42,818 bases of DNA, taken from contig CANRAO010000015.1 of assembly GCA_947628615.1 (NCBI GenBank), forward strand, positions 1 to 42,818, written 5' to 3'. Shown here in pieces: positions 1-42,818 of this stretch. The stretch's first letter is position 1; each line of letters opens with the position of its first letter. A program made the position numbers and the translations under genes. The notes under the pieces are model-generated. The model made no database searches, was not told the DNA's origin, and saw nothing but the letters and a program-made list of their open reading frames with translations. This stretch comes from an uncultured Clostridia bacterium. GTDB taxonomy: Bacteria; Bacillota; Clostridia; Oscillospirales; Ruminococcaceae.

Positions 1-86
1 TAGTTGCCATAACGACACCTCCAACATTATTATACTCATATTTTATCAAAATATAGATATAAAGTCAATAGAAAAGGAGAAATCAA

Positions 87-704
87 ATGTCAAAGCTAGT
101 AACAAAATTTAAATATATGAAACCAAACCGTGATAGTATCGGAAACTATGCAAAATACATTGCTACCCGTGAAGGTGTTGATAAAATAGATGAGTCATAT
201 AAGCTGATGCCATCATCAAAAAAGCAACAGATAGTTATTGATGAAATTCTTAAAGATTTTCCTGACAGCAAAGATATGCTTGAATATGAGGACTATATAA
301 AAAATCAAACGGTTGGTACTGCCTCAGAATTTATCACTCGTGCCTTAGAGGACAATGCTTTTGAAAGTATGAATACAAAAACCTATGCAGACTATATAGC
401 TACCAGACCGAGAGCTCAGCGATTCGGTTCTCATGGATTGTTTACTGATGACGGTGTTCAAGTCAAGTTAAATAAGGTCTCACAAGAATTAAATTTGCAT
501 CAGGGAAATGTGTGGTTCGAAAAAAGGACAGTTAAAAAGGAAAAAATGAATAGCAACAAATCTTTGATTTACAAGATTAAGCGACAAATGAGTTTCGCAG
601 CAGTCTTTCAAACTCTACAGGAGTATGCTAGCCAATACCCGAATGAGGATTCACAGTATTGTAAAATCCTTCAATGTATTCAAATATCACATTCTCGCTT
701 GTAA
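87..704 (+). CDS. MobP3-like relaxase, truncated
   Basis: The N-terminal ~145 residues resemble MobP3/MobL relaxases, which nick plasmid or integrative-element DNA at oriT to start conjugative transfer. Visible landmarks are KFKYMKPN near residue 8, YIATREGVDKID near 24, a second YIATRPRAQR block, the HGLF motif and HQGNVW near residue 138. In family members the last motif leads into a much longer catalytic domain. Here the similarity stops at about residue 145 and an unrelated lysine-rich tail of ~60 residues follows, so the protein is far too short to be active. AAAGGAG precedes the ATG. The reading frame continues past the TAA with another open stretch (711-833), so the tail may come from a different decayed gene. 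Family call is by eye. Confidence 0.6.
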   Translation: MSKLVTKFKYMKPNRDSIGNYAKYIATREGVDKIDESYKLMPSSKKQQIVIDEILKDFPDSKDMLEYEDYIKNQTVGTASEFITRALEDNAFESMNTKTYADYIATRPRAQRFGSHGLFTDDGVQVKLNKVSQELNLHQGNVWFEKRTVKKEKMNSNKSLIYKIKRQMSFAAVFQTLQEYASQYPNEDSQYCKILQCIQISHSRL

Positions 705-1301
705 TCTAGTATGGAAATGTCTGTGATGTACCATCTTACACTTGAGACAGCTGAAAAAGTTTTCTGCAACAGCGTAATCATATGGGCCTCTTTAATATTT
801 TTAATTGATATATTATTTAAATATAACTTAATATAAAGAGGACACAATATTCTACCATACATACTAATGCATATAGCAATGCTACAAAATTCTAGAAAAT
901 AAAAGAAAATACTTGATTTTATTTAAAAATATGTTATATTATATTATCACATAAATAAATGAACAATCTTATCGACATTTTAACTCTTTCTCAAATAATT
1001 TAAATTTTATATTTTTATATAAACTTATATGGATTAATGGGACCATCTTATACAAATAAGCAAAACTATTCAAAGTGGATAAAGTGTTTTCGCTAAATCA
1101 GTTGTAAGAAACAAATAATTTTGTGGTGCAATACTTTTTGGATGTATTTGTTAATATAAAAAGCAGTTGTAAGAATATAACTGTCATCGTAAAGCAAAGT
1201 GTGAATTTTTGTAGAGTATTTTACTCTACGAAAAACAAAATAATCTCTTATAGTCTACCCACATTATAATTTTACTGTTAAAACGATGAGGTGTATAATA
1301 A
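705..1301. other. AT-rich gap before the vWA operon
   Basis: No convincing gene. A 41-codon ORF (711-836) is in frame with the truncated relaxase and may be the tail of another decayed gene; I do not recognise it. A hairpin occupies 1206-1234 (arms GTAGAGTA/TACTCTAC with T/A-rich extensions, 3-nt loop); it could be an operator or a terminator for leftward transcription. A TATAAT lies at 1265-1270 without a good -35, followed by GATGAGGTG as ribosome site for the gene at 1302. This is the likely promoter region of the nine-gene cluster. Confidence 0.5.
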
Positions 1302-3284
1302 ATGATAAAGAAAAAAAGGTTGATTGCAGCGTTGATGATGGTTCTTGTTATGCTAGTTTCAATAACAGTTTCTTCTGCCAATGCAGCAGAAAAGAACACA
1401 TCAAATAGATTTAACGTCTGTTTCGTATTGGATTCAACTAATTCCTTATTGGATACAGATTCGGAAAAAATGCGTTATGATGCTACTAATATGTTTTTAG
1501 GACTTTTGGCAAATGACGGCAATTATGTAGGTAGTGTTATATTTAGCGGCGGAGTGATTAAAAAAACAGATGTTGTTCCAATAAATGGACCTGACGATAA
1601 GGTTGAGGTAGAATCCGATTTGGAAACGAAGGAACAATTAGGTGCGACAACTATTGGAGCAGCTCTTGACCAAGCAGTAGATATGCTATTGGAAAAAGGG
1701 GATGAGAGTTTGTCCTCGGTCGTAATTCTTTTAAGTGATGGACAATCAAATAAGCAAAATGAAAAAGAAATGAATTCTCGTTCGGACGCACTTACAAAGG
1801 CAAAAAATAACAGTATTTCTGTATACACAGTTGCTTTGAATGCCGATGGAAAGGCTGATCTTGACGTTCTTGAGCAGATTGCGAATGCTACAGACGGAAA
1901 GTATAAAGAGGTAAAAAAAGCAGATGACCTAAAAGATGTATTTAGGGAATTTTATAATATGATATACTCTGCTGGAACTATAAAAATAATGGATGGTAAG
2001 ATTCCGGAGAATGGGGAAATTAGTGTTCCGTTCAATGTTCCATATCAAGGAGTTGAAGAGGTCAACATTATAATATCTTCTGATAGTAAAATAGAAAATT
2101 TATCATTAGTAAAACCAGACGGTAAAGAAATGGGTGAAAACGTAGTTGAAGGAATTACCACTGTAGCAAAACGTTTTTCTATTACCAAAATAGCAAAGCC
2201 AAATGGCGGAGAGTGGACCTTGAAAGGGATAGGTACACCAGGATCAAATATAGAGATTGATATGGTTTACAATGATAGTATAACCATAGATACTGAATAT
2301 ATCAATAAAGAGAAATACTCAATAAATGATACGGTTTCTATTACTGGATTTATTTTAGATGATGGAAAAAAGATGTCATCTGGCTATGAGGATTACACTG
2401 CAAAACTAATTCCCGATAATGACAAAGGAAAAGAAATTCCAATGAAAATAAGTGATAACTCTTTCAAGGGTGATGTCACATTTGATAAAGAAGGCACTTA
2501 TACCTATCACATGGAATTGGAAGGTAATGGCTTAAAAAAATACACAGAAACAGCAAGTATTAAACTAAATGTCGGTAATTATGCCCCAGTAGTAAATGAT
2601 GATGCAAAAGATTTCAGTAAACATTTTTGGGTTTTTCCATTTTTCACAAAAACCTGTGAAGTGGATTTGTCCAAGGTGGCTACAGATCCAGATGGTGACA
2701 AACTAACATTTAATGTTTCATCTTCAACTTTTAAGGATACTACATACGAAATCCAAGATAATAAACTTGTAATAAAAGATTTTTATGATCTTTCTAAAGG
2801 AATTTGTATGGTTAGAGCTGTAGATGAAAAAGGTTCGTATGTTGAATTTAATGTTACAGTTTTGCTAACAAACGTTGGAATAGCAACTCTTATAGTTGTT
2901 GGTTCAATATTACTAATCGTTTTGATTCTTGCGTTTCTAAAACTAAGACATGATTTATTATTAAAGTTTTCTGGAACAATAAAAATTGATTCTTTTGGTG
3001 ATGCATCAGTTGTAAATAACGAAATGAGTCCAATAAGAGGTAGAGTAAAGTTAAGTGCGTTTGGAGTAGTTCTGCCTGGATTGGACGCTAATAAATGTTA
3101 TTTTCAAGCTACGGGAAAGAATTTCATATATTTGATTTCAAAACAGAAGTTATATTCTTCGGCTGGAACGCAACTTAAAAAGATTAAGATTGATGGAACA
3201 GGTTATGAAGTTACAGTATCCACAACATCGGATATGGAAAATGGTTTATATATATCTTTTGAGTCACTTTTAAATGTATATTAA
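1302..3284 (+). CDS. Membrane-anchored extracellular vWA-domain protein
   Basis: 660 aa. A signal peptide (residues 1-29, ending in SSANAAE) is followed by a von Willebrand A domain (about 36-220). Metal-site residues are visible: DSTNS at 44-48 (DxSxS with T for the middle S), GATTIG near 114-119 and LLSDG with D146. Two or more beta-rich, Ig/cadherin-like segments follow (about 225-425, and 430-520 containing ATDPDGD). One transmembrane helix lies at about 524-546 and a ~110-residue cytoplasmic tail follows. The vWA domain should therefore face outside, with the tail able to meet the cytosolic proteins encoded next. It is first in a tightly spaced cluster and the next ATG is only 17 bp away. 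A role as surface sensor or anchor is inference. Confidence 0.85.
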   Translation: MIKKKRLIAALMMVLVMLVSITVSSANAAEKNTSNRFNVCFVLDSTNSLLDTDSEKMRYDATNMFLGLLANDGNYVGSVIFSGGVIKKTDVVPINGPDDKVEVESDLETKEQLGATTIGAALDQAVDMLLEKGDESLSSVVILLSDGQSNKQNEKEMNSRSDALTKAKNNSISVYTVALNADGKADLDVLEQIANATDGKYKEVKKADDLKDVFREFYNMIYSAGTIKIMDGKIPENGEISVPFNVPYQGVEEVNIIISSDSKIENLSLVKPDGKEMGENVVEGITTVAKRFSITKIAKPNGGEWTLKGIGTPGSNIEIDMVYNDSITIDTEYINKEKYSINDTVSITGFILDDGKKMSSGYEDYTAKLIPDNDKGKEIPMKISDNSFKGDVTFDKEGTYTYHMELEGNGLKKYTETASIKLNVGNYAPVVNDDAKDFSKHFWVFPFFTKTCEVDLSKVATDPDGDKLTFNVSSSTFKDTTYEIQDNKLVIKDFYDLSKGICMVRAVDEKGSYVEFNVTVLLTNVGIATLIVVGSILLIVLILAFLKLRHDLLLKFSGTIKIDSFGDASVVNNEMSPIRGRVKLSAFGVVLPGLDANKCYFQATGKNFIYLISKQKLYSSAGTQLKKIKIDGTGYEVTVSTTSDMENGLYISFESLLNVY

Positions 3285-3300
3285 ATAAAGGAGAATTATT

Positions 3301-6300
3301 ATGTCTATTTACTCACAATTATTATTAAGCACAGGCGGAGGAATTGTTTCCAATACTTCAAAAGCAGATCAGTCAGGTGGTGCAACTGTAGCCATTGGAT
3401 TAGGTGGCACAGGAATAGATTGCTTGAAATTGCTTAAAAAAGAAGTATATACAAGAATAAAACCAGATAATTATGATCCAAAAAATGAAGGGGATTATGA
3501 TATTTCATTTGTTCCCAAATATGGACATATCAAATTTTTAGCAATAGATACTGATGTAACTTCCATAAAGCCCGAAACAAAAAAGAACGATAAAAATGAA
3601 GAAACAGTTGATGACTATGCTTGTATCGCAGATAGTGAATTTGAGGATATTTCCTGTAACAATATTCGTTCTGTGATATATGCTCATGAAAATTTGAATT
3701 TAAGAAACGATATGCAATGGTTATCCCATCAAGAAGTAGATGGTAAGTTACCTTTGTCCATAAAAGATACAACATATGGTGCTGGAGGCATTAGACAGGT
3801 TGGACGATTCCTTGCTCTTGATAAAGCAACAGTGATTATCAATCGTCTTACTTCTGTTATTTCTAGTGTGCGTGAGAATAGCAAGAAAGGACTAAATATA
3901 CATATTTTTTCAGGTATAGGAGGCGGAACTGGATCAGGAACATTTCTTGATATTTGTTACTTGCTTCGCAGAGTACTCACGAATGAGGCACTTGAGGGTG
4001 CGGTGACTGTTTGCGGATATTTTTTCTTGCCTGATGTAAATATGTCTAAATCTTACGTTAAAAATAATAATGAATTAAGAAGGCAAATACAAAGAAATGG
4101 CTTTGCAGCACTTAAAGAATTAGACTATTGCATGAATTTTGAAACCAATGGTGATTGTTGGGATCAGTATTATGGAAACAGTAGATTTACCACTCAGTTG
4201 CCACCAGTTGATTTGTGTCATCTGGTTTCGGCTCAGACTGAGTCTGGGTTCATTCCTTCCGACCCATATAATTATGCAATGAATGTTGTATGTGATTATG
4301 TTTTAGAGTTTACTGTTGATCAGGGTGGTGGCTTTGGTTTGGATTCACATATGGCAAATGTGAAAGGTCATCTACTTGATATAAATCTTAATGCTAGACA
4401 TGGAGCTAATTATCAATATGCAACACTTGGTGCATCTAATGCTATTGTACCATATCGTGAAATAACAACATATTTAGCAACCCACCTTTTTGAGAAATTT
4501 AGCTCTATTTACGAAAATACGCCTAATGACAGTGATACGAAAAAATTTGCGGATTCTGTAAAGTTGAGTTATGATGTGCTGTTTAGGGAGTTTATTAAGA
4601 AAGGTGATCCAGATGGTTTTGTTGGAAGGGCTAATTCTTTTGACAAGAGAAGTCTAAAAACCAATATGTCACCATTAATTAATGATTTTAATAACTATTT
4701 TGATGATATTGCTGGTAAGCAGGCAGAAAATGCAAGTGCAATGAAATCGTCACTTGATAAAAGTTATAATCCTCAACAAGCGGGTGAAAATGCAACATCA
4801 ATTATAAGCAAAATCTTTTATGAACTCTATCAGGAATGTTTATGCGATCCTAAATCAGGTCCATTTTTCAGTATGAATTTGTTGAGTTCGGTGCAGTCTA
4901 AAGATTTAATTGATATTGTTAAGGGACTAGAACAAACTAACAGAGAAAAATACGATCATTGTAGTGTTTGGGCATCGAAACATTATCAAACCATGGAAAA
5001 CGCTAAAGCTGCATGGTCTAGTAAACAAAGCAGAAGGAATACCGAAGCATTTATTAATGCAATGTTAGATTACTATACTATGCAAGCTAAATCTGACGCA
5101 TATGAACGTTTTGGAAAAGTATTAGATAAATTGAAGGCACAAATAGATGAATTAGCTACATATTATTTCTTGCCTTTATGCACAACACTCAATAATTTGA
5201 AAGAGACATTTGCGGAAAATCTGTCTACTATAAACTTAATGTTTTCAAATAGAAATGAAAGTACTTCTTATTTGAAACCGATTATGGAGTTATCTAGCCT
5301 AAAAGAAAGCATGGATAAGGAATTAGAGTCGATCAATGTAGATAATGCTATAAACAAGCTGATTACGCAACTAGTTCTGAATCCTAAAGCATGGATTGCG
5401 GGTGATCCCAACAAAGTTAGTAGTTTTATTATAAGATTTATGAATCAAGATGTATTTAGTGAGTTTGCTAATAGAACTGTCTTAAGCTATTTAAAGATTA
5501 AATTTAACACAACTAATGATTTAAAAATTACAGAGAAGCTCAAAGACACAACAATTAAGGATTTAGCGTTGGGTGCAGATCCATTACTTTGGAAAACTGG
5601 CGGATATAATCTTGACAATACATCAACTATACAGTACTTATCAGTGCCTTACAATATTAAAGTTGTTGTAAATGCAGCCCAAGAATATGCTAATCAAGCA
5701 GGCGATTTAATGGTAAGAAAAAGCAACATATCTGATAGAATTTCATTTATGAAATTTTATTGTGGTGTGCCACTCTTTGCATATCAGGGTTTATCTGTTT
5801 ATGAAGAAATATATGCGACAAACCCCTTTCCAGGTACACATCTGTATGAACGTGGTTCTATAGATAAGCAGTGGGATACCTATCTTCCTGCTCCGATTCC
5901 AGTAAGTTTTCAGATAACAGGACGTAATATTCCCAACGAAGTTGTAAAATATCAGGAAACGGCGAAGCAAGTGCTAGATGATTGTATAAAGTATGGGATC
6001 GCCCAAAATGAGAACAACAGCATAATCATTCGCAAATATGATTTTGGAGAAATGAATAACTATTTAGATCAGATTAAATCATATGTATCCAAGGGAAGAA
6101 ACAGTGATGCTGAAAACATTTTTAAATTGATGGAAGAAAAGTTTAACATCTTAAATTTTACAGTAATGGAAACTAAATCCGTATCGGGCTCGAAGAATGG
6201 TGAGTACATTGCTTCAGATCGTTTTGTTTCTTCGCCCAAAATACGAGATTTTGCTGTTTCTGCATTAGATGCTTATAGAGTAGCTGAAAAAGTGCTTAAT

Positions 6301-6762
6301 ACTGTACATGATTATTTGCCAGACAAAGAATCTTTTGAACTGTTTAAGGATTCCTTGTTTATTGGACTGATTAAGTACAAGCCTCTATTTGATGTTAAAC
6401 TTATTGTTAAAGATGAAAATGGATTAACTATTGAGGAAGAAGTGCTGTGCAATTCGCAGATGAAAAACAAAAAGGTTCCTTACTACCAAGCCTATTTAAC
6501 TTTTCAAGAATTGTCAACACGAACAAAAGATACTATCAAAAATGTTCGTGATAAGTATTTTGAGTTTAGTGACAATAATTTAAATACATTTATCAAAGAA
6601 AACATGAATGAACTGGCAAATGATCTGGAAGATGCAGATTACATTAGTGATTTACAAACCGATGCGAAAACGTTAGAGTCCCCTGGTGAAGTTATTTCTT
6701 TTCTTAGTGATTTAGTAAGTGAGTATAGATCATTTACTAGAATGGTTAAAAGGATACGTTGA
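3301..6762 (+). CDS. Large tubulin-like GTPase (Tubulin_2-type)
   Basis: 1153 aa, no signal peptide. The N-terminal third carries tubulin/FtsZ-superfamily nucleotide motifs: GLGGTG at 33-38 after a beta strand, FLAIDTD at 79-85, GAGGIRQVGR at 160-169 and the signature GGGTGSG at 207-213, followed by an LxxxCYLLRR helix and a VCGYFFLPD strand. These fit GTP binding and possible filament formation. About 800 further residues, mainly helical with charged coiled stretches, have no equivalent in FtsZ or TubZ, so this belongs with the large bacterial tubulin-like proteins rather than the division protein. The start has AAAGGAG eight bases upstream. Immediate linkage to the vWA gene and to two unknown proteins suggests they act as a complex. 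Confidence 0.85.
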   Translation: MSIYSQLLLSTGGGIVSNTSKADQSGGATVAIGLGGTGIDCLKLLKKEVYTRIKPDNYDPKNEGDYDISFVPKYGHIKFLAIDTDVTSIKPETKKNDKNEETVDDYACIADSEFEDISCNNIRSVIYAHENLNLRNDMQWLSHQEVDGKLPLSIKDTTYGAGGIRQVGRFLALDKATVIINRLTSVISSVRENSKKGLNIHIFSGIGGGTGSGTFLDICYLLRRVLTNEALEGAVTVCGYFFLPDVNMSKSYVKNNNELRRQIQRNGFAALKELDYCMNFETNGDCWDQYYGNSRFTTQLPPVDLCHLVSAQTESGFIPSDPYNYAMNVVCDYVLEFTVDQGGGFGLDSHMANVKGHLLDINLNARHGANYQYATLGASNAIVPYREITTYLATHLFEKFSSIYENTPNDSDTKKFADSVKLSYDVLFREFIKKGDPDGFVGRANSFDKRSLKTNMSPLINDFNNYFDDIAGKQAENASAMKSSLDKSYNPQQAGENATSIISKIFYELYQECLCDPKSGPFFSMNLLSSVQSKDLIDIVKGLEQTNREKYDHCSVWASKHYQTMENAKAAWSSKQSRRNTEAFINAMLDYYTMQAKSDAYERFGKVLDKLKAQIDELATYYFLPLCTTLNNLKETFAENLSTINLMFSNRNESTSYLKPIMELSSLKESMDKELESINVDNAINKLITQLVLNPKAWIAGDPNKVSSFIIRFMNQDVFSEFANRTVLSYLKIKFNTTNDLKITEKLKDTTIKDLALGADPLLWKTGGYNLDNTSTIQYLSVPYNIKVVVNAAQEYANQAGDLMVRKSNISDRISFMKFYCGVPLFAYQGLSVYEEIYATNPFPGTHLYERGSIDKQWDTYLPAPIPVSFQITGRNIPNEVVKYQETAKQVLDDCIKYGIAQNENNSIIIRKYDFGEMNNYLDQIKSYVSKGRNSDAENIFKLMEEKFNILNFTVMETKSVSGSKNGEYIASDRFVSSPKIRDFAVSALDAYRVAEKVLNTVHDYLPDKESFELFKDSLFIGLIKYKPLFDVKLIVKDENGLTIEEEVLCNSQMKNKKVPYYQAYLTFQELSTRTKDTIKNVRDKYFEFSDNNLNTFIKENMNELANDLEDADYISDLQTDAKTLESPGEVISFLSDLVSEYRSFTRMVKRIR

Positions 6763-6774
6763 TATTTTTAGAAT

Positions 6775-6822
6775 GGAGGTGGCAGGCTTTATTAGTTTTT
6801 TATAAAGCTTGCCAAAATAATT
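6775..6822 (+). promoter_or_regulatory. Ribosome site separated from start by a hairpin
   Basis: GGAGGT (6775-6780) lies 42 bases before the ATG at 6823, too far for a normal ribosome site. The bases between form a 12-bp stem (6781-6792 with 6802-6813, one G-U pair, 9-nt loop). If folded, the remaining distance to the ATG is nine bases (6814-6822), which is ideal. This looks like a structured spacer that lets the downstream gene be translated, or controls when it is. Confidence 0.55.
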
Positions 6823-8721
6823 ATGAGTATGAGTGTTAATTCAATGATAAATGACTCTATTGCTCTTGTAAAAAGAGAAACTATATCCAAACATTTATTT
6901 AATGCCCCGAGCAATCCATGCATTATTGTTTATTTAACAGATAAGTCAGCTTCTTTTTATGAGAGCGTTTGTGATGGCCTTCATAAATATTGGGGTAATC
7001 GAGTTGATTTTATTCCTCAATTATTATACAAAGAAGGAAAATTCTATTCTTGTAGCTCATCAGAAGAAATAGATATTTATGAAATTATAGAAGATATTAG
7101 AAGCTTTAAAGAAAACATCTTTGAAGATAAAAAGAGTATCAAAATATATTTTTATTTGGATACATACTGTATTGATGATCTTGAGAATTTTAAAGAGTTG
7201 TACAATTGCGTAGATGTTTTCCATTCTATTCGAATGGTGAAATTTTTGACGATGCTGTTTTATGTGGAAGATGCTTCGATAAAGTCACAAAAAGTTTCGT
7301 TAAGAGAAAAGTTTGCTGAATTTATTATTAGTGATGATAATCGCAATAAGTATAATTCTGTATTTTGGTTGAGTACAAATCTTTATGGAGGAGATGTATT
7401 AAAGGATGAAAGAGAATCAGAAAATTATTCTTTGTCAACGAGCCTAATTTTTTTATCAAATAATAATGATGAAGATGGAATATCTTACAGGGGGAATAAT
7501 ATGTTTTCTATGTATTCTAATTCATCTGCATATACAGTTTCATATATCAATCTTTGCAAACCTATAAAGGCAATTGTAGCTAATACTTATGTTTCTATGT
7601 TGAAGTTCCTAATGAATGAAATGTTTATGGTTAATAAAAAGCTAATTATAGAAGAAAGTGACATATTATCAGCTTTATGCATAGGAACAAATGTTGATAG
7701 TTCTTTATCAAATCAAATTTACGAGCGAATTGTTGAGAAGATTCCTAAGGTTAGTGATCTTCGTTCTCTGCCGAACATAAATGATCAACCAATATCTATT
7801 ACTGGAAGAGATGGAGTGGACTTTAATTGCATTACAGATTACCTTAATAAGGTGACTTTAGATTGTTGGATGGATTTTTATAATTATAATTACATTAGAA
7901 TAATTAATGAGTTGTTGGAGAACGATTATAGTGACTCCAATATCAAGAGTACGATAATAACTAGTTTGCTCAACAAATTTAGTTATATTGAGTTAAGTCA
8001 ACTTTTAGAGTCAAAAGCCATTAAAGCCATAGAAGAATGCTCTCCTGCAGCACATACAACAAGAGGTGTAAATTCATTAAATGAGTTGGATGGTTTTATA
8101 AAGGATCAAGTTAAAAACGATATCTTTAACTTATTAAAACCATTATATAAAAATGTCATACGAGAAGTAGATGCATTATCTGAAAAGTATATAGAAGATT
8201 TAGAAATATTAGAAGTTAATGTTCAAGAGCAAGCAAAGATTAAAAATGATGATTTATCAGGTAATATAGCATCTTATTACGATAATATTGTAAGAACCTA
8301 TATGCAAAGTTCAGATAATATACAGAGAATAAATGATGATTTTAAAAATTACCATGAAAATATGGATGAAGTTTATTTACGCCTAAGTTCTTTGTTTTCT
8401 CGTATTATCGAATCTTATCCCATTTATAAGTCCCCTTTTGAGGAAGAGTTAAACGCTAGACTCAGTTCAGTGAATGCAGGTCAGGCAAATCAATTTATTG
8501 CGAGATCTCTTCAGAATCATACAAAAATTAAAAATCAGATTCGAATTAATTCTTCTTCCGAGCCATATGTGTTAAATACATATTATCTGGTAAATGGTAA
8601 CTCAGATTACGTTAATATATTAGATGCTGATAAAAATTCTGTTATTAATACAGGTATTAGCAATTCCGCTGAAACTATAGTATTATACTCTTGCAGTAAA
8701 GAAAACATCATATTAAGGTAG
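6823..8721 (+). CDS. Uncharacterised 632-aa partner of tubulin-like protein
   Basis: Not recognised. 632 aa, soluble, no signal peptide or clear membrane segment. The N-terminal ~250 residues alternate hydrophobic strands (PCIIVYLTD near 32-40, IKIYFYLD near 107, VFWLSTNLYGG near 183) with helices, giving an alpha/beta, Rossmann-like look but without a P-loop. The middle and C-terminal half are helical, with a coiled-coil-like charged segment around 440-520 and a short strand-rich tail. It lies between the tubulin-like gene and the 242-aa gene, eight bases from the latter, with an unusual hairpin before its start. A cytosolic cofactor or regulator of the tubulin-like protein is the simplest guess. 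Confidence 0.55.
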   Translation: MSMSVNSMINDSIALVKRETISKHLFNAPSNPCIIVYLTDKSASFYESVCDGLHKYWGNRVDFIPQLLYKEGKFYSCSSSEEIDIYEIIEDIRSFKENIFEDKKSIKIYFYLDTYCIDDLENFKELYNCVDVFHSIRMVKFLTMLFYVEDASIKSQKVSLREKFAEFIISDDNRNKYNSVFWLSTNLYGGDVLKDERESENYSLSTSLIFLSNNNDEDGISYRGNNMFSMYSNSSAYTVSYINLCKPIKAIVANTYVSMLKFLMNEMFMVNKKLIIEESDILSALCIGTNVDSSLSNQIYERIVEKIPKVSDLRSLPNINDQPISITGRDGVDFNCITDYLNKVTLDCWMDFYNYNYIRIINELLENDYSDSNIKSTIITSLLNKFSYIELSQLLESKAIKAIEECSPAAHTTRGVNSLNELDGFIKDQVKNDIFNLLKPLYKNVIREVDALSEKYIEDLEILEVNVQEQAKIKNDDLSGNIASYYDNIVRTYMQSSDNIQRINDDFKNYHENMDEVYLRLSSLFSRIIESYPIYKSPFEEELNARLSSVNAGQANQFIARSLQNHTKIKNQIRINSSSEPYVLNTYYLVNGNSDYVNILDADKNSVINTGISNSAETIVLYSCSKENIILR

Positions 8722-8729
8722 GTCATATT

Positions 8730-9458
8730 ATGAAAGTTAAAGCTGTAAAAAGAGAATTGGATTATTATATTTTAGAAGTTAGATCTAAAACGGATAACAA
8801 GGGTGATGAGTATTTAACATGGGATTATTCAAATGCATCATATTTTATAGTGCTAAAGTTAGATGTAAGTTTTGACATAAATCAAATTAACACCAATGAG
8901 TTTATTACTAAACTTTGTTCAAAGTTGTCTGATTCATTTGATACGAGAGGAAAGCCTTATCAGGGAGAAATTGAAATAGACGGTGGCATAAAAATAAATA
9001 TCATATCTTTAAATCAATACAAAAGGACAAATAGTTGGTATTATGACCAATCACCTATGAGGGTTGTGGTATTGTGTGGTGAACAAAGGGATAATACAAT
9101 TAAAATCCATATGCCAGAGGATATATCTATGTGCTCCACTTTAATCCCAGAAAAAGTAAAAATATACACGATAAAAGAAAACCAAATTTCCTCGGCATCT
9201 GGACTGTTGAACGTATTTAGAAGAATATTTGGGAAACAAAAAAAACCTAAAAAAGATTTGTATACTGTTAAAATATCAAATCTGAACCAAAATTACAGTG
9301 TTGGAATCTATTATAGGATAAAAGGACAAAACGTCTCTTATCCAATTACCAGAAAAATGTCTTTGAATACTTTTAAGGTGGAAGTCCCGATTGGAAAAGA
9401 GTTAGAGTTTTTTGTAATGCGTGAAAAAATGAAAGAATATGTGTTGTCTGTTAATTAG
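8730..9458 (+). CDS. Uncharacterised 242-aa beta-rich protein
   Basis: Not recognised. 242 aa, no signal peptide or transmembrane helix. Residues 1-140 are rich in beta strands (YYILEVRSK, YFIVLKLDVSF, MRVVVLCGE). A basic linker follows (FRRIFGKQKKPKKD, about 164-177), then a second small beta domain to the end (YTVKISN, YSVGIYYRI, FKVEVPIGKELEFFV). The start has AAGGTAGG overlapping the stop of the previous gene, so the two are probably translationally coupled. It closes the first block of the cluster, and the following 535 bp contain only a broken kinase gene. The basic linker could bind membrane, nucleic acid or an acidic partner. Confidence 0.5.
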   Translation: MKVKAVKRELDYYILEVRSKTDNKGDEYLTWDYSNASYFIVLKLDVSFDINQINTNEFITKLCSKLSDSFDTRGKPYQGEIEIDGGIKINIISLNQYKRTNSWYYDQSPMRVVVLCGEQRDNTIKIHMPEDISMCSTLIPEKVKIYTIKENQISSASGLLNVFRRIFGKQKKPKKDLYTVKISNLNQNYSVGIYYRIKGQNVSYPITRKMSLNTFKVEVPIGKELEFFVMREKMKEYVLSVN

Positions 9459-9479
9459 TATAGCGGATGTATTAAACTA

Positions 9480-9871
9480 ATGGATTTGATTGAAAAAGAC
9501 CGATGGCAGATATGATGTTTATGCATTAGTCTATACGGATGATATTTTTCAAACAAATCGTTGTTCTAACACTACAAATAATCAATATGTTTTTGTAAAA
9601 GTATTTATTAATAATACACATAGAAATATTTAAAGCAAAAAGTGAGATGAAACACAGTTTAGATGTATTAATGACAATAAATAAACCTAGCGTTAAAAAG
9701 TATTGGATTATGGTTTAGGTGATAATTTTCAGTATATTGTTAGTGAATATATAGACGATATTTCTTTATATAGGTTTCTTATAGCTACAAAAAAGGTATT
9801 AAAGTGCTGGGAAGGACTCATAAAAAAACATATAAAAGAAATTGTGTGAATCTATTAAAGCATTAAAAATC
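9480..9871 (+). pseudogene. Decayed protein-kinase gene, N-lobe remnant
   Basis: This fills most of the 535-bp gap between the two blocks of the cluster. Three frames in turn give protein-kinase landmarks. 9511-9630 reads YDVYALVYTDD...YVFVKVF, matching the beta-3 VAxK strand. 9632-9715 reads HSLDVLMTINKPSVKKY, matching helix C and the following loop. 9703-9846 reads LDYGLGDNFQYIVSEYIDD, matching strand beta-5 and the hinge. 9845-9871 gives CESIKALK, like helix E. There are at least three frameshifts and no catalytic loop or C-lobe. It is thus a broken copy of a real Ser/Thr-kinase-like gene once encoded between the tubulin-like and GTPase parts. The ATG at 9480 is only a plausible old start. 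Confidence 0.65.
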
Positions 9872-9993
9872 TAATTTATGGCTCTATTTCATCACTTTTT
9901 ATCACGATTTGGAGAACAAAAAATAGTAAGCAATAAAGAAATAAAACAGATATAAAAAAATAATATCAATATTTCCAAGGTAGGAGACAGCAT

Positions 9994-11490
9994 ATGGATT
10001 ACAAATTTAGATGCCCTTATTGTTTTGGAGAAATGTCACATAAGGATGTTTTGTTTAGAGGTGTAACGACATTCAGACCAGAGGAATTCGATGTGTCGGG
10101 ACAAGGAAGAATGCGTTCGGATATAGAAATTATCCAAGATGATAATGAAAGAAACAGATTGCTTACTGAATATGATAGAAGGGAATATTTCTCTGCTAAA
10201 AGAGATGATGTTTACAATAATTGGTATAGTGATCATAAATTTGGTGAAACATCAGAGAATCCGGGCAGTGATGCTATTCCAGTGTATGATAGACCGATAA
10301 TTAAACCACATGATCACGGAACAAGTGGCTTAATATATGATGAGGATGGTTTTGCTATAGAACTTAGAGATCCGTGGGATGAGCCGACAAGGGAAAGAGT
10401 TTGTAAACATTGTCATAATCCACTTCCACTTGGATATGGAAAGTATCCAGTGCGTTATATTAGTGTAATAGGTATTTCAGGTGCGGGAAAAACAGTATAT
10501 CTATCTAAATTGATTCAAAATATAAGTGAATATACAGCACATATAAAATTAGCAACAACACCTTCTCCAAGTTCAGTTGAATTTGTTAGAAAAAATCCTG
10601 TTAAAGAGGGTGCTCAGCTTCCTATTGCTACATTCAAGAGTGCATTTGAACAACCGTTATTTTATAACATTAAATTTGGTAATGGACATAATGAAACTTT
10701 TGTTATTTATGATATTGCTGGAGAAAACTGCGAACAAAGAAATAATTTATTAAGATATGGTAAATTTGTGCTTAATTCTAATGGTATCATATTGTTAATA
10801 GATCCTGTCAAGGAATTGGGCATAAATGGTGGGAAAGGAGATAGTAAGTTAGATATCGTTTTAGATAACATTAACGATTATATTGGCAAGAAGGGACTAA
10901 ATGATATTCCGTTAGCAGTATGTATCTCTAAGAGTGATTTAATGAAAGATACACTAACTAGCGAATGTTTTTTTGATAAAGTGAGAACGGAGAATTTCCA
11001 ATTCAATGCTAAAGATTATAATGAAATTAGCAAAGAATTAAGTGAGTTTTTGCAAGAAAATGCACTAGCAACAAAAATGAAACTCAATTTATATTATAGT
11101 TGTTATAACTTTTTTGCTTTTACAGCGTTGGGTTGTGCAACGAAAAAGACATATATGTGTGATGAATTTGGTGAAGAGTATGAAGCTGAAATTCCTAAAA
11201 ATCCACCAAATCCTAAAAGAATAGAAGAGCCGCTGTTTTGGTTATTTACTCAATTTGGTTATGTTAAAGCAACGGGTCCTATATACACGCCTAAAAATGA
11301 AGAGGCATTGACTGCACGTTCAGAAAAATCGACAGAAATAAAAGAATTACAGGAACAGCTTGATAGATATCCTAGAATCTGTATTAGATCAAAAGATAGA
11401 AGAGAAAGAGAGCAATTAGAATTAAAGATTAAAAAATTACAGAATGAAATAGCTAAATTAGATCAAGAGATAAAAAGGTTCGCACAATAA
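9994..11490 (+). CDS. Zinc-ribbon GTPase, DO-GTPase2-like
   Basis: 498 aa, cytosolic. A split zinc ribbon (CPYC at 7-10 and CKHC at 137-140) brackets a ~125-residue insertion and leads directly into a P-loop GTPase domain. Walker A is GISGAGKT (160-167), the DxxG motif is DIAG (240-243) and the base-specificity motif is SKSD (312-315). A Lys/Glu-rich coiled coil ends the protein (about 440-498). The layout matches GTPases called DO-GTPase2, found beside GAP1-type proteins in predicted bacterial conflict operons; this match is from memory. The ATG at 9994 follows GGTAGGAGA. It opens the second block of the cluster, 9 bp before the GAP1-like gene, its likely direct partner. Confidence 0.75.
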   Translation: MDYKFRCPYCFGEMSHKDVLFRGVTTFRPEEFDVSGQGRMRSDIEIIQDDNERNRLLTEYDRREYFSAKRDDVYNNWYSDHKFGETSENPGSDAIPVYDRPIIKPHDHGTSGLIYDEDGFAIELRDPWDEPTRERVCKHCHNPLPLGYGKYPVRYISVIGISGAGKTVYLSKLIQNISEYTAHIKLATTPSPSSVEFVRKNPVKEGAQLPIATFKSAFEQPLFYNIKFGNGHNETFVIYDIAGENCEQRNNLLRYGKFVLNSNGIILLIDPVKELGINGGKGDSKLDIVLDNINDYIGKKGLNDIPLAVCISKSDLMKDTLTSECFFDKVRTENFQFNAKDYNEISKELSEFLQENALATKMKLNLYYSCYNFFAFTALGCATKKTYMCDEFGEEYEAEIPKNPPNPKRIEEPLFWLFTQFGYVKATGPIYTPKNEEALTARSEKSTEIKELQEQLDRYPRICIRSKDRREREQLELKIKKLQNEIAKLDQEIKRFAQ

Positions 11491-11498
11491 AGGGGACA

Positions 11499-13799
11499 AT
11501 GATTTATATGAAATGCTATAAGTTAACTTTAGCAAGAATTGGAAAACAGGAGAACTGGGCTGGTTGGAGAATCGCAGGAATGTCAAAAGACACTCCTAGA
11601 CAACTTTTGGAGAGTTTTGAAAGTTTTCACGGAAGCAAGAATCATGTTGTTAGTTCTTTAAACAAGCCAGTTGAGTTATACGAGGTTGCTGAACATAGGG
11701 GGAATTTGTTTGTTTCAAATATTAGATTCGGTACTAAGGATATGCTGGGACGTCCATCTTTTTCTGTAAAAGGTATAGGGTTTCCAATTTCTGAAAATCC
11801 AGATCTTTTTATACATCCTGAGTCGTTTTTAGAATTATCTAATGATGACTTTAGTTTTCAGTTAAAAAATTTGTATTATGAAAATAGAAATCTCAAACAA
11901 GAGTACATGACTGGGGCAAATGTAGTAACTATACATGATAGTGAATTTGGGTTTAAAAGACCATTATCTATTGAACAGATTATAGGAAGATACTTCTCTG
12001 ATAAAGAGAAGTTAGAAAGTTTTGCTCGCTCTGTATTTTGGGCAGGAAATAATAAACAGACCACACTGTATTTAAAGGTAGCAAATGGTTTTAAGGATTA
12101 CTTCGAAACAATGTATTTAGTGTATAGTTTCTTACCTTTTAATATGAGATCAAGTTTTAGTTTTAGGACTTATAATCTTCGTAATCTTTCAGGAGTAAAA
12201 ATCGTTTTTAGTGAAGAAACTCCTTTTGGAAAGTACTATGACATTGTGTCTGGTAAAAACAACATATTTACAGACAGTAATATACTAAATAATTCTCGAA
12301 AGTTATCATTTATTGATTATATTCTTGAACATATATATGATGAGTCGATTGAAGAATACTTTAAGTTGCTACAGAGTTCATTAGATAAAATGGGTCAATC
12401 TAAAACGACAGATTTAAACACAATTGAGCTGGCTCATAATATGCTTATGGCAAGTAACGAAGATGATAATGACTTAACAGATATGGAAATTCTCAAAAAA
12501 TTTCAAGAGTATGTTTCTCTGGACTATACTAATGAGGTTGTTGATGAAAATATAGTAAAATATTTAAGCCTCATTATTAAAAAGAATATCAAACTGAATG
12601 ATACATTGATGAGTAAATTTGATGTTAAGTTAAAAAGCACTAGTTATATTCCGTTAATTGAATTGGGATATGAATACAAAGCTACTAAACTTTTAGAAGC
12701 TTCTGATAAGCAAAAATCATTTGAATTCTTATATTCCATAGAAAATTACAAAGATGTACACGACAAATATATCAAATATCTTTTAGAGTTTGTTGATGGT
12801 TCTGCTTTTCTGGACGAATATTATAGTGTATTTTATGCAGATAAAATTGTCAAGAATATTGATGACCTTTGTATGTTTTATGAAAAAACTAAGCAGCTTC
12901 CCGAAAGAACACGTATTTATAGAAAAATAAATGATTTTGCTATTAGTTATTCTATGAAATGTGTGCAGTTAATGCTTAAGAAACACATTGACTTTAATTA
13001 TGAGAATCACATCTATCTTCTCATCAATAAACTTGGACTTGCCTCAACGTCAAGATCTATTACAGATGAGATGAAAAGGAAATATTGGAGTGAATTTAAG
13101 TTTAATAAATTTGACTTTAATAGAATTAATGATTATTTGACTTATCTCCCTTATGAAAATTGGCAGTTCAATTTAATAAAAGGAATAAAGTGTGTTATCA
13201 ATGAGCTGAGTTATCAGAAACCTGAGAGCGTTAAAAGATTTAATAGTTATATTAGAGGACAAATTGTAAGAGGTGTCAATTTGTCTTCCGATGAGCAGGA
13301 TTACCTTAGGAAAGAATTTCAAAGATATTGTTTGGTTCATGCCAAAAAAGAGTGCTCTCTTGATTTTTGGCTTGATGTTGCAAAGCTTTTCTCAATTCAA
13401 CAATATATAAAGTTTATATTTAATAATAATATTACTGTTTTTACTAATCCCGAAATATTTAAACTCGAATTTCTGATGAGTAAATTATATGAATATAGAA
13501 CAGTGGATGATGTCTCTAAGCAAACATATAAAAACTTTTGTGAAAATTTTTTAGAATATATTGATAGTCATAGACAGTATTATGAGTTGGGGAGAATTTT
13601 AATTAAAATTCAAAACAGCGATAGAAATAGAAATGGTCGCAGTTCGTCCAAAGTTGTTGAGGATTCTATAACCCATGAAGAGTCCTCAAATTCAAAAAAT
13701 AAATCAGGAATTAGAGGATTTATAAAGAAAGGTAAAGAGGGGGTTAAAGGCATTTTTCCAGGTAAAAAAGGAAAGTACATGAAGCAAACCAAGAATTGA
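11499..13799 (+). CDS. GTPase-associated protein 1 (GAP1)-like protein
   Basis: 766 aa, cytosolic. The N-terminal domain begins CYKLTLARIG, followed by WRIAGMSKDTP near 23-33 and GRPSFSVKGIGF at 84-95, which fits the GAP1 N-terminal pattern of strand, 'SxGxP', then 'GRxGNxxxH'. A middle segment YSFLPFNMRSSFSFRTY (209-225) corresponds to the 'LPxxLRxxLSFxTY' motif of the same proteins. The remaining ~500 residues are helical and the last 60 are strongly basic. GAP1 proteins are known only as neighbours of DO-GTPases, and this gene directly follows such a GTPase. ATG 11499 and ATG 11508 are both possible starts; the GGGG at 11492 is 3 or 12 bases away, neither ideal. Confidence 0.65.
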   Translation: MIYMKCYKLTLARIGKQENWAGWRIAGMSKDTPRQLLESFESFHGSKNHVVSSLNKPVELYEVAEHRGNLFVSNIRFGTKDMLGRPSFSVKGIGFPISENPDLFIHPESFLELSNDDFSFQLKNLYYENRNLKQEYMTGANVVTIHDSEFGFKRPLSIEQIIGRYFSDKEKLESFARSVFWAGNNKQTTLYLKVANGFKDYFETMYLVYSFLPFNMRSSFSFRTYNLRNLSGVKIVFSEETPFGKYYDIVSGKNNIFTDSNILNNSRKLSFIDYILEHIYDESIEEYFKLLQSSLDKMGQSKTTDLNTIELAHNMLMASNEDDNDLTDMEILKKFQEYVSLDYTNEVVDENIVKYLSLIIKKNIKLNDTLMSKFDVKLKSTSYIPLIELGYEYKATKLLEASDKQKSFEFLYSIENYKDVHDKYIKYLLEFVDGSAFLDEYYSVFYADKIVKNIDDLCMFYEKTKQLPERTRIYRKINDFAISYSMKCVQLMLKKHIDFNYENHIYLLINKLGLASTSRSITDEMKRKYWSEFKFNKFDFNRINDYLTYLPYENWQFNLIKGIKCVINELSYQKPESVKRFNSYIRGQIVRGVNLSSDEQDYLRKEFQRYCLVHAKKECSLDFWLDVAKLFSIQQYIKFIFNNNITVFTNPEIFKLEFLMSKLYEYRTVDDVSKQTYKNFCENFLEYIDSHRQYYELGRILIKIQNSDRNRNGRSSSKVVEDSITHEESSNSKNKSGIRGFIKKGKEGVKGIFPGKKGKYMKQTKN

Positions 13800-13823
13800 A
13801 AATTATCATTATGAGGTGAAAAA

Positions 13824-14795
13824 TTGAGCTTGTTTTATGATGAAAAAAAGTTTATAGTTAGCATAACTTGTAGTGACAATGTTTATCTAAAATCTGGACG
13901 TGACAAAACTTTCAATAATATGTTTGGAAAAGAAACTTTGCCAATAATAAAACATTTTAAAAGTCAAGAGATGTATATATTGTGTCCTTATGAGTTGCTT
14001 AAAAAAGAGCGTACCGCTTTTTATCTGAATGCAATTGCCAAGCCCATGTATCACGGTTTTGTTTGGCCCGTTGATATGGTTAATACTGGTGACTTAGTGT
14101 TTAAACGAAAAGTCGGTAGTGAAAACACTTACCACAGTTTGTGGAAATATTCAAAAGAAAATTTTAATGGATTTGAAGATAAAAAGATTAAATTAGCAAT
14201 TCTTAACTTTCTGCTTAATTTACAAAACTTTTATGATAATGGTTATGTTTATAGATATTGGGATGAACGTAATATTTATATTGGAGAAAAAACTAATGAA
14301 GTAATTTTTCAATTTAACAATAACATTTCAAAAAAAGATATCATTATAACATTAAACAAGACTGATTACTATACTGAACTAACTGATCCTTATATGTATT
14401 ATCATGGATGCAATTATGACTTTTACTCCGATATGTATTCTTTTCAATCTTTATTATTTAAGCTATTAATTGGTATATATCCTTTTGAGGGAGAAGATAT
14501 GACAGGGTGTGAACGAAATGGAACGCAGACGGAGCTTAATGGTTGGATAATGGAGTATTTGAGAAATATTTACTTCGTTTTTGATGACGGAACATCTAGA
14601 AATCACATTGGCATTATGGTAGATGATATTCCTCGAGTGAGAAGGTGGGAATCATTAACACCTAATCTTAAAAGAATGTTTAAGAATGTATTTGCTCGGT
14701 CTAATGTTTTAAGGGAAACTGATAATATTGTATATTATTCGCCTAGAGAATGGCTGGAAGAATTACAGAGATTTGATTTTAGTCTAAAGAATTAG
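13824..14795 (+). CDS. Protein-kinase-fold protein, predicted pseudokinase
   Basis: 323 aa. Kinase-fold landmarks are present: FVWPVDMV near 79-86 as in a bacterial kinase subfamily; helix E LLNLQNFYDNGYV; the catalytic-loop equivalent YRYWDERNIYI (143-153); and helix F YSDMYSFQSLLFKLLIGIYPFEG (201-223, D203 kept). Aligned without gaps to HRDLKPENILV, the catalytic Asp is Tyr145 while the metal-binding Asn150 remains. The DFG equivalent is QFN (163-165). No glycine-rich loop or clear VAIK lysine is seen. It is therefore probably catalytically dead and acts as a scaffold or allosteric part. The start is TTG with GAGGTG five bases upstream. Confidence 0.65.
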   Translation: MSLFYDEKKFIVSITCSDNVYLKSGRDKTFNNMFGKETLPIIKHFKSQEMYILCPYELLKKERTAFYLNAIAKPMYHGFVWPVDMVNTGDLVFKRKVGSENTYHSLWKYSKENFNGFEDKKIKLAILNFLLNLQNFYDNGYVYRYWDERNIYIGEKTNEVIFQFNNNISKKDIIITLNKTDYYTELTDPYMYYHGCNYDFYSDMYSFQSLLFKLLIGIYPFEGEDMTGCERNGTQTELNGWIMEYLRNIYFVFDDGTSRNHIGIMVDDIPRVRRWESLTPNLKRMFKNVFARSNVLRETDNIVYYSPREWLEELQRFDFSLKN

Positions 14796-14805
14796 AGAGG
14801 GAAAT

Positions 14806-15837
14806 ATGAATAGTATCATGCAATCACAGTTAAAGGAGTTTGTCATCCGTGAAGGAAAGAACGAATTGATTAACGAAAAAAAATTGACAGCTTTTTTTTC
14901 TGACAACAAGATACAAACCGACTTGCATAGACTATTGTTGGTTTTATCTTGTGATATTACTAAAGATTTTGTGTTACATACGGAAAAGAATTCTACTAGG
15001 GTGGAACTTAATAATCTAATTATGTCAGTAGTTAGAATGACAGGGTTAAGAACAGTTGTTGTTAGAGAATTAATTGCGATGATTTGTTATTCTATTGGAG
15101 TTAATTATAATTACGAAATAGTTACCTCTTATGATCCGGTTCAAGAAACATTTCAACCAACATTAAATACACTGGAACCTCAGATAATTAAAAAGAAATT
15201 AGATGCAGCACAAGAACAGCAGAACGCTAAAAGTTATGATAAAGCAGCAGAGATATATGAAGAACTTGTAAAGGCTGGCTCAAGTGTGGCAATGTATCAA
15301 CTTGGAATTATGTATATAGATGAATATAAAGAATTATCTAAAGGGAAAACTTACATTTTTCAACGACAGTCAGAGCAATTAAAGAGAGGTATAAAACTAT
15401 TAGAGATGGCTGCAGAAAATGGTCATACAAAAGCTAGAATAGAGTTAGGAAATTATCACTATCTATATGATAAAAGTCCAAAGGGTTTGAAGAAGGCCTA
15501 TGCTCTCTATTCGTCTCCTGGAATTCCTTCAACAAATTGCAAAATAAAAAGCAGGATAGTAGAAATAATTAATCAAGAAAAAACCAATTTTTTTGTGACG
15601 ATATTTGGCGGTGTTTTAACTATTTTAATGTGGATTTTCTTGATTATTTGTGGAAACTCAATTCATCATAATTCTTTTTTATTTGTATGGGGAATTGTTC
15701 TAACTATTTTACCAACTATAATTTATGGCTTGTTGGTATTTGCTTTTTTTAAATATAAATATGTTTACATAAAATCGTGCGTGTTTGCAATGCTTTTGAT
15801 ATGGCTAATTTATCCATTTATTTTAGCAAGTAGTTAA
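14806..15837 (+). CDS. Sel1-repeat membrane protein of GTPase cluster
   Basis: 343 aa. An all-helical N-terminal domain of ~105 residues (LHRLLLVLSCDITKDF, LRTVVVRELIAMICYSIGVNY) resembles a helical adaptor found in clostridial signalling proteins. Two Sel1-like/TPR repeats follow: AAEIYEELVKAGSSVAMYQLGIMY (148-170) and GIKLLEMAAENGHTKARIELGNYH (195-219). The C-terminus has three predicted transmembrane helices (about 262-283, 291-317, 321-341). It would place protein-binding repeats on the cytoplasmic side of the membrane, which suits a docking role for the GTPase, GAP1-like protein or pseudokinase. GAGAGG precedes the ATG by six bases, and the previous stop is 10 bp upstream. Confidence 0.7.
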   Translation: MNSIMQSQLKEFVIREGKNELINEKKLTAFFSDNKIQTDLHRLLLVLSCDITKDFVLHTEKNSTRVELNNLIMSVVRMTGLRTVVVRELIAMICYSIGVNYNYEIVTSYDPVQETFQPTLNTLEPQIIKKKLDAAQEQQNAKSYDKAAEIYEELVKAGSSVAMYQLGIMYIDEYKELSKGKTYIFQRQSEQLKRGIKLLEMAAENGHTKARIELGNYHYLYDKSPKGLKKAYALYSSPGIPSTNCKIKSRIVEIINQEKTNFFVTIFGGVLTILMWIFLIICGNSIHHNSFLFVWGIVLTILPTIIYGLLVFAFFKYKYVYIKSCVFAMLLIWLIYPFILASS

Positions 15838-15851
15838 GTGAGGTGCATAGA

Positions 15852-17162
15852 ATGACGGATAAGATAATTAAATTTGTTCCTGCTAATATTTGTGTAATGA
15901 CTTTGTTATTAGTTGTTTTAATTTCACATTATACAATAATAGGATTGATTGCATTTTTTGTTGGTTCTTTATTTTTGTTTTTAGGTACTCTGCTTGATAA
16001 TAATAAAGCAAATAATGGAGTAACCAGTAAACTGTCATTTATTATATTTATGATAGCGTTAACACTATTTGGAATGTGGATGCCTTTTATTTTTAAGAAT
16101 AAGTTTCATTTCGAACAGCTAAGACAAGTTAATACATGGGAAATAATTATATCGTTAGCTTTGGGATTCATATTTTTTATAATGGCAGGAGTGGATAAAT
16201 TTAAGCATTATGTAGTAAGACGTTGCTTAAAATATTCAGGTCAAGTTTTATTTTTGTTGGCAGGATACTATTTTTGGAATTTACCAATCAGTACATTTTA
16301 TCTAACTGTAATTACTGTTGTTTTATTCTTATTAACTGACTTGTTTTCAACAAAATATAAAATATACAATGAAAATGATTTTAAGGATATAAATAACGAC
16401 AAGGCTTTTTGGATGGCATTTTTTATAAATCTGTGTTTAATTGCCTTGAATTTGTTTTATAGAAAGTATTTTTTGAAATTCTTAACAAAAAACGCATTAA
16501 CGAAAATTATTGAGGACATTACTTCTGGTTTTAATGTTCCATTATTTATTATTTTAATGGTAACTTTAACTGCAGTGTTCATAGTTTTATATGAAAAACC
16601 AAAAGACTTTAGTTACAATATGACTTCTGATGCGTTCTTTTCGTTGTCTTTGGGCGGATTTGTTTTGTTGTTTCGAATTTATGAATCATATAGATGCATT
16701 GAGTCTTTTATTGTACTGTCTACGGGAGTTCTTCTATATTTTGTTTTTGGTTTTTCAATTTCTTCGACAAATTTGGGAAGCAGGAAAAATCCGGTTTATT
16801 ATCTACTTAGAATTAATAGAGATGTACCCATTTTTATTTCTTTGATTATAACGATTGTTACTATTCCAGCTATTATTTTCGCAAATAAAGGATATATAAT
16901 TCCCATTGTGTTCTTTGTGTGCTCTGCAATAATAATTTTGGCATCTTTTTTGAAATTTAAAAATACATGGGTAAAAATTAATATTCGTTGGCAAATAGCC
17001 CTTTTGTGTGTATTAGCATTTTCAATCAGTGTATCATTTGTAAATAAAAATTTAAATCGATCACTATTTTTTTTAATTTCATTGTTTTGTGTAAATTCGT
17101 TAGCTATTTGGACTATAGGTATACGTGAAGATATCAAAAAAAATATAACTATCAAGAGATAG
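15852..17162 (+). CDS. Polytopic membrane protein ending the cluster
   Basis: 436 aa from ATG 15852, chosen over GTG 15843 because TGAGGTG is then six bases upstream. There are roughly a dozen hydrophobic helices spread evenly along the protein, separated by very short loops with a few positive residues, and no large soluble domain. No transporter or enzyme motif is recognised. As last gene of the cluster, 14 bp after the Sel1-repeat membrane gene, it may form the membrane base of the assembly, a channel, or the effector acting on the membrane. The last two are speculation. Base composition is as AT-rich as the rest of the cluster. Confidence 0.65.
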   Translation: MTDKIIKFVPANICVMTLLLVVLISHYTIIGLIAFFVGSLFLFLGTLLDNNKANNGVTSKLSFIIFMIALTLFGMWMPFIFKNKFHFEQLRQVNTWEIIISLALGFIFFIMAGVDKFKHYVVRRCLKYSGQVLFLLAGYYFWNLPISTFYLTVITVVLFLLTDLFSTKYKIYNENDFKDINNDKAFWMAFFINLCLIALNLFYRKYFLKFLTKNALTKIIEDITSGFNVPLFIILMVTLTAVFIVLYEKPKDFSYNMTSDAFFSLSLGGFVLLFRIYESYRCIESFIVLSTGVLLYFVFGFSISSTNLGSRKNPVYYLLRINRDVPIFISLIITIVTIPAIIFANKGYIIPIVFFVCSAIIILASFLKFKNTWVKINIRWQIALLCVLAFSISVSFVNKNLNRSLFFLISLFCVNSLAIWTIGIREDIKKNITIKR

Positions 17163-17456
17163 CACAGTTTGTAGTATGTTTTGCCTCTTGTAGTATCTCT
17201 TTAATTGCATTAGTATGATAAGGATAAAATAGCCGGTTTCTTTTTTATTGGTCTGTGGTTGAAGGAGGGCGAATTTTCAGCAGGAGTGGCATCGGTAAAT
17301 AAATATGTCATTTTCAACCCGTAGTCATACAAAATTACTGCAATTACTTTTACTACAATCGGCGGAGCATATAAACTGAAGATGTATAAAGAACTGCTTA
17401 ATTCGGTACAATTATGCAGGAAGAATTTTATGCAAAAATACAGGCGTTACTAAAAG

Positions 17457-17588
17457 AAAATTGCTGCTATTATTACTCATGTGGCATTTTATGCCACATG
17501 GTCTAAGGCTTGGAATGTATTCATTATGGTAAAAGGAGTATGGGCAGAAGAAACACCAACCAAACATTTGAAAAAATCAGACACATAG
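17457..17588 (+). pseudogene. Carboxymuconolactone decarboxylase-family remnant
   Basis: The last 43 codons of a reading frame encode KIAAIITHVAFYATWSKAWN and then VWAEE before a TAG. This is the typical C-terminal helix pair of small CMD/AhpD-like proteins ('ITHxAFYAGWPKAW...VWxE'). No matching upstream part with the catalytic cysteines is found in frame, so only the end survives. Its TAG overlaps the following terminator hairpin. Confidence 0.65.
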
Positions 17589-17615
17589 AAATAAAAATCT
17601 ATGTGTCTTCTTTAT
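17579..17615 (+). terminator. Rho-independent terminator
   Basis: An 11-bp perfect stem (17579-17589 with 17598-17608, arms AGACACATAGA and TCTATGTGTCT) with an 8-nt loop is followed by TCTTTATCGTTT. It ends transcription through the CMD remnant and separates the accessory cluster from the site-2 protease operon. Confidence 0.7.
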
Positions 17616-17673
17616 CGTTTCTATATTAATTGATTTATAGTTGATTGACTTCATATTTTTCCTGTTATTTTTC

Positions 17674-17702
17674 TTGAATTTTACGTTTGATTGTTGTATA
17701 AT
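17674..17702 (+). promoter_or_regulatory. Promoter of site-2 protease-scpAB operon
   Basis: TTGAAT (17674-17679) and TATAAT (17697-17702) are separated by exactly 17 bp, 35 bp before the ATG at 17738. No operator palindrome is seen. Confidence 0.65.
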
Positions 17703-17737
17703 TAAATAAATATATCAATTTATGCAGGTGTTATGTT

Positions 17738-18412
17738 ATGAATGTTCAAACAATATTACAGTACGGCGTTAGAATACTTATTATTTTTATGATTTTGCCG
17801 GTTCATGAGTTTGCTCATGCTTGGGTCGCCTATAAGCTCGGAGATAATACCGCCCGCTATTCGGGTAGGCTTACTATGAATCCCTTTTCACATGTCGATA
17901 TTTTAGGTTCAATTTGTCTGCTTCTGACGGGTTTTGGCTGGGCTAAGCCTGTGCCGATAAACCCTCTTAATTTCAAAAACCGTAAGGCAGGTACGGCACT
18001 TACAGCTCTTGCTGGACCTTTGTCAAACCTTATTGTTGCTTATATTGCAATGATAATTCTTAAAATCATAATGTGGATTGCCTTCGGCGGCGAGTTTTAT
18101 TACTCGAATACTTATGCATATATTAATATTATTTTTCAGTACTTTATTACTATAAATATTTTCTTGGCTGTTTTTAATCTTATTCCTGTTCCGCCGCTGG
18201 ACGGCTCAAGGATTTTGTGCTATTTTTTGCCCGATAGCTTTGAGTATAAGTTGGCTCAGTATGAACAGATTATCTACATTTTGTTTATTGTGTTTGTTTT
18301 GTTCTTTAACGTATTAGACGGTCCGCTTTCCTGGATTGGTGATAAGATTTTCAGCTTGTTTGACTTTATGACCGGCTGGTTGGATATGTTGATGAACGTA
18401 ATTATTAATTAG
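17738..18412 (+). CDS. Site-2 protease family (M50) membrane metalloprotease
   Basis: 224 aa integral membrane protein. The zinc motif HEFAH (H23, E24, H27) sits in the first transmembrane helix, MNPFSHVDILG lies at 47-57, and the third ligand is D155 in NLIPVPPLDGSR. This is the short rhomboid-sized M50 form, common in Firmicutes upstream of scpA, that has no PDZ domain. Such proteases cut membrane-embedded substrates; the substrate here is unknown. The gene starts the site-2 protease-scpA-scpB operon and is 30 bp from scpA. Confidence 0.93.
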   Translation: MNVQTILQYGVRILIIFMILPVHEFAHAWVAYKLGDNTARYSGRLTMNPFSHVDILGSICLLLTGFGWAKPVPINPLNFKNRKAGTALTALAGPLSNLIVAYIAMIILKIIMWIAFGGEFYYSNTYAYINIIFQYFITINIFLAVFNLIPVPPLDGSRILCYFLPDSFEYKLAQYEQIIYILFIVFVLFFNVLDGPLSWIGDKIFSLFDFMTGWLDMLMNVIIN

Positions 18413-18442
18413 TAAATAGCAAACCGAAAGGTATTAGTTTTA

Positions 18443-19156
18443 ATGGAAAAACTTCAATTTAAACTCGAAGCGTTTGAAGGACCTCTTGATTTGCTCCTTC
18501 ATTTGATTTCAAAGCATAAACTGAATATCAACGATATCGAAATTTCGCTGCTGCTTGAACAGTATCTTGACTATATAGACGGCTTAAAAGAACAGGATTT
18601 CGAGATAGCAGGCGAGTTTCTGGAGATGGCAGCCAGACTTGTTTATATAAAGACAGTATCGCTTCTTCCTCAGCCGAATGAGGCGAAAGAGCTTAAAAAA
18701 GAGCTTGAAGGACGTCTTATTGAGTATTCTCTTTGCAAGCAGACCGCAGAACAGCTTAAAAAAAGCTATGCAGGCGGTGAGATTTTTGTGCGTCTGCCTG
18801 CACCTGTTGAGATAGATAAAACCTACAACAGAGAACATGAGCCTTTAATACTTGTTGAGGCGTATATGGGTATATCGGTAAGGACCAAAAAAGCTCCTCC
18901 ACTCGACGCTTCGGTATTTAAGCCTATCGTATCTAAAAAAATAGTTTCTGTTACTTCAAAGATAATTTTTGTTCTCAAAAAACTATATACAACTGGTACT
19001 TGCAAAATGGACGGGCTTTATAGGGGGGTTACCGACCGCTCAGAGCGGGTCGCTACTTTTCTCGCAGTTTTAGAGCTTACAAAGTCGGGCAGAATTTTGC
19101 TGAGTGACGATAACTCCGAGCTTTATTTTAAAGGCAGAGAAAAGACAAGGGCATAA
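18443..19156 (+). CDS. scpA: Segregation and condensation protein ScpA
   Basis: 237 aa kleisin. The N-terminus reads FKLEAFEGPLDLLLHLI, the conserved SMC-contacting region, followed by LEQYLDYIDGLKEQDFEIAGEFLEMAARLVYIKTVSLLP. The C-terminal winged-helix region has FLAVLELTKSGRI. ScpA bridges the SMC dimer and binds ScpB, the next gene, to form the bacterial condensin that organises and separates chromosomes. Length is normal. GAAAGG precedes the ATG. Confidence 0.96.
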   Translation: MEKLQFKLEAFEGPLDLLLHLISKHKLNINDIEISLLLEQYLDYIDGLKEQDFEIAGEFLEMAARLVYIKTVSLLPQPNEAKELKKELEGRLIEYSLCKQTAEQLKKSYAGGEIFVRLPAPVEIDKTYNREHEPLILVEAYMGISVRTKKAPPLDASVFKPIVSKKIVSVTSKIIFVLKKLYTTGTCKMDGLYRGVTDRSERVATFLAVLELTKSGRILLSDDNSELYFKGREKTRA

Positions 19157-19199
19157 ATATTTTTAGGCGATTTTTCCCAAATGAAAGGAATTTGCATAA

Positions 19200-19748
19200 A
19201 TGAATATAGATGAAAAAATTTCAGTTTTAGAAGCGGTACTGTTTTCAAGCGGCGATCCGATCGATTCTGAAAGACTTCAGGAGGCAACAGACACTGATAA
19301 GTCAACTCTCGACAGGCTGGTGTGTTTGTTAAATGACAGATATGCTGAAATAAGCAGTGCGTTAATTGTATATCAGCTTGATGATTCGTATCAGTTGGGC
19401 ACAAGAGAAGAATATGCTCCATACATAAAAAAGGCGATGGAGACAAAAAATAACTCTAAGCTGTCTCAGGCGGCACTTGAGGTGCTTACGATTATCGCCT
19501 ATAATCAGCCAGTTACGAAAGGTTTTGTAGAACACGTCAGGGGAGTTGACAGTTCAAGCGTTGTAAACTCACTCGTCGAGAAAGGTCTGCTAGAAGAAGC
19601 AGGCAGAATTGATGTTCCGGGACGTCCGATAGCATTTAAAACAACTGCAAACTTTTTACGTTGCTTTAAGATGAAATCGCTTGATGAATTGCCCTCACTG
19701 CCAAATTACGAACAGCAGGTTACATTAGAGGATATAGAACAGCAGTAA
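19200..19748 (+). CDS. scpB: Segregation and condensation protein ScpB
   Basis: 182 aa with two winged-helix domains. Family signatures are LEAVLFSSGDPI (residues 8-19), LSQAALEVLTIIAYNQPVTK near 81-100 and GLLEEAGRIDVPGRPIAFKTT near 128-148. ScpB dimers bind ScpA in the SMC complex. AAAGGAATTT lies just upstream of the ATG, 43 bp after scpA. A degenerate copy of the structured repeat family begins nine bases after its stop. Confidence 0.96.
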   Translation: MNIDEKISVLEAVLFSSGDPIDSERLQEATDTDKSTLDRLVCLLNDRYAEISSALIVYQLDDSYQLGTREEYAPYIKKAMETKNNSKLSQAALEVLTIIAYNQPVTKGFVEHVRGVDSSSVVNSLVEKGLLEEAGRIDVPGRPIAFKTTANFLRCFKMKSLDELPSLPNYEQQVTLEDIEQQ

Positions 19749-19756
19749 AGCTGAGT

Positions 19757-19815
19757 CTTGCACGAACTTTGCCTTAGGGTAGTTTGATTTATGTTAAACA
19801 TCAGATAAACGGCAG
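19757..19815 (+). repeat. Degenerate copy of ~90-bp structured repeat
   Basis: Directly after scpB, CTTGCAC...GCCTTAGGGTAGTTTGATTTATGTTAAA...AAACGGC (written with gaps) matches the second half of the repeat seen after rluB and uvrB. The GC-rich hairpin part is eroded. Confidence 0.55.
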
Positions 19816-19836
19816 AATTATAAAAAGTCTAACTAT

Positions 19837-20043
19837 TTAGTCAGTGTAATAAAGAGAGTTGCATTTATCCTGCAATCGAAATGCCTCTGCCATAAGACAT
19901 TCAAGAGCTCCTTTTAATTGATCATCTTCTTCAGTGCTGTCCAGATATATTACACAAACAGATGTAAGACCTGCAATAATATCGGTTTTTAATTTTATTT
20001 CTTCAATGTCAATATTACTGATTTTTTTATTTGTGTTATTCAT
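19837..20043 (-). CDS. Small helical protein, copy 1 of 3
   Basis: 68 aa from ATG at 20043. GGAAG lies eight bases upstream; GTG 20052 is less likely. All-helical, acidic, no signal peptide. It shares a pattern with two other genes in this window (24036-24248 and 31974-32189): DIEEI, then GL, a hydrophobic patch, an acidic turn, and a final helix with E-x-x-R/K-L-x-x-x-C-N-x-L. The function is unknown. It diverges from an XRE-type repressor gene, and its promoter spacer contains a perfect palindrome, so it is very probably repressed by that neighbour. Confidence 0.65.
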   Translation of the reverse strand: MNNTNKKISNIDIEEIKLKTDIIAGLTSVCVIYLDSTEEDDQLKGALECLMAEAFRLQDKCNSLYYTD

Positions 20044-20075
20044 TAATTTCACTTCCTTTGATTAAATATATTTAT

Positions 20076-20104
20076 ATAATACACAGAATTTCTGTGTATA
20101 TCAA
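20076..20104 (-). promoter_or_regulatory. Leftward promoter with operator in its spacer
   Basis: On the minus strand TTGATA (20099-20104) and TATTAT (20076-20081) are 17 bp apart. A 21-bp palindrome, ATACAC-N9-GTGTAT at 20079-20099 with 10-bp arms around one base, fills the spacer. A bound repressor would block this promoter. A second perfect palindrome, TGTAATATTACA, is at 20107-20118. Confidence 0.65.
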
Positions 20105-20203
20105 GATGTAATATTACACAAAAATAAAAGTTTATTATTGTTTATATTGCACACAGGGATTAGGTGTTATTAATGAAAAAAATTAAAAGAGGTATTAATA
20201 AGT

Positions 20204-20410
20204 ATGTCTATTCAGTATAAAATTAATGTTTTAGCAGAGTTAAAATCAAAAGGCTATAATACATCACGTTTAAGAAAGGAAAAATTATTGGCAGAGGCAA
20301 CAATACAACTATTAAGGCAAAACAAAATTGTGTCTTACAAAAACATTTCAAGATTATGCAAATTACTTAAATGTGATGTTGGCGATATTTTAGAGTATAG
20401 GGAAGATTAA
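20204..20410 (+). CDS. XRE-type HTH repressor, copy 1 of 4
   Basis: 68 aa, essentially one Cro/CI-type helix-turn-helix domain. YKINVLAELKSKGYNTSRLRKEKLLAEATIQLLRQNKIVSYKNISRLCKLLKCDVGDILEY (written continuously only to show the span 5-64) carries the family's final CKLLxCxxGDIxEY. No ligand or dimerisation domain is added. It diverges from the small helical-protein gene at 19837-20043, with the palindromic operators between them. AAAAGAGG precedes the ATG. It most likely represses its divergent neighbour and itself. Confidence 0.8.
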   Translation: MSIQYKINVLAELKSKGYNTSRLRKEKLLAEATIQLLRQNKIVSYKNISRLCKLLKCDVGDILEYRED

Positions 20411-20491
20411 ACTGATATAAAGTGATTGTGTATGACAATTAGTAAACTGATAATGGATAATTAATTAGAATTTAGAGGGATAGATAAGTTC

Positions 20492-21448
20492 TTGCACCAG
20501 GTTTCCGGCATCTTGCATTTGAAAGGGGTTGGTAGTATTATAGCTTTGTATATAATTATAGGAATTATCTTAGCCGTATATATTATCCTGCGACTTTCTG
20601 TGACGGTATCCTATCGTGCAAACAGCGAAACAGAAGAAGTCAAGCTGTCGGCAAAATGGCTATGGTTTACCATTTACCCCAGACCTGACAAACCACCAAA
20701 GACTATCAAGATAAAAAATAAAAAGTCAAAGAAACCTAAAAAGTCTAAGCAGACTTTAAAAGAAGACATATATGAGATTGAAGAAGAATTTGTTGAAATG
20801 TCGGAGGACGAGCTGGACGATAAGATAAAGGCTTTGGAAAAGGAGCTTGAGAGGCAAGAGAAAAATGTAAAGCAGGCAAGTGAGATTCCGAAGACAGAAA
20901 AAAAGCATTCTTTTGAAAAAATCGATAACAATAAGAAACAAAAAGACAAACGCATAAAGAATTCAAATAATGACAAGCCGAAAGAGAGTGGATTTAAGGA
21001 AAAAATTAAAAATACCCGCAGGCGTTGGGAAAGATATAAAGACTTTTTTCCAATGACATGGAAGTCGTTTAGAAAGCTGTTAAAGCAAATAAGGTTTTAT
21101 GATACCGAGATAGAAATTACAGCAGGAAAGGACGACGCTTATGAAGCAGCGATGCAGTACGGCAGGCTTAATGCGGTACTTTTTCACGGTCTTGGAGTTG
21201 TGGGAACGGTATTCTCTCTATATAAGCCGAAAAGGGCAGAGGTAAAATGCGTATTTGACAAAAAGGTGTTTGAATATAAGCTCTCGGGCAAAATAAAGAT
21301 AAGACCGAGTACCGTTTTGGCAATAGTAATAGTATTCGGCGTTCAGTTTTTGTATATGTTCTTGAAAAAGCGTCACAAGGCAAAGAAGCAATATAAATTA
21401 AAGCGTAAGCTAATGTTAAATAGTAAGGAGTTGTTAGCAAATGAGTGA
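20492..21448 (+). CDS. DUF2953-type membrane protein
   Basis: About 318 aa. One N-terminal transmembrane helix (IIALYIIIGIILAVYIILRL) is followed by a short beta segment (VTVSYRANSETEEVKLSAKW), a long highly charged Lys/Glu linker of ~130 residues, and a C-terminal region (RFYDTEIEITAGKDDAYEAAMQYGRLNAVLF) typical of DUF2953 proteins. These are encoded beside gerW in spore-formers; the role is unknown. The start is uncertain: TTG 20492 is the frame's first start and has only a distant AGAGGG, while later TTG codons are also possible. Its end overlaps the gerW start by eight bases, so translation is coupled. Confidence 0.75.
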   Translation: MHQVSGILHLKGVGSIIALYIIIGIILAVYIILRLSVTVSYRANSETEEVKLSAKWLWFTIYPRPDKPPKTIKIKNKKSKKPKKSKQTLKEDIYEIEEEFVEMSEDELDDKIKALEKELERQEKNVKQASEIPKTEKKHSFEKIDNNKKQKDKRIKNSNNDKPKESGFKEKIKNTRRRWERYKDFFPMTWKSFRKLLKQIRFYDTEIEITAGKDDAYEAAMQYGRLNAVLFHGLGVVGTVFSLYKPKRAEVKCVFDKKVFEYKLSGKIKIRPSTVLAIVIVFGVQFLYMFLKKRHKAKKQYKLKRKLMLNSKELLANE

Positions 21449-21815
21449 TAACGGTTTAGAGAAACTTGTTGAAACTGCAATGCAGAAAATTCACGAGCTT
21501 GCAGACTGCGAAACTGTTGTCGGCAAGCCTATAATTGCAGACGGTACAACGATAATTCCAATATCTAAAGTGTCTGTAGGATTTACGTCGGGAGGCTCTG
21601 ACCTGCCTACTAAAGGCTCGAAGGATCTGTTCGGCGGAGGTACGGCAGGAGGAGTTACATTACAGCCGCTTGCTTTTATTACCATTACAAACGGCGAGGT
21701 AAAACTTCTTCAGATGTCTGTAAACGCAAGCAAGGAAAATGCACTTATCAATATGATTCCTGATGTTGTAGACAAGATAACCGACTTCATTAACAACAGA
21801 AAAACCGACGAATAA
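21441..21815 (+). CDS. gerW: GerW/YtfJ family spore protein
   Basis: 124 aa. Family features are VVGKPIIADGTTIIPISKVSVGFTSGG (spanning residues 26-52), the Gly-rich FGGGTAGGVTLQPLAFI segment and the C-terminal helix ending in NNRK. GerW/YtfJ proteins are found in spore-formers and are needed for proper germination in Bacillus. The ATG overlaps the 3' end of the DUF2953 gene, with AAGGAG upstream. This gene supports a spore-forming host. Confidence 0.92.
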   Translation: MSDNGLEKLVETAMQKIHELADCETVVGKPIIADGTTIIPISKVSVGFTSGGSDLPTKGSKDLFGGGTAGGVTLQPLAFITITNGEVKLLQMSVNASKENALINMIPDVVDKITDFINNRKTDE

Positions 21816-21898
21816 TTTCTAGTTATATGATAATAAGACAATATGTATTTTTCTAGTTAAGTTGTGCATAATTATTTTAGGAATGAGGTGCACAGTTT

Positions 21899-23032
21899 AT
21901 GAAAAAAATACTTAGTCTTTTTACAATATTATTGATTACGTTCAGCTGCTTTGGGTTTTCTATTACAGGCGAAGCGGCGTCCACTTCTGCAAAGGCGGCA
22001 ATTTTAATTGACGCTGATAACGGCAGGATTTTGTATGAACAAAACGCATACGAAAAGCTTCCGATGGCAAGCACTACAAAGATTATGTCAACATTGCTGG
22101 CAATTGAAAAGGGCAATCTCGACGAGCAGTTTAAGGTCGACGATAACGCTATAAAGGTAGAAGGCTCATCTATGGGTCTTAAAAGCGGTGATCTGGTAAC
22201 TATGAGAGATTTGTGCTACGGTATGATGCTTCCAAGCGGTAACGACGCCGCTAATGCAGCTGCTGTCAAAATTGCGGGAAGCGTTGAGAAATTCGTTAAG
22301 ATGATGAATAAAAGAGCTGCAAAACTGGGTCTTAAATCTACTCACTTTGTTACTCCGTCGGGGCTTGACGACTATACCGACGACCATTATTCGACCGCTT
22401 ACGATATGGCAAAGCTCACTGTTTATGCTCTTAAAAACGATACCTTTGCAGAGATCTGTTCTACAAGAAGCGCTAAGCTGAAATACGGTAATCCTCCGTA
22501 TCACCGATGGCTTGCCAATACCAATAAGCTGATGGCTTCGTGCAAGGGCGTAATAGGAGTTAAGACAGGCTTTACAGATAAGGCAAAAAGATGTCTTGTT
22601 TCTGCTTGCAGACGTAACGGTACAACGCTTGTATGCGTTACTCTTAACGACAGGAACGATTGGGCTGACCACTCTGATCTATACGATTTTGGATTTTCTC
22701 AGTATAAGAGCATTACTCTTTCTCCTGAGATAAATTCGTTTAAGGCACCGCTGGTCGGAGCGGATAAAGACACAGTTACAGCAAGCTGTTCTGATGAGAT
22801 AAAATTAAACGTATATAAAGATGACGCTGGCAGAATTACGCAGCGTGTTGTTTTGAATAAGCTAAACTATGCCCCTGTAAAAGAGGGAGAACTTATAGGG
22901 TATGTTAAATATTATATAGATAATATATTTGTGGGTCAGACAGAAATAAAAGCTGATGATAGCGTAAAAGCAAAAGCGTCGGAGAGAACGGAGTTCGGCA
23001 GGTTTATACAAAGGATATGGAGATTAATTTAA
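21899..23032 (+). CDS. D-alanyl-D-alanine carboxypeptidase (PBP5/DacF type)
   Basis: 377 aa, secreted. A signal peptide covers about residues 1-27 (hydrophobic, ending GEAAS). The penicillin-binding active-site motifs are all present: S58-T-T-K61, S113-G-N115 and K222-T-G224. A smaller beta-rich C-terminal domain follows (about 265-350), then an amphipathic, basic C-terminal helix (FGRFIQRIWRLI) that may hold it on the membrane. It trims the terminal D-Ala of peptidoglycan stem peptides. GAGGTG precedes the ATG. It is followed by an intercistronic hairpin and rluB. Confidence 0.94.
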   Translation: MKKILSLFTILLITFSCFGFSITGEAASTSAKAAILIDADNGRILYEQNAYEKLPMASTTKIMSTLLAIEKGNLDEQFKVDDNAIKVEGSSMGLKSGDLVTMRDLCYGMMLPSGNDAANAAAVKIAGSVEKFVKMMNKRAAKLGLKSTHFVTPSGLDDYTDDHYSTAYDMAKLTVYALKNDTFAEICSTRSAKLKYGNPPYHRWLANTNKLMASCKGVIGVKTGFTDKAKRCLVSACRRNGTTLVCVTLNDRNDWADHSDLYDFGFSQYKSITLSPEINSFKAPLVGADKDTVTASCSDEIKLNVYKDDAGRITQRVVLNKLNYAPVKEGELIGYVKYYIDNIFVGQTEIKADDSVKAKASERTEFGRFIQRIWRLI

Positions 23033-23034
23033 TA

Positions 23035-23055
23035 AGAACAGGCTAAACCTGTTCT
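23035..23055 (+). other. Intercistronic hairpin between carboxypeptidase gene and rluB
   Basis: A perfect 8-bp stem (AGAACAGG 23035-23042 with CCTGTTCT 23048-23055) and a 5-nt loop start three bases after the carboxypeptidase stop. No T run follows, so it is more likely an mRNA-stabilising or weak attenuating element than a full terminator. Confidence 0.5.
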
Positions 23056-23077
23056 CTACATAACGAAAGGCAAATAG

Positions 23078-23797
23078 ATGGAAAAAATAAGAATACAAAA
23101 AATTATTGCTGACGCAGGTTACTGCTCCCGCAGAAAGGCAGAAGAGCTTATATCTCAGGGTAGGGTAAAGGTCAACGGCAGACCTTGCAAGCTCGGTGAT
23201 AAGGCATTTTCGGGTAAGGATTTAATAACTATCGACGGTGAAAAGCTATACACTCCGAGAAAAAGAAAGCTTTACTATATAATGCTCAACAAGCCCAGAG
23301 GGTACGTTACAACGATGAGCGACGAGTATGATAGGAAAAATGTTTCAGATTTGCTTAAAGATTTTCCCGAACGTGTTTACCCTGTGGGAAGGCTGGATAA
23401 GAATTCAGAGGGTATGCTTTTGTTTACAAATGACGGCGATTTTGCCAATGATATTATGCACCCGTCAAAGCACGTTACGAAAACCTATCGTGTTACCGTG
23501 CGTCCTGACATTACTGATGAGCAATTGGTAAGACTTTCGGAGGGCGTTGAAATAGACGGTCAGATGACATTGCCCTGCACGATAAATGTGCTCACTAAAG
23601 AGCCCGGCATGGTAGTTATGCAAATGGTTATTCGTGAGGGCAGGAACAGACAGATAAGAAAAATGTGCGAGTCTGTAGGCTTAGAGGTCGCAAGGCTTAA
23701 AAGAACGGCTATCGGACCTCTTAAACTTGGTATGTTAAAGCCGGGCGATTACAGAGAGCTAGAGCCTGATGAGCTTAGGGCTATCAGGCAACGGTGA
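23078..23797 (+). CDS. rluB: RluB/RsuA-family rRNA pseudouridine synthase
   Basis: 239 aa. An N-terminal S4 RNA-binding domain (RIQKIIADAGYCSRRKAEELI) precedes the catalytic domain with LNKPRGYVTT and the active-site motif GRLDKNSEG (D107). IREGRNRQIRKM lies near the end. The family isomerises a uridine in 23S rRNA, as RluB does in Bacillus-type bacteria. GAAAGG precedes the ATG. The last codons CAA CGG and the TGA stop belong to a downstream repeat element (23788-23876), so the C-terminal residues Gln-Arg were supplied by the repeat. Confidence 0.93.
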   Translation: MEKIRIQKIIADAGYCSRRKAEELISQGRVKVNGRPCKLGDKAFSGKDLITIDGEKLYTPRKRKLYYIMLNKPRGYVTTMSDEYDRKNVSDLLKDFPERVYPVGRLDKNSEGMLLFTNDGDFANDIMHPSKHVTKTYRVTVRPDITDEQLVRLSEGVEIDGQMTLPCTINVLTKEPGMVVMQMVIREGRNRQIRKMCESVGLEVARLKRTAIGPLKLGMLKPGDYRELEPDELRAIRQR

Positions 23798-23984
23798 CGT
23801 TGCACCAGCGAGCCGCTGGGGGTTCTGCCGCCTTTGAATAGACTGATAAATGTCATAGTTTGTGCAACGGCGGGCTTCACTTTGTTTAAAAGGTAGTCAA
23901 AGTGACGTTGCACCGCCGAGCCGGCGGGGGCTCTGCCGCCTTTGGGTAGTTTGTTAAATGTTAAAGTTTGAGAAACGGGCGGGT
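23788..23984 (+). repeat. Two copies of ~90-bp structured repeat after rluB
   Basis: Copy A (23788-23876) starts with the hairpin GCAACG-GTGA-CGTTGC, then a second GC hairpin, then TCTGCCGCCTTTG, an AT-rich TGATAAATGTCATAGTTTG part and GCAACGGCGGGCT. Copy B (23898-23984) has the same order with CCGCC-GAGCC-GGCGG as second hairpin. The same unit occurs after scpB, uvrB and uvrA. The stop of rluB lies inside copy A. No coding capacity is seen, so it is a REP-like or MITE-like element. Confidence 0.8.
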
Positions 23985-24035
23985 TTGTTAATTGAGAATT
24001 GACAATTGATAATAGATAATAATTGCTGTGATAAA

Positions 24036-24248
24036 TCATTCTTCCGCCTCTTGCATAAGTTCATTACAATGTTCACTTAATTTTGCGGCTTCATCTGCTA
24101 AACATTCAAACGCTCCCTTGAAAATGTCGTCTTCAAATGAATTGATAAAGCATAATAAGCATACTTGAGCAAGTCCTGACAACATTTCAGCTTCTTTCAT
24201 TACATCTTCAAAGTCTACTAAATGAATAGCCCTAAATTTTCTTTTCAT
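24036..24248 (-). CDS. Small helical protein, copy 2 of 3
   Basis: 70 aa from ATG at 24248, with GGAAG eight bases upstream. The leader GGAAGTGAAATTAATG is identical to that of copy 1 (20043). Acidic and helical, with the same core: DFEDV, LSGLAQVC, FEDDIFKGAFECLADEAAKL and a final C-N-E-L. It diverges from an XRE gene and its promoter carries an operator in the same position as in copy 1. Function unknown. Confidence 0.65.
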   Translation of the reverse strand: MKRKFRAIHLVDFEDVMKEAEMLSGLAQVCLLCFINSFEDDIFKGAFECLADEAAKLSEHCNELMQEAEE

Positions 24249-24280
24249 TAATTTCACTTCCTTTCGGTTGATATGTTTAA

Positions 24281-24339
24281 ATTATACACCTAAAATTTAT
24301 GTATGTAAATATGGCAATATACACGAATTTTGAGTGTAT
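24281..24339. promoter_or_regulatory. Divergent control region with two 21-bp operators
   Basis: The minus-strand promoter is TTTACA (24304-24309), 17 bp, TATAAT (24281-24286). Operator 1, ATACAC-N9-ATGTAT, lies at 24284-24304 and fills the spacer. Operator 2, ATACAC-N9-GTGTAT, lies at 24319-24339, with its centre 35 bp away. Position of operator 1 relative to -10 and -35 is identical to that at 20079-20099, and the half-sites match that locus. Confidence 0.65.
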
Positions 24340-24384
24340 AAAATGTATATATTGTATATAAAATATGTAATGGGAGGCGGTAAT

Positions 24385-24618
24385 GTGCCGATAAAATATA
24401 AAATCAATGTTTTGGCAGAATTAAAAGCTATTGGATATTCTACATATAGGTTAAGAAAAGAAAAAATTTTCGGAGAGCGGACTATGCAAAAATTTAGAAG
24501 AGGAGAAATAGTCAATGCTGAAAATATGGCGATTATATGTAAGCTGTTAAATTGCCAGCCGGGAGATATTATGGAATATGTAGACGAGCAAAATTATACA
24601 ATTGACAATACAGATTAA
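24385..24618 (+). CDS. XRE-type HTH repressor, copy 2 of 4
   Basis: 77 aa from GTG 24385, chosen because GGGAGG is seven bases upstream and the sequence from there (MPIKYKINVLAELK) aligns with the other copies. It is a single Cro/CI helix-turn-helix domain ending CKLLNCQPGDIMEYVDEQN plus a short polar tail. It is closest to copy 1 (YKINVLAELK is identical), in line with their shared operator half-sites. It diverges from the small helical-protein gene at 24036-24248. Confidence 0.8.
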   Translation: MPIKYKINVLAELKAIGYSTYRLRKEKIFGERTMQKFRRGEIVNAENMAIICKLLNCQPGDIMEYVDEQNYTIDNTD

Positions 24619-24649
24619 TTAAAGGTTTTTCTTTGACCATTTTTCTCAT
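24569..24649 (-). other. Short conserved antisense ORF (26 aa), copy A
   Basis: ATG 24649 on the minus strand has GGAAGTG upstream like the small helical-protein genes. It encodes MRKMVKEKPLIN then LYCQLYNFARLHIP and runs antisense into the 3' end of XRE copy 2. It keeps its own promoter (24679-24707). The upstream leader matches those of the small helical-protein genes but the rest of the coding region is missing, so it is either a truncated copy or a retained tiny gene. A nearly identical copy lies at 25017-25097. Confidence 0.4.
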
Positions 24650-24678
24650 TAATGACACTTCCTTTTGTTTTATTTATT

Positions 24679-24734
24679 ATTATACACTTGAGCGAGTGAA
24701 TAGTCAATGTTGATTATTCACAACCTTTAGTGAA
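24679..24734. promoter_or_regulatory. Leftward promoter and operators upstream of XRE copy 3
   Basis: The minus-strand promoter is TTGACT (24702-24707), 17 bp, TATAAT (24679-24684). A CAC-N8-GTG palindrome lies in the spacer (24684-24699), and TTCAC-N8-GTGAA lies 34 bp further on (24717-24734). The geometry repeats that of the other XRE loci but with different half-sites. A further palindrome TTGTA-N7-TACAA is at 24749-24765. Confidence 0.55.
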
Positions 24735-24832
24735 CCAATTTGTGTAATTTGTATATTTCGTACAAGATTTTATTGTTTTATTATTGTTGCAAAAAAGCAA
24801 TGATAATTATTGATTAGAAAGAGGTTGTTTAA

Positions 24833-25066
24833 ATGCCATTTAAATATGACAAGCTATTTAAATTACTTAAAGAAAAGGGTTTTTCCACATATAGAATCAG
24901 AAAGGAAAATCTTATTTCTCAAGCTTCGCTGACAAAAATGAAAAACGGTACCGGAAATATTGATACAAGAACAATGGAGCGACTTTGCAAACTGTTAAAT
25001 TGCCAGCCCGGAGATATTATGGAATATGTAGACGAGCAAAATGATACAACTGACAATACAAATTAA
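24833..25066 (+). CDS. XRE-type HTH repressor, copy 3 of 4
   Basis: 77 aa single helix-turn-helix domain beginning MPFKYDKLFKLLKEKGFSTYRIRKENLI and ending CKLLNCQPGDIMEYVDEQNDTTDNTN (the two stretches are about 28 and 26 residues long). The last ~100 bp and the following ~60 bp are nearly identical to those of copy 2, so the two arose by local duplication. No full small helical-protein gene remains beside it, only the 26-aa ORF at 24569-24649. AGAGG precedes the ATG. Confidence 0.8.
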   Translation: MPFKYDKLFKLLKEKGFSTYRIRKENLISQASLTKMKNGTGNIDTRTMERLCKLLNCQPGDIMEYVDEQNDTTDNTN

Positions 25067-25097
25067 TTAAAGGTTTTTCTTTAACCATTTTGCTCAT
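25017..25097 (-). other. Short conserved antisense ORF (26 aa), copy B
   Basis: ATG 25097 on the minus strand encodes MSKMVKEKPLIN then LYCQLYHFARLHIP, differing from copy A at two residues, and is antisense to the 3' end of XRE copy 3. AAAGAAAGTG stands in the ribosome-site position and a leftward promoter lies at 25130-25158. Retention of promoter, leader and frame in both copies is notable, but recent duplication alone could explain it. Confidence 0.4.
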
Positions 25098-25129
25098 TGA
25101 TGACACTTTCTTTGTATTTATTTATTTTT

Positions 25130-25218
25130 ATTTTATCACAAGATATAGTGACATTCAATCGATAATTGTCACAAATATAAGTGATAATTTTTGTGCAGTT
25201 TGTCACTTTAAATAGTGA
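25130..25218. promoter_or_regulatory. Three evenly spaced operators upstream of XRE copy 4
   Basis: The 16-bp palindrome TCAC-N8-GTGA occurs three times: 25136-25151, 25169-25184 and 25203-25218, with centres 33 and 34 bp apart, about three DNA turns. The first fills the 17-bp spacer of a minus-strand promoter (TTGAAT 25153-25158, TAAAAT 25130-25135). This resembles a lambda-type operator row. Confidence 0.65.
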
Positions 25219-25257
25219 TGAAAAATAATTATATTAATCTTAAATGAGGTGAAAGCT

Positions 25258-25470
25258 GTGCCAATTAAATATGATAAACTAATAAAGCGATTACATAAAG
25301 CAGGAATTACAAGCTATATTGCAAAGCGTGATAAAATAATAGGTCAGGCAACTTACAAAAAAATTTTTGAGGGCGGAGATATTGATACTAGAACAATAGC
25401 AAAGCTTTGTAAAGTTTTAAATTGCCAGCCGGGAGATATTATGGAATATGTAGATGAAGATGAAAATTAA
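25258..25470 (+). CDS. XRE-type HTH repressor, copy 4 of 4
   Basis: 70 aa from GTG 25258, chosen over GTG 25249 because GAGGT is then seven bases upstream and MPIKYDKLIKRL aligns with the other copies. It is a single helix-turn-helix domain with RTIAKLCKVLNCQPGDIMEY near the end. Three TCAC-N8-GTGA sites lie just upstream. The recognition-helix region differs from copies 1-3 (TYKKIFEGGDI), in line with its different operator. It is followed 24 bp later by the GNAT-like gene. Confidence 0.8.
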   Translation: MPIKYDKLIKRLHKAGITSYIAKRDKIIGQATYKKIFEGGDIDTRTIAKLCKVLNCQPGDIMEYVDEDEN

Positions 25471-25494
25471 TATTCAATTTAAGGAATTAGGGTT

Positions 25495-25878
25495 ATGTTA
25501 GAAATTTTACAAACAAAAAACAAAGAGAATTACAGAAACAAAATTGCAGAGCTGGGGCTTGATTTTGATACGGCTTTTGTTGTAGATGCAACTGACGAAG
25601 GAAGTTCTATCGGGTACGGAATATATCATTTCGGGATTGATGATGAATATACACCGCTTGTCGAGGTGGATTTTGTTCAGGACGATTCGGATATTTTGCT
25701 TTTTGACGGTATAATACGTTCTATACTGTTTTTGGCTATGATGAAGGGCATAGATAAGGCAAGGTTTAATTTGCCGCAGAATGACAGTCTTTTGAAACTC
25801 GGCTTTGTGCAAAATAATTATAAATGTCTTGACTCTATTACTAAATTTATGTCTAAATGTAAAAGTTGCAAAAACTAA
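25495..25878 (+). CDS. Small GNAT-like protein
   Basis: 127 aa, soluble. The order of strands and helices (FDTAFVVDATDEGSSIGYGIYHF, YTPLVEVDFVQDD, LLFDGIIRSILFLAMMKGI, and NDSLLKLGFVQNN near the end) resembles a minimal GCN5-type acetyltransferase, especially the final 'LxxLGF'. The acetyl-CoA-binding R/QxxGxG/A motif is not clear, so activity is uncertain. A Cys-containing tail (CKSCKN) ends it. A promoter for the carboxyltransferase operon begins twelve bases after its stop. Confidence 0.55.
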   Translation: MLEILQTKNKENYRNKIAELGLDFDTAFVVDATDEGSSIGYGIYHFGIDDEYTPLVEVDFVQDDSDILLFDGIIRSILFLAMMKGIDKARFNLPQNDSLLKLGFVQNNYKCLDSITKFMSKCKSCKN

Positions 25879-25889
25879 TTGTTATATTC

Positions 25890-25918
25890 TTGTCAAATGA
25901 GAAATTTTGTAGTACAAT
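25890..25918 (+). promoter_or_regulatory. Promoter of decarboxylase operon
   Basis: TTGTCA (25890-25895) and TACAAT (25913-25918) are 17 bp apart, 57 bp before the ATG at 25975. No operator palindrome is seen. Confidence 0.6.
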
Positions 25919-25974
25919 ATTAATTGTGAAAAAATTGCCTTTTTGGCTCAATATAAATGATTGGAGGAAATGAA

Positions 25975-27324
25975 ATGAGTAAGGATTCTATCTCTATTTC
26001 AGCAAGAGATAGGTTGAAATATTTATTTGACGAAGGCGAGTTCACCGAGCTTGACGCTTTTGCTAAGGCGGGAGATAATTTATCAGGTGTAATAACAGCC
26101 TACGGATATGTTGATTCTAATCCTGTTTATGCTTTTGCTCAGGACGTGTCTGTAAACGACGGCGCTTTGACAAGGGTTCAGGCTGATAAGATTTCTAAAA
26201 TCTACGATATGGCAGTAAAGACAGGACTTCCTGTTGTTGGCATCTATGACTCGTTTGGAGCAGACTTAAACGATGGTATTTCTGCAATGACTTCCTATGG
26301 CGAGTTGATACTGAAAGCCTCTAATCTTTCGGGAGTTGTTCCGCAGATTTCAGTTATCGCAGGGACCTGTGCAGGTGCAAGTGCGATTTTAGCAGTGTCT
26401 GCTGATTTTGTTGTAATGTCAAAGAGCGCTGAGCTGTTCATTACCCCTAACACTGAAGTTGAGGATCTGGCACAGAATGCAGCTGATAACGGAACGGCTT
26501 CATTAATTGCAGAAAATGACAAGGACGCAATTGAAAAAGCTAAGGAGATTTTGCTTAGACTACCTCAGAACAACTTATCACCTGTGCCGATGTTTGAATT
26601 TAACGAGCCTGACGGTGCTTATGCTGACAGTGCAGAGAATATTGCAAAGGCGGTCTGCGATGATGAAAGCGTTATAGAGCTTTCAAAGGATTTCGGAAAA
26701 GCCGGATATACAGCATTAGCGTCTATAGGCGGCGCAACGGTGGGTATATGTGCAACAAATAAGACAAATGAAAAGCTGACTTCTTCTGATTGTTCAAAGC
26801 TGGCTAGGTTTGTGAGAACCTGTGATGCTTTTGCAATTCCGATAATCACTTTTGTTGACACAGAGGGCTTTGATAACAGCGAGTGTGCGAACAAGTCGGG
26901 GGCTGTTTTGCAGATGGCGAAGCTGGCGTCTGCTTATGCTGAGGCTACAACGATAAAGATCTCTGTTATAACAGGAAAGGCTTATGGACCGAGCTTTATA
27001 ACACTTGCAGGCAAAGGCTCAAATGCAGATATGGTTTTTGCTGTTGACAATGCCGTTATCTCTGCTTTGGAGCCTTTAGCAGCAGTTGAATTTTTAAGCC
27101 ATGACAAGCTTAAAGGAACAGATGATTTGTCTAAGTCGAGAGAGGCTCTTGTCAGTGAATACATTGAAAAAGAAGCGTCTGCTCAAGCGGCTGCTGAAAA
27201 GATGTGTGTTGACGGAGTCATTACCTCAAGTGAGATAAGGCAGACTCTGGTTAATGCTATAGAAATTATGGCAGGCAAGAGGGTTTCAAGGCTTCCTAAG
27301 AAGCACAGCAACAGCCCATTTTAA
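25975..27324 (+). CDS. Acyl-CoA carboxyltransferase-family subunit
   Basis: 449 aa from ATG 25975, which has TTGGAGGAAA upstream; the in-frame ATG at 25957 overlaps that ribosome site. It is a two-half crotonase-fold carboxyltransferase. The N half starts ISARDRLKYLFDEGEFTELD and has GAGASAIL-like CAGASAILAVSADFVVMS; the C half has RFVRTCDAFAIPIITFVDTEGF and GKAYGPSFITLAGKGSNADMVFAV (24 residues, shown as the acyl-CoA pocket region). It is shorter than the usual 510-530 aa and lacks most of the N-terminal leader. Together with the biotin carrier and OadA it should move carboxyl groups between biotin and an organic acid or acyl-CoA. Confidence 0.8.
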   Translation: MSKDSISISARDRLKYLFDEGEFTELDAFAKAGDNLSGVITAYGYVDSNPVYAFAQDVSVNDGALTRVQADKISKIYDMAVKTGLPVVGIYDSFGADLNDGISAMTSYGELILKASNLSGVVPQISVIAGTCAGASAILAVSADFVVMSKSAELFITPNTEVEDLAQNAADNGTASLIAENDKDAIEKAKEILLRLPQNNLSPVPMFEFNEPDGAYADSAENIAKAVCDDESVIELSKDFGKAGYTALASIGGATVGICATNKTNEKLTSSDCSKLARFVRTCDAFAIPIITFVDTEGFDNSECANKSGAVLQMAKLASAYAEATTIKISVITGKAYGPSFITLAGKGSNADMVFAVDNAVISALEPLAAVEFLSHDKLKGTDDLSKSREALVSEYIEKEASAQAAAEKMCVDGVITSSEIRQTLVNAIEIMAGKRVSRLPKKHSNSPF

Positions 27325-27353
27325 TATAAATAAAATTGATAGGTGGTTTTTAT

Positions 27354-27710
27354 ATGAAAAGATATAACATTACTGTAAACGGAAAGACATATGATGTTGC
27401 CGTAGAGGAGGCAGAAAACGATTCTGCTTCTGCTGTATCGTCAACGGTACCTGTTCAAACAGTATCTAAACCTGCTTCTTCTGCCCCTGTTGCAGAAGGA
27501 ACAAAGGTTTCTGCACCGATGCCGGGAACTATTCTTGACATAAAGGTGTCAGTAGGTGATATGGTTTCAGAGGGTGCTCCTTTATTTGTTCTTGAGGCAA
27601 TGAAGATGGAAAACGACGTTAATGCTCCTTGTTCTGGTAAAGTAGTAAGCATTAACGCCACTAAGGGTTCAGCTGTTGAAACAGGAACGGTGCTTGCAGT
27701 AATTAATTAA
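27354..27710 (+). CDS. Biotin carboxyl carrier protein
   Basis: 118 aa from ATG 27354, with AGGTGG upstream. A short N-terminal segment (KRYNITVNGKTYDVAVEE) and an Ala/Pro/Ser/Val-rich flexible linker lead to a biotinyl domain with the lysine motif EAMKMEND. The biotin swings between the carboxyltransferase encoded upstream and the OadA-type subunit encoded downstream. Length and layout match GcdC/MmdC/OadC-fusion carriers of anaerobes. Confidence 0.92.
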   Translation: MKRYNITVNGKTYDVAVEEAENDSASAVSSTVPVQTVSKPASSAPVAEGTKVSAPMPGTILDIKVSVGDMVSEGAPLFVLEAMKMENDVNAPCSGKVVSINATKGSAVETGTVLAVIN

Positions 27711-27719
27711 TAATTGAAA

Positions 27720-27747
27720 GTTGATAATAGATAATGGATAATTAATT
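27720..27747 (+). repeat. AT-rich dispersed intergenic repeat
   Basis: TTGATAATAGATAAT (27721-27735) recurs at 24006-24020, and GATAATGGATAATTAATT (27730-27747) recurs at 20449-20466. All copies are in gene gaps. They look like members of a short dispersed repeat family. Confidence 0.45.
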
Positions 27748-27850
27748 GTCTATTTTCCATTATTGATTACCCATTTAAAATTGTTCTTATTTAATTACAT
27801 CTGCAAGTTAATTGCTATTTTCAATTCTACTTTTGAAGGGAAATTATTAT

Positions 27851-29248
27851 ATGGCTAAGGTTAATATTACTGAAACAGTTTTAAGAGACGCTCATCAGTC
27901 GCTTATTGCAACGAGAATGTCGCTTGACGAAATGCTTCCTATTCTTTCTGCAATGGATAAGATAGGTTTTTATTCCTGCGAGGTGTGGGGCGGGGCTACC
28001 TTTGACTCCTGCCTGAGATTTCTCCACGAGGATCCATGGGACAGACTTCGTACAATAAGAAGAGAAATGCCTAACACAAAGCTTCAGATGCTTTTCAGAG
28101 GGCAGAATATGCTCGGCTACCGTCATTATGCTGACGATGTTCTTGAGTATTTTGTTCAGAAAACTGTTGCAAACGGAATTGACATTATCAGGATTTTTGA
28201 TGCTTTGAATGATATAAGAAACCTCGAAACTGCGGTCAGAGCCGCTAAGAAAGAGGGTGCTCATGCACAGATAGCAATTTCATACACTCTCGGCGACGTG
28301 TTTACTGATGAGTATTATGTTGATTATGCAAAGAGAATAGAGGCAATAGGCGCTGATTCTATATGTATAAAGGATATGGCAGCATTGCTTACACCTTACG
28401 CTACCGAAAAGCTGGTAAAGGCAATAAAGTCTGCAGTTAAGATTCCTTTGCAGCTTCATACACACTATACATCCGGATTGGCTTCAATGTGTTTGCTAAA
28501 GGGCGTCGAGGCAGGTGTTGACGCTATAGATACTGCTATGTCGCCGCTTGCGCTTGGAACTTCTCATGCACCTACCGAGTCAATGGTTGCGGCACTGCAG
28601 GGAACAGAATACGACACAGGTCTTGACCTTGTTAAGCTCAATGAGGTAAGAGATTACTTTATGACGCTTCGTCAGAAGTATCTTGATAACGGTCTGCTCG
28701 ACCCTAAAATGCTTGCTACAGACGCTAATGCACTTATATATCAAGTTCCGGGCGGAATGCTTTCAAATCTGCTTTCGCAGTTAAAGCAGGCAGGCAAAGA
28801 GGATAAGCTAACTGAGGTCTTAAAGGAAGTACCCAGAGTGAGAAAGGATTCGGGTTATCCTCCGCTTGTTACGCCGACTTCTCAAATAGTGGGAACGCAG
28901 GCTGTGTTCAATGTTATAATGGGTGAGAGATACAAAACTGTTACAAAAGAATTCAAAGGGCTTGTGAAAGGGGAGTACGGAAAGACTCCTGTTCCAATAT
29001 CTCCAGAATTCCAAAAGAAGATCTTGGGAGATGAAAAGCCTATAACCTGCCGTCCTGCCGACTTGATAGAGCCGGAGCTTGATAAGCTGAGACAGGAATG
29101 TGCTGAGTGGATAGAGCAAGACGAGGACGTTTTAAGCTATGCACAATTCCCGAAGGTTGCACCTAAGTTCTTTGAGGAGCGGCGAGACAAAAAACTGGGT
29201 ATTGATATGGCTCACTCTAATACAGAGACAAAGGTACATCCTGTCTAG
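27851..29248 (+). CDS. oadA: Oxaloacetate decarboxylase alpha subunit / PYC carboxyltransferase
   Basis: 465 aa from ATG 27851; the upstream in-frame start at 27812 has no ribosome site. It is a TIM-barrel HMGL-like enzyme beginning ITETVLRDAHQSLIATRMS, with EVWGGATFDSCLRFL, the lysine region CIKDMAALLTP, the metal-binding LHTHYTSG and the conserved C-terminal PYC/OADA domain. It transfers the carboxyl group of oxaloacetate (or pyruvate in reverse) to biotin. It lacks a fused biotin domain, supplied by the gene at 27354. No membrane beta subunit (OadB) is encoded in the window, so it is unclear whether the complex pumps sodium. Confidence 0.93.
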   Translation: MAKVNITETVLRDAHQSLIATRMSLDEMLPILSAMDKIGFYSCEVWGGATFDSCLRFLHEDPWDRLRTIRREMPNTKLQMLFRGQNMLGYRHYADDVLEYFVQKTVANGIDIIRIFDALNDIRNLETAVRAAKKEGAHAQIAISYTLGDVFTDEYYVDYAKRIEAIGADSICIKDMAALLTPYATEKLVKAIKSAVKIPLQLHTHYTSGLASMCLLKGVEAGVDAIDTAMSPLALGTSHAPTESMVAALQGTEYDTGLDLVKLNEVRDYFMTLRQKYLDNGLLDPKMLATDANALIYQVPGGMLSNLLSQLKQAGKEDKLTEVLKEVPRVRKDSGYPPLVTPTSQIVGTQAVFNVIMGERYKTVTKEFKGLVKGEYGKTPVPISPEFQKKILGDEKPITCRPADLIEPELDKLRQECAEWIEQDEDVLSYAQFPKVAPKFFEERRDKKLGIDMAHSNTETKVHPV

Positions 29249-29300
29249 AGACAAGAAGCGAGAGGTAAGAAAAAAGAGAATAAAATAATATAAAAATATT

Positions 29301-29345
29301 AGCCGTAATCATTCATTAAAATGATTACGGCTTTATCATTTTTTA
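29301..29345. terminator. Bidirectional terminator between oadA and TSCPD gene
   Basis: A perfect 12-bp stem (AGCCGTAATCAT 29301-29312 with ATGATTACGGCT 29321-29332) and an 8-nt loop are followed by TTATCATTTTTT on the plus strand and by A-rich sequence on the other side. It lies between convergent genes. Confidence 0.85.
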
Positions 29346-29349
29346 TAAG

Positions 29350-29592
29350 TTATAAGCTTTCTTCAAGTGCCTTTGCAAGCTGTGCAGGGCAGGAGGTTCC
29401 TCTGCCGCCGCAGTCAACGTCTTTTAAAAGTTCGATTACATCTTTTACTTTCATTCCCTTTGCAAGCCTTGCAACACCCTGTGTGTTGCCTGAACAGCCG
29501 CCGATAAATTCAACATTTTGAATTATTCCGTCCTCAACCTCGACGTTTATCTGTCTGGAACAAACACCCTTAGTTTTATAATTGATAGTCAT
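29350..29592 (-). CDS. TSCPD-domain protein (TIGR03905-like)
   Basis: 80 aa. The conserved TSCPD signature is seen as CGGRGTSCPAQLAKAL (60-75), after GVCSRQINVEVEDGII and GGCSGNTQGVARLAKGM. Four cysteines suggest metal binding. This small family is widespread in anaerobic Firmicutes and its role is unknown. It starts three bases after the malic enzyme stop, so the two form an operon. Confidence 0.88.
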   Translation of the reverse strand: MTINYKTKGVCSRQINVEVEDGIIQNVEFIGGCSGNTQGVARLAKGMKVKDVIELLKDVDCGGRGTSCPAQLAKALEESL

Positions 29593-29595
29593 ACA

Positions 29596-30783
29596 TCATA
29601 TCTCCTTGTTTTTTATTTTTGCAGCTCCGCTGTCGATCGCCGCCTGTGCAACTGCTTTTGCTACAGCCTTTGGTATCTTTCTGTCAAATGCGTTCGGAAG
29701 AATAAAGTCTGTACAAAGCTCATCATCATTTACACAATCGGCTATCGCCTTAGAAGCCGCCATTTTCATTTTCTCGTTAATATCGCTTGCTCTTACGGCT
29801 AGTGCACCCTTGAAAATTCCCGGAAAGGCTACTACGTTGTTTATCTGATTAGGAAAGTCGCTCCTGCCTGTTCCTACAATGAATGCTCCTGCCGCTTTTG
29901 CTTTGTCAGGCATTATTTCCGGAGTAGGATTTGCCATAGCAAAAATTATAGGCTTGTCATTCATTGATCTGACCATTTCTTCTGTAACAAGATTGGGCTT
30001 GGAAACTCCTATGAATGCATCTGCGCCTTTCATTGCATCGGAAAGACTTCCTGTTAAGCAGTCTTTGTTGGTATATTTTGAAAGCTCTTTGTGTGCGTCG
30101 CTAAGCGTTTCATCGTTTCTTGAAATTATTCCGTTTATGTCTGACATTATTATATTGCCCACTCCAAGTGATAATAACAGCTTTGCTATTGCAGTTCCTG
30201 CCGCGCCTGCACCGTTTATGACAAGTGTCAGGTTATCCAGCTTCTTATTTGCCACCTTGCACGCGTTCATAAGTGCTGCGCCGACAACGACTGCCGTTCC
30301 GTGTTGGTCGTCGTGGAAAACAGGTATATCTATACGCTCTTTTAGCTTTTTTTCTATCTCAAAGCATCGGGGAGCAGATATATCTTCAAGATTTATACCT
30401 CCGAAGCTGTCAGAAATAAGCTCGATGGTTCTGACGATTTCATCAGTGTTCTTCGACTTTACACATATAGGAAAAGCGTCTACATCGGCAAATTCCTTAA
30501 ATAGCGCACATTTACCCTCCATAACAGGCATACCTGCAAGACCGCCTATGTCGCCAAGTCCCAAAACGGCTGTTCCGTCGGTTATTACTGCAACAAGATT
30601 AGAACGCCTAGTAAGCTCGTATGAGAGCTCGGGGTCTTTTTGGATTTCAAGACAGGGACGTGCAACACCGGGCGTGTATGCGTGTGATAAATCGTCTGAG
30701 TTCTCTACCTTGACCCTAGATACGATCTCAATTTTACCGTTCCATTCCTTATGTTTTTTTAAAGATGACTCCATTATGTCCAT
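29596..30783 (-). CDS. NAD(P)-dependent malic enzyme
   Basis: 395 aa from ATG 30783, which has GAGG eight bases upstream; TTG 30807 would add eight residues. It converts malate to pyruvate and CO2 with NAD(P)+. Motifs are YTPGVARPC (the catalytic Tyr), CALFKEFADVDAFPICV with the catalytic Lys region, GGINLEDISAPRCFEIE (metal-binding acids), PVFHDDQHGTA, and the Rossmann NGAGAAGTAIAKLLL. Short bacterial form without the PTA domain. It sits opposite the oxaloacetate decarboxylase set, which acts on neighbouring C4 acids. Confidence 0.94.
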   Translation of the reverse strand: MDIMESSLKKHKEWNGKIEIVSRVKVENSDDLSHAYTPGVARPCLEIQKDPELSYELTRRSNLVAVITDGTAVLGLGDIGGLAGMPVMEGKCALFKEFADVDAFPICVKSKNTDEIVRTIELISDSFGGINLEDISAPRCFEIEKKLKERIDIPVFHDDQHGTAVVVGAALMNACKVANKKLDNLTLVINGAGAAGTAIAKLLLSLGVGNIIMSDINGIISRNDETLSDAHKELSKYTNKDCLTGSLSDAMKGADAFIGVSKPNLVTEEMVRSMNDKPIIFAMANPTPEIMPDKAKAAGAFIVGTGRSDFPNQINNVVAFPGIFKGALAVRASDINEKMKMAASKAIADCVNDDELCTDFILPNAFDRKIPKAVAKAVAQAAIDSGAAKIKNKEI

Positions 30784-30800
30784 TATGATAACCTCATTAT

Positions 30801-30829
30801 TTGACAAAATTTATATTGTATATTATAAT
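30801..30829 (+). promoter_or_regulatory. Consensus promoter of type I toxin
   Basis: Perfect TTGACA (30801-30806), 17 bp, perfect TATAAT (30824-30829). Transcription should start near 30836, just before the 5' arm of the long-range repeat. It lies within the upstream region of the divergent malic enzyme gene. Confidence 0.8.
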
Positions 30830-30890
30830 TGCTTCGGGTACTGCACATAGACGGTAGGCGGTTTTCTCCCTGTGAAGGGAGGTGATAGTT

Positions 30891-30977
30891 ATGGTAACAT
30901 ATTCGGATTTATTCTTATTTACGAATATACTTATCAGCACTATCTCTCTGTTATTGCTTGTATTACATAAGAAATAA
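30891..30977 (+). CDS. Holin-like type I toxin peptide
   Basis: 28 aa: a polar start MVTYSDLFLF, one hydrophobic segment NILISTISLLLLVLH and a Lys-Lys end, as in the 'putative holin-like toxin' family. It would insert in the membrane and damage it if overproduced. The ribosome site GGGAGGTGA (30877-30885) is caught in a local hairpin (CTCCC 30866-30870 with GGGAG 30877-30881). In addition, the mRNA 5' part (30840-30874) is largely complementary to its 3' end (31044-31089). Both are known ways of keeping type I toxin mRNA silent. It has its own perfect promoter and terminator. Confidence 0.75.
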   Translation: MVTYSDLFLFTNILISTISLLLLVLHKK

Positions 30978-30991
30978 TAGCGTTTCTCATA

Positions 30992-31099
30992 TAAAAATAT
31001 TGAGAAACACCGCCGCACTTCCATTGTTACGGTGTTTCTCAAACACAAACAGGGAAGCAAACCGCAAGCCGTAAAGGCTGTGTGCAGTTCCCTTTTTAT
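30992..31099 (-). ncRNA. Antisense antitoxin RNA, predicted
   Basis: The minus-strand promoter at 31106-31133 should start an RNA near 31099. It ends at a hairpin (11-bp stem GAGAAACACCG/CGGTGTTTCTC, 31002-31012 with 31030-31040) followed by AATATTTTTAT on that strand. The ~105-nt RNA is fully complementary to the 3' untranslated part of the toxin mRNA, as in convergent Bacillus pairs such as txpA/RatA and bsrG/SR4. No ORF of note is seen in it. Confidence 0.65.
31052..31097 (+). terminator. Terminator of toxin mRNA
   Basis: GGGAA (31052-31056) pairs with TTCCC (31088-31092), with an inner AGCC/GGCT stem (31067-31070, 31076-31079), followed directly by TTTTT (31093-31097). The same region also pairs with the mRNA 5' end. 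Confidence 0.6.
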
Positions 31100-31105
31100 G
31101 TTTAT

Positions 31106-31133
31106 ATTATAACACAAATTTTAAAAATGTCAA
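31106..31133 (-). promoter_or_regulatory. Promoter of antisense antitoxin RNA
   Basis: On the minus strand, perfect TTGACA (31128-31133) and perfect TATAAT (31106-31111) are 16 bp apart. It faces the toxin gene, so the two transcripts overlap at their 3' ends. Confidence 0.75.
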
Positions 31134-31138
31134 GAGAT

Positions 31139-31333
31139 TTAAGTATTTTCGTTATCCCTCTCAATAGCTTCACTAACTGCTCGGTTTAGAAATTTATTCA
31201 AAGTACCGTCGTGAGCCTTAGCGTGGGCTACAATATTTTCTTTTTCACCCTTTGGTACTTGCATTTCTAATCTGTCATAGTGATTTTTATTATACTTTGC
31301 ATTTGCCTTTATTTTAGCTTTACTAGCAGGCAT
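31139..31333 (-). CDS. Ribbon-helix-helix-like protein, tandem copy 3
   Basis: 64 aa, last in transcription order. Basic N-terminus MPASKAKIKANAKYNKNHYD, then a strand RLEMQVPKG and two helices (EKENIVAHAKAHDG, LNKFLNRAVSEAIERDNENT). This is the Arc/CopG-type layout used for DNA binding as a dimer, often in antitoxins or plasmid-type regulators. No toxin gene is attached. AAAAGGTGTG precedes the ATG. It is the copy nearest the type I toxin locus. Confidence 0.75.
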   Translation of the reverse strand: MPASKAKIKANAKYNKNHYDRLEMQVPKGEKENIVAHAKAHDGTLNKFLNRAVSEAIERDNENT

Positions 31334-31359
31334 TATTTTATCACACCTTTTAGTGTTTG

Positions 31360-31551
31360 TTATTTTTCGTTATCCCTCTCAATAGCCTCACTAACTGCTC
31401 GGTTGAGAAACTTATTCAAAGTACCGTCGTGTGCCTTAGCGTGGGCTACAATATTTTCTTTTTCACCTTTTGGTACTTGCATTTCAAGCCTGTCATAGTG
31501 ATTTTTATTATACTTATGTGTTGCTTTTTGCTGTGCTTTACTAGCAGGCAT
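31360..31551 (-). CDS. Ribbon-helix-helix-like protein, tandem copy 2
   Basis: 63 aa, same layout as its neighbours. It differs mainly in the basic N-terminal stretch (MPASKAQQKATHKYNKNHYD against AKIKANAKY in the others), while the strand RLEMQVPKG and both helices are identical to copy 3. The difference is confined to a part that could contact DNA outside the ribbon or control stability. AAAAGGTGTG is the ribosome site; 26 bp separate it from copy 3. Confidence 0.75.
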   Translation of the reverse strand: MPASKAQQKATHKYNKNHYDRLEMQVPKGEKENIVAHAKAHDGTLNKFLNRAVSEAIERDNEK

Positions 31552-31577
31552 TATTTTATCACACCTTTTAGTGTTTG

Positions 31578-31769
31578 TTATTTTTCGTTATCCCTCTCAA
31601 TAGCTTCACTAACTGCTCGGTTTAGAAATTTATTCAAAGTACCGTCGTGAGCCTTAGCGTGGGCTACAATATTTTCTTTTTCACCTTTTGGTACCTTCAT
31701 TTCAAGCCTGTCATAGTGATTTTTAGTATATTTTGCATTTGCTTTTATTTTAGCTTTACTAGCAGGCAT
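31578..31769 (-). CDS. Ribbon-helix-helix-like protein, tandem copy 1
   Basis: 63 aa and first in the direction of transcription. The ribbon reads RLEMKVPKG and the N-terminus KYTKNHYD, small changes from copies 2 and 3. AGGGTGG precedes the ATG, differing from the AAAAGGTGTG leader of the other two, so this copy holds the original upstream region. It diverges from the small helical-protein gene at 31974, the position that XRE genes occupy at two other loci. Confidence 0.75.
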   Translation of the reverse strand: MPASKAKIKANAKYTKNHYDRLEMKVPKGEKENIVAHAKAHDGTLNKFLNRAVSEAIERDNEK

Positions 31770-31890
31770 ATTATTACCACCCTATATAAATAAACTTTTT
31801 ATTACTTTCACTATAATTAAACATATCATATTTGTACATTATAGTCAATACAGATAAGAATAAATAATCAATATTTAGATGATTTGTCAA

Positions 31891-31919
31891 TTGAACTTAC
31901 AATGGCGACATTGTATAAT
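31891..31919 (+). promoter_or_regulatory. Promoter with operator for third small helical-protein gene
   Basis: TTGAAC (31891-31896), 17 bp, TATAAT (31914-31919). A perfect palindrome TACAATG-GCGA-CATTGTA (31898-31915) fills the spacer and touches the -10, the same arrangement as at the XRE loci. Confidence 0.65.
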
Positions 31920-31973
31920 AAAAATATCTCAATACTGTTTAACAAAAAATTCTACAAAAGGGAAGGGACGTCA

Positions 31974-32189
31974 ATGGGTAAAGCAATTACAGAAGAAATA
32001 GTAACTGATATTGAGGACATAAAATATGAATCTGATACATTAGTTGGTTTGTCAACAGTTCTTACATCATTTTTTGAATCTGCTTTATATGATGAAAATA
32101 TATTAAATGTACTTGTGATTTTAATGGAAGAAACATTTAAAATGCAGAAAAAATGCGATGCTTTGATGAAGTTTGCACATACTGAGTAA
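31974..32189 (+). CDS. Small helical protein, copy 3 of 3
   Basis: 71 aa from ATG 31974, with AAGGGAAGGG upstream; the longer frame from TTG 31884 overlaps the promoter. It shares the core pattern of the copies at 19837 and 24036: DIEDI, a GL followed by a hydrophobic helix, and a last helix with E-x-x-x-K-M-x-x-x-C-D-x-L. Function unknown. Here the divergent DNA-binding neighbour is the ribbon-helix-helix-like array rather than an XRE gene. It converges with the PHP gene, four bases from its stop. Confidence 0.6.
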   Translation: MGKAITEEIVTDIEDIKYESDTLVGLSTVLTSFFESALYDENILNVLVILMEETFKMQKKCDALMKFAHTE

Positions 32190-32193
32190 ATAT

Positions 32194-33039
32194 TTATTTT
32201 TGTGAATTTTCCGCAATCAGTGCATATAATTTTTCTATATTCTCCTCATCTGTGGTTCTGCTGCCTATATGAGTTGGAACAGCGTTATACAGTCCGTGGA
32301 AATCAGAGCCGCCCGTAACGATGAGGTCATGTTCTTTGGCTATATTTTTCAGTGTCTCCTGAGCCTTTTCGTCAGCGGAATAGTGATACACTTCAATGCC
32401 GTCCAGCTTGTTCTTATCTGCTAATTGTTTGCATAGCTCGATATTGTTGAACATACATGGATGAGCAAGAACAGCAACTCCTCTTGCAGAGTGGATAAGA
32501 TCCAAAACGAAATCAACGCTTGGGTATCTTCTTGTAACGAGAATAGAGCCTTCGCCGTTTTTAGTGAACAATCTGTCTGACAATTCTCCGTATAGGTCTA
32601 CAGCGTAACCGTAGTTTACTAAAGCTCTCATAATGTGCTGTTTGTAAATGCTTTTACTGCTTTTGGCATACTTCGTAACCGATTCGGTCGAAATCGGATA
32701 AAGCTCTTTTACCTTTTCGATCATATCCTTTGAGCAGGATTTTCTTATCTCACAAGATTTAAGACAAAGGCCCTCGAGTCTGTCGGGCTTTTGCGGAGCA
32801 TAGCAGAGAATATGTACCTTGCAGTTTCTTTCCTCGTCCCAAGCCGAAAGCTCGACGCCTGAAATTATTTTAACTCCGTATCTTTCTCCGAGAACAGAAG
32901 CCCTGTTGTAGGAAGAAAGAGTATCGTGATCTGTTATTGACAGAACATCTATGTCGGTTCTCTTAGCCTGAACAATGATCTCTTCAATTCCAAGCGAACC
33001 GTCTGATAAGGTTGTATGACAGTGTAAGTCGCCTTTCAT
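32194..33039 (-). CDS. PHP-domain phosphoesterase
   Basis: 281 aa. Metal-ligand motifs of the PHP superfamily are clear: DLHCHTTLSDG (H6, H8), SITDHDT (D37, H38, D39), ISGVELSA, VLAHPCMF and GGSDFHG near the C-terminus. The closest characterised relatives are YciV/RNase AM-type enzymes acting on nucleoside 3',5'-bisphosphates and short RNA 5' ends; the exact substrate cannot be read from sequence. AATGGAGGTCA is the ribosome site on the minus strand, and the promoter lies at 33077-33105. Confidence 0.9.
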   Translation of the reverse strand: MKGDLHCHTTLSDGSLGIEEIIVQAKRTDIDVLSITDHDTLSSYNRASVLGERYGVKIISGVELSAWDEERNCKVHILCYAPQKPDRLEGLCLKSCEIRKSCSKDMIEKVKELYPISTESVTKYAKSSKSIYKQHIMRALVNYGYAVDLYGELSDRLFTKNGEGSILVTRRYPSVDFVLDLIHSARGVAVLAHPCMFNNIELCKQLADKNKLDGIEVYHYSADEKAQETLKNIAKEHDLIVTGGSDFHGLYNAVPTHIGSRTTDEENIEKLYALIAENSQK

Positions 33040-33076
33040 ACACTGACCTCCATTCTAAAACTCTAAATTAACAACT

Positions 33077-33105
33077 ATTATACCAAAAATTCGACAAAAA
33101 ATCAA
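33077..33105 (-). promoter_or_regulatory. Promoter of PHP gene
   Basis: On the minus strand TTGATT (33100-33105) and TATAAT (33077-33082) are 17 bp apart, 38 bp before the start codon of the PHP gene. Confidence 0.6.
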
Positions 33106-33120
33106 GCAAAAAATCAAAAC

Positions 33121-34074
33121 TTAATCCTGAAAGAATTTTTCAACAAACCACGGTGTCTTAGCAGTAAACGATTTTTTATTTAGGTATTCAAGTATACCTG
33201 AGTCTGTTTTAAAGTTAAACGTCAGGCGATAAGAGCATAGTGCCTGAGTTTTAACGCCGTACTTTTTATTTATCTGATTAATGCCGTATTTTCCGTCGCC
33301 GAGCAGAGGGTGGCATATATAAGCCATATGCGCCCGTATTTGATGAGTTCGTCCTGTTAATAAATTTATTTCAACAAGTGAGAGATTATTCTTTTCTTTC
33401 AAAACTTTATATTTTGTCAGTATTTGTTTATTATTCGGCTTTTTTGTATTTTCAATACTTACAGTCTTGCTTTTTTCGTCTTTGAACAGATAGTTTTTCA
33501 AAGTATCCTCTTTTTTATCAAGCGTTCCGATACATACGCATAAGTAGTGCTTATTAAGCTCACGGTCTTTTATTTTCTGATTTAAGATTCTGAGACTTTC
33601 AGCATTTTTTGCACATATAACGATTCCCGAAGTGTTTCTGTCGAGCCTGTTGCAAAGAGCAGGCGAAAATGACAATTCATTTTGGGGATCGTATTCTTTT
33701 TTGTCGTAAAGATAGCGTTTTATACGGTTAATAAGAGTATCAATGCTGTTGTCGTCGTCCTCGTGAACAACAAGCCCTGACGGCTTATCTACCAGAATAA
33801 TATTTTCGTCCTCGTAGATGACATTGATATTAGGGGCAACACTCAGAAAGCTGTCATTTTTCGGGGCTTCAAAAAATTCGTCGTTTATGTATAGCTGAAT
33901 CTCGTCTCCGACTTTAAGTCTGGTTGAAATTTCGCAGCGTTTTCCGTTAATTTTGATACGCTTGAGACGAATGTATTTGTACATCAGGTTTTTAGGGAGA
34001 TTTTTGACCGACTTGGCAATAAACTTGTCAAGCCTCTGACCTGAATCGTTTTCGTTTATAATAAATGTTCTCAT
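33121..34074 (-). CDS. RluA-family pseudouridine synthase
   Basis: 317 aa. An S4-like N-terminal domain (QRLDKFIAKSVKNLPKN, RLKRIKINGKR) precedes the RluA catalytic domain with VDKPSGLVVHEDD, the active-site loop NRLDRNTSG (D145) and LLTGRTHQIRAHMAYICHPLLGDGKYG (residues ~240-266). It isomerises uridine in rRNA; RluC/RluD-type positions are typical for this length. The mRNA start region is AT-rich, and a heptamer repeat tract separates it from the divergent radC. Confidence 0.93.
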   Translation of the reverse strand: MRTFIINENDSGQRLDKFIAKSVKNLPKNLMYKYIRLKRIKINGKRCEISTRLKVGDEIQLYINDEFFEAPKNDSFLSVAPNINVIYEDENIILVDKPSGLVVHEDDDNSIDTLINRIKRYLYDKKEYDPQNELSFSPALCNRLDRNTSGIVICAKNAESLRILNQKIKDRELNKHYLCVCIGTLDKKEDTLKNYLFKDEKSKTVSIENTKKPNNKQILTKYKVLKEKNNLSLVEINLLTGRTHQIRAHMAYICHPLLGDGKYGINQINKKYGVKTQALCSYRLTFNFKTDSGILEYLNKKSFTAKTPWFVEKFFQD

Positions 34075-34143
34075 AATTTTGAAGTTCCTTTATAATTTTA
34101 TCTATACAGCTAAGTTATAATCAATATCAGCTTGCTTCTTTCT

Positions 34144-34192
34144 TCTTGTCTCTTGTCTCTTGCCTCTTGCCTCTTGCCTCTTGCTTCTTGCT
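34144..34192 (+). repeat. Heptanucleotide tandem repeat (TCTTGYY)7
   Basis: Seven perfect-length units: TCTTGTC x2, TCTTGCC x3, TCTTGCT x2, followed by TCTAGTA. The complementary GGCAAGA/ACAAGAA words occur after oadA (29249-29275), in the uvrB downstream repeats (37052-37066) and after uvrA (40724-40750), always outside genes. Confidence 0.85.
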
Positions 34193-34224
34193 TCTAGTAT
34201 AGCACACTTTTTAATAAAATGCAC

Positions 34225-34273
34225 TTTACAATCTTAAAATAATATAGTATAATATCAAAAAGAACATAGGTTC
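34225..34273 (+). promoter_or_regulatory. radC-uvrB promoter with LexA box
   Basis: TTTACA (34225-34230), 17 bp, TATAAT (34248-34253). GAACATAGGTTC (34262-34273) lies at the expected transcription start and fits GAAC-N4-GTTC, the core of the Gram-positive LexA (SOS) box. LexA bound here would block the promoter. Confidence 0.7.
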
Positions 34274-34320
34274 ACTAAAAAATTTCACCTTTTAGACAGA
34301 GAAGGGAAGTTGACATAATT

Positions 34321-35004
34321 ATGGACGCACCGCATGAAGGTCATAGGCAAAGGCTGAGGGAGAGATTTCTCAAAATGGGATTTGACAGCTTTGAACCTCA
34401 CGAGATGTTTGAACTGCTTTTGACATACAGTATTCCCAGAAAGAATACAAATTTGATTGCTCATAGGCTGATAGACACATTCGGATCGGTATCGGCTGTT
34501 TTTGATGCGTCGATCGAAGCACTTATGAGTGTTGATGGGATTTCTGAGAACTCGGCAACACTTATTAAGATGATACCTCAGATGCTGAGGTTCTATGAAA
34601 CAGAAATTGAATCAACAAAATGTCTTAATACTATTGAAAAGGTCAGGGAGTATTTTTCAGTTGCATTTATAGGTCTTAATAAGGAAGAATTTAAAGTGTG
34701 CTGTCTTGATAACAGTCTGAACGTAGTGTCAAATACTACCGTATCAAAGGGAACAAGCAAATCTGCATCGGTTTATGCAAGACAGATAGCGGAGGCTGCT
34801 TTCAAAGCAAACAGCACAAATGTAATTATAGCTCACAACCATCCTGACGCTTCCTGCAGTCCGTCTGACGCTGATAAGCTGCTTACAAGGCAGATTAGGT
34901 CAAGTTTAAAGGCAATAGATATTGAAATTCTTGATCATATTATCGTCGGCAGGGACGGTGTGCTGTCGTTCAAAGAAATAGGGCTTATACCGCTTTTTGA
35001 TTAA
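34321..35004 (+). CDS. radC: RadC-family JAB/MPN protein
   Basis: 227 aa. The N-terminal helix-hairpin-helix-like part ([27 protein letters not shown], a 27-residue start) is followed by the MPN domain with [19 protein letters not shown], where two His and the Asp form the putative zinc site. Despite the name, a role of RadC in DNA repair is not proven. It shares an SOS-type promoter and operon with uvrB, 11 bp downstream. GAAGGGAAG precedes the ATG. Confidence 0.93.
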
Positions 35005-35015
35005 TAGGAGTATTT

Positions 35016-36983
35016 ATGGATAAATTTCAGTTAGTTTCGTCATACAAGCCCACAGGAGACCAGCCTGAGGCTATTGAAAAATTGGTAAACGGAATTAAAA
35101 ACGGCTTTAAGGAGCAGACTTTGCTCGGTGTTACGGGTTCTGGTAAAACCTTTACTATGGCTAATGTGATAGAGAAGGTCAATAAGCCTACGCTTGTTCT
35201 GGCTCATAATAAAATTCTGGCGGCTCAGCTTTGCAGCGAGTTTAAGGAGTTCTTCCCAAATAACGCCGTTGAATATTTTGTTTCATACTACGACTACTAC
35301 CAGCCGGAGGCTTATGTACCCAGCACTGATGTTTATATAGAAAAGGACGCGTCTATTAATTCTGAGATAGATAAGCTGAGACACTCGGCGACAACGGCAA
35401 TCGCCGAAAGGCGGGACGTTATAGTTGTAGCGTCGGTTTCGTGCATATATTCGCTGGGCGACCCTGAGGAATATCGTTCTATGGTAGTTTCGATAAGAAG
35501 GGGTATGGAAAAATCACGAGACAATCTGTTGGCAGAACTTGTTGGTATTCAGTATGAAAGAAACGATATTGCATTTGAGAGAAATAAATTCAGAGTTCGG
35601 GGAGACGTTGTAGAAATCTTTCCGTCGAGCCATACTGATACTGCTTACAGGGTAGAATTTTTCGGAGATGAGATAGACAGAATTTCGGAAATAAATGTTA
35701 TAACCGGAGAGCTTATCTCGACGCTCAATCACGTTGCGATTTTTCCTGCTTCGCACTATATAGTCGCAAAAGATAAGATGTCGCAGGCTATTGAGGAGCT
35801 TAGAGAGGAGCTTGACGAGAGAGTAAAATTCTTCACCGACAACAACAAGCTGATAGAGGCACAAAGAATTGCTCAGAGGACCAATTACGACATTGAAATG
35901 CTTCAGGAAATCGGTTTTTGCAGCGGTATAGAAAACTACTCCAGAGTCTTAGCGAGACGTCCTGCCGGCTCAACGCCATACACTTTGCTCGACCATTTCC
36001 CCGATGATTTTCTTCTTATGGTTGACGAATCTCACGTCAGTCTTCCTCAGGTAAGGGGAATGTATGCTGGCGACAGAGCGAGAAAGACCACCCTTATAGA
36101 TTACGGTTTCAGGCTTCCGTCTGCGCTTGATAACCGGCCTTTGCAGTTTGATGAGTTTTATGACCATATTAATCAGGCGGTGTTTGTTTCGGCAACGCCG
36201 GGCGACTTTGAAAAGGAGCATTCTGCTCAAATTGTTGAGCAGGTCATTAGACCTACAGGGCTTCTTGACCCTGAAATCTCTGTACGTCCTGTTGAGGGAC
36301 AGATTGAAGATTTGCTTTTTGAGATAAACATACGCATTGAAAAGAAGCAGAGGGTTTTGGTTACGACATTGACAAAGAAAATGGCTGAAGATCTGACCGA
36401 GTTTCTCAAAGGTTATGGGATAGCTGTTCGGTATATGCACCACGACATTGACGCTATAGAGAGAATGGAAATCATTCGTGATTTGCGTTTAGGCGAGTTT
36501 GACGTACTTGTGGGGATCAATCTTTTGCGTGAGGGGCTGGACATTCCCGAAGTTTCGCTTGTGGCGATTTTAGACGCTGACAAGGAGGGCTTTCTTAGGT
36601 CTGAAAGCTCGCTGATACAGACGGTCGGACGTGCTGCAAGAAACGCTGAGGGTATGGTAATAATGTACGCAGATCAGGTTACACGCTCAATGGAGATGGC
36701 GATAACCGAAACAGAGAGACGCCGCTCTATTCAAATGGAATACAACAAACAGCACGGCATTGTTCCTAAGACTATCGTTAAAGATGTTCGTGACGTTATA
36801 GAGATCTCTACTAAGGAGGAGGTTGAATACTCCGCACGGCAGAGAAATAAGATGTCCAAGCAGGAGATGAACAAGCTGATTGATGATTTGACGAGACAGA
36901 TGAAGGAGTCTGCTAAGCTTCTTGAGTTTGAGCATGCGGCATTTCTGAGGGATAAGATTGCGGAGCTTAAGGGGCAACGGTGA
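35016..36983 (+). CDS. uvrB: Excinuclease ABC subunit UvrB
   Basis: 655 aa. It has the Walker [11 protein letters not shown] (residues 39-48), the damage-clamping beta hairpin region [13 protein letters not shown], the helicase DESH box, motif [11 protein letters not shown] and a C-terminal UVR domain ([28 protein letters not shown] region) that contacts UvrC. UvrB verifies damage found by UvrA in nucleotide excision repair. The final codons CAA CGG TGA are part of a repeat element, so the C-terminal Gln-Arg and the stop come from that repeat. uvrA lies downstream behind its own promoter. Confidence 0.97.
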
Positions 36984-37273
36984 CGTTGCATCCTCTGCCG
37001 CCTTTGGGAAGTATAATTAATGTTAAACTATTGTGAAACGGCGGGCTAACACTTAGGCGCAAGAAACAAGAGCAACGTTGACGTTGCACCGCCGAGCCGG
37101 CGGAGGCTCTGCCGCCTTTGGAAAGTATGATTAATGTTAAACTATTGTGAAACGGCGGGCTAACACTTAGGCGCAAGAAACAAGAGCAATGCTGACGTTG
37201 CACCGTCGAGCCGGCGGAGATTCTAACGCTTTTGGAAAGTTTGTAAAATGTTAGGTTTGTTCAACGGTGAGCG
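36974..37273 (+). repeat. Three tandem copies of structured repeat after uvrB
   Basis: Copies at 36974-37046 (lacking the second GC hairpin), 37072-37161 and 37186-37273 are joined by the same linker, AACACTTAGGCGCAAGAA followed by ACAAGAGCAA. The last two start 114 bp apart. The unit is the one found after rluB. The uvrB stop codon lies in the first copy. Together with the promoter region that follows, this fills the 463-bp gap before the next gene. Confidence 0.85.
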
Positions 37274-37369
37274 GAATTTTAATAAAAATTAAAACGTGTG
37301 ATACAAGCGTATAGCATTTAACAGGAATAAAGCACGAAGTGGTGCATGATGTTGCTGGCGGTTCGCTGC

Positions 37370-37416
37370 TTATCAAACAAATGTTTGTTTGGCATAATAT
37401 TTAAGAACTTATGTTT
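37370..37416 (+). promoter_or_regulatory. DUF3795-uvrA promoter with two LexA-like boxes
   Basis: TTATCA (37370-37375), 17 bp, CATAAT (37393-37398). The spacer holds the palindrome CAAACAAA-TG-TTTGTTTG (37374-37391), whose core AAAC-N4-GTTT is a weakened LexA box. GAACTTATGTTT (37405-37416) is a second near-match just downstream. Both uvrA and uvrB are classic SOS genes, which supports the call. Confidence 0.5.
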
Positions 37417-37446
37417 TATAAGATATTGAACTTTAGGAGAAAAATA

Positions 37447-37884
37447 ATGACTTATGACGAGTATCTGAAAATAACGGACAAGGTGTTGAAAATTGAAAAA
37501 AGTATTGCTCCTTGCGGACTGGTTTGTGAGCTGTGCGGTGAAAGATCTCATTGCAAAGGCTGTAATTTTAGCAGAGATGATGAGCATGGGTGCTCGTGCT
37601 TTCAAAGAAAATGCTCAAGATCTAAAGGCATAAAAGGCTGTTGGGAGTGCGATAATTTTTCCTGCGGTAAGGATATGCATAATACTGACGAGCACGGAGT
37701 AAGACTGGTTGCTTTTGTCCGTTATGCCAGAGATAATGGATTACATAGACTTGCTGATAGAATCGTTAGAAATGAAGAAAACGGAATCATTTATCATAGA
37801 GACCACGTTAATCATAAAGGAGATTATGATAACTGCATTTCTGTTAACGAGGTTATAGAATTGTTGGAGAAAGGGAAGAAATAA
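37447..37884 (+). CDS. DUF3795 cysteine-rich protein
   Basis: 145 aa from ATG 37447, with TTTAGGAG upstream; an in-frame ATG at 37411 has none. Cysteine clusters ([19 protein letters not shown], then [25 protein letters not shown], the latter 25 residues) are typical of DUF3795 proteins, likely zinc- or iron-sulphur-binding. The C-terminal ~60 residues are polar and helical. Function unknown. It lies four bases before uvrA and shares its SOS-like promoter, so a role linked to DNA damage is possible but is inference. Confidence 0.8.
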
Positions 37885-37888
37885 ATCT

Positions 37889-40720
37889 ATGCAAAAAAAT
37901 CAAATTGTAATTAAGGGTGCTAGAGAACATAATCTTAAAAATATCGACGTTACTCTGCCCAGAGATAAACTTATTGTTATGACGGGGCTTTCCGGTTCGG
38001 GAAAGTCGTCGCTTGCTTTTGATACCATCTTTGCCGATGGTCAGAGACGGTATATGGAATCTCTTTCGTCATATGCAAGACAGTTTTTGGGTCAGATGGA
38101 AAAGCCCGATGTGGATTCTATTACAGGGCTTTCTCCTGCCATATCCATTGACCAGAAAACTACTTCAAAAAACCCACGTTCAACAGTCGGAACCGTAACT
38201 GAGGTATACGACTATCTGCGTCTTTTGTATGCAAGAATAGGAATTCCTCATTGCCCTGTTTGCGGAAAAGAAATCAGGCAGCAAACTGTAGACCAGATAG
38301 TTGATAAAATTCTTGAGCTTGACGAGGGAACTAAGATTCAGCTTCTTGCGCCTATTGTCAGAGGCAGAAAGGGCGAGCACGTTAAAGAGCTGGAAAGTGC
38401 AAAGAAGTCGGGTTATGTGAGGGTGAGAATAGACGGAATAACTTATGATCTTTCTGAAAAAATAAGCATTGAAAAGAATAAAAAGCATACTATTGAAATA
38501 GTTGTCGACAGACTAGTTGTAAAACCGTCGATAAAGTCAAGACTGACGGACAGTATCGAAACAGTTTCACAGCTTACGGGCGGAATAGTTACCGTTGATG
38601 TTATCGACGGTGAGGAAATGATGTTCTCGCAGAATTATTCCTGCCCAGAGCATAATATCTCTATTGAAGAACTTACACCGAGAATGTTCTCATTTAACAA
38701 TCCGTTCGGCGCTTGCGAGCATTGCACCGGGCTGGGTGTGTTTCAGAAAATTGACCCCGAGCTGATTATACCGAATAAGGATCTGTCAATTTTGCAGGGT
38801 GCTATCAAGGCAAGCGGCTGGAACTCTCTTGACGAATCGTCATTTGCTATGACGACATTTCGTGCTATCTCGAAAAAATACGGTATTCCGCTTGATGTGC
38901 CTGTTAAGGAGCTTGACAAGGATGCAATAGATATATTTCTGTACGGAACTATGGGGCAGGTGCTAGAATATGAGAGGATTTCCAAAACGGGCTGGAGCGG
39001 AAAGTACAGTGGTGAGTTTGAGGGAATTATAAACAATCTCGAGCGCAGATATAGGGAAAGTACAAGCGACTACTCAAAGCACGACATTGAGGCATGTATG
39101 AGTGATGAGGAATGTCCTGTCTGTCACGGCGAAAGGCTAAAAAAAGAAAGTCTGAGTGTTACAATAGGCGGAATAAATATAAGCGAGCTTACGCATATGT
39201 CGGTTACAAAGGCTTTGGATTTCTTTAAAAATCTAAAGCTTACCGAGCGTGAGGAGCTTATCGGCGGACGAATTATTAAAGAGATAAACGAACGTCTGGG
39301 ATTTTTGCAAAGCGTAGGTCTTGAGTATCTGACATTATCACGTTCCAGCGGTACGCTTTCGGGCGGTGAGAGCCAGAGAATAAGGCTGGCAACTCAGATA
39401 GGCTCATCTTTAGTAGGGGTGCTTTATATACTTGACGAGCCTTCTATTGGTTTGCATCAGAGGGATAATGACAAGCTCATTGCAACCCTGAAAAGACTTC
39501 GTGATCTTGGCAACACTCTTATAGTCGTTGAGCACGACGAGGACACCATGTATAATGCTGATTACATTGTTGACATAGGTCCCGGAGCAGGAATACACGG
39601 CGGTGAGATAGTCTGCGCAGGAACGGTTGACAAGATAAAAAAGTGTAAAAAGTCGATAACAGGGCAGTATTTAAGCGGTGCAAAGAAAATTGCTGTTCCT
39701 GAAAAAAGGCGAAAAGGCAACGGTAATACACTTGAGATTATCGGAGCAGAGCAAAATAACCTCAAAAAAATAGACGTCAGCATACCTCTTGGTACATTTA
39801 CCTGCGTAACAGGCGTGTCGGGAAGCGGAAAAAGCTCTCTTGTCAACGAGGTCATCTACAAAGAACTTGCAGGAAAGCTGAACAGAGCAAGGATAAGGTC
39901 TGGCAAGTTTGGCGAGATGAAAGGTCTTGAAAATCTCGACAAGGTTATAAACATTGATCAGTCGCCTATAGGCAGAACGCCGCGCTCAAACCCTGCCACA
40001 TACACTGGTGTGTTTACCGATATTCGTGAGTTATTTGCAAATACCAACGACGCAAAGATGAAGGGCTATAATGCAGGAAGGTTTTCTTTCAACGTCAGGG
40101 GCGGAAGATGTGAAGCCTGCGAGGGAGATGGAATACTTAAAATTGAAATGCACTTTTTGCCTGATGTGTATGTTCCCTGCGAGGTGTGTAAGGGCAGAAG
40201 ATATAATCGTGAGACTTTGGAAATAAAATATAGAGGTAAGAGCATTTACGACGTTTTGGAGATGACCGTTGAAGAGGGAGTTGAGTTTTTCAAAAACATT
40301 CCTAAGATACAGAGAAAGCTTCAGACGCTTTTCGACGTAGGTCTGGGATATGTAAAGATAGGTCAGCCTGCTACAACTCTTTCGGGTGGTGAGGCGCAGA
40401 GGGTAAAACTTGCAACCGAGCTTTCCAAGCGTTCAACAGGAAAGACCATATATATTCTTGACGAGCCTACGACGGGGCTTCACACAGCTGATGTTCACAA
40501 GCTGATTGAGGTTTTGCAGAAGCTGGTAGATTCGGGCAATACCGTTTTGATAATTGAGCACAACCTTGATGTTATCAAGACAGCCGATCATATTATTGAT
40601 TTAGGTCCTGAGGGCGGCGAAGGCGGCGGAATGGTCGTTGCCTGCGGAACTCCCGAGCAGATTGCTGAGAATGAAAAATCTTATACGGGAATTTACCTAA
40701 AGAAATGCTTGAGCTTATAA
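37889..40720 (+). CDS. uvrA: Excinuclease ABC subunit UvrA
   Basis: 943 aa, full length. It has two ABC ATPase modules: Walker [10 protein letters not shown] (about 33-41) and GVSGSGKSS (about 641-649), signature [12 protein letters not shown] and [12 protein letters not shown], and Walker [12 protein letters not shown] and [11 protein letters not shown]. Zinc modules are CPVCGKEI and CEHCTGLG in the first half and CEACEGDG with CEVCKGRR in the second. UvrA scans DNA for bulky damage and loads UvrB. It follows the DUF3795 gene by four bases. Heptamer-type and structured repeats follow its stop. Confidence 0.97.
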
Positions 40721-40723
40721 ATG

Positions 40724-40750
40724 CAAGAAACCAGAGGCAAGAAACAAGAA
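40724..40750 (+). repeat. Short GCAAGAA/ACAAGAA heptamer tract
   Basis: Directly after the uvrA stop, GCAAGAAACCAGAGGCAAGA followed by AACAAGAA gives about four imperfect heptamers of the family seen at 34144-34192, on the opposite strand. Confidence 0.55.
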
Positions 40751-40788
40751 TTTCTTTTATAGAATGTAGTATATTTTTTACAAATAAA

Positions 40789-40981
40789 GCCCGCCGTTGC
40801 ACAAACTTTAACATTATACAAACTATTCAAAGGCGGAAGAGGATGCAACGTCATCGTTGCTGGCTCGCCAATAACTTTTGTGTAGTATACTTTTATACAA
40901 AGTAAAGTCCGCCGTTGTACTATCTATTACATTTATTATATTATCTATAGGCGGCGGTGCAACCGGTGGTTCACCGGTTGC
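40789..40981 (-). repeat. Two inverted copies of structured repeat after uvrA
   Basis: 40789-40860 is the repeat in reverse orientation: GCCCGCCGTTGCACAAAC, then AACATTATACAAACTATTCA, then AAGGCGGAAGAGGATGCAAC with GTCATCGTTGC. 40908-40981 is a diverged copy. Its end hairpin is CAACCGGTG-AAC-CACCGGTTG, different in sequence but still perfectly paired. These fill the 313-bp gap between uvrA and the next gene, which otherwise holds nothing I recognise. Confidence 0.75.
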
Positions 40982-41033
40982 AGTAAATTGTAATATATGT
41001 TATACTATTTTAAAATTAACGGAGATGAGGAAA

Positions 41034-41573
41034 GTGAAAAAGGTAAGCTATAAGGTTTCACTGGGCGGAATAATTTCTGCACTTTCGCTTTCTCTTATGT
41101 TTCTAACGGGTTTTATGCCATTTTTAGTTTATCTGATACCTGCACTTACGGGGGCAATGCTGATTATCGTATACGTTGAGATAAATGCAAAGTGGGCGTT
41201 TTTCACGTATGTTTCCGTTGCGGTATTGTGCTTGTTCATAACTCCTGATAAGGAAGCCGGACTATTATATATATTGCTTTTAGGATACTATCCTTTGATT
41301 AAAATGTTTATTGAAAAAATATCAAATAAGGTTCTCGAATGGATAATAAAGCTGGTCATTTACAATACGCTGATAGTTATATATTATCAGATAGTTATAA
41401 GGGTAGTAGTCGGTTCTGATTTAGCAGATGAAATAGGCGAGTGGGGAAAGTATGGAGCTTTTATATTTTTAGGTATGACAAACATTGTATTTATTCTGTA
41501 TGATGTTGCTGTATCAAGACTTAAAGATTTATATATTAAATGGTTCAGAAAGAAAATTTTACAGAAGATTTAA
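41034..41573 (+). CDS. ECF-transporter-S-like membrane protein
   Basis: 179 aa from GTG 41034, with GGAG nine bases upstream; the frame is open further but into a repeat element. Five to six transmembrane helices. The N-terminal VSLGGIISALSLSLMFLTGFMPF resembles the start of energy-coupling-factor substrate-binding (S) subunits, with YLIPALTGAMLIIVYVEINAKWAF next (23 residues each, cited to mark residues 5-52). The substrate is unknown and the ECF link is tentative. A 12-bp gap separates it from the VTT-domain gene. Confidence 0.6.
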   Translation: MKKVSYKVSLGGIISALSLSLMFLTGFMPFLVYLIPALTGAMLIIVYVEINAKWAFFTYVSVAVLCLFITPDKEAGLLYILLLGYYPLIKMFIEKISNKVLEWIIKLVIYNTLIVIYYQIVIRVVVGSDLADEIGEWGKYGAFIFLGMTNIVFILYDVAVSRLKDLYIKWFRKKILQKI

Positions 41574-41584
41574 GGTTACGACAA

Positions 41585-42592
41585 ATGAAAAAAAGACTAA
41601 ATAAAAAAATTATAATTAAGTTTTCTGCGCTTATAGTAATGATTGCTCTTATGATAGGAGTTACGATTGCTATACTGCCGTGGATTAACAGTCTTCAGAC
41701 ACCTGAGGGAAGAGAAAGACTGGAGCTTTATATTGAATCTAAAAAGACAGTGGGCACATTTATATTTATCGGTCTGCAGGCATTTCAGGTAATACTTCCT
41801 GTGATACCTCCTATTCAGATAATCGGTGGAGCTTTATTCGGAACATTCTGGGGAAGCGTATATTCTTTTATTGGGTTATATGTTGGAATGGGTATAGTTT
41901 ATGGTCTTGTAAGGCTTGTTGGGTATCCTATTGTTGAAGCTTTTGTAAACAAAAAGGATTTGAAGCGGTTTAAATTTCTCCGTGAGCCGGACAAAGTCGC
42001 TTTGATATTCTTTGTTATCTATCTTATTCCCGGTATGCCTAAAGACGCTCTTTCATTTTTAGCTCCTTTGACATCAATGGACAAAAAAACATATTTTCTA
42101 TATGTTCTTCCGGCAAGACTGCCACTAGTATTATTATCCGTAGCGTTTGGGGCATCGATTAGCGACGGCAATTACAGTTTGGCTGTTATACTTAGCATCA
42201 TAATGATAGACATAGGAATTATAGGAATAATATTCAGAGAAAAGGTGATAAACCTATTTGAAAAAAAGATCAAAGCGCAAAAGACTTCATTACACAAAAA
42301 AGAAATAAAGCACAATCGCAACCTAAAGAAGACCGGCATAATACTTTTGAGCACCTCATTGGTTTTAACTGTATGCGATTTAATTTTTATGGCGACCGAT
42401 TATTTTGGCAAATGCAGGGTTGAGTTTCTTCAATATCACAATTTAAGCGGACAGTATCAGAAGATTTATTTTATATCTCATTACGGATTATACTGGTTTA
42501 TTTCTGTTGCTGTTATAGGAATAGCAGCTTGTTTAGCTTCGCTTAAAAAGAGAAAAACTACGCACATCGGACAAGATAAAATCAATTCATAG
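41585..42592 (+). CDS. VTT/TVP38 (DedA-like) membrane protein with extra C-terminal part
   Basis: 335 aa from ATG 41585, with AAGG upstream. The VTT core spans about 40-210: IQIIGGALFGTFWGSVYSFIG, the re-entrant GLVRLVGYP helix, then LIPGMPKDALSFLAPLTSM and LPARLPLVLLSVAFG. These proteins handle membrane lipids; DedA-type members flip phospholipids or undecaprenyl phosphate. After a Lys-rich loop (about 228-255), two more transmembrane helices (about 257-277 and 303-325) follow that the usual ~220-aa family members lack. It may be coupled to the upstream membrane-protein gene. Confidence 0.85.
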   Translation: MKKRLNKKIIIKFSALIVMIALMIGVTIAILPWINSLQTPEGRERLELYIESKKTVGTFIFIGLQAFQVILPVIPPIQIIGGALFGTFWGSVYSFIGLYVGMGIVYGLVRLVGYPIVEAFVNKKDLKRFKFLREPDKVALIFFVIYLIPGMPKDALSFLAPLTSMDKKTYFLYVLPARLPLVLLSVAFGASISDGNYSLAVILSIIMIDIGIIGIIFREKVINLFEKKIKAQKTSLHKKEIKHNRNLKKTGIILLSTSLVLTVCDLIFMATDYFGKCRVEFLQYHNLSGQYQKIYFISHYGLYWFISVAVIGIAACLASLKKRKTTHIGQDKINS

Positions 42593-42633
42593 TAAAAATA
42601 TACTGTATTATAAAATATTAATTTTTAAATTCT

Positions 42634-42669
42634 GAAATAGTAATTTTGCTATTTCTTATTTTTTTCAAA
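42634..42669 (+). terminator. Terminator after VTT gene
   Basis: GAAATAG (42634-42640) pairs with CTATTTC (42649-42655), with an 8-nt loop, followed by TTATTTTTTTC. Confidence 0.75.
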
Positions 42670-42676
42670 AAAGGGG

Positions 42677-42705
42677 TTGACAACCGTTTCTTTTGATGTT
42701 ATAAT
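42677..42705 (+). promoter_or_regulatory. Promoter of tRNA-Gly
   Basis: Perfect TTGACA (42677-42682), 17 bp, perfect TATAAT (42700-42705), 39 bp before the tRNA. Confidence 0.85.
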
Positions 42706-42744
42706 ATATTTCGTCAATTGAACAGGTAACATTCTAATTAGTAT

Positions 42745-42818
42745 GCGGGTGTAGTTCAATGGTAGAATCCCAGCCTTCCAAGCTGGTCGTGTGGGTTCGA
42801 TTCCCATCACCCGCTCCA
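42745..42818 (+). tRNA. tRNA-Gly (anticodon TCC)
   Basis: 74 nt with encoded CCA. Acceptor stem GCGGGTG/CACCCGC, anticodon stem CCAGC/GCTGG with loop CTTCCAA (anticodon TCC at 42777-42779), and T arm GTGGG-TTCGATT-CCCAT. The window ends exactly at the CCA. Confidence 0.97.

Follow-up and report, generated by a model that had tools for sequence, protein, structure and literature searches.

The nine consecutive genes A to I studied here, in a stretch of 42,818 nucleotides from a gut bacterium (hereafter the window), very probably form a variant, acquired horizontally, of the tubulin-theme systems containing GAP1-N2 and DO-GTPase proteins. Their core belongs to a type of bacterial system that has been predicted to act in defence or in the envelope, of which the window copy would be a variant with extra parts.

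Organisation of the locus

The nine plus-strand open reading frames (ORFs) reported by an earlier sequence-only reading of this DNA were found again at the same positions (Table 1). The kinase-like ORF G begins with TTG and the last ORF, I, with GTG, and thus both starts are less certain. Terminator-like sites are about as frequent in the region as chance would give (6 against 5.7), and the same applies to promoter-like sites. The gene order is conserved in other families, and therefore the nine genes can be regarded as one functional unit, as had been suggested. This conserved order also rules out the adjacency of unrelated genes by mere chance, an explanation of negligible probability.

Table 1. 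Features of the locus, with positions in the window and the basis of each assignment.
Feature	Positions	Strand	Basis
A, vWA protein	1302..3284	+	PF00092, E 2.4e-15; hydropathy
B, Tubulin_2 (FtsZl1) protein, GTP-binding loops, long C-terminal part	3301..6762	+	PF13809, E 6.7e-56
C, second tubulin-fold protein without GTP-loop motifs	6823..8721	+	Predicted fold
D, probable FNIII domain (residues 2-142) and putative second beta domain	8730..9458	+	
Putative decayed kinase-like N-terminal domain of GTPase E	9459..9993	+	Match to N-terminus of L067 E
E, zinc-ribbon DO-GTPase	9994..11490	+	PF19993, 31.4 bits
F, divergent GAP1-family protein	11499..13799	+	Family matches
G, predicted pseudokinase	13824..14795	+	Pkinase, E 0.042; incomplete catalytic set
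H, Sel1/TPR-like protein, three C-terminal hydrophobic stretches	14806..15837	+	Sel1 in members; hydropathy
I, polytopic membrane protein, 12 hydrophobic stretches	15843..17162	+	Hydropathy
Terminator-like hairpin	17579..17608	.	Near 17558, the start of sister-species homology

The A-B-C-D block is separated from the E-F-G-H-I block by 535 bp, the largest of 42 D-E spacings (median 21), a set that includes the window itself and a few duplicated loci. Positions 9493-9780 of this gap, in the frame of E and with internal stops, match the N-terminus of the GTPase from locus L067 (30% over 102 residues), scoring 27.7 bits, whereas the maximum was 22.7 over 500 base shuffles and 21.9 over 500 dinucleotide shuffles; the E-value is 1.1e-4 when the gap alone is searched and 0.016 for the whole window. 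In L067, a kinase-like domain (Pkinase, E 3.3e-15) and the GTPase domain (DO-GTPase2, E 1.4e-6) are fused in a single protein. By sequence comparison, the gap contains what is left of a kinase-like domain at the N-terminus of E. Since a decayed domain of the GTPase lies between them, the two blocks do not constitute separate units, and the alternative of two independent operons was discarded.

The loss of this domain could have impaired the window copy. The remnant with its stops and the exceptional spacing might be taken as signs of a degenerating acquisition that may no longer work, a highly doubtful interpretation taking into account that all nine ORFs are open and of lengths typical of their families, that the free-standing pseudokinase G has been kept, and that the family can do without the fused domain, since the kinase-like profile matches the GTPase ORF in L067 and L068 only.

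Protein components

The 1153-aa product of B, formerly described as tubulin-like, belongs to the Tubulin_2 family (190.5 bits, cut-off 27) and has the GTP-binding loops together with the domain. The T1 motif is present in 37/37 members, the T4 glycines 205, 208, 209 and 211 are invariant (n = 37), and 25 of the 37 match the strict T4 pattern (alignment A6, the window and 36 of 61 B ORFs of 1050-1320 aa).

The proteins encoded by C and D had been left as unrecognised, a description that no longer applies to either. According to its predicted structure, C is a second tubulin-fold protein: comparison with VIA-align 2, which realigns only the candidates of Foldseek and for which chain identities were taken from titles and lengths, places it in the tubulin fold. 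Foldseek by itself does not mark C as a tubulin, its top row being human MxA (E 5.1e-4, rmsd 29.6, TM 0.12), with a bacterial dynamin (E 0.039, rmsd 33.8), FtsZ (E 0.04) and, lower down, CetZ, tubulin and some vWA chains. A relationship of C to MxA or dynamin was dropped because of these rmsd values and the TM-scores. Tubulin_2 is matched in 12/66 members of the C family, and the comparison of the B and C profiles gives a weak match in the same direction (probability 38%, E 3.4e-4, 443 columns). A pattern search detected T1 or T4 in none of the 66 members (alignment A2, the window and 65 of 68 C ORFs). C thereby differs from alpha-, beta- and gamma-tubulin, BtubB and CetZ, with which it shares 4-9% identity among the matches listed, and it is ~200 residues longer than tubulin. 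The predicted structure includes a long helix at residues 419-471, a candidate coiled coil.

D probably starts with an FNIII domain, as suggested by structural matches whose Z is middling (7.8 at best). Searching PDB sequences with the D profile gave no match, and Pfam scans (E <= 0.1) found no FN3 among 41 D members (alignment A5, the window and 40 of 41 D ORFs).

The zinc-ribbon GTPase of the sequence-only reading was recovered in E, which passes the cut-off of 27 bits for PF19993 (DO-GTPase2). C7, C10, C137, C140 and D240-A242-G243-E244 are invariant in 7/7 aligned sequences, E thus combining a DO-GTPase domain, an N-terminal zinc ribbon and a conserved Glu in Walker B. F begins 8 bp after E, so that a GAP1 gene lies directly downstream of the GTPase gene. 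The GAP1-like character of F could be sustained through its relatives: the window protein falls under the Pfam cut-off for GAP1-M (E 0.066), but it resembles F of locus L059 (BLAST E 4.4e-24), which clears it (26.6 against 24 bits). GAP1-N2 (PF20013) is matched at E <= 0.01 in 26/52 family members, window F not being among them (alignment A4, the window and 51 of 78 F ORFs). A highly polar C-terminal extension of GAP1 is described for the Firmicutes version of the tubulin theme (PMC7159879); by eye, the final ~60 residues of F appear polar.

Taking into account its motifs, G is a predicted pseudokinase, in agreement with the earlier description of a kinase-like protein with an incomplete catalytic set. 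Pkinase is matched at E <= 0.01 in 5/34 family members (best 4e-4), and in none of the 34 do the HRD Asp, the catalytic Asn and the DFG Asp occur together; the HRD column has Asp in 12/34 and the DFG column in 16/34, window G having Y, N and Q (alignment A3, the window and 33 of 37 G matches, two of the 37 being fused GTPases). The best PADLOC match among the window proteins, itself weak, falls on G (PD-T4-6, 4.6e-4).

Hydropathy analysis of the nine products supports the proposed membrane association of the cluster, through TM-like stretches in A, H and I. In A these lie at residues 7-25 (signal/TM) and 527-545 (TM), flanking a vWA domain (38-215) and followed by a tail of ~115 aa; the vWA domain would be outside and the tail inside. 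The Sel1-repeat membrane protein postulated for H was borne out in its hydrophobic stretches and at family level, with Sel1 in 13/26 members, and not in the window copy, where Sel1 was not found (alignment A8, the window and 25 of 27 H ORFs of 280-420 aa). The 12 stretches of I agree with the 12-TM protein initially described; DUF805 is matched in 2/19 family members, and window I has no family over cut-off in Pfam or NCBIfam (alignment A7, the window and 18 of 19 I ORFs of 400-700 aa).

Relationship to known systems and distribution

The 2020 paper PMC7159879 is presumably that of Kaur et al. As far as the accessible sections of this paper and of PMC2875224 (2010) go, the combination with a tubulin-like protein is not the unusual one that it had been taken for: it was outlined in 2010 (PMC2875224), and the tubulin theme is the biggest among GAP1-N2 neighbourhoods, with ~52% (PMC7159879). 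The same sections of PMC7159879 do describe DO-GTPase and GAP1 as parts of predicted conflict systems, associate GAP1-N2 systems with multicellular hosts, and predict for them a role in answering invaders or attack on the envelope.

The locus shares with the tubulin theme, as presented in those sections, a zinc-ribbon DO-GTPase, a downstream GAP1, a protein with a probable FNIII-like domain, one or more tubulin proteins and a vWA protein with TM. Two tubulin-domain genes are present, B by Pfam and C by predicted fold, as in the Firmicutes versions, where the two products carry a C-terminal coiled coil; in contrast, there is one vWA gene, where the Firmicutes version has two, one with YtkA, a mark of that version and not of the whole system. 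The window further differs in its very divergent GAP1, in the extra pseudokinase, Sel1-TM and 12-TM genes, in the kinase domain, which near relatives have as part of the GTPase and which is decayed in the window, and in the absence of GTP-loop motifs from the second tubulin-fold protein, a type not mentioned in those sections. With the FtsZl1/Tubulin_2 operons, as far as the accessible text of PMC2875224 goes, it has in common a large Tubulin_2 protein with a long C-terminal part, vWA, GTPase and kinase genes, and membrane proteins; however, no OmpA-family gene was recognised in the window, its kinase-like protein is predicted inactive by motif, and C, D, F, H and I are not described there. 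None of the nine window proteins exceeds an NCBIfam cut-off, and PADLOC gave weak matches only. Neither an effector enzyme nor a SLATT pore was recognised among them, which weakens the conflict reading.

Related loci were selected by their GTPase, the best 80 of 415 being kept, and therefore the co-occurrence figures are conditional on E. They are also lower bounds, since ORF calling was mechanical and opposite-strand ORFs mask real genes in some high-G+C loci (e.g., L082, L086). Within this selection the families recur together: all nine lie in order in 12/79 loci and A-F in 24/79, and many of the remaining loci are truncated at contig ends. Outside the Paenibacillaceae, the 29 selected loci with enough upstream DNA contain A in 23, B in 28, C in 28 and D in 25; the 39 with enough downstream DNA all contain F, and 14 a vWA-family ORF downstream of E. 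The C profile, independently of the GTPase-based choice, matches 4/394 genomes of the order, in all four beside a B homologue. Three genomes were encountered twice (G478 = L108, G724 = L077, G648 = L082).

The Paenibacillaceae loci (L118, L120-L143, L145) have the same order in the core as the window, with families A, B, C, E and F. Unlike the window, they have a second vWA gene between C and a ~213-aa ORF, the D profile matching none of these loci, and G, H and I are missing in 21/21 with enough downstream DNA (best 80 of 415). I is also undetected in 18/39 suitable loci from other families (lower-bound detection; best 80 of 415), and thus it hardly belongs to the core. This argues, together with the lack of any family match over cut-off for window I, against a non-defence transport or signalling complex in which I would be a transporter regulated by the GTPase and tubulin parts. 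Transport or signalling was suggested by a reviewer in the accessible text of PMC2875224, and the 12 hydrophobic stretches of I would fit such a complex, which is nevertheless very unlikely.

Tubulin_2 is patchy, occurring in 14/398 genomes of the phylum (11 above cut-off), with B-like matches in 30/394 of the order. In three Tubulin_2 loci (G002 L018, G037 L019, G040 L020), the stretch read has no BLAST match to other window proteins, and therefore some Tubulin_2 genes lie outside this system. The operon is absent from the closest sister species; the genus comparison covered 13 of 14 other species, several stretches being cut by contig ends, with G003 left out as its contig starts ~1.1 kb before ScpA. 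Mobility on plasmids or phages was set aside: searches for the GTPase gave one weak match on plasmids (Rhodococcus, 23% identity) and none in phages.

These data bear on the proposal made for FtsZl1 operons by Makarova and Koonin in 2010 (PMC2875224, accessible text), namely a membrane-remodelling or envelope-maintenance machine, with tubulin-family proteins assembling beneath the membrane to shape or traffic it, and vWA and polytopic proteins as anchors. The TM-like stretches in three products and the lack of a recognised toxin-like effector are in its favour, and it retains a modest, minority share of the probability. However, the patchy presence, the absence from the sister species and the tree of E (53 rows, Paenibacillaceae thinned to 4) are more in keeping with an accessory system than with a basic function of the envelope.

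Proposed mechanism and significance

With about even confidence, the locus can be proposed to encode a membrane-tethered, GTP-controlled sensor-switch complex answering invaders or envelope attack, the purpose favoured here (cf. PMC7159879). The external vWA domain of A would bind either a ligand or material from a damaged envelope, signalling through the single TM helix and the cytosolic tail. DO-GTPase E with GAP1 F, judging by family and adjacency, would be the switch, and B (by sequence) and C (by predicted fold) may form the cytosolic scaffold that is switched between assembly states, D (also by predicted fold) serving as adaptor. As proposed in the sequence-only reading, an outer signal may be passed on to a putative tubulin-like polymer in the cytosol, gated by the GTPase. 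Pseudokinase G might act as a non-catalytic allosteric adaptor, and H and I could deliver the output at the membrane, e.g., by altered permeability or remodelling.

A bolder version, rather unlikely, is that assembly beneath the membrane requires both B and C, as an obligate heteromer of one GTP-binding and one nucleotide-free tubulin-family subunit, controlled by DO-GTPase/GAP1 and the pseudokinase and sensing through vWA. If true, this would be a signal-gated bacterial cytoskeletal machine; to our knowledge, such a machine with paired tubulin-family subunits has no characterised counterpart.

The predictions of Tubulin_2 systems date from 2010 and 2020, and the literature searched contained no experiment that tests them or tubulin-theme GAP1-N2 systems. 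The variant gives concrete handles: the predicted pair of a GTP-competent and a GTP-less tubulin (B/C), a natural fusion in which the DO-GTPase is linked with a kinase-like domain, and the membrane module lying downstream, by which gut-type loci can be told from Paenibacillaceae loci. If B and C co-assemble, ordinary gut bacteria would possess a heteromeric tubulin-family machine tied to surface sensing.

Gene content and conserved order

By hydropathy, A, the vWA protein of the cluster (Pfam E 2.4e-15), carries a signal/TM segment and one further TM segment. B is a Tubulin_2 protein (E 6.7e-56), and E reaches 31.4 bits for DO-GTPase2 against a cut-off of 27. The protein-kinase match of G is sub-threshold, and none was obtained over a Pfam cut-off for C, D, H or I, with C being predicted to adopt a tubulin fold without GTP-loop motifs. 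Hydrophobic stretches number three in H, at the protein end, and twelve in I. The sequence-only reading had described a nine-gene cluster of this kind, and its description was accurate.

F lies 8 bp downstream of E, and its sole Pfam match, GAP1-M, falls below the cut-off when the protein is scanned singly. Its homologue at the locus L059 (BLAST E 4.4e-24) exceeds the GAP1-M cut-off, and at E <= 0.01 GAP1-N2 is matched by 26 and GAP1-M by 16 of the 52 family members scanned.

B-like proteins are present in 30 of the 394 genomes of the window's order. Around the best B matches, two genomes, G478 (L057/L058, with two B genes in tandem) and G724 (L059), contain all nine families in the order of the window, and each comes from a family different from the window's. 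Genome contigs scanned with an alignment of E yielded 415 relatives, and 79 loci among the best matches were retained; their ORFs were then searched with iterative profiles, one for each of the nine window proteins. Of the 79 loci, many of which are truncated at contig ends, 12 have A to I in sequence along a single strand and 24 have A to F.

Outside Paenibacillaceae, B and C were each found in 28, D in 25 and A in 23 of the 29 loci with sufficient upstream DNA; all 39 loci with sufficient downstream DNA have F, while G was found in 27 of them, H in 22 and I in 21, with G, H and I all present in 18. Among Paenibacillaceae, A was found in 21, B in 22 and C in 22 of 22 loci with sufficient upstream DNA, none of which was matched by the D profile; F was found in 21/21 with sufficient downstream DNA, none of which was matched by the G, H or I profiles. 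Since the 79 loci had been picked via E, these counts are conditional on E, and an E-independent test was therefore run with the C profile, which matched 4/394 genomes of the order, always adjoining a B homologue (4/4); B-type proteins are also present in other Tubulin_2 loci. Judged from sequence, A to I is one functional unit.

Kinase-like domains and the D-E gap

G of the window carries Tyr at the HRD position, Asn at the catalytic Asn position and Gln at the DFG position. In a MAFFT alignment of divergent sequences, whose motif columns are approximate, the HRD Asp is present in 12 and the DFG Asp in 16 of 34 G proteins, and none of the 34 combines both with the catalytic Asn, the catalytic set of G being incomplete. 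The earlier description of a kinase-fold protein lacking its catalytic Asp is correct for G of the window, though some relatives do not fit it.

In the two nearest relatives, L067 and L068 (64% identity over E), the E ORFs are 795 and 797 aa long and share an N-terminal extension, which the G profile matches in no other E ORF. The L067 copy joins Pkinase (E 3.3e-15) and DO-GTPase2 (E 1.4e-6) in a single chain. The 535 bp between D and E in the window, the largest such spacing among 42 (median 21), include a stretch in the frame of E, interrupted by stops, that matches the L067-type kinase-like domain at 30% across 102 residues and scores 27.7 bits; the best of 500 base shuffles reached 22.7 and the best of 500 dinucleotide shuffles 21.9. 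By this comparison, the gap contains a decayed copy of the N-terminal kinase-like domain of E, which accounts for the two blocks of the cluster and physically ties a kinase-like domain to the GTPase in the window's lineage.

Surroundings and origin

Features of the window and of related loci
Feature	Sequence	Coordinates	Strand	Remark
ORFs A to I	window	1302-17162	+	ORF calling
MobP3 relaxase-related ORF/fragment	window	87-704		contig end, just upstream of cluster
Terminator-like hairpin	window	17579-17608		adjoins restart of sister homology
Unlike Tubulin_2 locus	L018 (G002:C7:15200-35154)	6552-19955		same-genus species
Prepilin-like gene run	L147 (G005:C12)	2688-19500		other sister species; by eye
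Region past cluster	L067	17524-20375		
Start of second B-type gene	L078	20742-21515		downstream of cluster
Start of second B-type gene	L098	18933-21458		downstream of cluster
DUF1810-PARG fusion	L061	18244-19575		E 3.3e-49 and 7.4e-38

The cluster has a G+C of 0.309 vs 0.388 in the remaining window. Sister-species homology restarts at 17558 at the earliest (L147), further along in others, and no match to window 1-1301 was found across 13 sister-species stretches, several of them short. G007, the closest sister species when ScpA is compared (98%), has different genes at the cluster's place, and its genome gave no Tubulin_2 match. The MobP3-related ORF, which scores 98 bits (family cut-off 150) against profile positions 1 to 91, may be what is left of a mobile element. 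A tree built from 53 E proteins joins the window with L067/L068 and puts Lactococcus hodotermopsidis, Bifidobacterium callimiconis and a Coriobacteriaceae bin among Clostridia; this fits transfer, although bins may carry foreign contigs and the pattern is no proof.

The L018 locus (a 1224-aa tubulin with 680-aa, 1493-aa and 698-aa proteins) lies upstream of the same M50-ScpA genes, so a single variable slot hosts two unlike tubulin loci; the prepilin-like run filling it in L147 includes a 3154-aa ORF. In the L067 region, a piece that by eye looks like the 698-aa L018 membrane protein is accompanied by part of an IS4/5-type transposase (DUF4096, E 4.8e-29) and by a fragment of 425 aa matched by the B profile, as if an insertion had broken a second tubulin locus. 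The second B-type genes of L078 and L098 suggest tandem systems. Two tandem B genes or gene pieces precede C in 8/79 loci (L070-L073, L076, L091, L108, L119), in some of them broken into several ORFs. The L061 fusion lies near a Tubulin_2/DO-GTPase locus that belongs to the window's family but is more distantly related.

Proposed function and previous work

The gene identities, conserved order, membrane segments and kinase-GTPase fusion are shown or predicted here. In the mechanism proposed for the cluster, A would be responsible for extracellular sensing, the DO-GTPase/GAP1 pair could act as a switch, B and C as a cytosolic scaffold, G as an allosteric adaptor, and H and I would provide the membrane output.

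DO-GTPase/GAP1 systems were defined by Kaur et al. (eLife 2020, PMC7159879). In that study, tubulin genes form the centre of ~52% of GAP1-N2 neighbourhoods, accompanied by vWA and FNIII components, so the combination with a tubulin-like protein, considered unusual in the sequence-only reading, had already been described. The same study predicts a conflict role, and here a response triggered by invaders or envelope attack is moderately preferred over membrane remodelling; that no recognisable effector is present in the cluster counts against it. Membrane remodelling, ranked lower, was proposed by Makarova & Koonin in 2010 for FtsZl1 proteins whose gene neighbours encode vWA proteins, GTPases and kinases; T6-H7 elements were not identifiable to them, and filament formation was left open (PMC2875224). 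Tubulin_2 proteins were put aside as divergent in a 2023 work (PMC9871819), and searches of the open-access literature brought up no recognised experimental study of these systems. The window variant turns a long-standing untested system into a testable one.
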